DNA from: Funiculus sociatus GB2-C1
GTDB lineage: Bacteria; Cyanobacteriota; Cyanobacteriia; Cyanobacteriales; FACHB-T130
Assembly: GCF_039962115.1 (NCBI RefSeq)
Contig: NZ_JAMPKJ010000012.1
Span: forward strand, 1 to 64,000
DNA length: 64,000 bases
Reading direction: 5' to 3'
Both the position numbers and the translations under genes were made by a program. Positions 1 to 64,000 of this stretch are shown one piece after another. Within the stretch, counting starts at the first letter, position 1. The number at the start of each line of letters is the position of its first letter. The notes under the pieces are model-generated. The model made no database searches and had not been told where the DNA came from. It saw only the letters and a list, made by a program, of their open reading frames with translations.

Positions 1-156
1 GATGAAATTATTGCTTACTTTGACAACCGAACTACGAGTGGTGTTGTTGAGGGTATTAACAATAAGCTCAAGTTGATTAAACGCTCTGCTTATGGGTTTA
101 GGAATTTTGAAAAGTACCGAATTAGATGTTTACTTACTTGGCATTTTAATTATTGA
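1..156 (+). CDS. ISL3-family transposase, C-terminal part (partial at window edge)
   Basis: The frame is open from base 1 and stops at 154-156, giving the last 51 residues. The stretch NRTTSGVVEGINNKLKLIKR followed by AYGFRNFEKYRIR is the C-terminal signature of the DDE transposases of the ISL3 family, with the final acidic residue of the DDE triad in VEGINN. The protein ends in the tryptophan-histidine motif TWHFNY, as these proteins commonly do. The N-terminal zinc-binding part and most of the catalytic core are outside the window. The visible part is undamaged, so the element may be intact. Confidence 0.75.
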   Translation, partial: DEIIAYFDNRTTSGVVEGINNKLKLIKRSAYGFRNFEKYRIRCLLTWHFNY

Positions 157-182
157 ATTAGCATACTAAGTACTGAAGAGCC
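1..182 (+). mobile_element. Right end of an ISL3-family insertion sequence (partial)
   Basis: The window opens inside a transposase whose last 51 codons are visible at 1-156. A GGCTCTTC-type terminal inverted repeat, read on the minus strand, ends near position 182. ISL3-family elements have ends of this kind and make 8-bp target duplications; the 8 bases after 182 would be one copy. The left end lies outside the window, so the element's completeness cannot be judged. Confidence 0.6.
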
Positions 183-199
183 AACTGCTATATTAAAAC

Positions 200-300
200 C
201 GCTATATGAGATATGAGATATGAATTCATAACTCATATCTCATAAGTTTTCCCCAATCCCCAATCCCCAGTCCCCAGCCCCCAGTCCCCAGTCCCTAGTG
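200..300. repeat. Inverted repeat followed by CCCCAGT-type heptad repeats (STRR)
   Basis: ATGAGATATGAGATATG is followed a few bases on by a matching inverted CATATCTCAT segment. About eight degenerate heptads of the CCCCAATC/CCCCAGT kind follow at about 250-296. Such short tandemly repeated repetitive sequences are common between genes in filamentous cyanobacteria. The array ends about 45 bp before the efp start and lies in its upstream region. Confidence 0.6.
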
Positions 301-343
301 CGGTAAAATGAATTGCCGATTGTTCTCCCCAAGATAGAGATTC

Positions 344-907
344 ATGATTTCGAGTAACGACTTTAGACCCGGTGTCACGATTGAATTAGATGGCGCTGTG
401 TGGCGGGTGGTGGAATTTCTCCACGTCAAGCCAGGGAAGGGTGCAGCGTTTGTGCGGACGAAGCTGAAAAATGTGCAAACAGGTAGTGTGGTGGAGCGCA
501 CCTTCCGGGCTGCTGAAACGGTACCGCAAGCCAACCTGGAAAAGCGCACGATGCAGCATACCTACAAAGAGGCCGACCAGTTCGTGTTTATGGACATGGA
601 AACCTATGAGGAAGCTTCTCTGCGAACAGATCAGATTGGCGATCGCGTGAAATACCTCAAGGAAGGCATGGAAGTGAACGTTATCCGCTGGGGCGAGCAG
701 ATAATGGAAGTAGAACTACCTAACTCGGTGGTGCTGGAAGTCACCCAAACCGATCCGGGCCTTAAAGGAGATACTGCTACGGGGGGATCAAAACCAGCAA
801 TTGTGGAAACTGGCGCTCAGGTAATGGTTCCTTTGTTTATTACTGTCGGCGAACGAATTAAGGTTGACACTCGTACCGATACTTATCTGGGTCGAGAAAA
901 TGCCTAA
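344..907 (+). CDS. efp: Elongation factor P
   Basis: EF-P binds between the ribosomal P and E sites and relieves stalling at consecutive prolines. The 187-residue length fits the family (about 185). The N-terminal KOW-like domain covers roughly residues 1-65, with the loop PGKG at 30-33 that carries the lysine used for P-site contact or modification. Two OB-type domains follow, and the conserved C-terminal block [17 protein letters not shown] is present. It starts at ATG 344, giving the typical [11 protein letters not shown]-terminus. accB lies downstream in the same direction, the arrangement seen across cyanobacteria. Confidence 0.97.
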
Positions 908-1163
908 TACCATTTTGGATTTTGGATTTTGGATTTTGAAGCGATTTTTGAGGATATGGATTCTTCCCAAAACATCGCGTGATTTTGGATTGTCAACTAA
1001 AAGCCAATACACAAGTCCAGAATTTGAAATCCGCAAGTCTCAAACAAAATGGTATAAGTCAGAGGAAGAATTAAAAATACCAAGTTAAAAATTTTAAAAG
1101 CGAAATTTTTAACTTGGCATTTTTAATTTTTTTTTTCATCCTTCATTCTTCATTCTTCCCGTC
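908..1163. other. efp-accB intergenic region with TTTTGGA direct repeats
   Basis: The region begins with tandem copies of the seven-base unit GATTTTG (915-939) and is AT-rich up to the accB start. A short frame crosses it but has no family features. No clear terminator or promoter could be assigned. Confidence 0.4.
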
Positions 1164-1679
1164 ATGTCAATAGATTTCAACGAACTCCGCGAACTGCTGG
1201 CGGCGATCGCGCAAACCGATATTGCGGAGTTGACATTAAAAAGCGCTGATTTTGAACTTACGGTGCGGAAAGCGCCGCGCTTTATCGCTCCGGTCGATCC
1301 ACCTGCCCTATCAACAAGCGATAGCCCCAGCGTTGCGCCTCCCACCCAAGCAGCATCTATTCCTGTGCTACCTAGTCCGGGTATTGAGGTGCCGCCCCGT
1401 GCGGTTGCTCCCGTTGCTGCTCCCAATAGTGATCGCAAATTACCAGAGGTCGCATCCCCAATGGTGGGAACGTTTTATCGCTCTCCGGCACCCGATGAAC
1501 CTCCATTTGTCGAGGTAGGCGATCGCATCCGTACCGGGCAAACAGTCTGCATTATTGAAGCAATGAAGCTGATGAATGAAATTGAGGCTGAAGTGTCTGG
1601 TATTGTGATGGAAATTTTGGTTCAAAACGGCGAACCCGTCGAATATGGACAACCCTTAATGCGGATTAACCCAGAATAA
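1164..1679 (+). CDS. accB: Biotin carboxyl carrier protein of acetyl-CoA carboxylase
   Basis: This is the biotin-bearing subunit of the acetyl-CoA carboxylase that makes malonyl-CoA for fatty-acid synthesis. The 171-residue protein has an N-terminal segment (1-40), a Pro/Ala-rich flexible linker (about 41-90) and a C-terminal biotinyl domain (about 95-171). The biotin attachment motif EAMKLMNE places the modified lysine at residue 135. It starts at ATG 1164, giving MSIDFNELRELL, which matches cyanobacterial homologues. It lies 256 bp after efp on the same strand. Confidence 0.96.
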   Translation: MSIDFNELRELLAAIAQTDIAELTLKSADFELTVRKAPRFIAPVDPPALSTSDSPSVAPPTQAASIPVLPSPGIEVPPRAVAPVAAPNSDRKLPEVASPMVGTFYRSPAPDEPPFVEVGDRIRTGQTVCIIEAMKLMNEIEAEVSGIVMEILVQNGEPVEYGQPLMRINPE

Positions 1680-1786
1680 TTTTCCTGTTTCTAGATTGCA
1701 ATTCGAGGTGCGATAAATGTTCAAAAAAAATCTTGCTTTTTCGGCTACTTTTGTCTACGATCTAATTATCTAATAATTGCATTTTT

Positions 1787-1834
1787 ATAATGGAAATATT
1801 GACGTTTATTAACAAATCCAAATATTTCCATTAT
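1787..1834. terminator. Long inverted repeat after accB
   Basis: A perfect 14-bp inverted repeat, ATAATGGAAATATT at 1787-1800 and its complement at 1821-1834, is separated by 20 bases. It sits about 110 bp after the accB stop in an AT-rich 360-bp gap (1680-2040). No T-run follows immediately, so a terminator or RNA-processing role is an inference. Nothing else was recognised in the gap apart from the MITE-end relic near 1968. Confidence 0.35.
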
Positions 1835-1967
1835 TTAATATAATAACCCAAAATAATAATATAAAAAGGTAACGAAGATTACACGAAAACAATTTATTTC
1901 ATATTTAAGATTTTTGTGCTTTAGGCAATACGGTAAACTTTACCTACTTAAACATAACCCAACGCAG

Positions 1968-1992
1968 CTGATTGACTGCCAAATCTCCGATG
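1968..1992 (+). repeat. Solo relic of a MITE end
   Basis: CTGATTGACTGCCAAATC and the following seven bases match the left end of the MITE at 55861-55885 at 23 of 25 positions. No matching right end or target duplication was found nearby, so this looks like a decayed or single-ended copy. Confidence 0.45.
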
Positions 1993-2040
1993 AGCTACTA
2001 AGATTTTTCTGAGATATGATCGTTTTCCAACCCTCCACAC

Positions 2041-2520
2041 CTACAACTTCTTGAAGTATCTGGCAATCGGTAAAAGCCCAAAACCCAGCTTTTCATAGGT
2101 ACGACGTGCTGGGGCATGGCCAGGATCGCCTCCAGTCTCCACCATAGCAACGGACATCCCAGCAACTTTCATCCAATCAAGAGCGAATTGCGTCAGAGCG
2201 GTGCCAATGCCTCGACGTTGATAGTTTGGATCGACGGCGATCATGTAGATTTCACCCATGCTGCTCTCCGAGTGGAGTTTCACCGCTACAAAGCCCACGG
2301 TTGAACCAGAGTCTATCGCAACCCACACCTTTGTGTCCTCATCAGCACAGACTTCCTCGACAGCCTTTTGCTGGCTTACACGCCAATCGTCGGGATAAAA
2401 TGCTCGGTACACGTCAAAGTCCATCGCGTTCTGAATCGAATCAAAGACCGGAGTCCATGCCAGAAGCGAAAGACGAATAACGGCATCAAGTTGGCGGGGG
2501 TCGTATGGTTCAATTTGCAT
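2041..2520 (-). CDS. GNAT-family N-acetyltransferase
   Basis: This is a predicted acetyl-CoA-dependent N-acetyltransferase with unknown substrate. The chosen start, MQIEPYDPRQLDAV at 2520, gives 159 residues with the GNAT fold in the usual order. The acetyl-CoA-binding strand and loop read YMIAVDPNYQRRGIGTAL (motif A), followed by ARRTYEKLGFG near the C-terminus. The same frame is open upstream to 2706, which would add 62 residues with no resemblance to the family, so the shorter form is preferred. It stands alone, convergent with the upstream accB region. Confidence 0.85.
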   Translation of the reverse strand: MQIEPYDPRQLDAVIRLSLLAWTPVFDSIQNAMDFDVYRAFYPDDWRVSQQKAVEEVCADEDTKVWVAIDSGSTVGFVAVKLHSESSMGEIYMIAVDPNYQRRGIGTALTQFALDWMKVAGMSVAMVETGGDPGHAPARRTYEKLGFGLLPIARYFKKL

Positions 2521-2815
2521 TTCAGTATAGGCTTCAGAAGGCGGGGTATCAGTAGCATCAAAACAGAAAATCGGGTTAAGCCGTGTTACGTGAATGCTTG
2601 TCGTTATATCTATGATATTGGCAGGGCTGGAATCAGAATTTTGCCACGACTTTACCTGTAATACCTTCTTTTTCGTGAAGCGATCGCTCAAAAAAACAAA
2701 AGTCAAAGTCGGCTTGACTCTTTAACTTTTGTTTTGTTCATTAGTATAGTTCATTAACTCAGTACCTCTGAGTCATTTTGTCACCCCTTAGTCTAAACTC
2801 CAGAATTTAAACAAC

Positions 2816-2854
2816 CCCTATCGGGTTAGGGCTTGATTGCTAAGTTTCGCAATC
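2816..2854. other. Pair of small hairpins in the 2521-3024 gap
   Basis: CCCTA/TAGGG (2816-2831) and GATTGC/GCAATC (2835-2854) form two adjacent stem-loops. They lie between the GNAT gene and the Uma2 gene, and two HIP1 sites follow. There is only one copy of the unit, so it is not a CRISPR array. The rest of the 500-bp gap shows nothing identifiable. Confidence 0.3.
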
Positions 2855-3024
2855 AGTCCCTATTAGTAAAAGTGCGATCGCAGTTGAGCGATACCATTAG
2901 CCGTCAAGTGCGATCGCACTGAGGATGAAAGTTTAGTAGGATAGAGCGGAACCGCCGACTTACTGCAATAGCTGGAAGTGCTGATTTTAATCTCTATAAT
3001 TATTTAATTTGATGGCAGGTTGAT

Positions 3025-3897
3025 ATGATGCAACCCCAGACAGCCCAAGAACAGGAATCCCAGAGGCAGGTGGTAGAGTGGGAACCGCCTATGCCACCTA
3101 CAGATTTAATTTTTGATGATGGTGAACCCTTGGAAAGCAATCTCCACCGCATTGCTATGAATGTCCTGATTCGGTCAATGCTAATCCCATTGGCTGACCG
3201 CAATGATTACTTTGCGGGGGGCAATATGTTCATTTACTACAGCAGCACTCAAGCTCGTAATCGAGACTTCCGGGGGCCGGATTTTTTTGTAGCGTTGAAC
3301 GTGGATGGTAGAACCGACCGCCAAGGCTGGGTAGTATGGGAAGAAAATGGTCGCTATCCCGATGTAATCGTGGAGCTGATGTCACCCTCCACAGCGGCGG
3401 TAGACACGGGAGTTAAGAAAGATATTTACGAGCAGATTTTCCGCACCCCGGATTATTACGTTTTTGACCCGTTCGATCCCAATTCCTTACGGGGGTGGCA
3501 TTTGGATGTTAATCAACAGTATCAGCCCCTAACACCGAACGAGCAAGGATGGCTTTGGTGTCAGCGATTAGGCTTGTGGTTAGGAACTTGGGAAGGAACG
3601 CTGGAGCGAATTACGGGGGTATGGTTGCGCTTCTATGACCAAGCTGGTAATCTTATCCCCTTACCAGAGGAGGTGGCGCAACAGCAAGGAATCGAGCAAG
3701 GTTTACAGCAAGGAATTGAGCAAGGTTTACAGCAAGGCGCTTTGCGACAGTTGTTGCGTTTACTCACCACTCGCTTTGGAGACGTTCCTACTGAAATCGA
3801 GCCAAGATTACAAATACTTAATTTGAATCAATTGGAAGATTTGGTAGAGGTAGCGCTGACGGTAGGCTCTTTAGAGCAATTCGTCAATCAATTGTAG
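3025..3897 (+). CDS. Uma2-family PD-(D/E)XK nuclease-like protein with C-terminal DUF4351-like region
   Basis: Uma2 (DUF820) proteins have a PD-(D/E)XK restriction-endonuclease-like fold and are hugely expanded in cyanobacteria; their biological role is unsettled. Here the core occupies about residues 25-205, with the family blocks FRGPDFFVAL (82-91), YPDVIVELMSPST (111-123) and KKDIYEQ (131-137) supplying the expected acidic residues and lysine. A heptad repeat QQGIEQGL occurs twice (220-235) and leads into a helical DUF4351-like tail (about 237-290). ATG 3025 and ATG 3028 are adjacent and either may be used. A paralogue lies at 9354. Confidence 0.85.
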   Translation: MMQPQTAQEQESQRQVVEWEPPMPPTDLIFDDGEPLESNLHRIAMNVLIRSMLIPLADRNDYFAGGNMFIYYSSTQARNRDFRGPDFFVALNVDGRTDRQGWVVWEENGRYPDVIVELMSPSTAAVDTGVKKDIYEQIFRTPDYYVFDPFDPNSLRGWHLDVNQQYQPLTPNEQGWLWCQRLGLWLGTWEGTLERITGVWLRFYDQAGNLIPLPEEVAQQQGIEQGLQQGIEQGLQQGALRQLLRLLTTRFGDVPTEIEPRLQILNLNQLEDLVEVALTVGSLEQFVNQL

Positions 3898-3969
3898 AAG
3901 TATCCACCGTTTGAGCCTGTTTTCTTTAGGGGCAGGAAAACTCCGCCCCTATGAATGGCAAAGCAAAAA

Positions 3970-4584
3970 CTACAGTTTAAAATTTTCCTGAAAGGTTTGC
4001 CTTGTGAGTGGCTGATCTAGTTCTAAACCTTCACCGCCCAAAACGTCTAAAGGTTTTCCCTCTACATTCAGCCAAACCTTGGCATTGGGATTTTCACTGG
4101 TGGCTGTATAGAGAACCTGTGCCACGCGACCTGTCATTGAGGTACTGCCGCCGCCACTGGTAAACTCTTGGGATAGATCCACATAAACACCATCATCCCG
4201 AATCTTCAAACTTCTGAGCTTGGTTCCCTTGGGAATAGTGCTGCTGTAAGCCGGATCGGTTGGGCCAGCCAGCAAACTATTGAAAGCCTCATTGAGAGGA
4301 GCTTGCGATTTGACTGCGGCTGCCGCTTTGACCTGACTTGGCACCACCTCAATATTGTTGCCACTACTTTTTAGCCAATAGACTTCAACTGTCTTCTGGG
4401 CTGCTTGGGGCTTAGTCTGAGACGGCGTGGGCGACTCTTGGGCGATGGGAGCCGGAGAGGCTGTGGGAGACGTGTCTGGATTTACTGCCTGCGGCTCTTC
4501 TGGAGCGCACGCCGCAAAAACTAGCGCCGACATACCGAGTGCGATCGCGATCGCTATCCGGCGGACTGGTTGTTGAGCTTGCAT
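3970..4584 (-). CDS. GerMN-domain lipoprotein
   Basis: This is a probable exported lipoprotein with a GerMN domain, a fold first named in the spore germination protein GerM but widespread in non-sporulating bacteria. The start at 4584 is set by a strong AAGGAGGG ribosome-binding site just upstream. It gives a basic N-terminus, a hydrophobic stretch and a lipobox-like FAAC with the cysteine near residue 26. A Pro/Ser/Thr linker runs to about residue 70. The GerMN domain follows, with NSLLAGPTDP and the tail block VWLNVEGKPLDVLGGEGLEL. The gene below it (4675-5487) is in the same direction and probably co-transcribed. Confidence 0.85.
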   Translation of the reverse strand: MQAQQPVRRIAIAIALGMSALVFAACAPEEPQAVNPDTSPTASPAPIAQESPTPSQTKPQAAQKTVEVYWLKSSGNNIEVVPSQVKAAAAVKSQAPLNEAFNSLLAGPTDPAYSSTIPKGTKLRSLKIRDDGVYVDLSQEFTSGGGSTSMTGRVAQVLYTATSENPNAKVWLNVEGKPLDVLGGEGLELDQPLTRQTFQENFKL

Positions 4585-4674
4585 ATTAATTTCCCTCCTT
4601 AAAGATTTATTGAGATTTTTGTGAGGAGGTTTTGATGAAAAATACATTTGAACGGGGCGCTGCTCCGGAAAAAC

Positions 4675-5487
4675 CTAACGCACACTAGGTACAGCAGTTG
4701 GCGCTTTTACTTTCACAAACGCTGCTACCTCTAGCTGTTCCCTATCTACATCTAATTTTAGGATTTTAAGAGCGATCGCAGCATCATCCAAGGTACTGAG
4801 ATCCAATCGGTCATTTAAAGTGGACAGCAAAGCAGCAACTACTGGGGGTGGCACTGGCGTATTATTAACCAAAACCGACGGCTCAATTAACTGCAACTTA
4901 GTTTCTTCGGCAACACTCACCCCTGTCTCCACCGATACACTCAGTTTATCCGCTCCCTGTTCTTGTAATTCCAACTGCAAACGCACTCGGTTATTCCCCA
5001 GAAGTTCTATCTTGGGATTGACAAACTCATAGCGTTGAACTATAAGTTCAGCTGAACTGCCCAAAAGACGGCTTGCCAGTTTACTCAAACGCTTTGTTAC
5101 AGCCGGTGAGAGTAAAGCTTGATTAATATCCTCCTGGGTGATAACTAAACGCAATCCCCCCTGTAAAGGTTGCTCTAGTAAAGTCGTCACTGGAGCCTTT
5201 CCCCGCTTTCGCAAACGCGCTACATCAATGTCAAGGGGATCGGTTTCTAGTTCCAAAGCTGCAATTCTGATTTCTGGTGTTAGCCAGAACCCCCGCCCCG
5301 CAACCCGCACTCGCTCGACTTTTCCTTGGACAATTTGATAGTTGGGGGCGTTGTCGATGCGGACTTGCAATTGCTCTACTTTATCAAATCGGGAGCGGAT
5401 GGCGCTCTCTACTGTGCGATCGAGAACTAATCCAACAGGTGAGACGAGAGCTAGTATCCCAGACAAAAAGATGGCTATAAGTTCCAT
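4675..5487 (-). CDS. LmeA-like (DUF2993) phospholipid-binding protein
   Basis: The 270-residue protein starts with a hydrophobic export segment (about 1-22) and continues as an all-beta and helix protein of the DUF2993/LmeA family. Its characteristic pattern is VEQLQVRIDNAPNYQIVQGK, then a conserved block on basal and lateral derivatives (ITQEDINQALLSP). Family members bind phospholipids or act on lipid-linked envelope molecules; the substrate in cyanobacteria is not established. It lies upstream of the GerMN lipoprotein on the same strand with a 90-bp gap. Confidence 0.82.
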   Translation of the reverse strand: MELIAIFLSGILALVSPVGLVLDRTVESAIRSRFDKVEQLQVRIDNAPNYQIVQGKVERVRVAGRGFWLTPEIRIAALELETDPLDIDVARLRKRGKAPVTTLLEQPLQGGLRLVITQEDINQALLSPAVTKRLSKLASRLLGSSAELIVQRYEFVNPKIELLGNNRVRLQLELQEQGADKLSVSVETGVSVAEETKLQLIEPSVLVNNTPVPPPVVAALLSTLNDRLDLSTLDDAAIALKILKLDVDREQLEVAAFVKVKAPTAVPSVR

Positions 5488-5550
5488 TAGTTAATATTAA
5501 TTATTTACTTCTCATTCCCAGCCTCTAACTGGGAATGAGTATTGATGTAG

Positions 5551-7356
5551 TTATGAAACAGCGGTAGAAATCCACTCTTTTAAGGTAGATACTACTTCCG
5601 AAAGGGGAATTTCCTGTGATTTATGGGTGGCTCGTTCGACGATTTCCACTTTGCCATTATTGAGCGATCGTCCTGTCACCACTCTATAGGGTATCCCAAT
5701 TAAATCGGCATCTTTAAACTTTACCCCAGCGCGTTCGTCGCGGTCATCTAATAATGTTTCAATTCCCGCTTCATTGAGTTGAGTGTAGAGTTGTTCAGCA
5801 GCTTCGACTTGTTTGGTGTCGCCTGTGTTGGGAATTGAAATGATGACTTGATAAGGCGCGATCGCTACCGGCCAGATAATCCCATCTTTATCATAAGATT
5901 GTTCTACCGCAGCCTGCGCCAGTCTCGACACGCCAACACCATAACAACCCATTACTAAAGGTACTTCTTCACCTTGTTCGTTGGTGTAAGTTGCTCCCAT
6001 TGCTACAGAGTATTTGGTGCCTAGCTGGAAAATGTGACCGATTTCAATTCCTCTGGCAGTTTGGAGAGTTTGACTGGGATCGTGAATTGCGCGATCGCCT
6101 AATCTTGCCTTTCGCACATCCAATACCATTTCTGGTAATTTAAATTGCTCACCCCAATTTGCCCCGACTCCGTGGTAGCCACTTTCATTAGAACCTGTGA
6201 CGAAGTTCTTTAAACTAACAGCAGTTTTATCAACTAAGCGCACAAACTTAGGATGTATTTGCTTATCCTGAGTGATGTAGTCATCAGTAATATCAGGGGC
6301 AATATAACCCAAAGGTAGAGGTTTTGCCGCCCATTTTTGCTGCGCTTCTGCGTCTGGTACCGTCAAGGCGATGATGGTTTTCCCGCCATACTGCGGGGCT
6401 AACTTTGTCAGCTCATTTTGCAACTTGACTTCATTAACATCTTGATCTCCTCGGATGCTTACCAGTACCAAAACTGTCATGCCATTGTCATAAACAGTTT
6501 GGTAGAGGACATTTTTTACAATTTGGGTAGGATGACACTTTAAAAATTGGCACAGTTTATCGATAGTTTCTGTTCCCGGTGTCTCTCGTTTTTCGGAAGT
6601 TGTAAATGAGGATTCTTCTGCATCCGGTGGCAAAGAAACAGCCTTTTCCACATTGGCGGCGTACTGTCCATCTTCGGTGTAAAGAACTTCATCTTCACCC
6701 GCCTCAGCGAGTACCATAAATTCTTGGGAACCAGAGCCACCAATAGCGCCAGAATCAGCTTCTACCGCTCGGAAAGCCAAACCGCACCGTCGCAACATAT
6801 TGCTGTAAGCTTGGTGCATATCCTGATAAGTTTTCTTCAGGCTTTCCTCATTGGTGTGGAACGAGTAGCCATCTTTCATGATGAATTCTCGCCCGCGCAT
6901 CAAGCCAAAGCGGGGACGAATTTCATCCCGGAATTTGGTTTGCAGTTGATAGAGGTGCAGTGGTAGCTGACGGTAGGAGCGAATCATATCACGAGCGATC
7001 GCTGTAATTACTTCCTCATGCGTCGGCCCTAATCCCAATTCTTGTTTGTGTCGGTCTGTGAGGGCAAACATGATATTCTCAGCTTGGGTGTAAGTATCCC
7101 AGCGCTCCGATTCTCGCCATAAATCTGCTGGTTGCAATTGTGGCAGCAGACACTCTTGAGCGCCTGTTGCATTCATCTCTTGGCGCACGATTTGGGAAAC
7201 CTTTTGCAGCACTCGCCACATCAAGGGAAGATAGGCGTAAATACCGCTACCGATGCGACGAATATAGCCTGCACGGAGCAGTAATTTATGACTGGGGATT
7301 GTTGCTTCCGCTGGATCTTCCCGCAGCGTAACAAAAAGCATTTGTGACAGTCGCAT
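5551..7356 (-). CDS. proS: Prolyl-tRNA synthetase (bacterial type, with editing insertion)
   Basis: A class II aminoacyl-tRNA synthetase that charges tRNA-Pro in the cytoplasm. Its 601 residues fit the bacterial-type enzyme. The catalytic core includes motif 2 ([17 protein letters not shown]) and motif 3 ([10 protein letters not shown]). Between them, about residues 230-395, lies the INS editing domain, which clears mischarged alanine. The C-terminal anticodon-binding domain contains the block [19 protein letters not shown]. The start [15 protein letters not shown] matches the family. It is divergent from the acyltransferase gene, with under 100 bp between starts. Confidence 0.97.
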
Positions 7357-7449
7357 CAGTGGTTGCCTCTACAGATGGGAAAATTATTATCTAAGCTAAG
7401 TCTAGGATGTCTAATCGCAAGTTATAAGGATAGGACATTGCCAGATTTC

Positions 7450-8799
7450 ATGATACAGGCTCAACCACCGCTAGAATTTATTCCTCCAGCTTTCAATCCT
7501 CTAGTTTTACGCTCCGCCCAGATGGTGCTACCGTTTTGGATGCGATCGCATACAGCAATTACCCAAATTCAAGCGGACAACGTGGAAGTTTTGGTCGATC
7601 TGTATCGCCAATTTCAGGACGGAAAAATCCGCTTCCTAATGGCATTTCGCCATCCCAACGCCGAAGATGCGCTGTGCATGGCTCATTTGATGTGGAAATT
7701 GGTGCCACGGGTAGCACAACAACAAGGCGTATCCCTGCAAAATCCCCTACATTTTCACTTTATCTATGACCGGGGAATTCCCCTATGGGCAGGCGCACAC
7801 ATGGGCTGGATCTATTCTCGCTTAGGTGGCACCCCCATTCATAGAGGCAAAGCAGATTGGTTAGGGTTAAAGTCAGCGCGTGACTTGTTTGCTAATGCTC
7901 AGTTTCCGATGGCAGCTGCCCCCGAAGGTGCCACCAACGGTCACAATGAGATTATCAGTCCACTAGAACCAGGTATCTCTCAATTAGGCTTTTGGTGTGT
8001 TGAAGATTTGCTTAAAGCTGGACGCTCCGAGCAAGTTTTGATTGTCCCAGTAGGGATTAAATATCGTTACATCGAAGCTCCCTGGAAGTCTTTAGAAAAG
8101 CTTTTAACCGAATTGGAAGCAGTTAGCGGTTTAACCGCATATGCAGAAAGTGCTGAGCCTGATGTTTTAAATCCTCATTTCCTCTATAAACGCTTGTATC
8201 GTTTAGGGGAACATTTACTCTCATTAATGGAGCATTTTTATACCCGATTTTATCATAAAAATCTGCTAAAGAATGAAGCCTTGGAAGCTCGACTTCAAGC
8301 TTTGATGGATGCGGCTCTACAAGTTGCAGAGCAATATTTTGACTTACCGCCCAAGGGAAGCGTAATTGACCGCTGTCGTCGGCTAGAGCAGGCTGGTTGG
8401 AATCACATTTATCGAGAAGAATACAAGAATATAAAGGCGCTGTCTCCCCTAGAAAGGGCATTAGCCAATCGAATAGCTGACGAAGCAAACAGTCATGTAT
8501 GGCATATGCGGTTGGTAGAAACTTTTGTGGCAGTTACAGGCAAGTATGTTATGGAAAAACCAACCGTAGAGCGCTTTGCTGAGACAGCCTTACTTTTATG
8601 GGATATGGTGAATCGCATCAAGAATAGTAATCCTTTTGAACGCCCTCGTCTTGGCAATCAACAAGTGGAGATGACTATCGGGCAACCAATATCTGTTTCA
8701 GAACGTTACGCAGTTTATCAAGAAAATCGTCACGGTGCCAAACTTGCTGTAACCCATTTGACTAAAGATTTGCAACACGCGATAGAGAGTTTACTTTAG
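7450..8799 (+). CDS. PlsC-type glycerolipid acyltransferase family protein
   Basis: This membrane-associated acyltransferase probably acts on glycerol-phosphate or lysolipid acceptors. It carries the H-x4-D motif (HPNAED), the GGTPIHRG acceptor block and a PEGATNGHN block equivalent to PEGT. These lie in the first half, and the C-terminal half is helical with no recognised domain. The start at 7450 (MIQAQPPLEF) is chosen because cyanobacterial homologues begin near here; an in-frame start at 7363 would add 29 residues with a poor ribosome site. The gene is divergent from proS. Confidence 0.8.
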   Translation: MIQAQPPLEFIPPAFNPLVLRSAQMVLPFWMRSHTAITQIQADNVEVLVDLYRQFQDGKIRFLMAFRHPNAEDALCMAHLMWKLVPRVAQQQGVSLQNPLHFHFIYDRGIPLWAGAHMGWIYSRLGGTPIHRGKADWLGLKSARDLFANAQFPMAAAPEGATNGHNEIISPLEPGISQLGFWCVEDLLKAGRSEQVLIVPVGIKYRYIEAPWKSLEKLLTELEAVSGLTAYAESAEPDVLNPHFLYKRLYRLGEHLLSLMEHFYTRFYHKNLLKNEALEARLQALMDAALQVAEQYFDLPPKGSVIDRCRRLEQAGWNHIYREEYKNIKALSPLERALANRIADEANSHVWHMRLVETFVAVTGKYVMEKPTVERFAETALLLWDMVNRIKNSNPFERPRLGNQQVEMTIGQPISVSERYAVYQENRHGAKLAVTHLTKDLQHAIESLL

Positions 8800-8850
8800 T
8801 GAAATCCCAAGGAATTTGTAGCTTGCTTAGCCGTATGTCTAGCAAAAATT

Positions 8851-9168
8851 TTATAGCTTGTGTTTCTCCTTTAAAGCTTCCCATCTAGCTTCATCTGTAT
8901 CAAAATCAGGTGGAGCAGGCTGAGTTTTAGCAAACCAGTCTCTTAAAGCCTTGATTTTAGCTGAAACTTGTCTTTAAGGTGTCGTATCCAGTAGCTCATT
9001 ACTAAAGGAGTTAGTGCCATTTTTAGCTTACTGTAAGATGATAATTTCTACATCTCCCAGCTTTAGGTTAATCGGGTCTGTAATAATCAATTGACCCAAT
9101 TATTCAATTTTACCTTGAGTTCATAGGCTTGTATATGTGCTTCGGTGATGAAAGTAATATCTATCATA
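8851..9168 (-). pseudogene. Degraded antitoxin-like gene
   Basis: On the minus strand, ATG at 9168 begins MIDITFITEAHIQAYELKVK. The frame then shifts into a segment reading QLIITDPINLKLGDVEIIIL, is broken by two in-frame stops, and resumes as KIKALRDWFAKT and PPDFDTDEARWEALKEKHKL before a final stop at 8851. The beginning and end are typical of short cyanobacterial antitoxin-like proteins encoded beside PIN-type toxins. No toxin gene is beside it. One frameshift and two stops over about 105 codons show it is dead. Confidence 0.65.
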
Positions 9169-9353
9169 CATCTTAAGCGAGGGTAGGTAAGGAAGGATGC
9201 GATCGCGCTCCAATTACCTTCTTTATCAGACTAAAATAAATTGGCTCATTATCAAAAATGCCCTATTACAAAATCATAACTTTGCTCACCCGGCAATCTA
9301 GTTATCAAGTAATATGAAAGTATGAAAAACTGGTACTCAACAGTTAAAAAGCC

Positions 9354-10130
9354 ATGTCAAACATTATTCTAGTTGAACATGACGTAACGCTGCCTCCAAC
9401 CCAGGCAGAACTTCCCTATGATGATGGAATTCCGATGGAATCTCAACGGCATAAAGTCCAGATGGATTTGTTGATTGATACCCTACTACCTTGGCTGGGA
9501 GAACGCTCGGACGGTTATGTAGGCGGCAATATGTTCGTATACTTCAGTATGGAGCAGGTTCGCAACAAAGACTTTAGAGGCCCAGACTTTTTTGCTGTGT
9601 TGGGAGTACCAAAAAGAGAACGTTTAAGTTGGGTGGTTTGGGAAGAAGGAAAAGCCCCAGATGTGGTAATTGAGTTGCTCTCAGAAAGCACCGCCCAGCT
9701 AGATAAAAATGAGAAAAAGCTGATTTATCAAAATCAGTTGCGCGTATCAGAGTATTTTTGGTTTGACCCTTTTAACTCCGATGATTGGGCTGGTTTCTTT
9801 CTCCAGCAAGGAGTTTATCAACCTCTATCTCTAAATGCTCAGAACCAATTAGTAAGCCAATCGTTGGGTTTAGCGTTGCAGCGTTGGCAAGGTAACTACA
9901 AAGGGATTGATGCTACCTGGTTGCGTTGGGCAACTTTGGAGGGAGAATTGCTACCAACTCCGGAAGAACAAGAACGCCTGCGGGCAGACTCGGGACGCCT
10001 GCGGGCAGAGCAAGCAGAGTCTCAGTTGCAGCAGACGGTACGCAACTTACTGGCAGAAGGGATGGGTGTAGAACACGTAGCTCGGTTAACTGGTTTGTCT
10101 GTAGGGCAAGTAGAGGAACTGAGCAGTTAA
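9354..10130 (+). CDS. Uma2-family PD-(D/E)XK nuclease-like protein
   Basis: A paralogue of the protein at 3025-3897, 258 residues long. The shared core includes YVGGNMFVYFSMEQ, FRGPDFFAVLG, APDVVIELLSEST and the lysines of NEKKLIYQ. The C-terminus differs: instead of the DUF4351-like tail it has an arginine/glutamate-rich heptad region (about residues 200-225, with RLRADSGRLRAEQAE) and a short helix-turn-helix-like end, EHVARLTGLSVGQVEEL. That end resembles the tail used by many Uma2 and transposase-related proteins. ATG 9354 is the only reasonable start. Confidence 0.85.
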   Translation: MSNIILVEHDVTLPPTQAELPYDDGIPMESQRHKVQMDLLIDTLLPWLGERSDGYVGGNMFVYFSMEQVRNKDFRGPDFFAVLGVPKRERLSWVVWEEGKAPDVVIELLSESTAQLDKNEKKLIYQNQLRVSEYFWFDPFNSDDWAGFFLQQGVYQPLSLNAQNQLVSQSLGLALQRWQGNYKGIDATWLRWATLEGELLPTPEEQERLRADSGRLRAEQAESQLQQTVRNLLAEGMGVEHVARLTGLSVGQVEELSS

Positions 10131-10422
10131 ACGCTGTAAATTAGCAGATATTACCTTACGTTACTTGTTTAAATCTAAGAGCGATCGCCTTCTGAGATTT
10201 TTTTAAAGTGTTGCGCGATCGCTTACTTTTTCATATCTTCCTTTGGTTATAAATTTATAACTTATCTACCCTCTCGTTGATGGATTTGTCTTGGGGATCG
10301 TAATCTATCTTCAGCGGGGTTAAACCATCATCGATTATTAGTTAATTTTCTTTAAGAAAGCGAAAAGTAGTTTTCTGAGTAACTGCGGAAACTAAGCAAT
10401 TATTGATTTTTTGGAGGGCATT

Positions 10423-10902
10423 ATGACATTCACCACTACGGGTAGCTACGACAAAGGTAAAGAAGCTCTTAAGGGCTTGAATGTAGACGATCAGCTAGGA
10501 TTGCTGTGGTTTGTTTACACCAAGATGGGTAAATCAATCACACCAGCGGCTCCAGGGGCTTCTGGCTCTGATATTGCAGAGGGATTGTTCAATCAAGTTA
10601 AAGAACTTTCCCATGAAGAACAGCTGCAAGTTCAGCGTGATATCGCTACAAATGCTAATACTCAGATTAGCCGTCAATACGGCTCTTTAAGTCCTGAAAC
10701 TAAGCTGGCTTTCTGGTACTTTTTAGCGCAAGGAATGGACAACGGTACTATCATTCCTATGCCTCCTAATTATGAACTTCCCCAAGAAGGAAAAGACTTG
10801 TTAGCGCAAATTGAAGGTATGGATTTTCAGCAGCAAATTGATTTCTTACGTGGTGCTGTATTACCTATGGGTGCTGAGGCTGCACCAGGATCTGATATCT
10901 AG
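10423..10902 (+). CDS. Helical carotenoid protein (stand-alone OCP N-terminal domain)
   Basis: The 159-residue protein matches the all-helical, carotenoid-binding N-terminal domain of orange carotenoid protein. It has LNVDDQLGLLWFVYTKMGKS near residue 20 and KLAFWYFLAQGMDNGTIIP near residue 100. The C-terminal NTF2-like sensor domain of OCP is missing and none is encoded nearby, so this is a helical carotenoid protein, probably a singlet-oxygen or excitation quencher that needs no light activation itself. The start at 10423 is fixed by GGAGG six bases upstream. A strong terminator follows. Confidence 0.9.
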   Translation: MTFTTTGSYDKGKEALKGLNVDDQLGLLWFVYTKMGKSITPAAPGASGSDIAEGLFNQVKELSHEEQLQVQRDIATNANTQISRQYGSLSPETKLAFWYFLAQGMDNGTIIPMPPNYELPQEGKDLLAQIEGMDFQQQIDFLRGAVLPMGAEAAPGSDI

Positions 10903-10943
10903 AAAGATTAGTAAATATCGGACTGATTCCTCTCAATCATCCT

Positions 10944-10976
10944 CCGCTAATTGGGGAAGCAATTAGCGGTTTTTTT
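10944..10976 (+). terminator. Rho-independent terminator of the helical carotenoid protein gene
   Basis: CCGCTAATTG (10944-10953) pairs perfectly with CAATTAGCGG (10960-10969) across a six-base loop, followed by seven T residues. It lies about 40 bp after the stop codon, so the carotenoid protein is probably monocistronic. Confidence 0.85.
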
Positions 10977-11179
10977 GATTTTTGCGATCGCCCTTTAAGA
11001 TGGCTCTAGACAAACAAAGTTAACAAAATAGTAGCTTGGGAAGCCACACGCAATGCGTATTTTACCCCGCCCTTACGAGTGGTATTTGAGGTAACGCAAC
11101 AAATGCAATATAAGCGTTTGTTGCGTTTTGCTATTTCACTCAACCCAAATACAATTGTTATGAATTGGTGTTCTAGTGC

Positions 11180-11854
11180 TTACTGATAGCTAAACTCAGC
11201 TTCTCTTGCTGTGCGTCCCACTACTTCCGGTGCATCTACAACTATACGCATTTGGTCGCAGTAAACTGTTACCAAAGGCTGACCTAAGCTTAACTGGGAG
11301 AAAGGACTAATTGCAGGTACTTCTAATTTGCCACTAACTGCCTTTAGCTGAGACTCTAATCCACTTTTGAAAAATAGCACATTGGAGTCTAGGGTACTGA
11401 AGGCAGATCCGGTTAAGGGTTGTCGCCACCAGGTAGAAAGGGGTAATGGCGTGTTTGTGTAGCTGAGGCTGCACAACTGCTTATCGCCTTGACGGACAGT
11501 AACCAGAGAATTGTCGCCTTTTTGCCACGTAAATTCAGCTATTTCTTTGGGTAGTCCCCAAATTTCTCGTCCACCAGCAACAGAATCAGAATTGTCTACA
11601 TAAATATGGGAAACCCAACCGCCCAATTTTCCTTCATAGCTGACGATACCAGGGACAACAATTAACTCGCTGTACTCTAATACTGAACCTGTGCCGTAAT
11701 AGGATAAGTAAACCCCGCCTAGCGTTTTTCCTGGGAATACAGAGACGATTTCAAACTCTGGGGGGATGAAAGGACGCGCTTTGGGAATATCTACCAAATG
11801 CAAGGTTTGTAATGCGTAACCTTGAAGCGTCCAAGGTGCCTGGGGATATGTCAT
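11180..11854 (-). CDS. Acetoacetate decarboxylase-like protein
   Basis: The 224-residue protein belongs to the acetoacetate decarboxylase superfamily. The central block GGREIWGLPKEIAEFTW (about 94-110) contains the lysine (K103) in the position of the Schiff-base lysine of the clostridial enzyme. The N-terminal PWTLQGYALQTLHLVDI and PFIPPEFEIV segments are common to the cyanobacterial and plant-type members, whose substrate is not known. It is monocistronic, on the strand opposite to the carotenoid protein and convergent with it. True acetoacetate decarboxylation should not be assumed. Confidence 0.8.
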   Translation of the reverse strand: MTYPQAPWTLQGYALQTLHLVDIPKARPFIPPEFEIVSVFPGKTLGGVYLSYYGTGSVLEYSELIVVPGIVSYEGKLGGWVSHIYVDNSDSVAGGREIWGLPKEIAEFTWQKGDNSLVTVRQGDKQLCSLSYTNTPLPLSTWWRQPLTGSAFSTLDSNVLFFKSGLESQLKAVSGKLEVPAISPFSQLSLGQPLVTVYCDQMRIVVDAPEVVGRTAREAEFSYQ

Positions 11855-11884
11855 TTGAAACTCCTAAAATCGTATTTAATTTTA

Positions 11885-13279
11885 TTAAGACTTTTTTCTA
11901 AACAAATAAACATCATCACGTTGATAGGTTAATTGAAATTGCGCTGCATTTCTGAGTTGATTGACAAAGTTAGCGGCAAATTCTTGATTACCAGATCCGC
12001 CCGGATAACGCACATTCAGCAAGACATATTCAAAGGCTGAGAGGTCGGTGGGTGGTGGATTAAAATCGTCAACGAACTGGATCAGGCGGCGGTGGGTTAA
12101 ATGGGGGACAATTCTGTGGGTAGTTAAGACACCATCAGAAGTTTGAATTTGCGCGATCGCTTCCCGCGTTGCTTGCCAATTATCTAGCGAAATCTGATAT
12201 TTTGACCAAAAATACCCATACTTTGCTAATGCTAAGAAAGCCACTAGCGACCAGAGAATTATCGCCTTTCTATTCTGCAACCAACTACGATTAGCAGCAA
12301 GACTAGAAATTACAGCCAGCAGCAGAAAAGGCAAAATTGGCAAAGAATACTGATGAATTAAATCCCGTTGATGGGGTTTGTCGGAAAGAATGTTCAACAT
12401 GAAAGCGGGAATAGCACTCACCAAAGGAGTTAAATGCTGCGGCGAAAGCCCCCAAATTAACGGCAAAATTAAAATTATTAAATAGTTTATGGTATTAATT
12501 GAGAATATTCTTCCTAACACCAACTCTGGCTTAAATACTAAATTTCTCGCAATGTCCAAAACTGAATTGCCGAGATAACTGTAACGTTCCACTGCTGCGG
12601 CTTCGCTGCTGCTGAAGAACGGAATAACCACCTGAGTTGCAATGAGGAACCAGGCAATACCAGCGTAGAGGGCAAAAGCACCATAGAAACGTCTCTTCTC
12701 GAACACCAGCAGCCACAAACCCATTGCCGCTACAGTTAGAGATAAGACAGCTTTACATCCCAAAATAAAAATAATACTTAAACAAAACAACCCAATTTTA
12801 CTTTCCCTAGCACACCATACGGCTGCTAAAAAGACGGGAACAGCCATAACTTCCGGGTGAAATTCAAATAAGTTAACATTAAAAATTAGCGGGTAGAGTA
12901 AGTACGCCACTGCCATTGCTACGCATTGCGATTGTTTTAGCCCCGCCTGATGTGCAAGGTGCCACATGGGTAATGCACCCAAAGATAAGGCAACAGCTTG
13001 GACTATCAATAACCAGTGAACATTAGGGAAAATTTTGTAAAATAAAGCCAGCGGATAAACTGCCCAAGCTGCATGGTTTCCCATGTGATGAAAGCCGAGA
13101 ATAGAGGAAATCGGCGGTTGTCCTTGACTGATTAAATAAACTACTTGATCGTAAATTCCCAGGTCAAAAGCCCCCGATTGAAACATTGCATGTCTAAGAC
13201 TGCTACACGCAAATAAAATTAAGATACTTGTGCCGATTGTTAGCGCCACAGCACCAGGCTTTAACAGTTTTTCTTTCAT
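11885..13279 (-). CDS. DUF2079 multi-span membrane protein
   Basis: This polytopic membrane protein has about ten hydrophobic segments and the DUF2079 signature near the N-terminus: SSLRHAMFQSGAFDLGIYDQ followed by GHHMGNHAAW-type spacing (LGFHHMGNHAAWAVYPLALF). DUF2079 proteins resemble GT-C-fold lipid-linked sugar transferases, and a conserved acidic residue in FDLGIYDQ would fit a catalytic role. The ATG at 13279 is preferred; an in-frame TTG at 13354 would add 25 residues. It is the last gene of a three-gene minus-strand group with the mannosyltransferase-like and SIS-domain genes. Confidence 0.78.
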   Translation of the reverse strand: MKEKLLKPGAVALTIGTSILILFACSSLRHAMFQSGAFDLGIYDQVVYLISQGQPPISSILGFHHMGNHAAWAVYPLALFYKIFPNVHWLLIVQAVALSLGALPMWHLAHQAGLKQSQCVAMAVAYLLYPLIFNVNLFEFHPEVMAVPVFLAAVWCARESKIGLFCLSIIFILGCKAVLSLTVAAMGLWLLVFEKRRFYGAFALYAGIAWFLIATQVVIPFFSSSEAAAVERYSYLGNSVLDIARNLVFKPELVLGRIFSINTINYLIILILPLIWGLSPQHLTPLVSAIPAFMLNILSDKPHQRDLIHQYSLPILPFLLLAVISSLAANRSWLQNRKAIILWSLVAFLALAKYGYFWSKYQISLDNWQATREAIAQIQTSDGVLTTHRIVPHLTHRRLIQFVDDFNPPPTDLSAFEYVLLNVRYPGGSGNQEFAANFVNQLRNAAQFQLTYQRDDVYLFRKKS

Positions 13280-13410
13280 AATATTTTTGAACTGCTTCAG
13301 GCACAGGGTAAATCTCTCTTGATCCCTTATATTATTAGAGGAAATTTCCACCAATTGGTTTGATAGCGGGCAATGCCCACTCTACATTAATTGCTGAATT
13401 AATCCAATTT

Positions 13411-14688
13411 TCACCCTGCCCAGAGGTGTTGGGCAAATCTAATAGATAAACTGGCAAGAAAGATGGTGAAAAAGCCGATTGTAGGGTATCCCCAACGCGG
13501 ATAACGGGAAAGTAATAAACCAAGCGCGATCGCTAGTGATACAATTCCATAAGCAATCCGACCAATTGACCAAGTACCTCCAGAGTTCAAAATTAATCCT
13601 AAGCCACAAAAGCCATAAATTACTGTCACCAAACTCAACTGGTTGCGTAAGTGCCATAACAAGTAGCCACCACCTACTAAAGCGACCGTATTAATCAACG
13701 GATCGCCCGCCACGAGCCATAAAATTAACCATAACAAACAAAAACCATATCTAACTTTAATCTCACCCAATTTTTTCCGAAATCGCCACAACAAAAAGCC
13801 ACTGGCGACAATAATTAAAAATAGCAGTGGATGCAAAGGGTCTACAATTGAGCCGTGTTTCCAGTTCGCTGTCCCCACCGAAATTTGCATCAGCATTTTA
13901 CCCCAACCTTGCCAATCAAACCCTACGGTTGGTCGCCATCCCCGCTGTGCATTGACAAACGCTAAGGGGTCTGCAAAACGAATCCAGCAATATAAACTAA
14001 ACAGCAGCAAACCAACTGCGGTAGCTAAACTGGAAACGTAGGCAATCAGGGGTCTGCGTTGTCTCCACGCTACTATCAAAAAAGCGGGGATAAGTGCTAT
14101 CCCAGTTGGTCGAGTTGCAGTTGCTAATGCACCACACAAAGCTAACCAAAAATACTGTTTTTTATCAAATGCTCTCAAAGCGGCTGTACTTAGTAACAGA
14201 AACAGCCCTTCTGTATAAATTACCGTTCCAAATAGAGAAAACGGACACCAAGCGAGTACAGCACTTGACCACCTTGCAGCACTTTTGCCATGATGTTCTT
14301 CTACCCAAAGGTAAACAATAATTATTGCGCCCAAAAAGGCAAAATTGTTTACTAATGTTCCTGCTACCTCAAAGGGTAAGCCAAGGAGCATTATTCCACG
14401 AACAATTAAAGGAAATAGGGGAAAAAAGGCAACATTATGCCCTTTTCCATCATTGATATATTCGTAGCCAGTAGTAGCGATCGCGCGATAATGTACACTA
14501 TCCCAATAATCGAAAACTCCCCAGCCAAACGTAGGCGCAATCCCACCTGGTGGAGGCGGAAGCAGCGGAGCAATCAATATCATTGCTATCAAAATCACGA
14601 GTCTGCTAATTAGCCACATTCCCGCTGCAAAGATGAAGGCATTGTTTAAAAAAGCTTTTTTTGTATCGATTGTTCCAGCTTCATTCAT
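13411..14688 (-). CDS. PIG-V/mannosyltransferase-family membrane glycosyltransferase
   Basis: A 425-residue GT-C-type protein related to the eukaryotic GPI mannosyltransferase PIG-V. It has about eleven hydrophobic segments. The lumenal-loop motif FDYWDSVHYRAIA carries the acidic residues expected of the active site, and later blocks such as FFPLFPLIVRG and LATATRPTGIALIPAF are typical of the family. Its start codon overlaps the stop of the upstream SIS-domain gene by 8 bases, indicating translational coupling. The donor is probably a polyprenyl-phosphate sugar, and the product is likely a cell-envelope glycan or glycolipid. Confidence 0.82.
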   Translation of the reverse strand: MNEAGTIDTKKAFLNNAFIFAAGMWLISRLVILIAMILIAPLLPPPPGGIAPTFGWGVFDYWDSVHYRAIATTGYEYINDGKGHNVAFFPLFPLIVRGIMLLGLPFEVAGTLVNNFAFLGAIIIVYLWVEEHHGKSAARWSSAVLAWCPFSLFGTVIYTEGLFLLLSTAALRAFDKKQYFWLALCGALATATRPTGIALIPAFLIVAWRQRRPLIAYVSSLATAVGLLLFSLYCWIRFADPLAFVNAQRGWRPTVGFDWQGWGKMLMQISVGTANWKHGSIVDPLHPLLFLIIVASGFLLWRFRKKLGEIKVRYGFCLLWLILWLVAGDPLINTVALVGGGYLLWHLRNQLSLVTVIYGFCGLGLILNSGGTWSIGRIAYGIVSLAIALGLLLSRYPRWGYPTIGFFTIFLASLSIRFAQHLWAG

Positions 14689-15784
14689 GAGTTATAGCCT
14701 TAGTTAAATTCCTGGGGCGGTCAACATCGACTCCCCGATGCACTCCGAGATAGTAAGCCAAGATTTGCAGGGGAATAACTGTTAGAAGGGGAGAGAGTAA
14801 TTCGTCTACTTCAGGTACAGACAACACATCATCAAATATTTCAGACTTGATGGATGTTACCCCAATTAGGCGAACACCACAAGCCCTGGCTTTCTGAGCA
14901 TTTGCAAGGACTTTTTCGTAAACGACACCAGGCATAGCGATCGCTACCACAGCAACCTTAGAATCTAGGATGGCAATTGGCCCATGCAAAAATTCTCCAC
15001 TATGATAACCTTCCGCGTGAATATAGCTAATTTCTTTCAGTTTTAATGCTCCCTCTAAAGCAATGGAAAAGTTAATACCTCGTCCTAATAAAATCCAATT
15101 TTCTGTTCCCTTTAAATCTTGCGCTAATTTTTCAATATACTCTTTTTGAGTTTGCAAAATTATGTCTATTTTGGCAGGAATTTGTCGTAATCGTGCCATG
15201 ATTTGATGTAATTGTTCCGCCGATATTTGGCGGTAGTAAGCCAAATCAAGAGCTAAACAGTAAAACGCTATCAACTGAGCTAGAAACGTTTTTGTGGCAG
15301 CGATCGCTATTTCAATTCCTGCCTGCGTATGGATAGTATGGTCTACCAGTTTCTCTAAAGAACTTCCTGTTTTATTGGTAATTCCTAAAAGTCGCTGCTT
15401 CACCCTACGATTTTTTTCTATTTCCAACGCAGCGAGTGTATCTGCGGTTTCTCCGGACTGGGTAACGCCAATGATAAGTGTGTTAGCAGTTGGGGGCGGT
15501 GGTGCATCTCGAAATTCCGCAGCATCATGTACTATAGTGGGAACTTTTGCCACTTGTTCAAACAAATATTTACCTACTAAGCTGGCATACAAACTACTAC
15601 CACAAGCAATAATTTGAATTTGGTTTATATCAAGGTAAAAATTAGAGGAAAAACCTAAATTTATGATGTGTTCACCTAATGCTGGTATTGATTGATTAGT
15701 AAAAGCATCTAAACAAGCTTGCACCACGGCTGACTGCTCGTATATTTCCTTAAGTGTGTAATCTTCAATTTTATTTTCTTTCAT
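14681..15784 (-). CDS. Double-SIS sugar isomerase, GlmS-like C-terminal half
   Basis: The 367-residue protein corresponds to the isomerase half of glutamine-fructose-6-phosphate aminotransferase. SIS domain 1 has CGSSLYASLVGKYLFEQ and TQSGETADTLAAL; SIS domain 2 has HAEGYHSGEFLHGPIAIL; the C-terminal loop has DVDRPRNLTKAITHE. No glutaminase domain or N-terminal catalytic cysteine is present, so it cannot use glutamine. It may isomerise or deaminate phosphosugars or use free ammonia. Its operon partners are a mannosyltransferase-like protein and a DUF2079 protein, which suggests supply of a sugar for an envelope glycan. Confidence 0.82.
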   Translation of the reverse strand: MKENKIEDYTLKEIYEQSAVVQACLDAFTNQSIPALGEHIINLGFSSNFYLDINQIQIIACGSSLYASLVGKYLFEQVAKVPTIVHDAAEFRDAPPPPTANTLIIGVTQSGETADTLAALEIEKNRRVKQRLLGITNKTGSSLEKLVDHTIHTQAGIEIAIAATKTFLAQLIAFYCLALDLAYYRQISAEQLHQIMARLRQIPAKIDIILQTQKEYIEKLAQDLKGTENWILLGRGINFSIALEGALKLKEISYIHAEGYHSGEFLHGPIAILDSKVAVVAIAMPGVVYEKVLANAQKARACGVRLIGVTSIKSEIFDDVLSVPEVDELLSPLLTVIPLQILAYYLGVHRGVDVDRPRNLTKAITHE

Positions 15785-16013
15785 CAGTATCTCCCTTAGA
15801 TTAATTTCGACTACTCTTAAAGCTGAAAAACATAATTATCATCTTTTGTCAATTGTCCGTTGAGGTTAAAAATTGAGTATATATTGTTGTCAGGTTGAAA
15901 AGTTAGAGCCTGACAAGGTTTTAACTTTTCAATCCGGCAACGTTTCAATGACCAACGACTAAGGCAGCCCAAACAATCGTATAGTGTAAAGTACAGCGAA
16001 TTATTAAATAAAT

Positions 16014-17207
16014 ATGAAAGCGATCGCTCTCCTTGGCTCTACCGGATCAATTGGAACTCAGACGCTAGATATCGTGGCTCAGTACCCTGACCAGTTTCGG
16101 ATTGTAGGGTTAGCAGCTGGACGCAACGTAGAAATGCTTGCCGCACAAATACGACAGTTTCGCCCAAGCATAGCAGCCATCTGCGAAGAAGAGAAATTGT
16201 CAGAATTGAAAGAGGCGATAAAAGACGTTGACCCCCAGCCCGTCCTACTTGCGGGCCAAGCCGGGGTGATTGAAGTTGCCCGTTACAGCGATGCCCAAAT
16301 CGTAGTCACTGGTATTGTCGGCTGTGCAGGTCTATTGCCAACCATCGCCGCAATTGAAGCTGGAAAAGACATTGCTCTGGCGAATAAAGAAACTCTAATT
16401 GCTGGGGGGCCAGTTGTGCTGCCTTTGGTGGAGAAATATGGCGTTAAGTTGCTGCCAGCTGACTCAGAACATTCTGCCATCTTTCAGTGCCTTCAAGGGG
16501 TTAAGATGGGCGGCTTGCGGCGAATTTTGCTCACGGCTTCAGGAGGTGCTTTCCGCGATTTGCCTGTAGAAAAATTAGCAACAGTTAAAGTTGCAGATGC
16601 TCTAAAGCATCCTAATTGGTCAATGGGTAAAAAAATTACTATAGACTCCGCCACGTTGATGAATAAAGGACTAGAAGTAATTGAGGCTCATTTCCTATTT
16701 GGCATGGATTACGACCATATTGATATTGTCCTTCATCCCCAAAGTATTATTCACTCATTAATTGAGTTGCAAGATACTTCAGTTTTAGCTCAGTTGGGTT
16801 GGCCTGATATGCGTTTACCCCTGCTTTATGCGTTGTCATGGCCGGAACGAATTCATACAGATTGGCAACAGTTAGATTTAGTAAAAGCTGGAAATTTAAC
16901 CTTCAAAGAACCAGATCATCAAAAGTATCCCTGTATGCAACTTGCCTATACAGCGGGAAGAGCTGGTGGTTCAATGCCTGCTGTTTTGAATGCGGCAAAT
17001 GAACAGGCGGTAGCGCTATTTTTGGATGAAAAAATCGAATTTTTGGATATTCCGCGTTGTATTGAATATGTATGCAATCGCCATCAATCCGACAATCGAC
17101 CTAACCCTTCTCTTGATGACATCGTAACAGCCGATGAATGGGCAAGGCAGGAAGTTTTAGCGGCAAGAGATAAGATTGGGCGCGATCGCCTTCTCTTCCT
17201 TAGCTAA
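16014..17207 (+). CDS. dxr: 1-deoxy-D-xylulose 5-phosphate reductoisomerase
   Basis: This is the second enzyme of the plastid-type MEP isoprenoid pathway, converting DXP to 2-C-methyl-D-erythritol 4-phosphate with NADPH. At 397 residues it is the normal length. The NADPH-binding start reads [16 protein letters not shown]. The metal and substrate region has [20 protein letters not shown] and the block [20 protein letters not shown]. The C-terminal helical domain contains LNAANEQAV. It is preceded by a 230-bp gap with an imperfect hairpin at about 15892-15930, and followed by an Rpn-like nuclease gene. Confidence 0.97.
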
Positions 17208-17283
17208 GATAAATTCATCATTGATATAGCCAAAACCACAGCGATCGCTAGAATAAATAGACTATAGCTGTGGACGCGATCGC

Positions 17284-18246
17284 ATGGTCAACAATCAACC
17301 CGATGAATACGATAGTCCTTGGAAAGAAGTTATCGAAACTTATTTTCAAGACTTCATGGCATTCTTTTTTCCACAAGCTCATGCTGAGATTAACTGGTCG
17401 AGAAATTATGAATCTCTTGACAACGAACTACAGCAAATTGTGCGGGATGCTGAGATTGGAATGCGGCGAGTCGATAAACTGATAAAAGTATGGCTGCAAA
17501 ATGGCGAGGAAGCTTGGGTATTAGTTCATATCGAAGTCCAAAGCAAATCTCAGTCAAGCTTTGCCAAGCGTATGTACACATACAACTACCGCATTTTTGA
17601 CAGGTATGAGAGACAAGTAGCAAGTCTCGCAGTGTTGGCAGATGACGAACAGAATTGGCGACCCAATAGTTACAGGTATACCCTCTTTGGTTGTCGAATA
17701 AGCCTAGAGTTCCCGATAGTGAAACTATTGGATTATGACGAACAATGGAGCGAACTAGAGCAGAGTAGCAACCCATTTTCTGTAGTAGTTATGGCGCATT
17801 TGAAAGCGAAAGCAACGCGCCGCGATAAATTTAGTCGGTTACAGTGGAAATTGAGGCTGGTCAGAGGGTTGTATGAACGCGGCTATGAACGCCAAGATAT
17901 ACTAGAGTTATTTCGCTTCATTGACTGGGTGATGCGATTACCAGAGGACTTAGAGGATAGGTTTGACGAAGAAATAAGTCGTTATCAGGAGGAGCAGCAA
18001 ATGCCATATATTACCAGTATTGAGCGGAGAGCAATGGCAAGGGGGGAACTAAAAGGGCGATTGGAAACTGCGCGAGAGGCTGTTATCGAAGTTTTAGAAA
18101 CTCGTTTTGAAGTGGTTCCTCAATCTATGGTTGAGGTGATTAATGAGATTGATGATTTGTCTGTGCTGAAGAGTCTCCTTCGGCAAGCGATAACTATTGC
18201 GTCGCTGTCAGATTTTCAGGAATTTATCAGCAGTATTAGGTCTTAA
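17284..18246 (+). CDS. Rpn/PD-(D/E)XK-family nuclease-like protein with C-terminal DUF4351-like tail
   Basis: The 320-residue protein matches the Rpn-like putative transposase/nuclease group. It starts with SPWKEVIETYFQDFMAFFFP, and the nuclease core has RRVDKLIKVW and WVLVHIEVQS, where the aspartate, glutamate and final glutamine/glutamate stand in for the PD-(D/E)XK residues. The C-terminal end (about residues 255-320) is a helical DUF4351-like region. Members promote recA-independent recombination in enterobacteria; the role in cyanobacteria is unknown. It starts at ATG 17284 within a HIP1 site. Confidence 0.8.
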   Translation: MVNNQPDEYDSPWKEVIETYFQDFMAFFFPQAHAEINWSRNYESLDNELQQIVRDAEIGMRRVDKLIKVWLQNGEEAWVLVHIEVQSKSQSSFAKRMYTYNYRIFDRYERQVASLAVLADDEQNWRPNSYRYTLFGCRISLEFPIVKLLDYDEQWSELEQSSNPFSVVVMAHLKAKATRRDKFSRLQWKLRLVRGLYERGYERQDILELFRFIDWVMRLPEDLEDRFDEEISRYQEEQQMPYITSIERRAMARGELKGRLETAREAVIEVLETRFEVVPQSMVEVINEIDDLSVLKSLLRQAITIASLSDFQEFISSIRS

Positions 18247-18504
18247 TCTGAGCAATCATAACTTCACGCTTTAAGTTGCTATATAGCTATTTACTAAGAG
18301 CCATAAGCAAAAGAGATTTCTAAAATAAAAAATATAGAGTGCCACGCTTCAAGAGTAGCCGTAATGCGATCGCATTCATCATACACAGGCAATATAGTAA
18401 GTTTTGGCATGAATTAAAGTTATTAGAAAAGGTAAAATCTGCGGAAAAATTCTCTAACATCTTGTATATATAAGTTGATACTTTTATTCCTGCCAGCAAA
18501 AATA

Positions 18505-19206
18505 ATGAATCACATTCATAGAGCGATCGCTATCTTGGGAATCATTACCTCCATCGGTGGACTGTCTCCTTCGGTCTATGCTCAACCACCGCGAACGCTC
18601 ACGCAAGAAAGAAGTGCTGAGGACTTCAACAAACAAGGGTTAGAAAAGTACCACGACGGAGACTACCAGGGAGCAATACAAGATTACGATCGGGCAATTC
18701 GTCTCAATCCCAACTTTGCCGGAGCTTATGTAAATCGAGGCAATGCCCGCGATGACATGGGAGATATACAAGGAGCGATCGCTGATTATAACCAAGCGAT
18801 TCGTGTCAATCCTAAGGATGATACAGCCTACTACAACCGAGGAATCTCTCGCATCAGAGAGAGAAACTATCAAGAAGCGATCGCAGACTTCGACCAAGCA
18901 ATTCGTCTTAATCCTGAGTTTGCCGAAGCTTATGGCAACCGGGGAAATATTCGCGCCGCCCTTGGAGATAAACAGGGAGCGATCGCTGATTATAACCAGG
19001 TGCTACAAATTAATCCCAATGATGCCCTAGCATACTATAACCGGGCGACTGCCAAAGCTCAATTAGGAAACCCACAGGACGCGATCGCAGATTTTCAGAA
19101 AGCCGCCGACCTCGGCAAACAACAAGACAATCAAAGGTTATATCAAGATGCACTCGATAAAATTAAAGATTTGCAACAATCAGTAGCCGAACGCCAAACA
19201 GTTTGA
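18505..19206 (+). CDS. Exported TPR-repeat protein
   Basis: The start at ATG 18505 gives a 233-residue protein with a Sec-type signal peptide ending about residue 27 (VYAQPP). At least four and probably five tetratricopeptide repeats follow, with units reading YNRGISRIRERNYQEAIADF and AYGNRGNIRAALGDKQGAIA, at a 34-residue period. TPR units bind partner proteins. The repeats are close in DNA sequence and include HIP1 sites at a regular place, which suggests recent internal duplication. A TTG at 18475 would extend the protein but spoil the signal peptide. Confidence 0.85.
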   Translation: MNHIHRAIAILGIITSIGGLSPSVYAQPPRTLTQERSAEDFNKQGLEKYHDGDYQGAIQDYDRAIRLNPNFAGAYVNRGNARDDMGDIQGAIADYNQAIRVNPKDDTAYYNRGISRIRERNYQEAIADFDQAIRLNPEFAEAYGNRGNIRAALGDKQGAIADYNQVLQINPNDALAYYNRATAKAQLGNPQDAIADFQKAADLGKQQDNQRLYQDALDKIKDLQQSVAERQTV

Positions 19207-19269
19207 TCTCGATTTGGTGCGATCTCCTCCAAAAATTTCCTCTTCAGCAATAAATACTTTTGATTCGCT

Positions 19270-19488
19270 ATGCCAGTAGACTTAATCATTTTCATCGCCG
19301 CAATTATAGTTTCCTGGCTAATCTTTACCCTACTGGTTAAAGTTGTGAAGGCAAGTATTAGCACTGCAATTCTTGTTGCGGCAATTGTTCTTATTTTGCA
19401 ACTATTTTTTGGCATTGGGCCTCAAGACCTTTGGCAACAAGTGACCCAACTTCCTCAAACCCTTTGGCAGTTAGTTACAGGCAAGTAA
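19270..19488 (+). CDS. Small conserved membrane protein
   Basis: The 72-residue protein has two hydrophobic segments, about residues 5-25 and 30-48, then an amphipathic tail ending QLPQTLWQLVTGK. This layout is seen in small cyanobacterial proteins of unknown role. It lies 60 bp after the TPR gene on the same strand and may be co-transcribed. No enzymatic motif is visible. Confidence 0.65.
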   Translation: MPVDLIIFIAAIIVSWLIFTLLVKVVKASISTAILVAAIVLILQLFFGIGPQDLWQQVTQLPQTLWQLVTGK

Positions 19489-19490
19489 TA

Positions 19491-19512
19491 ATAGCTAATT
19501 CCAATTAGCTAT
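19491..19512. terminator. Bidirectional hairpin between convergent genes
   Basis: ATAGCTAATT and AATTAGCTAT form a perfect 10-bp stem around CC, followed by a TTAGCCATTA heptad copy. It lies exactly between the ends of the small membrane protein gene and the ParA-like gene. The two-base loop would open in RNA, leaving an 8-bp stem. Confidence 0.5.
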
Positions 19513-19518
19513 TAGCCA

Positions 19519-20280
19519 TTAAGCGATAATCATTTTGGCAACATTTTCCATCACCTTGCTTAACGGATGATCTGGAAAACGCAAGCAGAACAAATCGCTA
19601 CTTGCCATTTGGATCATCTCTTCCGAAAGCGGCAAAATACCTGCTACCGGTGCCTTATATGTCTTCTCGACCTGTTGCTTCAAAGCATCAAAATCCAAAA
19701 TAGGTAGAGCCTTATTCACCATAAGCAACATCTTAGGAACCTGCAACTTTCGGGCAACTTCCACTGTCACGGCAGTACCCTGAAAATCTTGGCGATCTGG
19801 ACGCAAAATCAAAACCAAAATATCAGAAATAGTGATAGAAAGCAGAGTTTCTTCATTAAGCCCTGGATGGGTATCAATGAATAAGTAATCTAAATCTAGA
19901 GTGTCGATTACCTCTTGAAACCCATCATTGAGCAGACCAAAATCGAATCCCTCGCGCAGCACTCTGGTAATATCTCCAGCTTTAATGCTGGAAGGAATCA
20001 GGTAAATGCTGCTGTCTTTATTACCCGTTTTTTTCAAAACCGAGGTGACATCATAAGCAGCTTCTTCAATTAAACAGCGCCCCCAGAGATAGTCATTGAG
20101 AGAGTGTTTTATCTTATCCTCATCGAAACCGAAAAGCACATGAATTCCGGGGGATTGGATATCCGTATCAACGATGCCAACGCGATGCCCAAAGCGAGCA
20201 ACTATCGCAGCCAGGTTAGCAGTCGAGTTCGATTTTCCGGTGCCACCCCGAAATGAGTGGATGGACACGATTTTTGACAT
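19519..20280 (-). CDS. MinD/ParA-family ATPase with atypical Walker A
   Basis: The 253-residue protein has the SIMIBI-class ATPase layout: a deviant Walker A, FRGGTGKSNSTANLA at about residues 9-23, the DTDIQSPGIHVLFG switch near residue 38, and the Walker B-like LDYLFIDTHPGLNEET near residue 130. The usual signature lysine at the start of KGGxGK is an arginine here. The C-terminus ends with a short hydrophobic helix (VMENVAKMIIA) that could contact membranes. It lies downstream of a winged-helix-like gene and the CHASE2 gene on the same strand, so it probably works with that sensor rather than in chromosome partition. Confidence 0.8.
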   Translation of the reverse strand: MSKIVSIHSFRGGTGKSNSTANLAAIVARFGHRVGIVDTDIQSPGIHVLFGFDEDKIKHSLNDYLWGRCLIEEAAYDVTSVLKKTGNKDSSIYLIPSSIKAGDITRVLREGFDFGLLNDGFQEVIDTLDLDYLFIDTHPGLNEETLLSITISDILVLILRPDRQDFQGTAVTVEVARKLQVPKMLLMVNKALPILDFDALKQQVEKTYKAPVAGILPLSEEMIQMASSDLFCLRFPDHPLSKVMENVAKMIIA

Positions 20281-20348
20281 GATTTACCTCAATTAACTCA
20301 TAACTCAAGACGCGATGATAAATCGCGTCTCTACAAACTCCTAACTCA

Positions 20349-20678
20349 TCACTCTTCCCCTGGTGCCTTCTCGTCTAAACTTTGCCAGATATCTGTAGAC
20401 AACTTGCTGCGCCGTTTAGAGGCAAGGCGAGGTCGGTAGTAGCGATCGCTTCCCTGTTCCACTTCTTGCACAAATCCTTGTGCTATCAGGGTGTCTAGCT
20501 GTGTACGGGCAATATCTTCACCCGCGCCAGTATAAGCCACCACTTCCGCTAAGGATACGCTTTTGTGACGCATGATCCAATTGACGAGTTTCCGCTCTTG
20601 GTCGGGTAAACTCATCACATCGACCATACTCAGACCAATATCTGTCTCTTGTTCGCCAGATGTCGTTTCCTTAGTCAT
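20349..20678 (-). CDS. Small winged-helix-like protein
   Basis: The 109-residue protein contains a predicted helix-turn-helix with wing at about residues 28-92: ERKLVNWIMRHKSVSLAEVV, then GAGEDIARTQLDTLIAQGFV and the wing VEQGSDRYYRPRL. This is typical of MarR/ArsR-like folds. It could bind DNA or act as a protein-interaction wing. It sits between the CHASE2 gene (59 bp away) and the ParA-like gene (69 bp away), all on the minus strand, so the three probably form one operon. Confidence 0.65.
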   Translation of the reverse strand: MTKETTSGEQETDIGLSMVDVMSLPDQERKLVNWIMRHKSVSLAEVVAYTGAGEDIARTQLDTLIAQGFVQEVEQGSDRYYRPRLASKRRSKLSTDIWQSLDEKAPGEE

Positions 20679-20736
20679 AGTCTTCCTTCCTTGACTTTAA
20701 GCCAATTAATGTTGAAAGCGATCGCTCCTATGCTCA

Positions 20737-23052
20737 TCACTTAGATTCATCCTCTGTCTTCTGTCGCTTGTTCGCCCTTTGCTGCAACTGCTGGAAGTAG
20801 TCTTCTTCAGATGAGTTAACTTCTTGGCTTACCTGTGAATCCTCTTCGATCTCAGCTACGCCTTCAGTTTGTCCGTTAGCGTCCAAATTCTTCAGTTGCA
20901 CTCGTTGCTGCAACTGCTGGAAGTAATCTTCTTCAGCGGTTTGGGCGTCTTGGCTTACCTGTGAATCCTCTTCCATCTCAGTTGCACCTTCAGTTTGTCC
21001 GTTAGCGTCCAAATTCTTCAGTTGCACTCGTTGCTGCAACTGTTGGAAGTAGTCTTCTTCAGCAGTTTGGCCGTTTTGGCTTACCTGGGTATCTTCTTCG
21101 ATCTCGATTGCCGCTTCACGCCCGTCTGCATCCCAATTCTTCAGCTTCGCCTTTTGCTGCAACTGCTCAAAATAATCAATTTCTTCAGTTATTACAACTT
21201 GGGGTGAAACTGTGGCTTCTGAGGTGTGTGTATTTGATTCAATTTCGACATCGCTGCGCCGATTTTTCCGATTTTTCGCCTTTCGCTGCAACTGCTGCAA
21301 GTAATCGTCGGTTTCTTCAGTTATTACAGGTACAGAGGCGGAAACTGTCACGTCTGATGTCTGTGTATTTGATTCAATTTCGACATCCCTGTGCCGATTT
21401 TCCGCCTTTTGCTGCAACTGCTGCAAGTAGTCGTTGGTTTCATCAATTATTACAACTTGGGGTGAAACTGTTGCTTCTGATGTCAGTGGATTTGATTCAA
21501 TCTCGACATCGGTGTGCCGAGGGCGCAAATTTTTCCCCTGTTGCTGCAACTGCTGCAAGTAGTCGTCGTTTTTTTCAGTTGTTTCAATGACTTCGGATGC
21601 AGGCGTAGGTTTTGCCTTAGATGAGGTGCCGCCTCGACTTCTGAAATTTTTTGCCTTTTCCTGCAACTCCTGAAAATAGTCAGTTTCTGTAATTTCAGCT
21701 ACCTGGCGCTCTTTCTTTTCTTCATCAATCTCAATATCGATTTTCAAGAAACCCTTGACACTTTTATAGATTGCCTTGGCGTAGCCTCTTTCTACGATCA
21801 AAACACCGCCAGCTGTCGCCACTAGTGCCAATACTGGCGGTATTAGCGGTATCCATCCAGCTTGGAGAAATAAAACGTAGCAAGTTCCATACAAAACGAC
21901 TATTGCTACGCCTCCAGCAATACCAAGCAGCCAAGGACGGCGAATGCGCCATGCTAGAATGCCTCCCGCCAGCGACCAACCCCAAATCCAGAAAAGTTCG
22001 CCCCACTCATTCCAGTACCAAAATAGGGGTCGTTTATCCAGCACTGCGCTAAGGATTTGACTGACAACTTGAGCGTGAATGGTCACTCCGGGCATTTTCT
22101 GGGTGCCTTCTTGAGCAGCACTGTAAGGCGTGTTAAAGTCGTCATTTACGCTGGTTGCTGTGTAGCCAACCAGGACAACTTTATCTTTTACTAAAGCCGG
22201 ATCGACTTTACCCTTGAGTACATCTGTGAGCGTTACTTTGTTGGCTGGCTCATTTGCAGAGCGATAATTAATTAGCATCTGCACACCTTCCATATCGGCG
22301 TTCCGATATCCGCCAGCATTTTTGTCGGGGCTTTTGAATACGGTTGAGCCGATTTTCAGGTTTCCATCGGGTGTAGGTTCCGCTTCAATTCCCTCAGCTT
22401 GCAGGTAAATTAGTGCTAGGGACATATCCAAAGATGTCAGTTGCTCTTCGGGATCGCTGCATAGGTGAGCATTCTCTAGGGGAACTTTCGGGACTGGAGG
22501 ACTTGCAACTAAGAGACTGCGGCGCACCCATCCATCAGGCTCTTTGACAAAATCAGCAAATCCAACTTGCTCTGGCGGGATGCTAGGTGGCGGCGGAAAT
22601 CCTGCTTGTTTACCGTCACTCAGTTGGCAGATAGTTATAATGCGATCGCTTCCATTAAGCACCTTCAATAACTCTGCATTTCCCTCTTTAACGGGAACAT
22701 CCCGAATAATATCTATACCGATGGCTCGCGGTTCATACTCGTCTAGTTTCTGCAAAACTCTAGCAATTGTCGCATCAGACAAAGGCCATCCCTTCTCCGC
22801 TTGGATGTCTCCCTGGGTGATTTCCACCAGCAACACGCGCTTATCTGGCCCTTCATCAGGACGCAGACGAATTAGCTGGTCAAAAGCACCAAGCTCTTGT
22901 CCCTGGAGCATTCCCAGCGCTCTTGCTCCTACTACCAAGCCTGTAATTACAACGCTGGTGAGAACTACCTGTCCGCCAAAGTTTAATGCTGTTGTGCCGA
23001 CGTTGGTGTTTGATAACAGTGAGCGAATTTTTGAGTTAAGCCTAGAAATCAT
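20737..23052 (-). CDS. CHASE2-domain membrane protein with eight cytoplasmic YFQQLQ repeats
   Basis: This 771-residue protein has an N-terminal membrane segment (about 25-45) and an extracytoplasmic CHASE2 sensor domain (about 46-335) with FDQLIRLRP, the block DEYEPRAIGIDII and VLVGYTATSVNDDFNTPYS. Three further membrane segments follow (about 345-425). No kinase, cyclase or adenylate domain follows; instead residues 445-771 hold eight copies of a motif of the type EDYFQQLQQRVQLKN spaced 30-42 residues apart. The last copies are near-identical 126-bp units. It heads an operon with the winged-helix-like and ParA-like genes and diverges from a DUF928 gene, a common cyanobacterial pairing. Confidence 0.85.
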   Translation of the reverse strand: MISRLNSKIRSLLSNTNVGTTALNFGGQVVLTSVVITGLVVGARALGMLQGQELGAFDQLIRLRPDEGPDKRVLLVEITQGDIQAEKGWPLSDATIARVLQKLDEYEPRAIGIDIIRDVPVKEGNAELLKVLNGSDRIITICQLSDGKQAGFPPPPSIPPEQVGFADFVKEPDGWVRRSLLVASPPVPKVPLENAHLCSDPEEQLTSLDMSLALIYLQAEGIEAEPTPDGNLKIGSTVFKSPDKNAGGYRNADMEGVQMLINYRSANEPANKVTLTDVLKGKVDPALVKDKVVLVGYTATSVNDDFNTPYSAAQEGTQKMPGVTIHAQVVSQILSAVLDKRPLFWYWNEWGELFWIWGWSLAGGILAWRIRRPWLLGIAGGVAIVVLYGTCYVLFLQAGWIPLIPPVLALVATAGGVLIVERGYAKAIYKSVKGFLKIDIEIDEEKKERQVAEITETDYFQELQEKAKNFRSRGGTSSKAKPTPASEVIETTEKNDDYLQQLQQQGKNLRPRHTDVEIESNPLTSEATVSPQVVIIDETNDYLQQLQQKAENRHRDVEIESNTQTSDVTVSASVPVITEETDDYLQQLQRKAKNRKNRRSDVEIESNTHTSEATVSPQVVITEEIDYFEQLQQKAKLKNWDADGREAAIEIEEDTQVSQNGQTAEEDYFQQLQQRVQLKNLDANGQTEGATEMEEDSQVSQDAQTAEEDYFQQLQQRVQLKNLDANGQTEGVAEIEEDSQVSQEVNSSEEDYFQQLQQRANKRQKTEDESK
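20770..21700 (-). repeat. Tandem repeats encoding the YFQQLQ motif
   Basis: Eight degenerate coding repeats lie in the 3' third of the CHASE2 gene. The best preserved pair, beginning near 20881 and 21007, is offset by exactly 126 bp (42 codons). Older copies are shorter and more diverged, showing growth by successive tandem duplication at the C-terminal end. Confidence 0.75.
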
Positions 23053-23560
23053 ATAATTGCCACCTCCTCTCTAGGGGCTAGAGTGTCAATTGTCGCTCAA
23101 TCTGTCGCCTTTACAGATAAATTCAAAATTAAGATTTTTTCTGCCCCAATGTATTTGGCAAAGCTGATTGATGAGCTTCTGCGTCGCTCTTAAATTTTAT
23201 TTCTCCAAGATTACAAAAGTTAATGAAGTTTTGGACAAATAAATGGATAAGTCAATTAAATTTTCAATGAAGCAGAAGAAAAAAGGCTGACATGAGGGAT
23301 AATTTATAGCAGTTATAACACTGAAATCTTCCCAATAGGCTAAAAGTAAAAAAATCAAATTAAAAACCAGACAACAGCGATCGCATCTTTAAATTTTCTA
23401 TCTTATTTCCCAGGAAAGTAGAGAAACATTGTTGAAGATAAAAGAGTCTCTATTTACAAATTACAATGTCCTAGTCAAGTTTTGCCCTACAGACCGCAAA
23501 GCCTATGCTTTGAAGACGTGCTGCAAGACGTGTAAAAGTGCTACAACTTGAAAAAAATAT
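23053..23560. promoter_or_regulatory. Divergent control region between the CHASE2 and DUF928 genes
   Basis: A 508-bp AT-rich gap from which two genes are read outward, so promoters for both must lie here. A purine-rich ribosome site precedes the CHASE2 start on the minus strand (GGAGGTGGC in complement). No other motif, RNA or gene was recognised. Confidence 0.4.
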
Positions 23561-24364
23561 ATGTTGAACAAATCTTCTGTACATTTCACGACACTTTCCT
23601 TAGCCTTATCTGTGGGACTAACGCTGTACGCCAGCATTCCCGCCACAGCAGAATCGCCACAAACACCGATACGGCAAACAACCCCCAACCGTGGGCAAAT
23701 CCGCTCAGGTCGCCTGAGATTCAGATTGCCAAAAGTCGGCGCGCCCCGTACTAGAGAACCGGGAGCATCGCGTGGTAGCTCAAACTGTAGCAATCAAGAA
23801 AAATCCGTAATGGCATTATTGCCAAATACTAATGTGGGATTGACTCTAGCGGAGCGTCCGACCTTATTTGTTGCTATTCCTTCTAGTAGCGCCCAACAAG
23901 CGGAGTTTACGCTGCATGACGAGGAAAACCAGCAGGAGGCACTATACAAAACAAAAATTCCCATTCCTAGCACTGCTGGTATTGTTAGCATCAGCCTTCC
24001 CTCAGACGCTGATTCTCCACAGCTGGAAGTTGGTAAAAAATATCGTTGGTCGTTTTCAGTTATTTGTGACGCTGAGGATAGGGCAGCAGATATTTTTGTA
24101 GAAGGGTGGGTGCAACGAATGGAACCAAGTGCCACCTTAGTTAAGGATTTACAGAAAGCAACAGAACGTGATCGCCCAGTCTTGTACGCTGAGGCTGGAC
24201 TGTGGCTCGACACAATCGCATCTCTAGCTGATTTACGCAACGCTTCTCCTAACGATTCCAGCTTAGTAACAGACTGGGAAGACTTATTAAAAGCCGTTAA
24301 TCTTGGCAAAGTTGCTAAAGAACCTTTAATTAAGTTAGAAACCAACACAAGTTCCACGCCCTAG
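23561..24364 (+). CDS. DUF928-domain exported protein
   Basis: The 267-residue protein has a signal peptide (about 1-30, cleavage near ATAESP). A basic Arg/Pro-rich segment with RGQIRSGRLRFRLPKVGAPR leads into the DUF928 domain. Family marks include ALLPNTNVGLTLAERPTLFV, a helix-strand core, KKYRWSFSVICD and a C-terminal helical region with YAEAGLWLDTIASLADLR. DUF928 proteins are confined largely to cyanobacteria and occur beside CHASE2 proteins; their function is unknown but they are probably periplasmic. An ATG at 23561 is chosen because it opens the signal peptide. Confidence 0.85.
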   Translation: MLNKSSVHFTTLSLALSVGLTLYASIPATAESPQTPIRQTTPNRGQIRSGRLRFRLPKVGAPRTREPGASRGSSNCSNQEKSVMALLPNTNVGLTLAERPTLFVAIPSSSAQQAEFTLHDEENQQEALYKTKIPIPSTAGIVSISLPSDADSPQLEVGKKYRWSFSVICDAEDRAADIFVEGWVQRMEPSATLVKDLQKATERDRPVLYAEAGLWLDTIASLADLRNASPNDSSLVTDWEDLLKAVNLGKVAKEPLIKLETNTSSTP

Positions 24365-24551
24365 CCATTGAAATGTTGTCAATTTTGTAGGGGCATGGCA
24401 ATCAAAAAGCCCCTACAGCCAACCAAAATCAACGTTACAAAATTTTCTTTTAATAAATGAAACCATCCTGCTAGATAGCAAGCCAATGACGGAGCCAAAG
24501 CCCCAGACGATGGTGGGGTGGGCTTCTTTTATTTTGGGCTTACCGGACACA

Positions 24552-24731
24552 TCATTCCTGATGCTGAATCTTACTAATTTCCGTCACCCAACTCCGGCGG
24601 TCATTATGTTCCAAGTTGAGGATGTCTTCTAAAGACCAGTGGAAGTGAAAAGCAATTAAGGCTACCTCCTCGCGCAGCGCATCAGAGGGGTAGCCTAAGA
24701 TTCCCCCGCTAGAGAAAGCTCCACCTGAAAT
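24552..24731 (-). CDS. DUF6760-like small CIS-linked protein with no standard start codon
   Basis: On the minus strand a frame reads GGILGYPSDALREEVALIAF, then HFHWSLEDILNLEHNDRRSW and a short tail, ending at 24552. This matches the small proteins encoded after tail-assembly chaperones in phage-tail-like and CIS operons. The frame overlaps the end of the gene at 24695-25075 in the -1 register and opens after a stop at 24735-24737. It has no ATG, GTG or TTG before the conserved part; the only near-start is ATT at 24731. It may be made by a -1 frameshift at the run of five G at 24703-24707, from ATT, or have lost one G. Confidence 0.6.
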   Translation of the reverse strand: MSGGAFSSGGILGYPSDALREEVALIAFHFHWSLEDILNLEHNDRRSWVTEISKIQHQE

Positions 24732-25075
24732 TGACTATTGCACGTAGGACACTGAACTGGAATGTAAACATCACCTTGTTGGTTGATGCGATTGTAAAAC
24801 TCCCGCAAGTACGCCAAATCTAGAGAAAAAAGATTCTCCAATAATTCAGGAGTTACCTTTGATAATTCGCCTAAACGAGTAATAGTTCGCGAGAGCATCA
24901 CCAAAACTGCATAAGCGGGATTATCCTGCACCCCCCGGTCTTTTTGGACAAACATTTCATCTTTTGCAGTTGCTAGACGCATCACGCCTTGGCGATGAAC
25001 GCCCCCGCTTGCATCCACCAATCCTCTAGGAAGGATAAATTCAAATTCCGTATAGAGTATGCGATCGCTGTCCAT
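24695..25075 (-). CDS. CIS/phage tail assembly chaperone-like protein with CxxC
   Basis: The 126-residue protein resembles the tail-assembly proteins that follow tube genes in contractile phage-like clusters. It has a strand-rich start, EFEFILPRGLVDASGGVHRQ, the family block MRLATAKDEMFVQKDRGVQDNPAYAV, helices with LGELSKVTPELLENLFSLDL, and a C-terminal CPTC pair that could bind zinc. It is a paralogue of the next gene upstream (25085-25444). Its 3' end overlaps the DUF6760-like frame, an organisation that recalls the G/GT chaperone pair of lambda-like phages. Confidence 0.75.
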   Translation of the reverse strand: MDSDRILYTEFEFILPRGLVDASGGVHRQGVMRLATAKDEMFVQKDRGVQDNPAYAVLVMLSRTITRLGELSKVTPELLENLFSLDLAYLREFYNRINQQGDVYIPVQCPTCNSQFQVELSLAGES

Positions 25076-25084
25076 CTCGTCGGG

Positions 25085-25444
25085 TTACTCAAAATCAGGA
25101 GTCAGTGCAGGATTGGGTAACGGGTTTGTCACCACTTTCGACTCAGCATTTTCCTGCTCTAGTTCATTAATCTGACGATAAAATTTTTGGAGATAATTCA
25201 AATCACAAGCGAAAAAACCTTCAACAACTGAAGGCGTAACCTCTTCCAAGGCTCCCAATCGAACGATCACGCGGGCTAAAATAATTACTGTAGCGTAAGC
25301 AGGATTTGATTTAACGCGAGGGTCGCGCAAGGGGACAATTTCGTCCATTGCTCTCGACAAACGCATTACGCCTTTGCGGTGAATGTTGCCATCACTATCG
25401 AGATACCCCTTTGGCAAAGTAAATTCAAACTCAGTTTGAATCAT
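25085..25444 (-). CDS. CIS/phage tail assembly chaperone-like protein (paralogue)
   Basis: The 119-residue protein is a clear paralogue of the downstream gene, sharing EFEFTLPKGYLDSDGNIHRK, GVMRLSRAMDEIVPLRDPRV and the helix block RLGALEEVTPSVVEGFFACD. It lacks the C-terminal CxxC and ends in an acidic and proline-rich tail. It overlaps the end of the tube/adaptor gene (25431-25937) by 14 bp and is followed 9 bp later by its paralogue, so it is certainly in the same operon. The likely role is in assembling or chaperoning inner-tube or tape-like components. Confidence 0.75.
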   Translation of the reverse strand: MIQTEFEFTLPKGYLDSDGNIHRKGVMRLSRAMDEIVPLRDPRVKSNPAYATVIILARVIVRLGALEEVTPSVVEGFFACDLNYLQKFYRQINELEQENAESKVVTNPLPNPALTPDFE

Positions 25445-25937
25445 TCGTTACTACATTAATCCGTTTTAAATCTTCAACAGTCACTTCTATCTCTTCAATC
25501 TCCATATCGCCCCCAACAGCATTAACATCTGCAATTTTATAGCTAGTCGGCCATGCTCGTTTAAACTCAAATCTAAACTGCTCTTGGGCTGCCTGATTAT
25601 AGATTACTAAAGAGCCATCGCGCTGTTGTTTACCCCAATTTCCGTCCTGCACAGCCTGAATCCAGTTCCACAACGTCATCGAACAAGTCAGACCCCGGCG
25701 CAAGGTAATATTGCTGTAACTAACATTACCAGGAATTTTTGTTCGGACAACTCGACCCTGAGATTCTCCATCTTTGCCCCACTTCTGAGGTGTCACCTCG
25801 GAGATTTCTATCACCTGTTGGGTAGACTTAAAACCGCTACAATCCATAAAATAGCCGTCTACCGCATCATTGCTTCCATCGAGTTTTAGTTCCAGGTAAA
25901 ATCGGCAAGTTGTGAGAATTTCAGGAAAGTCTGTCAC
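25431..25937 (-). CDS. CIS tail tube/adaptor protein (gp19-like)
   Basis: The 168-residue protein belongs to the conserved phage tail region/T4 tail tube-like family. Marks are FYLELKLDGSNDAVDGYFMD, the block CSGFKSTQQVIEI, the strand pair ITLRRGLTCSMTLWNWIQAV, and the C-terminal YKIADVNAVGGDMEIEEIEV. In CIS loci such proteins build the first rings connecting tube and baseplate (Cis5-like) or the tube itself. It overlaps the downstream gene by 14 bp. A paralogue lies in the other arm at 38495-39085. Confidence 0.85.
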   Translation of the reverse strand: MTDFPEILTTCRFYLELKLDGSNDAVDGYFMDCSGFKSTQQVIEISEVTPQKWGKDGESQGRVVRTKIPGNVSYSNITLRRGLTCSMTLWNWIQAVQDGNWGKQQRDGSLVIYNQAAQEQFRFEFKRAWPTSYKIADVNAVGGDMEIEEIEVTVEDLKRINVVTNDSN

Positions 25938-26047
25938 AGTTGATACCGCCTTACAACCAATTCACTTTCTATTATATAAATCACTGACTGGTGAAATGGA
26001 GCGCGATCGCATCTCACCAGAGCAGTTTTACATTGAGTATATTCTTT

Positions 26048-26548
26048 CTACGCCGATACAGTAAACTTCATCCGCTCGTAATTAAGCTTAAGCGTCCAAG
26101 TTTCCAGTTCGCTACTCCCTGCGTCCCGCTTAGGAACATCAAAACTATTGGGAAGCACCCCTACAAAGCTGTACGTTAACCCCACCTTCCCCTCTGAACC
26201 GGAGTAATAGACATTAATTGTCATTTCTTTACGTAAAGTTCGCGCTTTTGCAGCTTCCCCAAGGTTTGCTTTCGAGGCACAATCCTTGTACCACTCCCAA
26301 AGCTTATCGTCATTTCCGCCCTGATGCGCTCCTGGCACTAAAACTAGCGTTATCTCCCCATACTTCGGTTGACTCGGAACACTGAGAACCAGCGATTTTC
26401 CTTTCGGGCCAGAACCGATGGCATTATCAGCACCCTTTGGGGACATATCTACTGACATTCCACTAACTTCTTTGATAATGATGTCTTTGATATCACCAAT
26501 TGTTACATCGTAGTTATCACTAGATAGTAACTCAACAGCATCAGCCAT
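26048..26548 (-). CDS. CIS inner tube protein (gp19/Hcp-like)
   Basis: The 166-residue protein has the tube-protein fold: a beta core with SSDNYDVTIGDIKDIIIKEV, a conserved loop KSLVLSVPSQPKYGEITLVL, and the helix region DKLWEWYKDCASKANLGEAA. The C-terminal strands end in ETWTLKLNYERMKFTVSA. It is a candidate for a main tube or adaptor subunit and lies downstream of another tube-like gene (26653-27123). A gap of about 110 bp separates it from the 25431-25937 gene. Confidence 0.8.
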   Translation of the reverse strand: MADAVELLSSDNYDVTIGDIKDIIIKEVSGMSVDMSPKGADNAIGSGPKGKSLVLSVPSQPKYGEITLVLVPGAHQGGNDDKLWEWYKDCASKANLGEAAKARTLRKEMTINVYYSGSEGKVGLTYSFVGVLPNSFDVPKRDAGSSELETWTLKLNYERMKFTVSA

Positions 26549-26652
26549 AAATAACCTTCCAATCGATTACAAAGTACCAAGAAATGATTGCGATCACTTC
26601 TTAAAGCGAACAAAATTAAGAGTATTGTCTCAAACACCCAGACTTAGATAGA

Positions 26653-27123
26653 TCAAGCTGGATCGAATTGGTCAACCTGTAGCGTAAAGGTCTCTTCAAG
26701 CAACCCACCGTCTGCACTGAGTTTCCCGATTTGATATTTACAAATCCAAACTCCGCTCATCTTCCACGAATCCACCATTTCACCGGCTGAGTTATAGGAT
26801 TTAATTACGCCTTCTGCCATCCTGGCGCTCGTGGGAAACCCCCCACCATCCTCTGCTTTTGGCATACACTGTAACAGCCACTTTCTCATCAGCGAGCTAG
26901 TGCTTTTTGCATCTCCACTAGCTAGGGTTACTAAAGTGATTTGAACCGCTGCTTCCCTTTTCTTAGTAAGAGTCTGCCGTACAGAGCCCTTGGCACCTGA
27001 CATTAGGGCATCACCATGTTGAACGTCAGTCTTATAAGCTGGCAAGTCAACACTTTTAAACTGTAGACCGTCACCGACTCCCTTGATTTCTAATTCAAAA
27101 TTCTCAACTGTAATAATAGCCAT
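26653..27123 (-). CDS. CIS inner tube protein (second gp19/Hcp-like copy)
   Basis: The 156-residue protein has a tube-like beta core with VENFELEIKGVGDGLQFKSV, a middle segment QTLTKKREAAVQITLVTLAS, a helix ending RKWLLQCMP, and the strands KMSGVWICKYQIGKL and ETFTLQVDQFDPA. It is encoded directly after the sheath gene, the place usually held by the main tube protein (Cis1), so it is the best candidate for it. A ribosome site on the minus strand (AGGAGG) lies close to the ATG at 27123. Confidence 0.8.
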   Translation of the reverse strand: MAIITVENFELEIKGVGDGLQFKSVDLPAYKTDVQHGDALMSGAKGSVRQTLTKKREAAVQITLVTLASGDAKSTSSLMRKWLLQCMPKAEDGGGFPTSARMAEGVIKSYNSAGEMVDSWKMSGVWICKYQIGKLSADGGLLEETFTLQVDQFDPA

Positions 27124-27206
27124 TGTTCAAAACCTCCTTACAAATTTTTTCAATATTCAGTTTAGATATCAGCTCTAGGGCTGATATCTAAACTAACGAC
27201 TCTAAC

Positions 27207-28925
27207 CTACTGGTTAGGAGACCACTGACTGATGCGGAAGATCACAAATTCCGCTGGTCGGACTGGACAGACACCAATTTCGACATACAGACGACCCAGC
27301 ATTATTGTCTCGTGGGTGTTGATACTGGCATCGCACTTCACGTAGAAGGATTCACCAGGCGAACCACCGAACAACGCCCCTGCACGCCACAGCCGTTCGA
27401 GGAAATTGCTAACTGTGCGGGTAACTCGCGCCCACAAATCTTGATCGTTAGGCTCGAACACAACCCACTGGGTACCGATTTCAATCGAGCGCTCGATGTA
27501 GCTAATCAGACGGCGGACGCTGATATAGCGCCACTGGACATTAGCGGGTTCTACCAGAGTGCGTGCGCCCCAAACTTGGAAGCCTCGGTTGTAGTTTGCG
27601 AAGTTGCGGATACAGTTAATCCCCACAGGGTTCAACAGTTCCTGTTCGCGGAAGTTAGTTTCGTAGGCTAAACCCAAGACACCGCGAGGAACTTCGTTGG
27701 CGGGTGCTTTGAAAACGCCACGAGTCTCATCGGTGCGGCACCAAATCCCCATCATGTGACCGCAGGGGGGAACCAAAATCGGTCGTCCGGCATTGCGTGG
27801 GTTCGCCACTTTAATCCAGGGATAATACAACGCCCCGAACATGGAACGACGATTAAAGTTATTTAACCACTGAGCTACGTGCTGAGGCTTTTGTTGCTCA
27901 GGGGGTACAGGCTCACCGCCTCCCTTGCAAGGTGGCGGGTCGAGAACTACCATGCGGTAGTTGGGGCTGGGTGCGTTGTTTTCGCACATACTAACCATCA
28001 TTTCCATGATGCCGTGAACCTGATCCAAATCCAGCAGACCGCGTTGGTATGCCAGCATTAAATCTGGACAAGCAATCATGGAAACTTCGTCAATTTCAAA
28101 AATCCCTTGTACGCCCGTGCGGTCATCACGCGCCCCATTCACATCCCGTGGAAAGCGCTCGCGGCTAGAAATGACGGGTGGAGGGCTGACTTCATAGGTG
28201 CCGTTGACAGGTCGCCGAGACAAGGGTTGCCCACTGGTGGACATATCGGTTACGGACAAAAATTGAGATGCCTGCTGGTCGCCGATACCTTCATTGATTG
28301 CAGTGACGACATAGGTACCGACTTGCGCCTCGACATCCGGGTTCATTGTCAGGTGGGTATACTCTTCGAGTTTCTCGCCACCGCGACTAATAATGACTTT
28401 AAAATATTCCCCTGTGTTGAGGGGGGGTTCTGCCTCTGGGTCTTCAGGGGCTTTGGGTTCATCGGGGAGGATTGAAACATTGACTCGTCCACCGGATAAG
28501 GCAAGAGCTGAGCTGTCATCCTCTTCGCCTTCCGATGGCTTAATAGCAAACATCAAAGAGGGACGATTTCCAGAGGTTCTAAGCTTTGTGGCTGTTTCCT
28601 CTGGTGCAGGTGGTTCTGAACCGGGGAGTTTGGTACCAATGCTAGTCACCCAACAGCGTCCACCGCCGTTCATAAACCAGCCATTGACGGCAAAGGGGAG
28701 ATAGGCGTTGAAATCTGTGTAACCATCGGAGCCTTGTTTGCCAAAATATTCTAGGAATTGGCTCCAATTGGTAATCATCATGGGTTTGAACAGTTCGGCA
28801 TCACCGCGTACATCTTCGGTAAAGCCAACAAACCCAGCAACACTCATACTTACGCCTTCAATCGGGCGGCTGCCACGGTCTACTTCTTCGACGTAGACAC
28901 CAGGAGCAAAATAATCCATCGGCAT
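27207..28925 (-). CDS. CIS tail sheath protein
   Basis: This is the contractile sheath subunit (Cis2-like) that surrounds the tube and drives firing. The 572-residue protein starts MPMDYFAPGVYVEEVDRGSR, the universal sheath N-terminus. A variable, likely surface-exposed domain covers about residues 110-270. The conserved C-terminal half has IACPDLMLAYQRG, YYPWIKVANP and the strand block FYVKCDASINTHETIMLGRL followed by EIGVCPVRPAEFVIFRISQ, which forms the intersubunit handshake. An operon continues with the tube genes. A DUF4255/Pvc16-like gene precedes it by 45 bp. Confidence 0.95.
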   Translation of the reverse strand: MPMDYFAPGVYVEEVDRGSRPIEGVSMSVAGFVGFTEDVRGDAELFKPMMITNWSQFLEYFGKQGSDGYTDFNAYLPFAVNGWFMNGGGRCWVTSIGTKLPGSEPPAPEETATKLRTSGNRPSLMFAIKPSEGEEDDSSALALSGGRVNVSILPDEPKAPEDPEAEPPLNTGEYFKVIISRGGEKLEEYTHLTMNPDVEAQVGTYVVTAINEGIGDQQASQFLSVTDMSTSGQPLSRRPVNGTYEVSPPPVISSRERFPRDVNGARDDRTGVQGIFEIDEVSMIACPDLMLAYQRGLLDLDQVHGIMEMMVSMCENNAPSPNYRMVVLDPPPCKGGGEPVPPEQQKPQHVAQWLNNFNRRSMFGALYYPWIKVANPRNAGRPILVPPCGHMMGIWCRTDETRGVFKAPANEVPRGVLGLAYETNFREQELLNPVGINCIRNFANYNRGFQVWGARTLVEPANVQWRYISVRRLISYIERSIEIGTQWVVFEPNDQDLWARVTRTVSNFLERLWRAGALFGGSPGESFYVKCDASINTHETIMLGRLYVEIGVCPVRPAEFVIFRISQWSPNQ

Positions 28926-28970
28926 GGCGTAGTCTTCCTTTTTTGGGTGGGGGGTAATGGGCGCGAGGAG

Positions 28971-29528
28971 TTATGAGTTATGAGTTTTGAATTCAAAACT
29001 CATAACTTTTTCTCGCTTCTTTACTACTTCTTTAGGTGTGTTCGGTTCTTGTAAGGTGAAGGGAACCGTCACTGTCACATATAAGGCTGGACGTAATGGG
29101 ACACCCAGCGCACTCCATAAAGCTGCTGCTTCAATAAAGCCAATGGCAGAAACAATCATTGACAAGTTGCCATGACCGCGTAGTGCTGGAACCAGCAACT
29201 CTTCTGCTATCGGGCGATGAGGCAACAGCATTGTTAATGCTTCTGAGAGTAGACGTTGTTCTCCCAAGGCGGTACAGTCCCAGGCACTCACCAGGAACGA
29301 GATATCAAACCATAAGGGGGAACCGTTAAGAGTGCCTGTATGCGTTTTTTCCGGGTTAAGCCTGCGGTCTACCTGACCGTTTTCCCCGATGTTGTAGCAG
29401 TACAGGTTCAGCGCTGGCCTTATATCCTGCCGCATACCAGGGTGGTTGAAATCTATTTGCTCTGTATTGAGCAGAGAAGTCCCGCCAGCCAGGATTTCTG
29501 CCAAAGTCTGGGCAGTAGCAGGGATCAT
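28971..29528 (-). CDS. Pvc16-like (DUF4255) CIS tail terminator/cap protein, short form
   Basis: The 185-residue protein is of the Pvc16 N-terminal/DUF4255 type, which in PVC-like systems caps or terminates the tail. Marks are IPATAQTLAEILAGGTSLLN, LYCYNIGENGQVDRR, and WFDISFLVSAWDCTALGEQR-like strands followed by LLSEALTMLLPHRPI. It heads the minus-strand arm of the locus. A second, longer protein of the same type is at 31798-33138 in the other arm. The C-terminus ends in VVKKREKVMSFEFKTHNS, a basic tail without further domain. Confidence 0.82.
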   Translation of the reverse strand: MIPATAQTLAEILAGGTSLLNTEQIDFNHPGMRQDIRPALNLYCYNIGENGQVDRRLNPEKTHTGTLNGSPLWFDISFLVSAWDCTALGEQRLLSEALTMLLPHRPIAEELLVPALRGHGNLSMIVSAIGFIEAAALWSALGVPLRPALYVTVTVPFTLQEPNTPKEVVKKREKVMSFEFKTHNS

Positions 29529-29773
29529 AAGACTAGATAGATGCTTAGGCTGTATAGGTCTAGATTAGGTAGACACATCTAGAGTGTTTATTAGACTTTG
29601 GTCGAAACTTTAAAAATTGTGTGTAAATACGCGTATTTACGGAACTCTGGGACTAAGCTAGATGAGTCATTTACTTCTCAGGGATGATGACAAGTTCCGC
29701 AGGCTGAATGCCCTACTGGGTGCTGCACCCTATTCCACACTGCTGATTTATCGTGTATGTCGGGGAGTTACAG
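29529..29773. promoter_or_regulatory. Divergent promoter region of the CIS locus
   Basis: A 245-bp gap separates the start of the minus-strand structural arm from the histidine kinase gene on the plus strand. All genes on both sides read outward, so both arms' promoters probably lie here. It contains the 18-bp palindrome listed separately and two TCTAGA hexamers at about 29559-29582. Confidence 0.6.
29623..29640. promoter_or_regulatory. 18-bp perfect palindrome, candidate operator
   Basis: GTAAATACGCGTATTTAC is perfectly self-complementary over 18 bases and lies near the middle of the divergent region between the two CIS arms. A site of this size suits a dimeric DNA-binding protein; the LuxR-type regulator encoded 1.4 kb away is the obvious candidate, but this is inference. 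Confidence 0.5.
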
Positions 29774-30919
29774 ATGAAGGTTGGTATACAAAAGTTGGTT
29801 CGCGAGGTGCGTCCACCTACCTCCACAATCGGTTCACTGGGTACACCGTCGTCTGCCGATGTTAGAAGTATTTGCAAGCTGCATATTGAACAGTTAGCGG
29901 TGCAAGTGCCGATTGTGGCAGCTTGGATTGTCTACGAGGATTCTGATACGGGGATGCGCCAATTTGTTGCTCATTATACACAGCAGCAGGGCAGTATTTA
30001 CGCAGGCTTTCCCCATCCCCTTTCTGTGGTGTGGTGGGAAGATTGGTTGCCAGATGCGATCGCGCGTGTATTTACCCCGCGTCGGGATACGGTACCATGT
30101 CCCTACAATGCTTATGTTTGCGCTCTTAGTCAGCATAGCTCTAGGCCTGAGTATCTAATGCTATGGAGCGAATATTCTCTATCTGTTCATCAGCAGGAGT
30201 GTATAGAGCAACAAGCTCAACTACTTAGTCACTACTTGGCTATGTTTCGCGAGTGTTCTCGTCAAAAAGCTGAGATTCAGTTACTTGAGCAAGTGTTACG
30301 CCGTGCAGAACATCAACTGCGAAATCCTTTAGCACTGATTAGTCTTTATTCGGAAAATTTATGCCGGGGGTTGCAATCTGGAGGCTTGCAAGAACAGGCT
30401 ACGATTATTCGGGAAACTGTGGATGATTTGAGTGCTAATTTAACAGATTTGGTTTACTGTGGACAGCAGGCAAAATTGCGCGTAGCGCCTTATGACCTGC
30501 GGGAAATTTTATCTGACAGCATTCAGGGTTTGCAACCGTGGTTAGAGGAAAAACAAGTAGATATCTGCTATCCGGATAAACCTGTGATTGTGGCGTTGGA
30601 TCGGTGGCAGATGAAGCAGGTTTTTGACAACTTGTTAAGTAATGCAATTCATTTTAGTCCGGAAGGAGGGGTAGTTACTTGCAACTGGCAAGTTTTTGCA
30701 ATGGAAGTGATAGTTGAAGTGAGCGATCGCGGGAGCGGACTTTCCCAAGAAGACCTGAAACAAGTATTTACACCGTTCTACTCTAAGCGTCCGGGTGGTA
30801 CAGGTTTGGGGCTAGCGATCGCTAAAAAAATTATCCTCGACCATAAAGGGAGCATTTGGGTAGAAAATCTCTCAGTCGGCGGCGCACAATTTTCGTTTAT
30901 TTTACCTCGAAATAATTAA
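29774..30919 (+). CDS. Sensor histidine kinase, CIS-linked
   Basis: The start at ATG 29774 (GGGGAG ribosome site upstream) gives 381 residues. An N-terminal sensor region (about 1-150) looks like a cytosolic GAF or DICT-type domain and shows no membrane segment. The phospho-accepting histidine is at about 180 in EHQLRNPLALI. The ATPase domain has the N-box FDNLLSNAIHFSP and G-boxes VSDRGSGL and GGTGLGLAIAKKI. The partner response regulator is 91 bp downstream. Being soluble, it probably reads an internal cue. Its place between the two arms of the injection system suggests it controls them. Confidence 0.9.
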   Translation: MKVGIQKLVREVRPPTSTIGSLGTPSSADVRSICKLHIEQLAVQVPIVAAWIVYEDSDTGMRQFVAHYTQQQGSIYAGFPHPLSVVWWEDWLPDAIARVFTPRRDTVPCPYNAYVCALSQHSSRPEYLMLWSEYSLSVHQQECIEQQAQLLSHYLAMFRECSRQKAEIQLLEQVLRRAEHQLRNPLALISLYSENLCRGLQSGGLQEQATIIRETVDDLSANLTDLVYCGQQAKLRVAPYDLREILSDSIQGLQPWLEEKQVDICYPDKPVIVALDRWQMKQVFDNLLSNAIHFSPEGGVVTCNWQVFAMEVIVEVSDRGSGLSQEDLKQVFTPFYSKRPGGTGLGLAIAKKIILDHKGSIWVENLSVGGAQFSFILPRNN

Positions 30920-31010
30920 AAACAAATTTTGTCAGTTCTTTGTTGCCCGTCAAGGGTTGAAAGTTGGATTGAAAAGTTCCAACTCTTATCTTATCGATAA
31001 CTAATGAGCC

Positions 31011-31685
31011 ATGAATAACCAGCCAATTTCTATTTTGTTAGTGGATGATGAACCACGCTTTCGTCAAGGGTTAAGAACTTTACTAGGATTCTTAGGTACT
31101 AACGACTCTTTAAAATTCGATGTTGTTGGCGAAGCTGCTAGTGTAGAGCAAGCATTAAAATTAACTGTAGAACAAAAACCAGCGATGATTTTGCTGGATA
31201 TGGAATTGCCACCAGGGGATGGAATTACTGCCTTGCTGAGTCTCAGAGAAATGTCCTATAAAGGGAAAGTGCTGGTTCTCTCAGGACATCGGGAAGACGA
31301 ATGGGTATTTCGAGCAATGCAAGCAGGTGCTTGCGGCTATGTGTTTAAAGATCGCGTAGCTACCCAACTGTGTGAAGCAATTACCACAGTAATGAAAGAA
31401 GAAGTGTATTTATCGCCAGAAGTTGCAACCTGCTTTTTCCGTTTGTTTAACTTTTATGCAGGGCGCTCGTTGAGCGCAGGTAAAGCTATTCACCTAACTG
31501 AACGAGAGCAAGAAGTTCTACACTGGTTAGTTGAAGGATCTTCAAATGAAGAAATTGCCCGGCATCTTTACATCACAGTTGCTACAGTCAAAGCTCACCT
31601 GACAGCTATATTTGAAAAATTAAGTGTCACGAGTCGCACACAAGCAATTGTAAAAGCCTTAAAACTTGGATTAGTTAGTGCTTAA
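31011..31685 (+). CDS. NarL/LuxR-type response regulator, CIS-linked
   Basis: The 224-residue protein has a receiver domain (about 6-130) with acidic pocket VDDE (11-14), the phospho-acceptor Asp63 in ILLDMELPPGDG, and the conserved lysine in FKDRVA. The C-terminal GerE/LuxR helix-turn-helix spans about 158-222 with LTEREQEVLHWLVEG and IARHLYITVATVKAHL. It forms a pair with the histidine kinase upstream. The likely target is the divergent region at 29529-29773, where an 18-bp palindrome lies. Confidence 0.92.
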   Translation: MNNQPISILLVDDEPRFRQGLRTLLGFLGTNDSLKFDVVGEAASVEQALKLTVEQKPAMILLDMELPPGDGITALLSLREMSYKGKVLVLSGHREDEWVFRAMQAGACGYVFKDRVATQLCEAITTVMKEEVYLSPEVATCFFRLFNFYAGRSLSAGKAIHLTEREQEVLHWLVEGSSNEEIARHLYITVATVKAHLTAIFEKLSVTSRTQAIVKALKLGLVSA

Positions 31686-31797
31686 GGCAAGAGATTAACC
31701 ATCCGTTTAGAAACTAAAATTTTAGTCTTGGCTGAACTTCGAGAAAAATAAACTAAGCTATCCTAAAAGCTTACCGCTGACTGCTAAAAGCTATTTT

Positions 31798-33138
31798 ATG
31801 AGCAATTACTTAGCGATCGCTACTGTCACCGCTGCCTTGCAAAGAACTTTGCAGGCTGTAGTACAAGTAGACGTAGATGGCGCAAGAGTGACAATGGTAC
31901 GACCTAGTAACTTGGGGAGTGGCACGCCAGAAACAGGAGTGAATCTGTATCTTTATCAAGTGACGCTCAATTCCGTGTGGCGAAACAACGCTGATGTGCG
32001 GAATCGCAACCGTAAAGGAGAAATGGCCAAGCGATCGCACAATGCCTTAGATTTGCATTACATGATCAGTTTCTATGGCAATGAAGTTGAGTTAGAACCG
32101 CAACGACTTTTAGGCAGCGTAGTCCGTACCCTCAAGGATCAATCGACTTTGACACAGGAGATGATTTGGGACACAATCGCCGATTCTAACTTTACCTACT
32201 TGGCTGACTCTAACCTCTCCGAACAGGTAGAAGAAATTGACTTTGTGCCGATGGATCTATCTTTAGAAGATTTATCCAAAGTTTGGTCGGTATTCTTTCA
32301 AACTCCCTACACCCTGTCAGTCGCCTACCGCGCTACTGTAGTGATAATCGAAGGGGAAGAGTCAGCCCAAAAAGCGCTACCAGTGCGCGACTACAACTTT
32401 AGCGGTGTGATGCCGTTCCCAAATCAGCCAGTGATAGATCGGGTTGTGTCCCAAGCTGGAAGGTTTCAGCCGATCTCGGCAGACAGCACATTGGTGATAT
32501 GGGGTAAGCATTTGAAGAGTAGTATTACTCAAGTGCGCTTGGGTGAGGTGGAGGTGACACCCTCAGAGGTTCAGGATAACCAGATTGTCTTGTCCCTCTC
32601 CTCGTTCCCTGCTTCTTCCCTACAGGCAGGTGTACAAAGTTTGCAGGTGATTCACCGCATCTCAACCGGGACAGAAGCAGTATCGATGGGAGTTGAGTCA
32701 GCAGCAACTTCTAGAGGCAACTCGACACCAACATTAAGCTTACAGCGAAGTCTCCAACGCGGTGTGGAGTCAAATGTTGCACCTTTTGTGCTGCGTCCAA
32801 CCATAACAGAGGTTAGCGTCTCAAATATACAAGAAAGTAGAGATGAGTTGCACTCAGCTGATGTGATAGTGCAAGTCAATGTCACCATTGGCAACAAGCA
32901 GCGAGTGGTTATGGCGCTGAATGAACGGTCAATTAATAATCCTGTGGCTTATCTTTTCGATGCCTTGCCACGTCGAAATGATACTAACCTGGTGACTGTT
33001 CCGGTGCGAGATGTGAAGCCTGGGGAGTATCTGGTGCGTTTGCACGTAGATGGGGCAGAAAGTCTGCTGAGTGTAGATATGGACAAGGGCAGCCCAACAT
33101 TTCAGCAGTTTATTAGTCCGAAGGTAATAATTTCATGA
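31798..33138 (+). CDS. Pvc16-like (DUF4255) CIS tail terminator/cap protein with IPT-like C-terminal domain
   Basis: The 446-residue protein starts with a DUF4255/Pvc16 N-terminal domain (about 1-190): VTAALQRTLQAVVQVDVDGA, NLYLYQVTLNSVWRN and LDLHYMISFYGNE. The middle region (about 200-290) resembles an IPT/TIG beta-sandwich (LVIWGKHLKSSITQVRLGEV). The C-terminal third is beta-rich. Its stop overlaps the start of the AAA+ ATPase by ATGA (33135-33138), so the two are translationally coupled, as expected for the CIS terminator and its ATPase. Confidence 0.82.
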   Translation: MSNYLAIATVTAALQRTLQAVVQVDVDGARVTMVRPSNLGSGTPETGVNLYLYQVTLNSVWRNNADVRNRNRKGEMAKRSHNALDLHYMISFYGNEVELEPQRLLGSVVRTLKDQSTLTQEMIWDTIADSNFTYLADSNLSEQVEEIDFVPMDLSLEDLSKVWSVFFQTPYTLSVAYRATVVIIEGEESAQKALPVRDYNFSGVMPFPNQPVIDRVVSQAGRFQPISADSTLVIWGKHLKSSITQVRLGEVEVTPSEVQDNQIVLSLSSFPASSLQAGVQSLQVIHRISTGTEAVSMGVESAATSRGNSTPTLSLQRSLQRGVESNVAPFVLRPTITEVSVSNIQESRDELHSADVIVQVNVTIGNKQRVVMALNERSINNPVAYLFDALPRRNDTNLVTVPVRDVKPGEYLVRLHVDGAESLLSVDMDKGSPTFQQFISPKVIIS

Positions 33139-35117
33139 ATGTCACGGCTACTAACAACTTGCAGCAAGCTAACCAGCACTCCTTGATGGCAGCACTGGCT
33201 CCGGTGCATCAAGCGTTACAACGTCAAGCGCGGCTGGCGCAAGGGAAGCCGGACAAGGAACAGGAGGAAGAATATTTTTCGCCTCGAAATGGGCTTTCGC
33301 CTCATGGGGCATTGGAGAAGCTTTGCACAACTTTTGGGCTGTCGGATTTTGAGCGGGATGTGCTGCTGTTGTGCGTTGGGATGGAACTTGATGCTAGTTG
33401 GGCTAGCTTGTGCGCGATCGCTCAAGGTGTCCAAGAGCGGGTGTATCCTACTTTTAGTTTGGCTCTAACAATTTTACCAAACCCGGAATGGAGTGCTTTA
33501 ACGCCTAACGCTCCTTTACGTCGGTGGCGGCTGCTTGAAGTTGGATCGGGGAATGCACTCACCACTGCACCCCTGCGAATTGACGAGCAGATACTGCACT
33601 ATATTGCTGGCGTGCAGCATCTCGATGAGCGACTGATGGGCATTGTGGAGCCTGTCGCCGCTGTTAACATTTTAGTGCCGTCGCACCATCAACTAGCTCA
33701 AAGGCTTGCTCAGACATGGGTTGAGGCATCACAGGAAGCGGTTTTACCGATTATCTGTTTGTGTGGCGACGACGTTGCCAGTATGCAAGCGATCGCTTTG
33801 AAAGCCTGCGAACTTTTAGAAATGAATCTGAACGCCATCTTTGCCAGCACTGTTCCCACTGGCATCAACGAACTTAATAACCTAATGCGACTGTGGGAAC
33901 GGGAAGCTGTTTTGAGTAATAGTGTGCTGTTACTGGAATGGGACGAAACCGATGCAGGGGAGGGACTGCGAGAAAGCGCGATCGCAACTATGGTAGAGCG
34001 CATCCGTTCTCCATTGGTAATTATCAGTCGCGATCGCCGCAAACAACGTCAGCGTCCCCTAATCGCCATTGAAGTTCCCAAAGCAACCCCGAACGAACAG
34101 CGAGCAATTTGGCAAGCTGCCTTGGGCGATGCAGCCATTAGCTTAAACGGACACGTCGAAACCTTAGTTTCCCATTTCACCCTCAGCGCCACCACAATTT
34201 ACGCTGCTTGTGCAGAAGCAAAAGGAAAGCTTGCAACTCAGGCAGAAGCAGAATCCCCGATTCACAATCAATTATGGGATACTTGCCGCATTCAAGCGCG
34301 ATCGCGTCTCAATGACCTGGCTCAACCGATTATCCCAGGAGCCAGTTGGGATGAGCTAGTATTGCCAGAGACACAACGCCAAGTTCTGCGCGATATTGCC
34401 GCCCACGTCCGCCAACGCGCCAGGGTTTACGAAAGTTGGGGATTTGCCGGGAAAGGCGGACGCGGCTTAGGCATCAGCGCTTTATTTGCTGGTGCCAGCG
34501 GTACAGGTAAAACAATGGCAGCAGAGGTAATAGCTGGAGAATTGCGGCTAGACCTTTACCGCATTGACTTGAGTTCCGTCATCAGCAAATACATCGGCGA
34601 GACAGAGAAGAACTTGCGGCGCGTATTTGACGCTGCTGAAGCTGGTGGGGCAATTCTGCTATTCGATGAAGCTGATGCTTTATTCGGCAAGCGTTCTGAG
34701 GTCAAAGACAGCCACGACCGTCATGCCAATATTGAAGTCAGCTACCTGTTACAGCGTATGGAATCATACCGAGGTTTGGCAATTCTCACCACCAATCTAA
34801 AAGGTTCGCTGGATCAAGCTTTTCTGCGCCGGATTCGTTTTATCGTCCAATTTTCCTTCCCTGATGCTAATCAGAGAGCCGAAATATGGCAACGCATCTT
34901 TCCCAGTAAAACACCAACACAGGGGCTAGAGGCACGTAAATTGGCACAGTTGAATGTCGCTGGCGGTAACATCCGCAATATTGCTTTGAATGCAGCTTTT
35001 ATCGCAGCTGATGCGGGGGAGGCTGTGGGTATGAAACACGTTTTACAAGCTGCCAAGAGCGAATATGTAAAGCTAGAAAGACCTCTGACGGATACGGAAG
35101 TGAAAGGCTGGGTGTAA
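33135..35117 (+). CDS. AAA+ ATPase of the CIS (Cis15-like)
   Basis: The 660-residue protein carries one complete AAA+ module: Walker A GASGTGKT at about residues 453-460, Walker B ILLFDEADALFG near 505-516, sensor-1 AILTTNLKGSLDQAF, and an arginine-finger region FLRRIRFIVQFSFP. The N-terminal 400 residues hold a second, degenerate module (IICLCGDDVASM is the place of a lost P-loop). PVC-, Afp- and tCIS-type loci all encode such an ATPase, thought to help assembly or effector loading. Its start overlaps the stop of the Pvc16-like gene. Confidence 0.9.
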   Translation: MNVTATNNLQQANQHSLMAALAPVHQALQRQARLAQGKPDKEQEEEYFSPRNGLSPHGALEKLCTTFGLSDFERDVLLLCVGMELDASWASLCAIAQGVQERVYPTFSLALTILPNPEWSALTPNAPLRRWRLLEVGSGNALTTAPLRIDEQILHYIAGVQHLDERLMGIVEPVAAVNILVPSHHQLAQRLAQTWVEASQEAVLPIICLCGDDVASMQAIALKACELLEMNLNAIFASTVPTGINELNNLMRLWEREAVLSNSVLLLEWDETDAGEGLRESAIATMVERIRSPLVIISRDRRKQRQRPLIAIEVPKATPNEQRAIWQAALGDAAISLNGHVETLVSHFTLSATTIYAACAEAKGKLATQAEAESPIHNQLWDTCRIQARSRLNDLAQPIIPGASWDELVLPETQRQVLRDIAAHVRQRARVYESWGFAGKGGRGLGISALFAGASGTGKTMAAEVIAGELRLDLYRIDLSSVISKYIGETEKNLRRVFDAAEAGGAILLFDEADALFGKRSEVKDSHDRHANIEVSYLLQRMESYRGLAILTTNLKGSLDQAFLRRIRFIVQFSFPDANQRAEIWQRIFPSKTPTQGLEARKLAQLNVAGGNIRNIALNAAFIAADAGEAVGMKHVLQAAKSEYVKLERPLTDTEVKGWV

Positions 35118-35405
35118 GGAGAGGATGCGATCGCTTACTTCTTAAAGATGACAGATATTTCAAATTTCATTTTTTAGAAAGATGTAGAACGTTAAATTTT
35201 ATTAGGGTGTTTACTACTACCTCAAAACAATATGTAACACTAGAAAAATTATTGATCTCGCTAAATATGAGAGATTCAGCTAAAAACCCCATATTCCTTC
35301 TTTAAAGGCATAAGCTAGTAAAGGAAAGAAAGAAGCGATCGCTTAAATAAAAATATAATCTTTAAAGAAAGCGATCGCTAATAACTGTATACATCCTTTG
35401 AAAAT

Positions 35406-35615
35406 TTACAACCCAGGAATTTCTGATAATTCACCCTCCAATTCTTCCACAACAAAGCCAGTAACCGCATTCCATTCTTCCACGGTGAAGCTATAGCCAG
35501 ATTCTTCAGCCATCTTGACAAATGCTTCCAAATTAGGTGCAGAGTTAAGCTTCTCCTTTAAAGCCGGGTCAGCTTGAACAGCTTTGAAAAGTTTTGTAAC
35601 TTCTTCTTTTGCCAT
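35406..35615 (-). CDS. Nif11-type leader peptide, apparently without a core
   Basis: The 69-residue protein matches Nif11-like RiPP leader peptides: MAKEEVTKLFKAVQADPALK, then LEAFVKMAEESGYSFTVEEW and the helix VVEELEGELSEIPGL. Such leaders normally end ELS-x-x-x-L-x-x-V-x-GG, followed by a modified core. Here the protein stops right after ELSEIPGL, so no core peptide is visible. It could be a stand-alone Nif11-domain protein, a degenerate precursor or a leader acting in trans. It lies on the minus strand inside the plus arm of the CIS locus and may be unrelated to it. No modifying enzyme is nearby. Confidence 0.75.
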   Translation of the reverse strand: MAKEEVTKLFKAVQADPALKEKLNSAPNLEAFVKMAEESGYSFTVEEWNAVTGFVVEELEGELSEIPGL

Positions 35616-35830
35616 AAATCCATATTTCCATCGCGCTAAATCAATGTTACTTTAACAAATTGAGGAGATATTTTGAGCAACAGCTTCGGCAAAATCGGAG
35701 ATTCACAAGCGGGACTCGTGTTCGAGGGATTGGAGAGGAGAAAAAACTATTACTAATAACCAATTTAAAATCCTTTCATCCAAAATTTAAAATCCCATAG
35801 TCCACCTATTTATTATTCGGAGAGTTTTCG

Positions 35831-38188
35831 GTGGCGCTGACAAACATTCCCAAAATTTTACTTAGAGAGTATCTGAGCAGAAATGCACCTCCAATCAGGC
35901 TTACCCAATACAATTGGTTAAGCCGATACCAATGGCTGGCACCAATAGTTGATGAAATCAAAACCGAACTAGATCCGCCAACCCCAGAAGAACAAACCGC
36001 CCTTGTTGACGCACCGCCACAATTTACCGCGCCAGTCCACTCATTTGAATCCCACTACTCAATTGAATCCCACTACAGATACTATCGTTGCAAGTATAGC
36101 GATCCCTTAGCCTGTAACTTGCCGCAACAGACCCTCCAGCGAGAGCCAACAGCCAAGTATTGTTTAGAATGCGGTTTTCCAGCTACCTTACCGGAAAAAA
36201 GTGAAATTCGGGGACGGCGCGGCAGATATCGAGTAGAAACTTTAGTCGGAAAGCGCGGTATGGGCCGTCTGTACCAGGGAACCCAACTTTCCGATCAGCA
36301 GCCGATTGTCATTAAAGAATACCTGCTCCCCAACCGTTCCTTCAGCCAAGAAGAAACCCGCCAGCGCAAGCAAACCTTTGAGCTAGTAGCAGGTTTGAGT
36401 CTAGCAGATGGAAGAGTTCAGGATTTGCGCCTGCGTCAGCCTTGGGATGCCATTTCTGACGGGCTTGAGGAACGCTGCTACCTCATTACCAACGGCAATT
36501 TAGATACATCCCCAACCCTCAGCGCCTACCTGTCCGCCAGTGGTGCGATGACCAGTTGGCAAGTGCGCCTAGTTCTCAACCAAGTGTTGCAAACCCTGGA
36601 ATCTCTCCACGGTCAAAAGTTTAGCCTGCCTTCCGGCCAGGTGCAGCAGGGAATGGCTCATGGCAATATCAGCCTTGATAGTTTGCTATACGTAGGAGAC
36701 AAGGAGAAATTTTTTATACATCTGTGCGACTTGGCTCTCTGGGAACGCTTGTTTGAGCCGCCAAACACCGAAATCATTATTCCCATGCCTGCCCAAGATT
36801 TAGTAGCATTGGGATATGTGGGCTTTTACCTGTTGGTAGGGCGATCGCTTGACCCTTCCCATCAGCTTATTGACCCCAGAGATGAGCGACAATGGCCTCC
36901 CGTAGAGCCTCACCTGAAGACGTTTATCCTTCGTCTTATCGGGCTAGATGTGACTTTTGAAAGTGCCGAAGAAGCGCGACTCGCTCTATTGAAATTGCCC
37001 CCAGATCAACATATTGATATTTTAGTTGTAGAAACAGCGTCACCAGAAGACGACCAAGCCAAGCTGCGTCGCCCTCCCTACTGGCTCTTTGGTATCCTGG
37101 GATTGAGTTTGTTAGGAATATTTGTTTGGGCGCTAATCCCCAAATCCCAAGCCGGAAATCTTACCGATAACGACTTTCTAACTTGCTGCATCAAGGACAT
37201 CTCTGCTATTCCTGGTGGTAAATTTAATTACACAGCGGAAGAAGCGGGAACCTGGAGCTATATACTGCGACACGCAAACATAATATCCCAGGATAAAACT
37301 TTAGAAGAAAAGCTCCTAGAACGTCAGCCAAAATTACAGCTAAATTATCAACCAGAGCCTTCAGGAGAAGCAGCAATAGCAAAAGTAATGTCCGGAAAAG
37401 CAAACTTTGCCATCTCCGGTCTGGTTAATGAATTGGCACCAGAGCTGAAATCGAAAGAAGTTGCCTATGATGGTTTGGTAGTGTTTGTTGCCTTCAGCTA
37501 TGCCAAAAGGGATAAGAGCCTTCCACAGGCTTTAAAAGGGCAGATTACTTTTGAGCAATTGCGTAAACTCTACACAGGCGAAATTACAAGCTGGAAACAG
37601 CTAGGCGGCCCCGATATACCAGTAAGACTTTATATTCCCAAAGAAACTGAGGCAGTACGAATCTTTGAGCAACGAGTCCTCAAAAATGACCAAGAAATTG
37701 CTTTATTTAGAAGATTAATTCAAAAAGGCGAGCAGCCACCACCTTTGTTTAAAAATCCGTACGCGCAAGAAATTAAACAGATGTCCACTTTTGAGACTCT
37801 GCGACAGGTGATTCGAGATTTCGAGGATGATGAAGTTGGGGGAATTGCTTTTGGTACGCTCAGCAAAGTTTTCGGTCAATGTTCAGCTTATCCTCTGGCT
37901 TTAATAGATAAAAATAAGACGGCGGTACAGGCTTTAATTCAAGACAACGGTAATCCCGTAAATCCCACAACAGACTTGTGCGATGATAAAGGAAGTTATC
38001 GCCCTAACGTCGAAGTTTTCAGAAATAGAAGCTATCCCTTGGGATATCCCATTGCTGTAGTTTATTCTGGAGATAACAGTCGTCCCCCGGTCGGTCAAAA
38101 GTTTGCTGAGCTACTGAGAACCCGCGAAGCACAACGCCTGCTAAGTAAAGCAGGCCTGGTGCCTTTGCAACCGCTACCACCAAATTAA
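35831..38188 (+). CDS. Pseudokinase - transmembrane - phosphate-binding-protein-like fusion, CIS-linked
   Basis: GTG 35831, preceded by GGAGAG, opens a 785-residue protein. Residues 85-117 carry four cysteines (RCKYSDPLAC, KYCLECGFP) that could form a zinc ribbon. A kinase-like domain (about 128-395) keeps the VIKEY lysine but has MAHGNISLDSLL in place of the HRD loop and no DFG, so it is probably inactive. One membrane segment (WLFGILGLSLLGIFVWALIP) is at about 418-437. The remainder (about 440-785) is a PstS-like periplasmic-binding fold with ISGLVNELAP and TFEQLRKLYTGEITSWKQLG. Predicted orientation puts the kinase-like part in the cytoplasm and the binding domain outside or in the lumen. 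Confidence 0.82.
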   Translation: MALTNIPKILLREYLSRNAPPIRLTQYNWLSRYQWLAPIVDEIKTELDPPTPEEQTALVDAPPQFTAPVHSFESHYSIESHYRYYRCKYSDPLACNLPQQTLQREPTAKYCLECGFPATLPEKSEIRGRRGRYRVETLVGKRGMGRLYQGTQLSDQQPIVIKEYLLPNRSFSQEETRQRKQTFELVAGLSLADGRVQDLRLRQPWDAISDGLEERCYLITNGNLDTSPTLSAYLSASGAMTSWQVRLVLNQVLQTLESLHGQKFSLPSGQVQQGMAHGNISLDSLLYVGDKEKFFIHLCDLALWERLFEPPNTEIIIPMPAQDLVALGYVGFYLLVGRSLDPSHQLIDPRDERQWPPVEPHLKTFILRLIGLDVTFESAEEARLALLKLPPDQHIDILVVETASPEDDQAKLRRPPYWLFGILGLSLLGIFVWALIPKSQAGNLTDNDFLTCCIKDISAIPGGKFNYTAEEAGTWSYILRHANIISQDKTLEEKLLERQPKLQLNYQPEPSGEAAIAKVMSGKANFAISGLVNELAPELKSKEVAYDGLVVFVAFSYAKRDKSLPQALKGQITFEQLRKLYTGEITSWKQLGGPDIPVRLYIPKETEAVRIFEQRVLKNDQEIALFRRLIQKGEQPPPLFKNPYAQEIKQMSTFETLRQVIRDFEDDEVGGIAFGTLSKVFGQCSAYPLALIDKNKTAVQALIQDNGNPVNPTTDLCDDKGSYRPNVEVFRNRSYPLGYPIAVVYSGDNSRPPVGQKFAELLRTREAQRLLSKAGLVPLQPLPPN

Positions 38189-38285
38189 AAATTAAAAATT
38201 CTTAATTTAGCTCAAATTCGACTTTCCGCTACTGATCGGCACTAAGGTAGAGGCATAAAATAGCAGTAAGGTTTGGGTTTTGGTT

Positions 38286-38480
38286 ATGGTAAATTATCGT
38301 TTTCCAGAGGCGCAGAAGGATGCTGTAGCTAATCAGAGCATACAACACTCCCGAAGTGCGCTTTCAAAGACAGCAGCTAAAGTTCTGCAAGATCCTCTAC
38401 TGCTGCGACAGCTTAGCGACCAAGTATACAAACTGATGATTGAAGATTTGCGCCGTCAACGAGAACGCAGTAGAAACTAA
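38286..38480 (+). CDS. Small CIS-operon protein of unknown function
   Basis: The 64-residue protein MVNYRFPEAQKDAV... is rich in charged residues and ends with an amphipathic helix (LSDQVYKLMIEDLRRQRERS). It begins at ATG 38286; an in-frame TTG lies six bases upstream. It sits between the pseudokinase fusion and a tube/adaptor gene, with 14 bases to the next start, and so is certainly part of the operon. Short helical proteins in this place in CIS operons often act as chaperones or adaptor pieces, but no family could be named. Confidence 0.6.
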   Translation: MVNYRFPEAQKDAVANQSIQHSRSALSKTAAKVLQDPLLLRQLSDQVYKLMIEDLRRQRERSRN

Positions 38481-38494
38481 GGAGGATAATTTTG

Positions 38495-39085
38495 ATGGCA
38501 CTTCCATTGCCACAATCACAGCCATCTGTGTCAAATCAGAATAACGGACAGAATAAAAATGGCACAAGCACTCGCGAACTGAACTACGTTACAGCCAATC
38601 GCTTTTATGTAGAAATTCAGAGTAACATTACTGCCTGTTTCACAGAGTGCCAAGGCTTGGGTGTCACTATAAAAGCTGAAAAACGTTTGGAAGGTGGTGT
38701 CAACGACCAACAGAGAATTATTCTGGGTCAGGCAGAATTTTCTGATGTGACGCTCAAACGTGGCATCACAAATGATTTAACCTTCTGGAATTGGATTAGT
38801 AAAATATTGAGCGATGTTGGACGCAATAAAGGTAATAATTTGCCGAAAAAAGAACGCCGCAACGTCAATATTCTAGTTTTTAACCAGGCAGGAGAAACGA
38901 TGCAGTGTTGGACGCTAATCGGTGCCGTTCCGGTTTCTTGGAAAGCACCAGCATTAAACGCCGATTCTGGCACAGTGGCTATTGAAGAGTTGACTCTAGC
39001 ATACGAAAGTTTGCAAGTTGATAACTCCCGTGCTGGCGGCTCCTCGATTTCTGGCGGACGCGATAAATTGGGATACTTCGCCTAG
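38495..39085 (+). CDS. CIS tail tube/adaptor protein (gp19-like), second arm
   Basis: The start at ATG 38495 follows a strong AAGGAGG site. The 196-residue protein has a disordered Asn/Gln-rich N-terminus (about 1-30) and then a gp19-like tube domain: NRFYVEIQSNITACFTECQG, ISKILS preceded by LKRGITNDLTFWNWI, and the C-terminal APALNADSGTVAIEELTLAY. It is a paralogue of the 25431-25937 protein and probably forms an adaptor ring between tube and spike or baseplate. The glycine/serine-rich tail (RAGGSSISGGRDKLGYFA) is unusual. Confidence 0.85.
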   Translation: MALPLPQSQPSVSNQNNGQNKNGTSTRELNYVTANRFYVEIQSNITACFTECQGLGVTIKAEKRLEGGVNDQQRIILGQAEFSDVTLKRGITNDLTFWNWISKILSDVGRNKGNNLPKKERRNVNILVFNQAGETMQCWTLIGAVPVSWKAPALNADSGTVAIEELTLAYESLQVDNSRAGGSSISGGRDKLGYFA

Positions 39086-39101
39086 TAATTAGCACAAATA
39101 T

Positions 39102-42100
39102 ATGGCGGAAATTCAAGACACCCACCCCCATAACAATCTTCCCAATGGAGAAACAACATCCCAGGAACCCCTTGGTTTCAAAAATCCCTTGCTTCCAGCT
39201 AATCCATTAGGACAAAATTTCATTAGCCGGAAATTTCTCTATCCGCTGGGAGCAAGGGCAATTACAGCATTTGATCCTTCGGTATTTTTTTCCCGTGAAA
39301 TGCCGGATGAAGTGCCGCCGGACAATCCATTTGACAATTCACCCTTTTTCGCCGAATCCCAAGCCTCACAGTTGAGTAAATCGGTTGCAGCCTCTGATGG
39401 CATTACGTCAGCAGCAGCACCACCAGTCGTCGCGCAGCTAAAAGAATCCACGCTAATACAACCTCGATTGGAAACCGAAAAACCAGCTTCGAGGGCAGAA
39501 GTAATTAAGCCTGTAACTACACCGCAAGTAACTTATAAGATTAATCAAGGCAAGGAAGACAATTCCGGCCTTTTGTCTTCTACCACCACGCTTTCGGAAA
39601 TGCTGCCAGCTACGATTACCGAAGTAACTCAAATACAACCACGATTAGAAAGTCAAATATCAACTTACAACTCTGAAGTAAGTCAGTCAATAACTGCACC
39701 ACAAGTAGCTTCTATAACTCAAGAAAAACAAGAATTCGATCCTGCGACAACGCAGCAAGTTAGGATTATAGACGGAACTCAAATACAACCGCGTTTAGAA
39801 AATCAAATATCAACTGACAACCCTGAAGTAAGTCAGTCAATAACTGCACCACAAGTAGGTTCTATAGCTGAAGAAAAACAAGAATTAGATCCAGCGATAG
39901 TGCCGCAAATTACGACTACCGAAGCAACTCAAATACAACCGCGATTAGAAAGTAAAACACCAAATACAACCGAAGCAATTGAGTCGGGAATTACACGACA
40001 AGAAACCTTAGCGGTACCAAAAGCAGCAGAAGAAATTACAGATTCTCAGTCAGAATTTGTAGCCTTAGATTCTGTCACAAAGTCAGAGGAAACCCCACAA
40101 GTTACCACTACAGATGCAACTCAAATACAACCGCGGTTAGAAAGTGAAATATCAGCTGACAACCCTGAAGTAGCTCAGTCAATAACTGCACTAGAAGTAG
40201 CTTCTATAACTCAAGAGAAACAAGGATTCGACCCTGCGACAACGCCGCCAGCTACGACTACCGATGCAACAATCGTACAAGCGTTTAAAGAAAGTAAACC
40301 ACAACCTGGAAACCGTGAAGTAATTGAGCCAATAACTTTACCAGAACTATCTTCTATAACTCAAGAGAAACAAGAATTCGACCCTACGACGACAACGCCG
40401 CAAGTTACGATTACAGACGCAGCTCAAATACAACCGCGATTAGAAAGTCAAATATCAACTGAGAACTCTGAAGTAATTCAGTCAATAACTGCACCACAAG
40501 TAAATTCTGGAATAACTCAAGAGAAAGAAGCATTCGCACCAACCATAAGTCCGGAAGTTACGATTACAGACGCAACAATTGTACAAGCGTTTAAAGAAAG
40601 TAAAACAGAACCTGATAACTTTGAAGAAATTGACACAGGGTCTGCACTAGAAGTAATAGAAAAAACAACTCAAGAGGAAGAAAAATTCGCAACTCTACCT
40701 TCTTCTACCACGCTTTCAGAAACGCCGGAAGTTACGATTACAGACGCAACAATACAACCGCGATTAGAAGAACAAACACAATTTATTAAAACAGAAGGAC
40801 TTGAGTCATTAACAGTAACTTCACTACAAGTAGCTGCGGAAGTAACTCAAGAAGAAGTAAAATTCGCACCAAGGACAACGCCGCAAGTTACAATTACAGG
40901 CGCAACGCAAATACAACCGCGATTAGAAAGTCAAATATCAACTGACAACACAGAAAAAATTGAGTTAGTAGCTGTACCGCAAGTAGCTGATGAAGTAACT
41001 CAAGAGAAGGAAGATTTCGCACCAGCGATAACGCCGCAAGTTACGATTACAGACGCAACCCAAGTACAAACGTTTAAAGAAACAGAAAGACCAACTATAA
41101 AAACTGAAGGAATTGAGTCAGTAGCTGCGCCACAAGTAGCTGATGAAGTAACTCAAGAGAAGGAAGATTTCGCACCAGCAACAACGCCACAAGTTACGTT
41201 CGCAGATGCAATAGAAGGTCAAATATCGGCTGAGAATACAGAGGAGATTGAGTCATTAACAGTAACTTCACCACAAATAGCTGAGGGAGTAACTCAAGAG
41301 AAAGAAGAATTCGCACCAGCAACAACGCCGGAAGTTACGATTACAGACGCAACGGTACAACCGCGGTTAGAAAGTAAAATATCAGATGAGAACGCAGAAC
41401 AAGTTGAGTCAGGAACTGCACCAGAGGTAAATTATCTAACAACTCAACCGAAGGAAGAATTCGCACCAGCAACAACGCCGGAAGTTACGATTACAGACGC
41501 AACGGTACAACCGCGATTAGAAAGTAAAATATCAGTTGAGAATACAGAAGGAATTGAGTCAATAGCTGCACCAGAACTAGCTGATGAAGTAACTCAGCAA
41601 AAAGTAGAATTTGTACCAGCAAAAACGCCGGAAGTTACGATTGCAGACGTAGCTCAAGTACAAGCGTTTAAAGAAACACCAACTACAAAAGCTGGAGGAA
41701 TTGAGTCAGTAATTGCCCTTAAAGTAGCTTCGGAAGCAACTCAAGAGAAAGAAGCATTTGCCTCCGTAACAACGCCGGAAGTTACGATTGGAGACACAAC
41801 GGGACAACCACGATTAGAAAGTAAAATACTAACTACAAAAACTGAAGGAATTGAGCCGGGAACTTCACCACAAGTAGCTTCTAAAGTAAATGAGGCTCAG
41901 TCAGAACTCGGAGCTTTAGCTTCTGTCACAATGCCAGAGGAAACGCCGCAAGTTACGACAACAAACTCAATTCAAGTACAAGCGCAATTAGAAACTCAAA
42001 CACCAGCTACAACCGAAGGAATTGAGCGGGAAACTACACCAGACGCAGCACCCTTACCACTACAGCCAGCCGCAGAACAAACGAGTGAGGTAGCAGTGTT

Positions 42101-43418
42101 GTCAAACGTTACGGAACCGATGCCGTTTTCTGTAAGCCGGAAGGTAGAATCGGTAGAAATGCCAGCGATCGCTTCTGAGAAAACGCTTACCCAATCAGAC
42201 ATCACAGCCCCTTCTCTGGCATCTTCTGTCACGACACCAGATGTTCCGCTTGTACAACTTCTATCGGAACAGGAACCCAGGAAGGCAACAGAAGAAGCGG
42301 TTTCAGAAATCAATGCACCTTCTTCTGTTGTACCGATACCGACTCAACTGCATGAAAATTCGGATCTTCGGGTAGAGGAAGCGATCGCTCCCATATCCTC
42401 TGACACTTCTAACAAACAGGTGTCAAAAATTACAACGAATACCGAAATGGGCGTTGTACAACCTCTGTTAGATAACCAGTTGTCTGCACAATCCCAGGTG
42501 CCAACAGCTAGGGAAGATTTGGCTGACAAGGTGGAAGAAGCTGCACCCATATCTTCTGCCACAGATAACAAACAGGTGTCAGAAAGTACGCCCAATACAC
42601 AAGCCAATATTGTCCAACCTTTAGGGGAAATAGAGCCTCGCCAGCAGATTGAAGAAATCCCTCAATTGCCTACAGTTTTGACAAATCTATCCATCCTCAG
42701 CCCATTAACTCAATCCAATTTGCTCGTTTCCAAATTTCCAGAACAGACAACTCTTAACGTTGAAGAATCCTTGCTCTCGCCTTCAAAGTTACCTGGGCGT
42801 ATCCAGAGAATGCCAGAGGAAGGGGATAAGGGACAAGAATTTGGCGACTCGGAAGTAAAGCCGACAATTCAAAGAAGCGTTTCTTCCTCCTTTGAAGAAA
42901 AATTGCGATCGCAACAGGCGGGAGATTTACCAGAATCCAACCAATCTTCAATCCCCTTAGCAAAAGATTCTGCGATCGCTAAAACTATACCCACATCATG
43001 GTCTAGCATCGCCGATTTAATAGGCGAGGCTACATCAGACTCAAGCAACTCAATGATTGTACAACCCCTCTTAGAGGAGAGGGGTTGGCAAGAGCCGATT
43101 ATTTCCTCGTCAGATTCCAGAAACTCTTACTCAACAGTTGATTCCCCACATACCGATAGGGCGAACGGTGTTATCCAAGCATATTCCAATACCTCCGGGC
43201 GCACATCAGCATCCGGGATGGAAGCTCTTAGACAGTTGATGGAATCATCTGGTGGTAGCAAAGTAGAGGCGCATCAGTCAGACGAAGATTTCTCAGAAGA
43301 CGAAGGAGTTGATAACCTGGAGATTTTGGCTCGTGAAATTTACAGTTTTATAAAGCAACGGTTGGAGATAGAACGAGAGCGTAGAGGGAACAACTACTCC
43401 GGTCGCCTGCCTTGGTAA
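39102..43418 (+). CDS. Giant repeat protein of the CIS operon (1,438 aa)
   Basis: The N-terminus (1-100) contains FKNPLLPANPLGQNFISRKF and an acidic, proline-rich stretch. Residues about 160-970 consist of about 16 copies of a Thr/Glu-rich repeat with a core of the form EVTITDATVQPRLESKI, at a period near 50 residues. A less regular region follows to about 1,370. The last 60 residues form a helix ending LAREIYSFIKQRLEIERERR and GNNYSGRLPW. C-terminal helices of this kind (LA-x-x-hy-x-x-hyRL-x-x-ERER) end proteins in many CIS loci. No signal peptide or membrane segment is visible. It could be a tape-measure, scaffold or cargo-related protein. Confidence 0.7.
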   Translation: MAEIQDTHPHNNLPNGETTSQEPLGFKNPLLPANPLGQNFISRKFLYPLGARAITAFDPSVFFSREMPDEVPPDNPFDNSPFFAESQASQLSKSVAASDGITSAAAPPVVAQLKESTLIQPRLETEKPASRAEVIKPVTTPQVTYKINQGKEDNSGLLSSTTTLSEMLPATITEVTQIQPRLESQISTYNSEVSQSITAPQVASITQEKQEFDPATTQQVRIIDGTQIQPRLENQISTDNPEVSQSITAPQVGSIAEEKQELDPAIVPQITTTEATQIQPRLESKTPNTTEAIESGITRQETLAVPKAAEEITDSQSEFVALDSVTKSEETPQVTTTDATQIQPRLESEISADNPEVAQSITALEVASITQEKQGFDPATTPPATTTDATIVQAFKESKPQPGNREVIEPITLPELSSITQEKQEFDPTTTTPQVTITDAAQIQPRLESQISTENSEVIQSITAPQVNSGITQEKEAFAPTISPEVTITDATIVQAFKESKTEPDNFEEIDTGSALEVIEKTTQEEEKFATLPSSTTLSETPEVTITDATIQPRLEEQTQFIKTEGLESLTVTSLQVAAEVTQEEVKFAPRTTPQVTITGATQIQPRLESQISTDNTEKIELVAVPQVADEVTQEKEDFAPAITPQVTITDATQVQTFKETERPTIKTEGIESVAAPQVADEVTQEKEDFAPATTPQVTFADAIEGQISAENTEEIESLTVTSPQIAEGVTQEKEEFAPATTPEVTITDATVQPRLESKISDENAEQVESGTAPEVNYLTTQPKEEFAPATTPEVTITDATVQPRLESKISVENTEGIESIAAPELADEVTQQKVEFVPAKTPEVTIADVAQVQAFKETPTTKAGGIESVIALKVASEATQEKEAFASVTTPEVTIGDTTGQPRLESKILTTKTEGIEPGTSPQVASKVNEAQSELGALASVTMPEETPQVTTTNSIQVQAQLETQTPATTEGIERETTPDAAPLPLQPAAEQTSEVAVLSNVTEPMPFSVSRKVESVEMPAIASEKTLTQSDITAPSLASSVTTPDVPLVQLLSEQEPRKATEEAVSEINAPSSVVPIPTQLHENSDLRVEEAIAPISSDTSNKQVSKITTNTEMGVVQPLLDNQLSAQSQVPTAREDLADKVEEAAPISSATDNKQVSESTPNTQANIVQPLGEIEPRQQIEEIPQLPTVLTNLSILSPLTQSNLLVSKFPEQTTLNVEESLLSPSKLPGRIQRMPEEGDKGQEFGDSEVKPTIQRSVSSSFEEKLRSQQAGDLPESNQSSIPLAKDSAIAKTIPTSWSSIADLIGEATSDSSNSMIVQPLLEERGWQEPIISSSDSRNSYSTVDSPHTDRANGVIQAYSNTSGRTSASGMEALRQLMESSGGSKVEAHQSDEDFSEDEGVDNLEILAREIYSFIKQRLEIERERRGNNYSGRLPW
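39600..42010 (+). repeat. About 16 coding repeats, 150-bp period
   Basis: The array lies inside the 1,438-aa protein gene. Two neighbouring units beginning near 41307 and 41457 are offset by exactly 150 bp and almost identical over more than 80 bases, so the latest duplications are recent. Length stays a multiple of three throughout, which shows selection for the open frame. Confidence 0.8.
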
Positions 43419-43562
43419 AGTTATACCATTTTGGATTTTGCAAAAATCGGATTAACTTTGCCTTTAATAATAACTGAATTAGGAAAGCCATAGGCAGTTT
43501 CAAACATTTGAATGTCGCACCGCTAAAAAAAAAATGCCAGTAGCATTACTTAGGAGAATATT

Positions 43563-44090
43563 ATGTCCACTACTCGCCTAGTCAAAGCCAAACTTATTCC
43601 CAAGATTCCAGCGCAGGGTGTGGATACCATCGAATTTATGTTCAATCCCACCAAACTATCCTTCAATCGAAGCGTTCAAATTAATGCCTCTCAAGGAGCG
43701 CGGACTGGGAAGGGACTACCCAAAGTCAGCTTTCAAAGTATTGATCCTTACAAGCTCACCATCTCAGATATCCTGTTTGATACCTACGAAGAAGGCACAA
43801 GCGTTCTCTGGTACATCAACAAATTGAAAAAAGCTGTTGAGTTTCCCGATGGTCAAGAGGTTCCACCAGTCTATCTGTTTACTTGGGGCGCTCAGGAATA
43901 CTTGCGTTGCTTTGTGCAACAATTGTCCTACGAACTGACCATGTTTCTGCCTGATGGTACGCCCGTGCGTGCTTCGGCTAACTTGACACTCCACGAGGTT
44001 GATATACTTATACCCCCAGGTAATCCGGAGGCTCCTTCTAGTGTGAACCGCACCGGGGATAGTCGGGAAAACCGCAGCAATAATCAGTAG
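43563..44090 (+). CDS. Cis7-like CIS tube-cap/baseplate protein without LysM tail
   Basis: The 175-residue protein matches the CIS_tube domain found at the N-terminus of Afp7/Pvc7/Cis7: KAKLIPKIPAQGVDTIEFMF, the hallmark FNPTKLSFNR, and the block FVQQLSYELTMFLPDGTPVR. In most homologues a LysM domain of about 50 residues follows; here the protein ends in a polar tail, DSRENRSNNQ, with no LysM. It marks the last recognisable CIS gene of the plus arm. A ribosome site (TTAGGAGAAT) precedes ATG 43563. Confidence 0.85.
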   Translation: MSTTRLVKAKLIPKIPAQGVDTIEFMFNPTKLSFNRSVQINASQGARTGKGLPKVSFQSIDPYKLTISDILFDTYEEGTSVLWYINKLKKAVEFPDGQEVPPVYLFTWGAQEYLRCFVQQLSYELTMFLPDGTPVRASANLTLHEVDILIPPGNPEAPSSVNRTGDSRENRSNNQ

Positions 44091-44264
44091 TCTTTAAGGT
44101 CAAAACGCTAGCTATTCTTTAGATGGCGGAGGGATTCAAGTAGATAATGTCTTGAATTTTAGCCATTGATGGCGGCACTAAGCACGCTGCGGCTAAAGTC
44201 TTTGCTTCCCCCTTGGGATAGGTTATGAGGCGGTCGCCTCATAGTAGGCAAGGTGGGGAAGGGG

Positions 44265-44918
44265 TCAAGAGGGAGAAACCAGCCACGTCCACAACTGGGA
44301 AGATGTGAAATCAGCAACAGTGAATAATGCCCCAGATGCGTCGAGAATCTTGGGGTCGTGGGTGGAGGCAATGCCAATTGTAGTAATTCCTGCGCCTACA
44401 GATGAACGAATGCCAGAGGGAGAGTCTTCAAATGCGATCGCTTGTTCGGCACTCATGCCAAAATGATTCAGAGCCAGTTGATAAGGAGCAGGGTCAGGCT
44501 TGCCCGCTGTTGCTTCTTCAGCTAAAACAACTTTAGCGAAAGCATCTGTCAAGCCCAAAACTTTGAGCATGAATTCGGCATTCTTACGCGGAGCATTTGT
44601 AACAATAGCTCGTTGCAACTTCAATTCCTCCGTCCATGCCAGCATATCCAAAAGTCCATCCAGCGGCTTTAGTTCTGGTGCCAATTCCCGGAAATAAGCT
44701 TCTTTATCTTTTGCTAATTGTTCGCCTTCTGCTATCGACAGCTGCGGCAAGATATCTTGAATAATAACTGGGTTAAGTCGTCCGCTAATCCGGGTTTTGT
44801 AGAAAGTTTCGTCAATTTCTAAACCGTAGTTTCTCAATATTTCCTGCCAAGCCTTGTAATGGATTGGGTCAGTGTTTACGAGAGTCCCGTCCAAGTCAAA
44901 TAAAATTGCTTCAAGCAT
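44265..44918 (-). CDS. HAD-family phosphatase/beta-phosphoglucomutase-like
   Basis: The start at 44918 (MLEAILFDLDGTLVNTDP) gives 217 residues, the usual length. HAD motif 1 is DLDGT, motif 2 the serine/threonine of AIVTNAPRKNA, motif 3 the lysine of EEATAGKPDPAPY, and motif 4 FEDSPSGIRSSVGAG. The cap domain (about 15-80) is of the C1 helical type. The substrate is probably a small phosphosugar or similar. It is convergent with the CIS plus arm and divergent from the saccharopine-dehydrogenase-like gene. Confidence 0.88.
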   Translation of the reverse strand: MLEAILFDLDGTLVNTDPIHYKAWQEILRNYGLEIDETFYKTRISGRLNPVIIQDILPQLSIAEGEQLAKDKEAYFRELAPELKPLDGLLDMLAWTEELKLQRAIVTNAPRKNAEFMLKVLGLTDAFAKVVLAEEATAGKPDPAPYQLALNHFGMSAEQAIAFEDSPSGIRSSVGAGITTIGIASTHDPKILDASGALFTVADFTSSQLWTWLVSPS

Positions 44919-45032
44919 AGTTTTCCAGGCGAGACGGCACAATAAAAGAATATCCCGATTTAAGAAGCAGCACAAATACAGCGATCGCAAAGCGGGATGC
45001 GTTCTGTCTGGCATGTATCTACACCTTTACCA

Positions 45033-46082
45033 ATGTCATCAAACTTTTTGTTATACGGTGCTAACGGCTATACCGGAACCCTCATCGCCAAATTAGCGGT
45101 GCAGCAAGGGTTACGCCCTATCCTAGCTGGACGCAATACCGATAAATTGGAGCCGCTAGCGACATCGCTTGGTTTAGAACACCGCGCCTTTAGTTTAGAC
45201 AATTCGGTTGCCCTGGATGCGGCTTTAGGGGATGTAGCAGCCGTACTGCACTGTGCTGGCCCCTTCTCCAAAACCTCACAGCCAATGGTTGAAGGGTGCT
45301 TGCGGACAAAAACTCACTACTTGGATATTACCGGGGAAGTCGCAGTCTTTGAGGCAGCGGCTGCCAAAGATGCTGAAGCCAAGGCCGCCGGAGTGATGCT
45401 GCTTCCTGGCGTAGGCTTTGATGTCGTCCCCTCTGATTGTCTAGCATCTTACCTCAAAGCACAGATGCCCTCAGCAACACATCTCGCCCTTGGTTTCACG
45501 GCAGGTAATATGTCGAGAGGAACTGCAACGACGATGGTGGAGGCGCAGGATAAAGGCGGTTTGGTGCGGCGTGGTGGGGTTCTTACTCCGGTTCCTGCTG
45601 CCTGGAAAACTCGGATGATTGATTTTGGACAAGGTGCAGTCTTAACTACGACAATTCCTTGGGGAGACGTATCTACAGCCTTTTACAGCACAGGGATTCC
45701 CAACATTGAGGTTTATACCGCTGTCTCCGAATCCGCTTATCGGGCTATGGTGGCAAGTCGATATCTCGGCTGGTTGCTGGGGTTGCCTATAGTACAGAAT
45801 TTTCAGAAACGTCTAATTCAATCTCAAGCGCCAGGGCCAACAGATGCACAGAGAAAGGAAGGTGTAACTAGGCTGTGGGGAGAGGTGTCAGATTCTGGCT
45901 CAAGCAAGCGATCGCGGCTACAATGCCCGGAAGGTTATACTCTCACTTCAATGACGGCTTTGGCAATTGTAACCAAGGTGCTTGCCGGACAGGTGAGTGT
46001 AGGTTTTCAAACACCCTCTAAAGTTTATGGTGCCGATTTGATTCTAGAAATTGAGGGAGTGGTGAGAGAAGATATCAACTAG
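45033..46082 (+). CDS. Saccharopine dehydrogenase-like/trans-acting enoyl reductase family protein
   Basis: The 349-residue protein begins with a Rossmann fold, NFLLYGANGYTGTLIAKLAV, then VLHCAGPFSKTSQPMVEGCL and HYLDITGEVAVFEAAA, typical of the saccharopine dehydrogenase-like group that includes trans-acting enoyl reductases of polyketide lipid synthesis. The remaining part is alpha/beta. No polyketide synthase is near, so the true substrate is unknown. The start at 45033 is chosen because it places the NADP-binding loop at the N-terminus. Confidence 0.82.
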   Translation: MSSNFLLYGANGYTGTLIAKLAVQQGLRPILAGRNTDKLEPLATSLGLEHRAFSLDNSVALDAALGDVAAVLHCAGPFSKTSQPMVEGCLRTKTHYLDITGEVAVFEAAAAKDAEAKAAGVMLLPGVGFDVVPSDCLASYLKAQMPSATHLALGFTAGNMSRGTATTMVEAQDKGGLVRRGGVLTPVPAAWKTRMIDFGQGAVLTTTIPWGDVSTAFYSTGIPNIEVYTAVSESAYRAMVASRYLGWLLGLPIVQNFQKRLIQSQAPGPTDAQRKEGVTRLWGEVSDSGSSKRSRLQCPEGYTLTSMTALAIVTKVLAGQVSVGFQTPSKVYGADLILEIEGVVREDIN

Positions 46083-46193
46083 GCTAATGGCTAATTTTCC
46101 ATTCCCCTCTAGACCTCTTATACTTCTCTCTGATGAGGGCTGTCAGTTTTATGCGCTGAATCCCCTCTGTTGGTTGCTGCTATTTAACCTTTT

Positions 46194-46985
46194 ATGTTTT
46201 TATTTCTCTCGAAACTGCTACCGCTATTTTTCTACCCTTTGGGATTTGCCTGCGTGCTGATGGTTGTGGCACTTGTATTGTGGTGGAAGCGATCGCGCTG
46301 GACTCCTATACCGATTTCTTTGGCTCTGATTGCTCTACTGGTGGGGAGTAATGGCTGGGTGAGTAACGCTTTGATGCGAAGCCTGGAATGGCAAAATCTC
46401 CCAGCCGCAGAACTCCCATCGGCAGAAGCCATCGTCATCTTGGGAGGCGCTACTAAGCCAGCTTCGCCACCCCGTTCCGGTGTCGATTTGAGCGAAGAAG
46501 GCGATCGCGTCCTGTATGGTGCCGAGTTATATCGCAAGGGCAAAGCGCCTCTGGTAATTGCCAGTGGGGGACGTATTGACTGGCGACGATCTGGAGCGTC
46601 GGAGTCAGGGGATATGGCGGTAATATTGGAAACATTGGGTGTCCCAAAAGATGCTATTCTCCAAGATCCCACTTCGCTCAACACCTACGAAAATGCAGTG
46701 AATGTGCGGCAAATCCTGCGATCGCGAGGGATTGGTCGGGTATTATTAGTTACTTCAGCATTTCATATGCCGCGATCGCTGCTGATTTTCAAGCGTCAGG
46801 GAATAGAAGCGATCGCAGCACCTACCGACTTTCTGGTAACACAAGCCGAATTACGCGAACCCAACAGCAGCATCCAATCTACAGTGCTGAATGTTCTACC
46901 AGACGCGGAAAGGTTACAGCGGTCAACCAGAGCTTTAAAAGAATACATTGGAATAGTAATCTATCGCCTAAGAGGCTGGCTTTAA
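46194..46985 (+). CDS. YdcF/DUF218-family membrane protein
   Basis: The 263-residue protein has two N-terminal membrane segments (about 1-30 and 36-56) and a DUF218 domain. Its marks are AEAIVILGGATKPASPPRSG, ADRVLYGAELYRKGKAPLVI-like blocks (GDRVLYGAELYRKGKAPL), and STNTYENAVN-type sequences (LNTYENAVNVRQIL). The SAFHMPRSLLIFKRQGI segment closes the fold. YdcF/ElyC/SanA-type proteins act in envelope integrity or lipid-carrier metabolism. It lies 110 bp after the previous gene. Confidence 0.85.
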   Translation: MFLFLSKLLPLFFYPLGFACVLMVVALVLWWKRSRWTPIPISLALIALLVGSNGWVSNALMRSLEWQNLPAAELPSAEAIVILGGATKPASPPRSGVDLSEEGDRVLYGAELYRKGKAPLVIASGGRIDWRRSGASESGDMAVILETLGVPKDAILQDPTSLNTYENAVNVRQILRSRGIGRVLLVTSAFHMPRSLLIFKRQGIEAIAAPTDFLVTQAELREPNSSIQSTVLNVLPDAERLQRSTRALKEYIGIVIYRLRGWL

Positions 46986-47048
46986 TCAATTTTGGATTTT
47001 AGATTTTAGATTGAATTCAAAATCCAAAATAAATAGCCCCTAATCATC

Positions 47049-47273
47049 ATGTCACAAAAGATACTAAGAATTATCCTTGGGACTCAACCAGCTGCTGAAG
47101 TCTTTGCCACATATCGCGCAACTCACGATTTTTACCGAGAAGTCCAATACCGGGAAGAGTTAAAATCTTACTCCGAATGGTATTACATGACGGCCGAAAG
47201 TAACCGCAAAGAGTTGCAGAAAATGCGGGGTGACATCAACATATTCGGCTGGTTTAATCGCCGTAAGAGGTAA
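47049..47273 (+). CDS. Small conserved cyanobacterial protein of unknown function
   Basis: The 74-residue protein, MSQKILRIILGTQPAAEVFA, is basic and aromatic-rich (YSEWYYMTAESNRKELQKM) and ends INIFGWFNRRKR. No domain was recognised. It is convergent with ftrV, with a heptad-repeat hairpin in between. Its length, clean start and coding bias relative to the AT-rich flanks support a real gene. Confidence 0.6.
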   Translation: MSQKILRIILGTQPAAEVFATYRATHDFYREVQYREELKSYSEWYYMTAESNRKELQKMRGDINIFGWFNRRKR

Positions 47274-47328
47274 ATGGCTAATGGCTAATAGCACTCAACA
47301 ATTAGCCATTAGCCATTAGCCATTAGCC
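47273..47328. repeat. TTAGCCA heptad repeats forming a hairpin between convergent genes
   Basis: Three TGGCTAA-type units at the left are followed by the complementary ATTAGCC units (four copies) at the right. Together they make a long stem between the 74-aa gene and ftrV. Comparable arrays lie at 19491-19515 and 51656-51695, in each case between genes that end toward each other. Confidence 0.65.
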
Positions 47329-47552
47329 TACTCGATGATTTCTATTTCATCTTCGCGGAAATGACCTCTAAATTTTTTCTCAAACTGGATTACAACGGGA
47401 AGGTTAGCGCTTATGGGTTTGCCGTGTAATTCATTTGCAAACCCGATAACTTCACCTTCCCGATCCTTGACATCAAAAGGTTTACCCCTGTTTTCAGGAT
47501 GGTGATAAACAATTACAGATTTGATGACGCGAACGCGATCGCCAACTTTCAT
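47328..47552 (-). CDS. ftrV: Ferredoxin-thioredoxin reductase, variable chain
   Basis: This small subunit of the chloroplast-type ferredoxin:thioredoxin reductase passes photosynthetic reducing power to thioredoxins. The start at 47552 gives 74 residues with the SH3-like barrel: MKVGDRVRVIKSVIVYHHPE, then DREGEVIGFANELHGKPISA and HFREDEIEII. The frame remains open for 48 codons upstream, but those do not resemble the family. The catalytic chain, which carries the Fe-S cluster, is elsewhere. Confidence 0.92.
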   Translation of the reverse strand: MKVGDRVRVIKSVIVYHHPENRGKPFDVKDREGEVIGFANELHGKPISANLPVVIQFEKKFRGHFREDEIEIIE

Positions 47553-47704
47553 TCTTACAATCTCCGGCTGGGTATCTGAGCCAAACTGGTGCAGTCTGCA
47601 AGCGGGGATTCCCGCTTCCACAACATTGAACTGGGAGCATTGCCTATCCAGCGGCTTCTCTCTACCCAGCGTCCAGCAAAGTGCTATTTTGAACAATTTT
47701 ATAT

Positions 47705-47853
47705 TTTTGCACAGGAAGGTACTAAGGGGATTAGGGATTGGGGATTAGGGATTGGGGATTGGGAACCCTTGAAGATTCTTCACCCAGGCCCCAGTCCCCA
47801 GTACCAGCCCCCAGTACCCAGTCCCCAGCCCCCAAGTACCCAGTACCCAGTCC
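47705..47853. repeat. CCCCAGT/GGGGATT heptad arrays (STRR)
   Basis: Two opposed arrays occur: GGGATTA/GGGATTG units at about 47727-47762 and CCCCAGT/CCCAGTA units at about 47790-47853. They are roughly inverted relative to each other and can pair. They fill the space between ftrV and the PP2C gene, whose proline-rich C-terminus lies immediately right of them. Confidence 0.6.
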
Positions 47854-49923
47854 CTAGCTACTTGGTGGTGGCGGAACTGACGGTATTGGGGAGGGAGAAT
47901 CCTGTGGTGATGGTGGTGGTAGCGGTGATGGGGAGACAGCATCTGGCGAGGGTAGAGGCTGGGCTGAGGGTGGAAAAACGCGATCGCGCATTTGATTGAA
48001 CCCCCGTTCATCATATTTCCGCCAAGCGTACAACCCAGCAATACTGCCTCCAATCAGCAGCAGCAATAACCCCAACCATAAAGCTAAAGTTTTATGGCGG
48101 CGCTGTCGTGGCGTTGCCGTAACCGGAACTTCTTGAGAAGGCACAGCCTCAGCGTAAACTGCCCCTTCGACAATCTCAGGTTGCAGGTTGACTTTTGGCA
48201 TTAGAGCTTTACTGCCTATCTCCCCAAGGTTGAGTAACACCGGATACTCTGGCGAAACACGGCAGTAAGTAATTACCACAGAAGTATTATCGTGACCATT
48301 CCTTTGATTAGCCAACTCAATCCAGGACTGAACCGCTGCCTCTAGGGGAATCTTGCTTTGCATAATAGGCTCCACGAAATCCGCCCAAGATTGCTCAACC
48401 CAGTTGTTATCGCTTAGACCATCAGAACACAGCAGCAATAAGCCGTCTTCTTCCACAATGAACCGTTGCACGTTGGGACGCAAAAACTCAGCATCCCGCG
48501 TACCCAACGCCTGCGTAAGTGCGCCAGAATCGGGGCGCTGTAATGCCTCGCGGTAGAAACTGCGCCCCAAGCGCACCTCCCTGGAAGCAACATCATCGTC
48601 TACAGTCAGCTGCTGACAGGAATGGGGAGTAATCCAGTAGGCGCGGCTATCCCCAACATTGGCGATGTAGAGTTCGTGGGCGTTGTCTAATAAGGTTTGC
48701 GGGTTGGGACTAACCTTTTGTGGCAGCTGAAGCGCCATAACTAGCGTCGTTCCCATGCGCCGCCGGGACTCTCTGCCTTGTTCGTCATTTCGGGAGGAAA
48801 TCAGGTTATTCACCACTCTGATACTTGCTGCCAGCTGCTCCTTCAGGAGTTCAGGCTGCACGATTTCTGTCTGTTCTGCCACCTCCGCCAGAAGCGCCCG
48901 CACTTGCAACTTCAGGGATTGTACTGCTAGAAGGCTGGCAACTTCTCCGCCTTCGTGACCGCCAATTCCATCGCAAACGATGGTCAAGTGGGGAAGCAGT
49001 GGGTCATTCAGAGAAGTGTAGTCTGCTTTTGAATCCTGTACTGTGGGATAGCAAGTATCTTCGTTGTGGTCGCGCTGAGGGCCAGTATCTGTTGCTCCAG
49101 CAACCCGTAAGCGCAAGGGCAAAAGGGCGGCTTGTTCCAGTAATAGCTGATTCAGCTTTTGGGCGATCGCTTTCTCGGAAGTATTCCCGGCTTGCATCTG
49201 TTCGCATATCTCTAAAACCTGCGTCGCCACCGATACGTGTATCAATCTACACCATCTAGCCCATAACGAACCCAGGTGATAGAGACTAGGAACAAAAGTT
49301 GCGCTTTCTTCCAGTGGCAGTTCCACAAACGCTTGGGTAACAATATCAGACTTGTCTGATGCACCATTACCGTTGTGTGTTGGGGAAAATCCTATACCCG
49401 TGTCTTCGACTGGATCGGCGTAAAGTTCCAATAGGCGCACTCGCCAGCCGTCTACCCGGAGATTGTCTTCCACTAAAAGGCTATAAAGTACACCATTATC
49501 TGCTAAAGGTTTCCAAAGCTCCAAAATTTGCCAAAGCCAATAAATCTGACGCACTGCTGGTGCTTGCGGCAAAGCTTCCACCAAAGAAGGGACAAGCTTG
49601 CCAGTCGCATCTATTGGCGCATCCAGTAACAGAATTTCGACAGCAGCAGTCGAAGTTTCTAGCACAGCGTATCCATAAGCCTCCGGGACGTGGAGGCGCT
49701 GGGGATACAAATGTAGGTAAGGGTAAACGCTGTTTGGCAGCTGTTCGGGGTGAGGCGGCTGTTCGGGAAGGGTATCCCGCCAAATTTGAGGTGCAACAAC
49801 CTGATATCTGCCTTGTACTAACTCGCCAGGTGGGATCGTTGCTGCGGCTGGGTTAGCTGCCCAAAGATAGCGATGTCCTGAGAGAATGTCCTTCGGTTCG
49901 CGTTGAAATTGGGAACTGTTCAT
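47854..49923 (-). CDS. PP2C-type serine/threonine phosphatase, membrane-anchored
   Basis: The 689-residue protein has an N-terminal region (about 1-270) with a degenerate protein-kinase-like look. A PP2C domain follows (about 280-550) with HNEDTCYP near 290, DGIGGHEGGEVASLLAVQ near 318, GDSRAYWI, and the C-terminal block LLCSDGLSDN and NGHDNTSVVI. These provide the metal-binding aspartates. A single membrane segment (LALWLGLLLLLIGGSIAGLYAW) is at about 605-627, and the C-terminus is Pro/Ser-rich. It probably counters Ser/Thr kinases. It is divergent from the NfeD gene. Confidence 0.9.
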   Translation of the reverse strand: MNSSQFQREPKDILSGHRYLWAANPAAATIPPGELVQGRYQVVAPQIWRDTLPEQPPHPEQLPNSVYPYLHLYPQRLHVPEAYGYAVLETSTAAVEILLLDAPIDATGKLVPSLVEALPQAPAVRQIYWLWQILELWKPLADNGVLYSLLVEDNLRVDGWRVRLLELYADPVEDTGIGFSPTHNGNGASDKSDIVTQAFVELPLEESATFVPSLYHLGSLWARWCRLIHVSVATQVLEICEQMQAGNTSEKAIAQKLNQLLLEQAALLPLRLRVAGATDTGPQRDHNEDTCYPTVQDSKADYTSLNDPLLPHLTIVCDGIGGHEGGEVASLLAVQSLKLQVRALLAEVAEQTEIVQPELLKEQLAASIRVVNNLISSRNDEQGRESRRRMGTTLVMALQLPQKVSPNPQTLLDNAHELYIANVGDSRAYWITPHSCQQLTVDDDVASREVRLGRSFYREALQRPDSGALTQALGTRDAEFLRPNVQRFIVEEDGLLLLCSDGLSDNNWVEQSWADFVEPIMQSKIPLEAAVQSWIELANQRNGHDNTSVVITYCRVSPEYPVLLNLGEIGSKALMPKVNLQPEIVEGAVYAEAVPSQEVPVTATPRQRRHKTLALWLGLLLLLIGGSIAGLYAWRKYDERGFNQMRDRVFPPSAQPLPSPDAVSPSPLPPPSPQDSPSPIPSVPPPPSS

Positions 49924-50121
49924 AAATTAAAGTTTTTATACAAAAATCTTAAATCATACTGTCAATAAGAAAAATTGAGTTTTTTCCTCGGAAACATAGA
50001 TGAAGTGTTGTAGTAAATAATAAAGTCACGATGTCTTCCAATCCTAACTGGCTAGAGTGGAATAGTGGATTGTACCTCAATAACTACACTCACGCCTGCT
50101 ATCAAGAAGGGATTGAGTTTT

Positions 50122-50622
50122 ATGACGATCTGGTTACTGGTAAGGCAAATAAATACCTCTCCACTTATGGGGTTGCTGGGAAGCTTCTTTGGATTGAACC
50201 TGACTATGTTTTGGTTAATAGTAGGGGCAATGCTTTGCTTGGTAGAACTGTTTGTCCCAACGGCTTTTACCGCCTTTATGATGGGCATGGGCGCTTTTGT
50301 GGTGGCGCTGGTTACGATGGTGCTACCACTGAAGGGGGCTTTTCAGGTGGCGCTTTGGCTGGTGCTTTCGACTGCTTTCGTCTACCTCAGCCATCGCTTG
50401 ATGCCGAAGCGTCGGGTATCGTCTATTGAAAATGCTACCGAGGCTCAAACCGTTTCAGAGATTTTGCCAGGAGAGACAGGTAGGGTTCTATACGAAGGTA
50501 GTTCTTGGCGGGCAAGGTGTGGGGATGAGAAACTAGCGATCGCTCCCAATCAAAAAGTTTACATTGTGGGACGCGAAGGCACAACTCTGATTGTGCTGCC
50601 AGCAAATCTGTTGAAGTCATAG
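50122..50622 (+). CDS. NfeD-family membrane protein
   Basis: The short-form NfeD has three hydrophobic segments (about 10-90, including FWLIVGAMLCLVELFVPTAF) and a C-terminal OB-fold domain (about 110-165, GETGRVLYEGSSWRARCGDE). NfeD and SPFH proteins occur as neighbours and together form membrane microdomains. The start is uncertain: ATG 50122 is given, and ATG 50167 is possible. It is followed 44 bp later by the SPFH gene. Confidence 0.85.
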   Translation: MTIWLLVRQINTSPLMGLLGSFFGLNLTMFWLIVGAMLCLVELFVPTAFTAFMMGMGAFVVALVTMVLPLKGAFQVALWLVLSTAFVYLSHRLMPKRRVSSIENATEAQTVSEILPGETGRVLYEGSSWRARCGDEKLAIAPNQKVYIVGREGTTLIVLPANLLKS

Positions 50623-50666
50623 CCCTAGTATTCTAATCGGACGAGTTACAAAGAACGAGGTTTAAA

Positions 50667-51650
50667 ATGGAATCATTTTTTAGTTTATTGATAGCTTTAG
50701 TCCTGGGTGGTTCTGCCCTCTCTGGTGTCAAAATTGTGACCCAAGGAAACGAAGCTTTAGTGGAAACTTTGGGTAAATATAACGGTAAGAAGCTCAAGCC
50801 CGGTCTAAATTTCGTTATTCCAGTTTATGAAAGAGTCGCTTATCAAGCAACCGTTCGGGAGAGAGTTTTAGACATTCCTCCCCAACAATGTATTACCCGC
50901 GACAACGTTTCTATGACTGCTGACGCCGTAGTTTACTGGCGAATTTTGGATTTAGAGAAAGCTTACTATAAAGTGGAAAATCTCCAGTCAGCAATGGTGA
51001 ATTTAGTATTAACTCAAATTCGCTCAGAAATGGGTAGATTGGAACTAGATGAAACCTTTACAGCCCGTTCTCAAATCAATGAAATTCTGCTCAGAGATTT
51101 AGACGAAGCTACCGATCCTTGGGGAGTGAAAGTCACGCGGGTAGAACTGAGAGATATTGTTCCTTCCAAGGCGGTACAGGAATCGATGGAATTACAAATG
51201 TCGGCAGAACGTCGCAAACGGGCGGCAATTCTGACATCTGAAGGCGAACGAGAATCAGCAGTTAACTCTGCTAGAGGTAAGGCTGAAGCGCAAGTTTTAG
51301 ACGCAGAAGCTCGTCAAAAATCTGCAATTCTGGAGGCGGAGGGTCAACAAAAAACAATCATTCTCAAAGCTCAAGCCGAACGTCAACAGCAAGTTCTTAA
51401 AGCTCAGGCTACAGCTGAGGCGATGCAAGTGATTTCAAAAATCCTCAAAACTGATGCCAATGCCCAAGAAGCTCTGCAATTCTTAGTAGCCCAAAATTAT
51501 ATCGAAATGGGGACGACGATTGGCAAGAGTGACAGCAGCAAGGTGATGTTTATGGATCCCCGCAGCATTCCTGGTACTTTGGAGGGACTTCGCTCGCTTG
51601 TGGGAGAATCTAATCAGCCGCAATTTTTAGATTTAGACGAAGACGCTTAA
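50667..51650 (+). CDS. SPFH/band 7 stomatin-like protein (QmcA-type)
   Basis: The 327-residue protein has an N-terminal hydrophobic anchor (about 1-22), a SPFH/PHB domain (about 25-190) with [40 protein letters not shown] and [13 protein letters not shown], then an Ala/Glu-rich coiled coil (about 185-265) and a conserved tail. Such proteins oligomerise into membrane rafts and often work with NfeD, encoded directly upstream. ATG 50667 matches the family start. Confidence 0.92.
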
Positions 51651-51655
51651 TTAGT

Positions 51656-51695
51656 TAATGGCTAATGGCGATGAACAATTAGCCATTAGCTATTC
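51656..51695. terminator. TTAGCCA heptad hairpin between convergent genes
   Basis: AATGGCTAATGG (51657-51668) and the complementary CCATTAGCTATT (51684-51695 region) form a stem-loop between the ends of the SPFH and zur genes. It is the third example in the window of this heptad family in a convergent junction. Confidence 0.55.
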
Positions 51696-51696
51696 T

Positions 51697-52104
51697 TCAG
51701 TTAGCGTTTTCACTAGCAACAGGAGCAATAGAGCAGCGATCGCATAGTCCAAAAAACTCCAGCGTGTGGTAAAAAATCTTAAAGGAGTGCGACTGTTGCA
51801 ACTGCGTCTCCAGATTATGAACTGGGCATTCGTTGATGGGGATTGAGTCTCCACACTGCAAACAAGTCAGGTGATGCTTGTCTTGCTGGACACTGCTGTA
51901 GAGCGATTCGCCACTAGCCAACGTCCGCACCTGCACTACGCCTTCTAGTTTCAAAGCTTCCAAAGAGCGATAAACTGTTGCTAAACCCATACTCTGATCG
52001 CGATTGCGAAGTTCTACATAGATATCCTGAGCTGAGACAGCTCGGTTCATTGTCTTGAGCAGGTTCAGAATCCGATCCTGACTGCGGGTGCGTTGGGCTT
52101 TCAT
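51697..52104 (-). CDS. zur: Fur-family regulator, probably Zur (FurB)
   Basis: The 135-residue protein has a winged-helix start (MKAQRTRSQDRILNLLKTMN, then YVELRNRDQSMGLATVYRSL), and a dimerisation and metal domain with HHLTCLQCGD and FGLCDRC, giving two CxxC pairs for the structural zinc. The sequence is closest to the cyanobacterial zinc-uptake regulator (Zur/FurB) type rather than FurA or PerR. Zur represses high-affinity zinc import when zinc is plentiful. It diverges from purS with 158 bp between starts; no clear Zur box was found there. Confidence 0.8.
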   Translation of the reverse strand: MKAQRTRSQDRILNLLKTMNRAVSAQDIYVELRNRDQSMGLATVYRSLEALKLEGVVQVRTLASGESLYSSVQQDKHHLTCLQCGDSIPINECPVHNLETQLQQSHSFKIFYHTLEFFGLCDRCSIAPVASENAN

Positions 52105-52262
52105 GGTCTCATCTGGTTTAGATATTCTTAATCTTTTCAGGTTTTAACTGATAACAGTCTCTATTTCCACGTTAGATCATCGAAAGATCACCCATCTTGC
52201 ACCCGTCCAGCTTTAAAATAGTACATCTGTGACATTGGAAGTGAAAAATTGGGGAATCGTCT

Positions 52263-52541
52263 GTGAATCTGAAATATCAGGCTAAAATTTACGTGACGCT
52301 CCGACCTTCGGTTCTCGATCCAGCTGGCACGGCGGTACAGTCGAGTTTGCAGCATTTGGGATATGAAAATGTCGAGCAGGTGCGAATCGGGAAGTACATT
52401 GAGCTGATGGTAACGGCATCTGAGGAGGATGAGGCGCGTCAGCAGTTAGATCGGATGTGCGATCAATTGTTGGCAAATCCGGTAATTGAAAATTATCGGT
52501 TTGAATTAATTGAGGTGGAAGCGCAGACAGGCGTGATTTAG
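52263..52541 (+). CDS. purS: Phosphoribosylformylglycinamidine synthase subunit PurS
   Basis: A 92-residue dimeric helper subunit of the three-part FGAM synthase of purine synthesis. It bridges PurL and PurQ for ammonia transfer. Marks are YVTLRPSVLDPAGTAVQSSL and GYENVEQVRIGKYIEL. GTG at 52263 is the start, since the protein begins MNLKYQAKIYVTLRP as in homologues. purQ follows 80 bp on. Confidence 0.93.
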   Translation: MNLKYQAKIYVTLRPSVLDPAGTAVQSSLQHLGYENVEQVRIGKYIELMVTASEEDEARQQLDRMCDQLLANPVIENYRFELIEVEAQTGVI

Positions 52542-52560
52542 GTTTTTCACCCCACCCCAA

Positions 52561-52584
52561 CCCCTCCCCGTCAACGGGGAGGGG
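52561..52584. repeat. Perfect 10-bp-stem hairpin between purS and purQ
   Basis: CCCCTCCCCG and CGGGGAGGGG pair perfectly around TCAA. The surrounding sequence (CCCCACCCCAACCCCTCCCC and a GGCTAAGAGG tail) is typical of a dispersed repeat in cyanobacterial genomes. No T-run follows, so full termination is unlikely; attenuation or mRNA stabilisation is possible. Confidence 0.7.
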
Positions 52585-52621
52585 CTAAGAGGAAGGAGGG
52601 TTTTTGGGAGAAGGAAAAAAA

Positions 52622-53296
52622 ATGAAATTTGGGGTTGTGGTTTTTCCGGGTTCAAATTGCGATCGCGATGTCGCCTATGTGACTCGCGATTTGCTTTCTC
52701 AGCCGACGCGAATGGTTTGGCATGAAGAAACTGATATTTCTGATTTAGATGTGGTGGTGATTCCGGGTGGTTTCAGCTACGGGGATTATCTGCGTTGCGG
52801 CGCGATCGCTCGTTTCTCCCCAGTAATGAAAGCAACAATCGAACACGCCTCACAGGGTAAGTTTGTCTTGGGTATTTGCAACGGTTTTCAGGTACTAACT
52901 GAGGCGGGATTGTTACCTGGGGCTTTGGTACGAAATCGGGATTTGCATTTTATTTGCGATCGCTCTCCTGTCAAAGTTGAACGCACTAATCTCTCTTGGA
53001 CGCAAGAATACAAATCTGGGCAAGTTATCACATTACCAATTGCCCACGGCGAAGGTCAATATTACGCCGATGCCGATACTCTGGCAAAGTTGGAAGATAA
53101 CAATCAAGTCGTCTTCCGCTATGAAGGAGACAATCCCAACGGTTCTATAAATAATATTGCCGGGATTTGCAATATTAAGGGAAATGTGCTGGGAATGATG
53201 CCGCACCCAGAACGCGCCTCAGACGCTATGCTGGGCGGCACTGATGGCATAAAACTGTTTCAAGGATTGTTAGCAGCAGTTGGTGCAATGGCGTAG
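52622..53296 (+). CDS. purQ: Phosphoribosylformylglycinamidine synthase subunit PurQ (glutaminase)
   Basis: This is the class I glutamine amidotransferase subunit of FGAM synthase. The start at ATG 52622 gives 224 residues beginning [16 protein letters not shown]. The nucleophile lies in [12 protein letters not shown] (Cys near residue 87), and the His/Glu pair lies in [11 protein letters not shown]. It follows purS on the same strand. Its last 37 bases overlap the end of a convergent membrane-protein gene. Confidence 0.95.
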
Positions 53297-53616
53297 TTGC
53301 GGCTTGAGCGAGTGGTGTGGTGATTGTAGGCGATCGCTGCTAGGCTGGCGACAAGACAAGTGCTTCCCAGCCACAGCAGGATGTAGGTAGGAGCCATCAC
53401 CACGCCTATCTGGAACCAAGTCCAGACGTGGAACACCATTACTAAAGCAAAGCAAATTGCCGCGATCGCACTCCGCCATACTTGGACTGGCGGACGACGG
53501 CGTGCAGCGGCAACTACTGTCAGCGTGGTAGCAACCAAGTTGGCTGGAACCAGAAACGCACAAATGGCGATACAGTGGGTGCGCGAGAATTCGGATAAGG
53601 TATTTAAGTCGAGCAT
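53260..53616 (-). CDS. Small conserved membrane protein
   Basis: The 118-residue protein has three hydrophobic segments (about 18-38, 48-70 and 74-96) and a polar C-terminus. Its pattern, [20 protein letters not shown] followed by [14 protein letters not shown], is seen in small cyanobacterial membrane proteins of unknown function. It overlaps the 3' end of purQ by 37 bp in the convergent sense. The alternative frame on the same strand is a shadow. Confidence 0.6.
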
Positions 53617-53753
53617 TATTTCATTGTATCGAATTGCAAAATTTTACAAGACTTTTCTTTTTAGAGAATCACACTCTCTGCTGTTGATAACATTTATTCA
53701 CATAGACAGGTGATCGCTTTCTTAAAAAAGAGTATTAGCGCGTCTAAATAAAA

Positions 53754-54341
53754 CTACATAATTTGTTTTAAATCTAATACAAATCCAGGTAAAACATCTT
53801 CCCCTGATAAAGTTGCCGGATTTTCTAGAATTTCCACATCCTGACCTTGACGATAGATTTCCACGTGCTGGTTTTTTCGGTCTATCAACCAACCCAATCT
53901 AGCGCCATTTTCCATGTACTCTTGCATTTTCTCTTGCAATTCTTTGAGAGAATCACTCTTGGATCGCAACTCAATCACAAAATCGGGACAGATGGGAGCA
54001 AATCTCTGTTGTTCTTCGGCGGTTAAAGCATCCCAGCGATCGCAACGAATCCAAGACGCATCAGGGGAACGATTTGCGCCATTAGGCAGTGTGAAGCCAC
54101 TTGAAGAGTCAAAGCCTTTGCCTAGATTCGTCTGTTTGTTCCAGATTCCTAACTCTACTGCAATATCAAAGTTATGGTTGCCAGTTTCGCTACCTGTAGG
54201 TGGCATAATAATTAATTCTCCCGATGCCGTGCGCTCAAATCTATAATCGCGGTTGTTCTGACACAGCTTCCAAAACTGCTCATCAGTCAAATCGATTTTC
54301 AATTCGAGAGTTGAAGGCAATGCGATCGCAGCCGTTTGCAT
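53754..54341 (-). CDS. Uma2-family PD-(D/E)XK nuclease-like protein (short type)
   Basis: The 195-residue protein is of the more common short Uma2 type. It has LTDEQFWKLCQNNRDYRFER, the loop GELIIMPPTGSETGNHN, the SPDASWIRCDRW strand, and the catalytic PDFVIELRSKSDSL, completing the PD-(D/E)XK residues. The C-terminus, GARLGWLIDRKNQHVEIYRQ, is also typical. It is only distantly similar to the two long Uma2 proteins at 3025 and 9354. Confidence 0.88.
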   Translation of the reverse strand: MQTAAIALPSTLELKIDLTDEQFWKLCQNNRDYRFERTASGELIIMPPTGSETGNHNFDIAVELGIWNKQTNLGKGFDSSSGFTLPNGANRSPDASWIRCDRWDALTAEEQQRFAPICPDFVIELRSKSDSLKELQEKMQEYMENGARLGWLIDRKNQHVEIYRQGQDVEILENPATLSGEDVLPGFVLDLKQIM

Positions 54342-54590
54342 AGACTTATCTCAACATCTTCCTTTGGTATACACTTTCTAGTCTAGTTGTGAGCTGCAAC
54401 CTGACGCATCATCTGGTTTTACTAGCATTTAATAGTTTTTTTTATTTCCATCTACAGACTGACAAAAGGTTCCATCTTTAGGAAGTTAGGAATAAAATTT
54501 ATAAATTTTATTATTAATTAATGTAAATATCTGAACCGAATAAACGTTATCTGCGGATTGTAAGAGTAACAAAGGAATAGACCCAGTATT

Positions 54591-55673
54591 ATGAATTCGC
54601 TTACTAACTTTAAGGCGAAAAGTACGCCAACAACTCAATTAAAATCCACAAATTACGATCGAGCCGAGCAGCAATTTATAAATCTGCTCGAAATGGAAGA
54701 TTTAGACAAGAAAATACAAGCACAACCAGCGATCGCTACTGACTTTGAAACGGCAATGGGAGCGGCCCTGAAAAGTGCATATGAAGACGCACCGGGCGAT
54801 AATGCCGCACACCGCTTTTTACAGCGTATACTTTATCGCATTAATCGCCTCAAACTGTTTTGGTACGACGATCTGCGACACTACACTAACGAGCGGTCTA
54901 TCTACTTGCAATTAGTGCGCGACCAAATTGAGGAAGCTTGGCAAGAATGGGAAATAGCCCAAATTGACGTAGCAGCACTGCAAAAACTTGATCCTAAGCA
55001 AGCGCTAATTGATCGTGTCGCTGCCGATCTCGATCCATCTTTGTCGGATGATAGTCGCTATCTGCGGGAACAGATGACTGAGGCAGGTTATCGTCACCTG
55101 CTGGCAATTGGTTCCTTTGATGGCTTAGTCGAAGGCAGCCGTCTGTCTCGCATCCTGGGTGGTGCGGCAAATGAGGTACAGTGTACGCTCACCAAAGTGC
55201 TGCTAGAAGAGTACGGTAATGGTCGTTATACTCGCAAGCATTCTACATTTTTTGCCCAGATGCTTAACGAGTTTGGGATGAACACCGAACCAGAGGCATA
55301 CTTTGATTTAGTACCTTGGGAAGTGCTGGCTTGCGATAATCATAACTTTCTCGTGACTGAGCGCAAAATCTACTTCTTACGCTACTGTGGTGGACTGACC
55401 TATTTTGAAGTGGCTGGCCCTTCATGGTACAGAAACTATTTAGCCGCAGCGCAACGGTTGCAACTATCAGCAGCGGCGATGGGTTATTGGGAACTGCACA
55501 TTAAGGAAGACGAACGCCACGGACAATGGATGTTAGATGATGTAGCTTTGCCTCTAGCGGAACAATACCCAGGTGAAGCCTGGCAGCTGGTGCTAGGGTA
55601 TGACCAAGAGAAACTGATGGGCGATCGCGCAGGTTCCGCCGTCGTGCGATCTGTCCGCCAAGCCGAAAGGTAA
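54591..55673 (+). CDS. Heme-oxygenase-like diiron oxidase family protein
   Basis: The 360-residue protein has the helical iron-containing redox-enzyme fold. The N-terminal helices contain AAHRFLQRILYRINRLKLFW. The putative metal ligands lie in the later part: EVQCTLTKVLLEEYGNGRYT (glutamate helix), HSTFFAQMLNEFGM, and YWELHIKEDERHGQWMLDDV with the ExxxDERH-like pattern. Related proteins cleave or oxidise amino acids or fatty acids in natural-product pathways. No pathway genes are adjacent, so the substrate is unknown. A 250-bp AT-rich gap precedes ATG 54591. Confidence 0.8.
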   Translation: MNSLTNFKAKSTPTTQLKSTNYDRAEQQFINLLEMEDLDKKIQAQPAIATDFETAMGAALKSAYEDAPGDNAAHRFLQRILYRINRLKLFWYDDLRHYTNERSIYLQLVRDQIEEAWQEWEIAQIDVAALQKLDPKQALIDRVAADLDPSLSDDSRYLREQMTEAGYRHLLAIGSFDGLVEGSRLSRILGGAANEVQCTLTKVLLEEYGNGRYTRKHSTFFAQMLNEFGMNTEPEAYFDLVPWEVLACDNHNFLVTERKIYFLRYCGGLTYFEVAGPSWYRNYLAAAQRLQLSAAAMGYWELHIKEDERHGQWMLDDVALPLAEQYPGEAWQLVLGYDQEKLMGDRAGSAVVRSVRQAER

Positions 55674-55851
55674 TTGGATTTCTAATTTTCTCTCGTTGTG
55701 AAGGGCGTACTTTGAAAGTATGCCCCCAATGAAATAACCCCAGCATATAGCTCAATACGGTTCACTTAAAGCTAAAAATCTGAACATTAAGTACACCGTA
55801 TTGGCATATAGCTAAGGTAATTTTTGGTGAGCTACTGACCTTGATAGCGCA

Positions 55852-56009
55852 GCTGCCTACCTGATTGACTGACAAATCTCGGATGTGTAGGCTGGGTTTC
55901 GTGAACTCTACGCAGCACTGGTGCAGTTCGTTAAGTTTCGCTTACGTTCTACCCAACCTACGATTTTTCAAGGGTTTTAGGAGTTTTGTCAGTCAATCAG
56001 GCTGCCTAC
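55852..56009. mobile_element. 140-bp MITE with intact 9-bp target duplication
   Basis: The element spans 55861-56000. It is bounded by 16-bp inverted ends, CTGATTGACTGACAAA and its exact complement, and flanked on both sides by the 9-bp direct repeat GCTGCCTAC (55852-55860 and 56001-56009). It contains inner arms GTAGGCTGGGT and ACCCAACCTAC and no gene of its own. Ends beginning CTGA with a 9-bp duplication fit mobilisation by an IS4-type transposase; this is inference. It lies between the diiron oxidase gene and the Gly/Thr repeat gene. Confidence 0.85.
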
Positions 56010-56323
56010 AGTATTTATTGTATCCAGAAGCACAGCTTAAGTTAATATCAGGTCAATTCTTTAGGTATAACTAAGTCTCTCTTTGGGTAGGAGTGGTGGC
56101 AAACAATAGCAGTTACTCTGCTTTACATAGGATAAATTTGGACAAAAACAGCAAATACCTCTGGCCATTCCAACCCTAATCAAAACAAGAATTTTCCTGA
56201 ATCGGTGCTGCGCGATCGCAAAACCTATGACTGTTTTCAATTCAACCGCCAATTAACTTGCTGATACCTTGTTGGCAACATCAAAAACCACAGCTCTCTA
56301 GAAAATTAAGAGAAAACATTACT

Positions 56324-57211
56324 ATGAAGCCTTCTCATTTGTCCAGAATCTTGTTTGCTGGTACTTTTGCCCTAACTGTAGCCACTCTACCCTTAGCTGT
56401 GCCTACTTCTGCCCAGACTGGCGGTGGTGCGGGTGGTTCGGGTTCCGGGACTGGTGGTGCAGGTAGCACTACTGGAACAACTGGAACGACTGGGACGACT
56501 GGAACGACTGGTGGTGCAGGTAGCACTACTGGAACAACTGGAACGACAGGAACAACTGGAACGACAGGGACGACTGGAACGACTGGGACTGGTGGTGCAG
56601 GTAGCACTACTGGGATAACAGGTGCAGATAGCACTACTGGAACGACAGGGACGACTGGGACTGGTGGTGCAGGTAGCACTACTGGAACAACTGGAACGAC
56701 TGGGACGACTGGAACGACTGGGACTGGTGGTGCAGGTAGCACTACTGGGATAACAGGTGCAGATAGCACTACTGGAACGACAGGGACGACTGGGACTGGT
56801 GGTGCAGGTAGCACTACTGGAACAACTGGAACAACTGGAACAACTGGAACAACTGGAACGACTGGTGCAGATAGCACTACTGGAACGACTGGTGCAGGTA
56901 GCACTACTGGAACGACTGGAACGACTGGTGCAGGTGGTTCAACTTCTGGGACAACCACGGCTCCTTACGGTACCACGACAACTCCTGATGCCACGACTGG
57001 GACAACCACGGCTCCTGATGCCACGACTGGGACAACTACGGCTCCTGATGCCACGACGACAACTCCTAGTGATACTACGGGAACAACCACTTACTCTGGA
57101 GTTCGTTCTGAAACACGCGATAGCAATTCCTGGGGCTGGCTAGGTTTGCTTGGTTTAATCGGTTTAGCCAACTTGTTCCGCAACCGTCAAGAACCTGTGC
57201 GTCAACGTTAA
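56324..57211 (+). CDS. Exported Gly/Thr-repeat protein with WGWLGLLG C-terminal tail
   Basis: ATG 56324 opens a 295-residue protein with a signal peptide (about 1-29, ending TSAQTG). Residues 30-205 are made almost wholly of TGTTGTTG units with GGAGSTT and GADSTT interruptions. A Thr-rich segment follows ([18 protein letters not shown]). The C-terminus has [18 protein letters not shown] and [10 protein letters not shown], a tail found on many exported cyanobacterial proteins. Its membrane-plus-basic pattern suggests a sorting signal. The product is probably a surface or periplasmic low-complexity protein. Confidence 0.75.
56450..57075 (+). repeat. Minisatellite coding for Thr/Gly tracts
   Basis: Nine-base units of the form GGAACGACT/GGGACGACT are repeated many times, nested in higher-order blocks containing GGTGCAGGTAGCACTACT. 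The array keeps the frame and can be read open on the other strand too. Copy number probably varies between isolates. Confidence 0.8.
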
Positions 57212-57316
57212 TCCAAACTGCTGCGAGTGCGGATGGCAGTAAGGTTATGGTGGCGAATTCTGGCTGTTGATATTAAAACGCTTAATTTCAACAGCCTAGA
57301 TAACGCCTGAGATAGA

Positions 57317-57359
57317 CAATTCCCAAAACACACCTCTTAAGAGTGTGTTCTGGGAATTG
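57317..57359 (+). terminator. Imperfect stem-loop after the Gly/Thr repeat gene
   Basis: CAATTCCCAAAACACAC (57317-57333) pairs with GTGTGTTCTGGGAATTG (57343-57359) with few mismatches, about 105 bp after the stop codon. It may end transcription of the repeat-protein gene. The gap up to 57528 holds one other hairpin and nothing else recognised. Confidence 0.5.
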
Positions 57360-57449
57360 CTGCGATCGCAAGTTTGTTTTAGTATTCAAAGCAATAAAGC
57401 TGATTTTTCAGTAAGATATTTTAAATTTAAGAGTAATGAATATATATAC

Positions 57450-57482
57450 AGATGCCCGACTTCTTTGAGAAGTCGGGCATCT
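57450..57482. terminator. Perfect 15-bp-stem hairpin
   Basis: AGATGCCCGACTTCT and AGAAGTCGGGCATCT form a perfect 15-bp stem around TTG. This GCCCGACTTCT-type stem-loop recurs in cyanobacterial genomes. It may function as a bidirectional terminator or belong to a small dispersed repeat. Confidence 0.65.
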
Positions 57483-57528
57483 CGCATTCACAAATCGTTT
57501 AGCGCTGCTATAGACTAATATTTTTTAG

Positions 57529-57684
57529 ATGGGTTTAAAAAAAAAGCCTGGGAGTTTCTGGGTGGAAGCCAAGGGCAATGTTAAGGATTTTTACAATAGC
57601 GAGAAGCTGCGTAATCGTGACATACGCGATCGCATAAAGCTCGACTACAACCCGGAACGCTTCCCTCACGGGGAGCGAACCTAG
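57529..57684 (+). pseudogene. Short gene fragment of unknown family
   Basis: ATG 57529 opens 51 codons reading GSFWVEAKGNVKDFYNSEKL and then RDRIKLDYNPERFPHGERT before a stop. The composition and folded-protein look suggest it is the beginning of a gene that has been cut. No homologous family could be named with confidence. The next 150 bases are non-coding and structured. Confidence 0.35.
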
Positions 57685-57829
57685 CAAAGTGCATTTGGGC
57701 CATTCTGCGTCAGCTCTCTTCCCAGTTCTAAAGGAACTTGTATGCTGTAGACTTTACGCTTACTGCATAGCCGGACTTATCGCATTAGTTTGTACCTTCT
57801 GGCTCATGAGTCTAGCGGAGACTTAGGAG
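57685..57829. other. Non-coding segment with several small hairpins
   Basis: This stretch lacks any open frame of note and contains nested short inverted repeats, for example GTTCTAAAGGAAC and AGTCT-AGCGG-AGACT. It could be a remnant of a mobile element's untranslated RNA or a degenerate gene. The evidence is only the hairpins. Confidence 0.25.
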
Positions 57830-58006
57830 TTAGTGCCTTATTTTCCAAACCCTTGTAGAAGCTCCCAGGAGCGTTAACCACAGGTTCTGATCTGTTGTCC
57901 TATCAACAACATAACCGCTATTGTTTTCACCACCGTCTACCTGAAGAATTGCTTCAACGTTAAGAGGGCGTGTAATTTTTGATACAAAGAAGTCCCTGGC
58001 TGACAT
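57830..58006 (-). CDS. Short ORF of unknown function, possible fragment
   Basis: On the minus strand ATG 58006 begins MSARDFFVSKITRPLNVEAI and runs 58 codons to a stop at 57830, passing LQVDGGENNSGYVVDRTTDQ. Codon use looks protein-like and the frame is uninterrupted, but no ribosome site or family was recognised. It may be a leftover of a larger gene. Confidence 0.3.
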   Translation of the reverse strand: MSARDFFVSKITRPLNVEAILQVDGGENNSGYVVDRTTDQNLWLTLLGASTRVWKIRH

Positions 58007-58166
58007 CTAGCCACAAGTTAAAATACACTACAAAATACTAGGTTTATGAAGTTTCATTTCAACGCAAAACCTAGTGGCTTGAATGGGCAGAAGTATTTAT
58101 TAATGGTTGTTACAAATGGAGTCTAGGCAATTACCAAGCCGCTATATGAATGTCTAAAATCAAAAT

Positions 58167-58970
58167 ATGATCACAAAGCGCTATAACAACCAACAAATCC
58201 AATCGTTCGCCCAATCAGTTTGGAACGATGGCTATTGCGTGTTGCCCAATTACTTCTCTCCAGCAACACTCAATTCCTGGCGTGAGGCTTTCGCGCCGAT
58301 GCTCTCGGATCACATCGCCCGCGAAGGTAAGCTGCGTAATCGCGGCACATCCCGCTATTATGTCACCCTTCCCTTCACCGCTCCCTTTGCTGACCCCAGT
58401 ATCTACGAAGATGACGATATTTTGGCAATTGTTGAGCTATTGGTAGGCAAAGATGCAGTCATGTGTCAGCTGGCGACGGACACGCCCTTGCTGGGATCTG
58501 AATATCAAGATGTGCATAGGGATGCGCCGCCACTTTTCCCGGAAACTGGTGAAGAAACACCAGCTTTCCAGCTTGCAGTCAACTTTCCACTCGTAGATAT
58601 AACCCTGGAAAACGGCCCGATGGAGATTGTGCGCGGTACGCACATGATCTCAAAGGAGGAAGGACTGCGCCGCATGGAGTCCGGTGAAATAAAGTTAGAA
58701 CCCATTACTATGCGACTGGGTGATGTGATGATCCGCGATGTGCGGGGTCTGCACCGGGGTACTCCTAACTATACGGAAACACCACGCCCGATGGTGGTGA
58801 TTGGCTATAGCCGTCGCTGGCTATATCGTCCGGAGGTGTGTATTCATGTCCCGCGTGCTACTTACGATACCCTCTCGGAACGCGCCCGCCATTTGTTACG
58901 TTTTAATCCGATTGTCGAATCTGTTGATGAAAAACCCAAAGTTGAGGTTTATCAGTCTTACGCTTACTAA
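58167..58970 (+). CDS. Phytanoyl-CoA dioxygenase (PhyH)-family oxygenase
   Basis: The 267-residue protein is a predicted Fe(II)/2-oxoglutarate-dependent oxygenase. Iron ligands are His117 and Asp119 in DVHRDAPPLFPE, and His196 in GLHRGTPNY. The arginine in TPRPMVVIGYSRR is placed to bind 2-oxoglutarate. The N-terminal region WNDGYCVLPNYFSPATLNSW is characteristic of PhyH proteins. Its substrate is unknown; similar proteins hydroxylate natural products or lipids. It stands alone, and a pair of hairpins follows. Confidence 0.87.
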   Translation: MITKRYNNQQIQSFAQSVWNDGYCVLPNYFSPATLNSWREAFAPMLSDHIAREGKLRNRGTSRYYVTLPFTAPFADPSIYEDDDILAIVELLVGKDAVMCQLATDTPLLGSEYQDVHRDAPPLFPETGEETPAFQLAVNFPLVDITLENGPMEIVRGTHMISKEEGLRRMESGEIKLEPITMRLGDVMIRDVRGLHRGTPNYTETPRPMVVIGYSRRWLYRPEVCIHVPRATYDTLSERARHLLRFNPIVESVDEKPKVEVYQSYAY

Positions 58971-59001
58971 GAATATCTAATTAGATTAAAATCAACACCT
59001 A

Positions 59002-59114
59002 AATTACCCTGTTTGCCCAGCTGCATTTTGTTTAATATTTGCAGATGAGACAGGGTAATTGGTTTTAGGGGAATTTTTCTAATGTTTGGGATGGCGATCG
59101 CATTCCATCCCAAA
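59002..59114 (+). terminator. Two hairpins after the PhyH gene
   Basis: AATTACCCTGT (59002-59012) pairs with ACAGGGTAATT (59050-59060). About 25 bases later TTTGGGATGG (59085-59094) pairs with CCATCCCAAA (59105-59114), followed by a GTTCCTTTTTA tract. The second is the better terminator. The remaining gap to 59647 is AT-rich with nothing recognised. Confidence 0.6.
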
Positions 59115-59647
59115 GTTCCTTTTTACCTTAACAAAACTTAAACAATTTATCAGGGGCTAACGTAGATCCAAGCTTATGCCAGAAGTATTGTATTCAAGCC
59201 CCTAAAACGCTTCACCAAAGGCTTTTGTATAAAAATTTACAGATAAAATCAAAACTGGATCGTGCCTTTAGGCAGACGAATAGATAAAACAGCAGGGTTA
59301 ATTTGTAGTAGATTGGCTAATTGGCTTCCAATGGCGATTGAGCAGCGTTAAGGGGGCAATAAGAATACTTAATAGAAAAACTACTAATACTGCAAGTTTT
59401 CCAAAAGCTGTGGAGCCGGAACTGTAGTGATATTGTGGATTGTTTTGGCTGGATACAAAAAGTCGATTATCTTATCTACACAGGTTGGTTCTGACTCATT
59501 CACCTAATCTTTAAATCTACGGCTTTCTGTCACCGTTACTGAAGAAAACAGCTGATGGATAGCAACCAGTTAGTATGTGTTTTTTAGAAAAATCCGCAGA
59601 TAAACATAGATAAAGACGTTCATAAAGAAAGTGGAGCCAGAAATGAT

Positions 59648-60643
59648 ATGAATTTAAATCGATTTTCTCAAGAGATAAAGGTTGCACACTGGCGTGCAGC
59701 TACTTTGAACGAGTGCGCTCGTAAATCGCTTTTACAGCAACAAAACCTAGTATCAGAATCTTTTGAGGAACTGTATGCTGCTTTGGAAAAACTTCAAGTA
59801 GCTCAGGAGCAGTTAAGCTTATTAAATCAGAAGCTTGCTGCGGCTCACCAGGTAGCCCAAGGGGAACGCCAGCGCTACCAAGACTTATTGGAATTTATCC
59901 CAGATCCCTGTCTGGTGACTGATATGGCAGGGGTCATTCAAGAGGCAAACGGCGCTGCGGCGACGATGCTCAACGTCCCGCAGCGGTTCTTGGTTGGTAA
60001 GCCCCTGGTTCTGTTTGTAGTCGAACAAGAGCGTCGAGCGTTTCGTTGGGAACTAAATCGGCTCTGCCAAGTGGATCGGCTTGAGGAGTGGAAAGTGCAT
60101 TTGCGATCGCGCGATAGGGAGCAGTCTATGGATGTGTCCCTGACGGTGGCTACTATCCGCAACTGGGGAGGCAAAGCGATCGCTCTACGCTGGCTTCTAC
60201 GCGACATTACTCTGGTTGAGCGAGCAGGAGAAGAACTGCGGTTACTCAAAGAAGCTGTGCAACAGATTGAAGAGTGCATCATTATCACATCAGCCGAACT
60301 TGAAGAACCGGGGCCGAGAATTCTCTTTGTTAACCCAACTTTTACTAAAATTACGGGCTATACTCCCGAAGAGATTATTGGCAAAACACCACGTATTCTG
60401 CAAGGCGCTAAAACAGATCGCTCAGTCTTAGAGAAATTGCGTCGGAACTTGTCACAGGGACAACCATTTCAGGGTGAGACAATAAACTACAGCAAGGATG
60501 GTAAGGAATATAAGGTGCAGTTGAATTGCGCCCCGATCCACAACGAACGAGGAGAAATTAAGCATTTTCTCTCCCGCCAACGCTACATTCCTCTAGAGCA
60601 TTCCAATGATGCAAATTGTTTGGAAACCCCACCCTCACCGTAA
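59648..60643 (+). CDS. Double-PAS-domain signalling protein without output domain
   Basis: The 331-residue protein has an N-terminal helical coiled-coil (about 15-75), PAS domain 1 (about 80-190, PDPCLVTDMAGVIQEANGAA) and PAS domain 2 (about 200-310). PAS 2 contains ILFVNPTFTKITGYTPEEII followed by GKTPRILQGAKT, typical of flavin or LOV-like PAS domains, though the LOV cysteine motif (NCRFLQ) is absent. No kinase, cyclase or phosphodiesterase domain follows. The last residues, CLETPPSP, are coded by an inverted repeat, which suggests that the original C-terminus has been replaced. Confidence 0.8.
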   Translation: MNLNRFSQEIKVAHWRAATLNECARKSLLQQQNLVSESFEELYAALEKLQVAQEQLSLLNQKLAAAHQVAQGERQRYQDLLEFIPDPCLVTDMAGVIQEANGAAATMLNVPQRFLVGKPLVLFVVEQERRAFRWELNRLCQVDRLEEWKVHLRSRDREQSMDVSLTVATIRNWGGKAIALRWLLRDITLVERAGEELRLLKEAVQQIEECIIITSAELEEPGPRILFVNPTFTKITGYTPEEIIGKTPRILQGAKTDRSVLEKLRRNLSQGQPFQGETINYSKDGKEYKVQLNCAPIHNERGEIKHFLSRQRYIPLEHSNDANCLETPPSP

Positions 60644-60667
60644 ACGGTGAGGGTGGGGTTTCCAAAC
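60618..60667. repeat. Perfect 23-bp inverted repeat containing the PAS gene's stop codon
   Basis: Bases 60618-60640 and 60645-60667 are exactly complementary around the loop TAAA, which supplies the TAA stop. The left arm codes the last residues of the PAS protein. It resembles the dispersed CCCCACCCTCACCG hairpin elements of cyanobacteria and could also act as a terminator. Confidence 0.8.
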
Positions 60668-61040
60668 AAAAGTGATTTTTTTCTAAGTATGCCGATAACG
60701 CGATCGCGCTCGAAATTCCTTTGTGAACATTAACTTGTGGATAAATGGAAATTGCTGACATAATTCTGCACTGATTGCCAGCCATGTAGAAAGTGGGTTG
60801 AGTAGAGGAATCTCACCCAAGACGCATAAGTATTTGTTGGCTTTCTCAACCCAAGTAAAACTTTTCTATAATTAAGTATTAAATTGATAATTATTATTAA
60901 TTAAAATTGCGATAACAAAATAAATTTTAATGTTATTCATTTTAACAATTCCTTGCTGTTGCACATCTGAAAGTTTAGAAGCACAGCCAATCTCTTGCAC
61001 ACGAAGAAGTTATAAATTTTAAACCTAAAACTATTTTTAA

Positions 61041-61250
61041 ATAGACTGTATTAGTTACAGAGGAGCGGGTTTTCAAGGCGCATCTCTCATCACTGATAAT
61101 CTGCACTATCGATTCTTCGGTCTTTGGGATGAGTACAACGCCGTTACCAATGCGTTACGCTGTCTGATTGCTGGGCATACTTTTGTGACTGTTGAGGATG
61201 TAGTAAGACTACCTACACCCCCGATTTTGTCGATATTAGCCTGGTGTTAA
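61041..61250 (+). pseudogene. Gene fragment without a start
   Basis: After an in-frame stop at 61038-61040 the frame reads FQGASLITDNLHYRFFGLWD and then TNALRCLIAGHTFVTVEDVV before TAA at 61248-61250. It has protein-like composition but no start codon. It is probably the 3' end of a lost gene. No family name can be given. The rest of the 60668-61040 gap is AT-rich with no other feature. Confidence 0.35.
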
Positions 61251-61263
61251 TTAACTAATAAAT

Positions 61264-61758
61264 ATGGAAACTAAACAAAACCAACACAGACTACTAATTA
61301 TTGCTGGTATCCTTCTTGGGATGGGCTTCGCAGGATTTTTTGATGGCATCATGCTGCATCAAATCCTTCAATGGCACCATATGCTAACAAGCGTTCAGCC
61401 TACTACGAACATCGGCAGTTTTGAAGTAAATACCTTCTGGGATGGTCTTTTCAATGCCAGCACATACGCCATGACTATAGCTGGACTCGTGTTGGTCTGG
61501 CGTGCGGGTTTGCGGGGCGATTTTGTGGGGAAGTCAAAGACTTTTGGGGGAGCTTTGCTTGTTGGTGCAGGTGCTTTCAACGTAATTGAAGGAATAATTA
61601 ACCACCACATTCTCGGCATTCATCATGTAAAATCTGGGCCTAATGAACTTGCCTGGGATATCGGATTTCTCATTCTAGGTGCGCTTCTTGCTGTGGTCGG
61701 TGGGATTCTATGGCGAGATGGAGGACGGGAAATCGCACCTACTGAAATCAAAAGCTAA
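61264..61758 (+). CDS. DUF2243-family membrane protein
   Basis: The 164-residue protein has four hydrophobic segments and the family's histidine-rich marks, DGIMLHQILQWHHML near residue 27 and IINHHILGIHHV near residue 112. These are well placed to bind metal in or near the membrane. DUF2243 proteins are often found near cytochrome oxidase or copper genes, but no such gene is present here. ATG 61264 starts right after the preceding fragment. A 540-bp gap follows (61759-62296), AT-rich, in which nothing was recognised. Confidence 0.85.
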   Translation: METKQNQHRLLIIAGILLGMGFAGFFDGIMLHQILQWHHMLTSVQPTTNIGSFEVNTFWDGLFNASTYAMTIAGLVLVWRAGLRGDFVGKSKTFGGALLVGAGAFNVIEGIINHHILGIHHVKSGPNELAWDIGFLILGALLAVVGGILWRDGGREIAPTEIKS

Positions 61759-62296
61759 AATTGTAAATTTTGTGTTTTGAATTTTGGATTCAAATGGTTT
61801 TGAATTTTGGCAACAATTGGAGCCAATTTACAACTTAAAAAAATAACCATAGGCTCTCAAATTAAAATTTGAAGACAGCGAACAAATAAAAGGTAATATA
61901 ACGTGTCTTAAGATAGATATTATAGATAAGTGGTAGTGCTGGATATATTGGCTTTCATGCTTTCCTAGCAATAGAATAAGCAGGGTAGGAAGCGATCGCA
62001 CCCACTTGTCGGATGTATCCCAATGCTAGCAAATATATCCCTACGCTACTCAGGTACATTGCTTGTGGTTTCCCATCTTCCTTGAGGAGGAGCAACTATT
62101 GCTACTTCAGAAATGTTTTTGTATTGTATTTAACAGACTAAATTAACAGTAAGCTGTATCTCCGGTGGGAAGATAGAACAACCCCGGTAAAGGTAAGTTT
62201 AAGGTACGGCTGTGGAGTCAACGTTTCTGTGGAAAAAAGCGTGACTAGAACCACAAAAATATCAAAGTAATTCTGCATTTATAGGTGGAGGGAGAT

Positions 62297-62851
62297 ATGG
62301 AAGTAAGCGATCGCATACATGGTATTGGAGTATTTTCTAACCGTGAAGAAGCCCAACAGGGAATCAATGAATTAAAAGCTTCAGACTTCCCAATGGACAA
62401 AGTTTCTGTCATTGCTAGAGATGCAGACCACAACGATCAGCTTAGCGGTGCGGAGATGAGCGATCGCGTTGGTAGTCAAGATGTAGGATCTGCAACAGGA
62501 GTGGTGGCTGATGCTGTCACAGGCGCTACCTGGGGTACTGTATTAGTTGGGTTGACCAGTCTAGCTATTCCCGGTGTAGGCCCAGTCTTAGCCGCGGGTT
62601 CCCTTGGCGTGGCGCTACTTACTGGCGTGGCGGGTACTGGATTGGGAGCATTAGCTAGTAATAATTTGGTTAAGGCGATGACCGATTTAGGCATTCCCGA
62701 AGAACAAGCTAGAGCTTATAGCGATCGCCTCCATCTAGGCAAGTATTTGCTTATAGTAGATGGCTCAGATGAGGACATTCATCGCGCTGAAGCAATCTTA
62801 AGCAATAAGGGTATTAAAGATTGGGGCATTTTTAATCCCGCACAGGTTTAA
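62297..62851 (+). CDS. General stress protein-like (YflT-type) hydrophobic protein
   Basis: The start at ATG 62297 follows a strong GGAGGGAGAT site. The 184-residue protein begins with a ferredoxin-like YflT region (GIGVFSNREEAQQGINELKA and SVIARDA). A Gly/Ala-rich hydrophobic middle (about 65-125) follows, with VVADAVTGATWGTVLVGLTS, and a C-terminal region that binds back, IPEEQARAYSDRLHLGKYLL and VDGSDEDIHRAEAIL. Such proteins are induced by general stress; their mechanism is unknown. It is monocistronic with a terminator downstream. Confidence 0.8.
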   Translation: MEVSDRIHGIGVFSNREEAQQGINELKASDFPMDKVSVIARDADHNDQLSGAEMSDRVGSQDVGSATGVVADAVTGATWGTVLVGLTSLAIPGVGPVLAAGSLGVALLTGVAGTGLGALASNNLVKAMTDLGIPEEQARAYSDRLHLGKYLLIVDGSDEDIHRAEAILSNKGIKDWGIFNPAQV

Positions 62852-62888
62852 TACTCAGGACAGCACAAACAAAGGATGATTCTTGTAG

Positions 62889-62922
62889 GGCGGGCCGGAA
62901 GGTTCGCCCTCTTTATTAGGGG
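62889..62922 (+). terminator. Likely terminator of the stress-protein gene
   Basis: GGGCGGGCC (62889-62897) pairs with GGTTCGCCC (62902-62910) through G-C and two G-U pairs, with a GGAA loop, and TCTTTATT follows. It lies about 40 bp after the stop codon. The remainder of the gap up to 63420 has no gene; it holds one HIP1 site and AT-rich sequence. Confidence 0.65.
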
Positions 62923-63420
62923 AAGCTGGGATTTTTCTCTTCACTAATTCCCAATTCCCGCCTAATACAAGTGATGTTTAGCCTACCTTTTCTATCTTAA
63001 TACATATTGACTTTACCCGCCTTCCTTATTTTGGTAGAAAGTCAGCCTTAACCTGGGATAGAGGCTGTTAAAAAATATTACGTGTTACTTTATATGTAGG
63101 CACAAATATGCTCTTAGAAGGAATACCTTTCCAAAATATCTGCGATAAAACAGCGATCGCTCTTATCAAGATGTTTTATCGGGGTTTAAATTTCACCATT
63201 AAATATCCAAAGCGAGCCTACTAATACCAATTGGCTTGATTAACGCTACACTTGCGATTCTTTAAAGTCTCTTTTTTCAAGGAGAGTAGGAAAAATATAG
63301 TGTATAGCATCACACAGAAAAATTGGTAAAAGTCTAAGTAACGCTTACGCATCTATCCGGTCTACCCTTTCGGGGATAGTTTGTGCTGAGAAGCTTTAAA
63401 AATATTTTTTTTGAATTGCT

Positions 63421-64000
63421 ATGACTAACGGTATTTTGCCCACCAAAAGTTCTCAAACCATACAGAACATTCAATCTTTAGAACTTTCTCTTTTGATGAC
63501 CAAGCTCAAAAATAATATTTGGGCATTTGGAATTCCATCTTGGCTTTTTGGAATCACAGATAGAAGCTTTGCTTCATTGGCTGATGGATATATCTCTCCA
63601 ATAGAAATTTTCCAATTATTGACCGCCTTTTTCTTCTTTGGAAGTTGGCTGTGTTTGAAGCCAGAGCAAAGCTTTAATAGCGGTGGTGTTGACACGATAC
63701 AAAGATACCGGAAAGATTCACATCCGTATCTAGATGAAGTATATATATCTACAGTTCAATCCAGAATGGTTGAATTGCAAGATCAACATATGATCAGCCA
63801 GGAATATATTTTGCCTGTTCCCTATCTCTGTCAAATCTATCATTTGTTGAATTTAAAACATCTGGAGACGATTCACAATTTCAGCCTGAATAACTTAAAA
63901 GTCATTAATGTTAGCCAGATTCAGCCAACAGAAATGGGTGGGATGGTTAAGTTTCAGACAATTTTAGATTCTCCAGCCAATGCTCTGAGAATTTGGAGAC
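63421..64000 (+). CDS. Unknown protein, cut by the window's right edge
   Basis: ATG 63421 opens a frame that stays open to base 64000, giving at least 193 residues. The start MTNGILPTKSSQTIQNIQ is polar, then NIWAFGIPSWLFGIT and EIFQLLTAFFFFGSWLCLKP form two hydrophobic stretches, followed by a soluble part with SHPYLDEVYISTVQSRMVEL and ISQEYILPVPYLCQIYHLLN. No family was recognised. The frame is free of stops over 580 bases in an AT-rich area, which supports a real gene. Confidence 0.6.
   Translation, partial: MTNGILPTKSSQTIQNIQSLELSLLMTKLKNNIWAFGIPSWLFGITDRSFASLADGYISPIEIFQLLTAFFFFGSWLCLKPEQSFNSGGVDTIQRYRKDSHPYLDEVYISTVQSRMVELQDQHMISQEYILPVPYLCQIYHLLNLKHLETIHNFSLNNLKVINVSQIQPTEMGGMVKFQTILDSPANALRIWR

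Follow-up and report, generated by a model that had tools for sequence, protein, structure and literature searches.

A dead kinase joined to a PstS-like domain: a candidate membrane receptor for the type IId CIS of cyanobacteria

A gene located among the CIS genes of Funiculus sociatus GB2-C1 encodes a protein in which a kinase-like domain without the catalytic aspartate is linked through one transmembrane helix to a PstS-like substrate-binding (PBP) domain. The protein is probably, with a probability of about 0.6, a membrane receptor and docking adaptor that is dedicated to the type IId CIS of cyanobacteria and works like CisA. A role as the cyanobacterial counterpart of CisA is the most likely one because the predicted layout and the CIS type are the same. 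The window, which is the whole analysed stretch of 64,000 nucleotides, contains the gene and its parts at the following positions (comparison loci are numbered with L, genomes with G and genera with g):

35831-38188, plus strand: pseudokinase-TM-PBP protein, 785 aa, the main finding
36089-36172, plus strand: four-cysteine stretch (Cys 87, 95, 111 and 114), possible zinc ribbon
36227-36994, plus strand: kinase-like domain, about residues 133-388, with HGN (277-279), DLA (300-302) and a kept lysine 162
37082-37138, plus strand: single transmembrane helix, residues 418-436
37217-38176, plus strand: PstS-like domain, predicted extracytoplasmic, about residues 463-782, with cysteines 684 and 717

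The open reading frame has a GTG start and no internal stops in the window translation. The start is plausible because the N-terminus can be aligned with that of the homologue at L034. The Pfam domain PBP_like_2 covers residues 493-760 (E 2.8e-9) and is matched by all 23 homologues. The kinase-like domain of the window copy alone is too diverged to pass (Pkinase, E 0.088); 21 of the 23 homologues match this family, with a best E of 1.9e-4. Structure prediction, which had been proposed as a check in the original prediction, recovered both folds. In the AlphaFold2 model, which was built on 23 sequences and has a pLDDT of 82, the kinase part matches Staphylococcus aureus PknB (TM 0.70 by target) and the PBP part matches a Vibrio cholerae phosphate receptor (1twy; TM 0.74).

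Exactly one transmembrane helix is found in each homologue, at the same place in all, so that the single membrane segment read from the window copy holds for the whole family. The positively charged flank of this helix is on the kinase side in 15 of 24 homologues and on the opposite side in 2, with ties in 7; by this positive-inside bias, the kinase-like domain is predicted to be cytoplasmic. Cysteines 684 and 717 of the PBP domain are invariant and likely form a disulfide. Taken together, the charge bias and the invariant cysteine pair fit a cytoplasmic kinase and a PBP domain in an outer, oxidising compartment. Many further residues are invariant across the PBP domain. The four-cysteine stretch before the kinase, which had been singled out earlier, is present in the window copy but is an optional element, kept in only 15-16 of the 23 homologues.

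The kinase-like domain does not retain the residues for ordinary catalysis. The HRD motif is HGN in 22 of 23 homologues and HGQ in the remaining one; the catalytic aspartate is thus present in none, and the Lys and Asn positions of the catalytic loop are likewise altered. The original prediction had reported the loss of both HRD and DFG. The first loss extends to all 23 homologues, but the DFG aspartate is retained in every one of them, within DLA in 16 and with the glycine left in one. The ATP-site (VAIK) lysine is retained in 20 of 23. From these motifs, ordinary catalysis is not expected, and nucleotide binding is still possible because the DFG aspartate and the ATP-site lysine are kept. 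The positional orthologue in G066 (L056) is strongly diverged and its kinase fold is not recognisable (model pLDDT 55.6, below 50 in that region), which suggests that the kinase domain may be dispensable. A membrane-protein pseudokinase is also known in Mycobacterium tuberculosis, and structures of this protein, MviN (Rv3910), are among the fold matches of the window protein. MviN is joined to a lipid flippase, has an FHA protein as binding partner and acts in cell-wall synthesis. Separately, the plasmid copy of Kovacikia minuta (L080 19941-22364) is interrupted by an in-frame stop near the beginning of the PBP domain and is either a decayed gene or a sequencing error.

The PBP domain retains its fold but not the phosphate site. 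The motifs GGST-W, GSG-GI, SSR and SR-GGT of aligned cyanobacterial relatives are replaced in the family, and the score against the NCBIfam PstS model TIGR02136 (37.6 bits) is far below the cut-off of 206.6 bits. Given this lack of conserved binding motifs, phosphate is an unlikely ligand, and on the pocket motifs and the NCBIfam cut-off it was rejected as the default ligand. The earlier description of a PstS-like domain is confirmed for the fold only. PBP domains of this kind are also fused to N-terminal CHAT or caspase domains in other cyanobacteria (L058 7979-10090, L059 1852-4020, L060 9758-11989, L064 7293-9416 and L062 6483-8549), which points to a broader group of death-type receptors whose outer part is substrate-binding. 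These proteins resemble the window protein in the cytoplasmic signalling domain, the one helix, the PstS-like outer domain and a common cysteine pair. They differ in the protease-type inner domain and in the larger number of PstS pocket motifs, and no link to type IId CIS was seen for them.

The CIS genes of the window are arranged in two divergent groups, one on the minus strand and one on the plus strand:

25431-27123, minus strand: three tube-type (gp19) genes, 26653-27123, 26048-26548 and 25431-25937
27207-28925, minus strand: sheath Cis2, most similar among solved structures to the S. coelicolor cytoplasmic CIS sheath (8bky)
28971-29528, minus strand: short Pvc16_N cap protein, most similar among solved structures to the S. 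coelicolor CIS cap (9gts)
29753-30919, plus strand: histidine kinase of a two-component pair, which adjoins the pseudokinase-PBP gene in several relatives
31011-31685, plus strand: LuxR/GerE-type response regulator
31798-33138, plus strand: long Pvc16_N cap-type protein
33135-35117, plus strand: AAA ATPase (Cis15-type)
35406-35615, minus strand: Nif11-like ORF; others at L041 9611-9892, L043 10953-11162, L050 11864-12112 and L079 2623-2832
38280-38480, plus strand: 66-aa ORF, conserved just downstream of the pseudokinase-PBP gene in many loci
38492-39085, plus strand: tube-type (gp19) protein, probably the tube initiator (Cis1b/Cis5)
39102-43418, plus strand: 1438-aa repetitive protein
43563-44090, plus strand: Cis7 (CIS_tube/LysM-type tube initiator)

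The gene had been placed inside the CIS operon. It does lie among CIS genes, but a gap of 713 bp, which holds the antisense Nif11 ORF, separates it from the AAA gene, and it is probably the first gene of a separate transcription unit that continues into the tube and Cis7 genes. Promoter and terminator scans found sites no more numerous than in shuffles. In many loci the tube-type (gp19) gene is the next structural gene. The baseplate genes of the same genome are located on another contig (L069).

Several further features of the locus were observed. The Nif11-like leader-peptide ORF lies just upstream of the pseudokinase-PBP gene, in divergent orientation, in several distant genomes, even at loci without nearby CIS genes, and a linked small peptide is possible. 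The repetitive protein (39102-43418, plus strand) has conserved ends and a length of 244-2533 aa among relatives; it may set length or act as a disordered filler in a CIS type that is said to lack a tape measure. A CHASE2-domain membrane protein (20737-23052, minus strand) lies beside the minus-strand CIS genes and is also found near CIS in L074 and L075.

The structural proteins indicate which CIS type is present. For the sheath, the score is 385 bits with the cytoplasmic CIS of S. coelicolor (8bky) and 169 bits with the thylakoid CIS of Anabaena (7b5h), both structures being attributed to these systems according to PMC10066040. Cis11 matches the Streptomyces particle 9gtp with 389 bits and has no Anabaena match. 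Cis12 matches 9gtp only, and the long Anabaena-type extension is absent from it because its 346 aa are too short to hold the extension. The short cap protein matches 9gts. By these comparisons, the window CIS is type IId, of the Streptomyces-like cytoplasmic subtype. The thylakoid-anchored CIS of the original prediction is thus not supported, since sheath, Cis11, Cis12 and cap are all nearest to the Streptomyces system, and an Anabaena thylakoid-type CIS was rejected on the sheath, Cis11 and Cis12 comparisons. Type IId particles of Streptomyces are free in the cytoplasm (PMC10066040) and mediate the death of the producer cell under stress.

The baseplate genes are followed by genes for two other one-pass proteins (L069 3517-6381 and 6471-8645, both minus strand). 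These proteins are Ig/PapD-like, and one has a WD40 propeller after the helix. Both were dropped as rival adaptors and are likelier cargo of the Sco4256 type, because of their Ig/PapD-like N-terminus and because Sco4256-like proteins have been reported in cyanobacterial type IId loci (PMC10020575). The pseudokinase-PBP protein itself could in principle be loaded in the tube and inserted into the membrane as an effector, as proposed for one-pass proteins of this type. One-pass proteins are known as Streptomyces-type cargo (PMC10066040) and the gene lies among structural genes, but the genome has the two separate Sco4256-like candidates, and the pseudokinase-PBP protein is without an eCIS_core domain, occurs once per CIS and co-varies with the sheath. 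A cargo role is therefore quite improbable.

Dedication of the gene to this CIS was examined in 386 cyanobacterial genomes, with other phyla sampled through plasmids only. The clear tier of the pseudokinase-PBP family comprises 22 genomes, as does that of the window-type sheath. Gene and cognate sheath occur together in 21 genomes, the gene only in 1, the sheath only in 1 and neither in 363 (Fisher p 2e-32, with species that are not independent). Among CIS-positive genomes alone the counts are 21/1/1/16 (Fisher p 7e-9), and none of the 16 genomes that carry other CIS types only has the gene. Co-occurrence with CIS genes, for which the original prediction had named chance level as its refutation, is thus far above chance. 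Presence and absence of gene and sheath also vary together inside the genera g6, g10, g16, g35 and g76, which argues that shared ancestry alone is not enough. There are two exceptions. G338 (L034, L073) has the gene and a complete baseplate operon; the cognate sheath and the main tube were not found in its one-contig genome. G066 has the sheath and, at the same position, the diverged gene described above (L056).

Plasmids and paralogues follow the same pattern. A full homologue is present in 3 of 72,556 plasmids (Kovacikia, Brasilonema and Pseudanabaena records), and the same three are the only ones with a high-identity sheath. G024 carries two CIS copies, and each pseudokinase-PBP copy shares its nearest genomes with its own sheath. 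The distances of gene and sheath are correlated over 22 pairs (Mantel r 0.83), and the correlation falls to 0.64 when the G024 copies are swapped. The pseudokinase-PBP gene is thereby near-restricted to type IId CIS carriers in cyanobacteria and plasmids, as CisA is to its CIS type. A near-identical copy (96%) in Trichocoleus sp. FACHB-40 was the sole match of a single-protein contig scan; a viral contig scan found no relatives, and a scan of phage records gave one weak match, to the PBP part only. An ordinary phosphate or kinase signalling gene might also have come to lie beside the CIS by chance, since both four-Cys kinases and domains of the PstS type are widespread in cyanobacteria. Such a coincidence is contradicted by the co-occurrence, the plasmid co-carriage and the co-inheritance of paralogues; it is scarcely credible and was rejected on the 386-genome counts and the G024 paralogue tracking.

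The gene is flanked at most loci by genes for the tube initiator, Cis7/Cis8 or the baseplate, by the sheath operon, by an HK-RR pair or by an eCIS_core effector gene. No CIS structural genes are found within about 10 kb of the gene at L043, L045, L050 and L055; L045 nevertheless retains the HK-RR pair and an FHA gene. The HK-RR pair adjoins or is near the gene in the window and at L044-L046, L048, L052 and L078, and the protein could accordingly be a solute receptor that feeds this pair and controls transcription of the CIS, not firing. However, many loci have no HK-RR next to the gene, the tube initiator is the most frequent structural neighbour, and regulators of the GerE type, in some cases accompanied by a histidine kinase, occur widely at CIS loci (PMC8213781). 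Regulation of expression is thus an improbable role.

The closest functional precedent is CisA (SCO4242), a one-pass protein with a cytoplasmic N-terminus and an extracytoplasmic solute-binding-like domain, which was not seen in the particle structure and is needed for contraction in Streptomyces cells and for CIS-mediated death (PMC12237407). Its homologues have been reported from actinomycetes only (PMC10020575), and cyanobacteria therefore lack a known adaptor. The pseudokinase-PBP protein is like CisA in its type IId CIS and its single helix and, if the orientation suggested by the charge bias and the outer cysteine pair is correct, would also resemble it in a cytoplasmic N-terminus, a cysteine-rich cytoplasmic stretch and an extracytoplasmic binding-like domain. 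Conversely, its pseudokinase takes the place of a disordered region in CisA, its outer part is a full PBP fold of 320 residues against about 150 residues in CisA, the gene position differs, and no common Pfam domain was found. In the S. clavuligerus cluster (L081), the protein at the cisA position has zinc ribbons, a helix and a short outer domain that matches F5/8C weakly and no PBP family, in a comparison made with Pfam only; a PBP fold is thus not evident in the outer part of CisA. On present evidence, which consists of sequence comparisons, the pseudokinase-PBP protein does not appear to be a member of the CisA family. No paper linking a CIS to a pseudokinase was found in the literature that was searched.

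Membrane attachment of a cyanobacterial CIS is known from Cis13/Cis12 of Anabaena. That CIS is of another type and attaches via the particle's own parts, and a kinase is unmentioned in the paper on it. By analogy with Cis13, the pseudokinase-PBP protein might be a constitutive tether that holds particles at the membrane without sensing anything, with a PBP domain that is a structural plug or binds a fixed envelope partner. A tether would be in line with the one transmembrane helix, the unconserved PstS ligand motifs and the lack of a recognisable tail-fibre gene among the CIS genes examined. The whole PBP fold, however, is kept with its invariant residues, which would be costly for a mere tether, and relatives of the type IId CIS float free in the cytoplasm (PMC10066040). 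A purely structural role is consequently unlikely, and a receptor that also docks the CIS is the preferred reading.

A link to FHA proteins is observed at six loci in all. A gene for a cysteine-rich FHA protein overlaps the pseudokinase-PBP gene at L044, L045, L046, L048 and L078 and follows it by 14 bp at L052; no FHA gene adjoins it in the window. Five Deinococcus plasmid CIS clusters of a related type (L082-L086) encode, next to the baseplate genes, a kinase-FHA-Ig protein of about 1600 aa; it carries HGN in four of the five and HGD in one, and has a single helix in the two that were checked. In all four clusters tested, the Cis12-type baseplate wedge protein (Tail_P2_I) has an N-terminal FHA domain. 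The Deinococcus proteins share with the window protein the one-pass kinase fold, the related CIS type and the involvement of an FHA domain; they differ in the fused FHA and Ig repeats, the lack of a PBP domain, the intact LKPEN and DFG, and the length. The two are linked by analogy of parts and position, and whole-protein homology is not claimed.

These arrangements recall PpkA of the T6SS threonine phosphorylation pathway (PpkA-Fha-PppA), a kinase with a helix and a periplasmic domain that binds baseplate proteins and Fha (PMC12607579). The N-terminal kinase fold, the one transmembrane helix, a predicted outer domain and the tie to a contractile machine are shared; a linked FHA gene accompanies the pseudokinase-PBP gene at six loci and not in the window. 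PpkA is, however, catalytically active and needs its activity, whereas the window protein and its homologues are without the catalytic aspartate; the PBP outer domain and the non-T6SS CIS are further differences, and no dedicated PP2C partner is shown. The analogy suggests that kinase-fold/FHA control may have arisen for non-T6SS machines as well. A more far-reaching proposal is advanced tentatively and is rather less than an even bet: type IId CIS, outside the T6SS, would be under the control of a membrane module of kinase fold and FHA whose evolution was separate from that of PpkA-Fha. In Deinococcus, FHA would be built into the baseplate wedge. In cyanobacteria, the kinase would have turned into a receptor that is purely a pseudokinase and has an outer domain for substrate binding, and firing would be gated by ligand-driven docking and not by phosphorylation.

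For the cyanobacterial receptor and adaptor, the following sequence of events is proposed. The extracytoplasmic PBP domain would bind a ligand or a protein, probably not phosphate, and the resulting change would be relayed through the single helix to the dead kinase domain, which is perhaps nucleotide-binding. The dead kinase domain would offer the CIS baseplate a surface to dock on, and in some species the phosphopeptide-binding FHA protein from the next gene would assist. Free CIS particles would thereby be recruited to the membrane and then fire. Of the earlier idea of a membrane anchor or trigger for a thylakoid CIS, the receptor role is thus carried forward by the co-occurrence and the analogy with CisA and PpkA, and the thylakoid setting is given up.

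CisA, reported from actinomycetes only, is the one factor known to be needed for free cytoplasmic CIS particles to be directed to the membrane and fired. A receptor-like gene that travels with the type IId CIS in cyanobacteria is a candidate for a second, unrelated solution, which suggests that the adaptor slot may be filled by different proteins in different phyla. It would also connect the firing of type IId CIS with the kinase/FHA control of type VI secretion. The outer domain can be expressed and screened for ligands, which would make the firing signal of an intracellular CIS testable.
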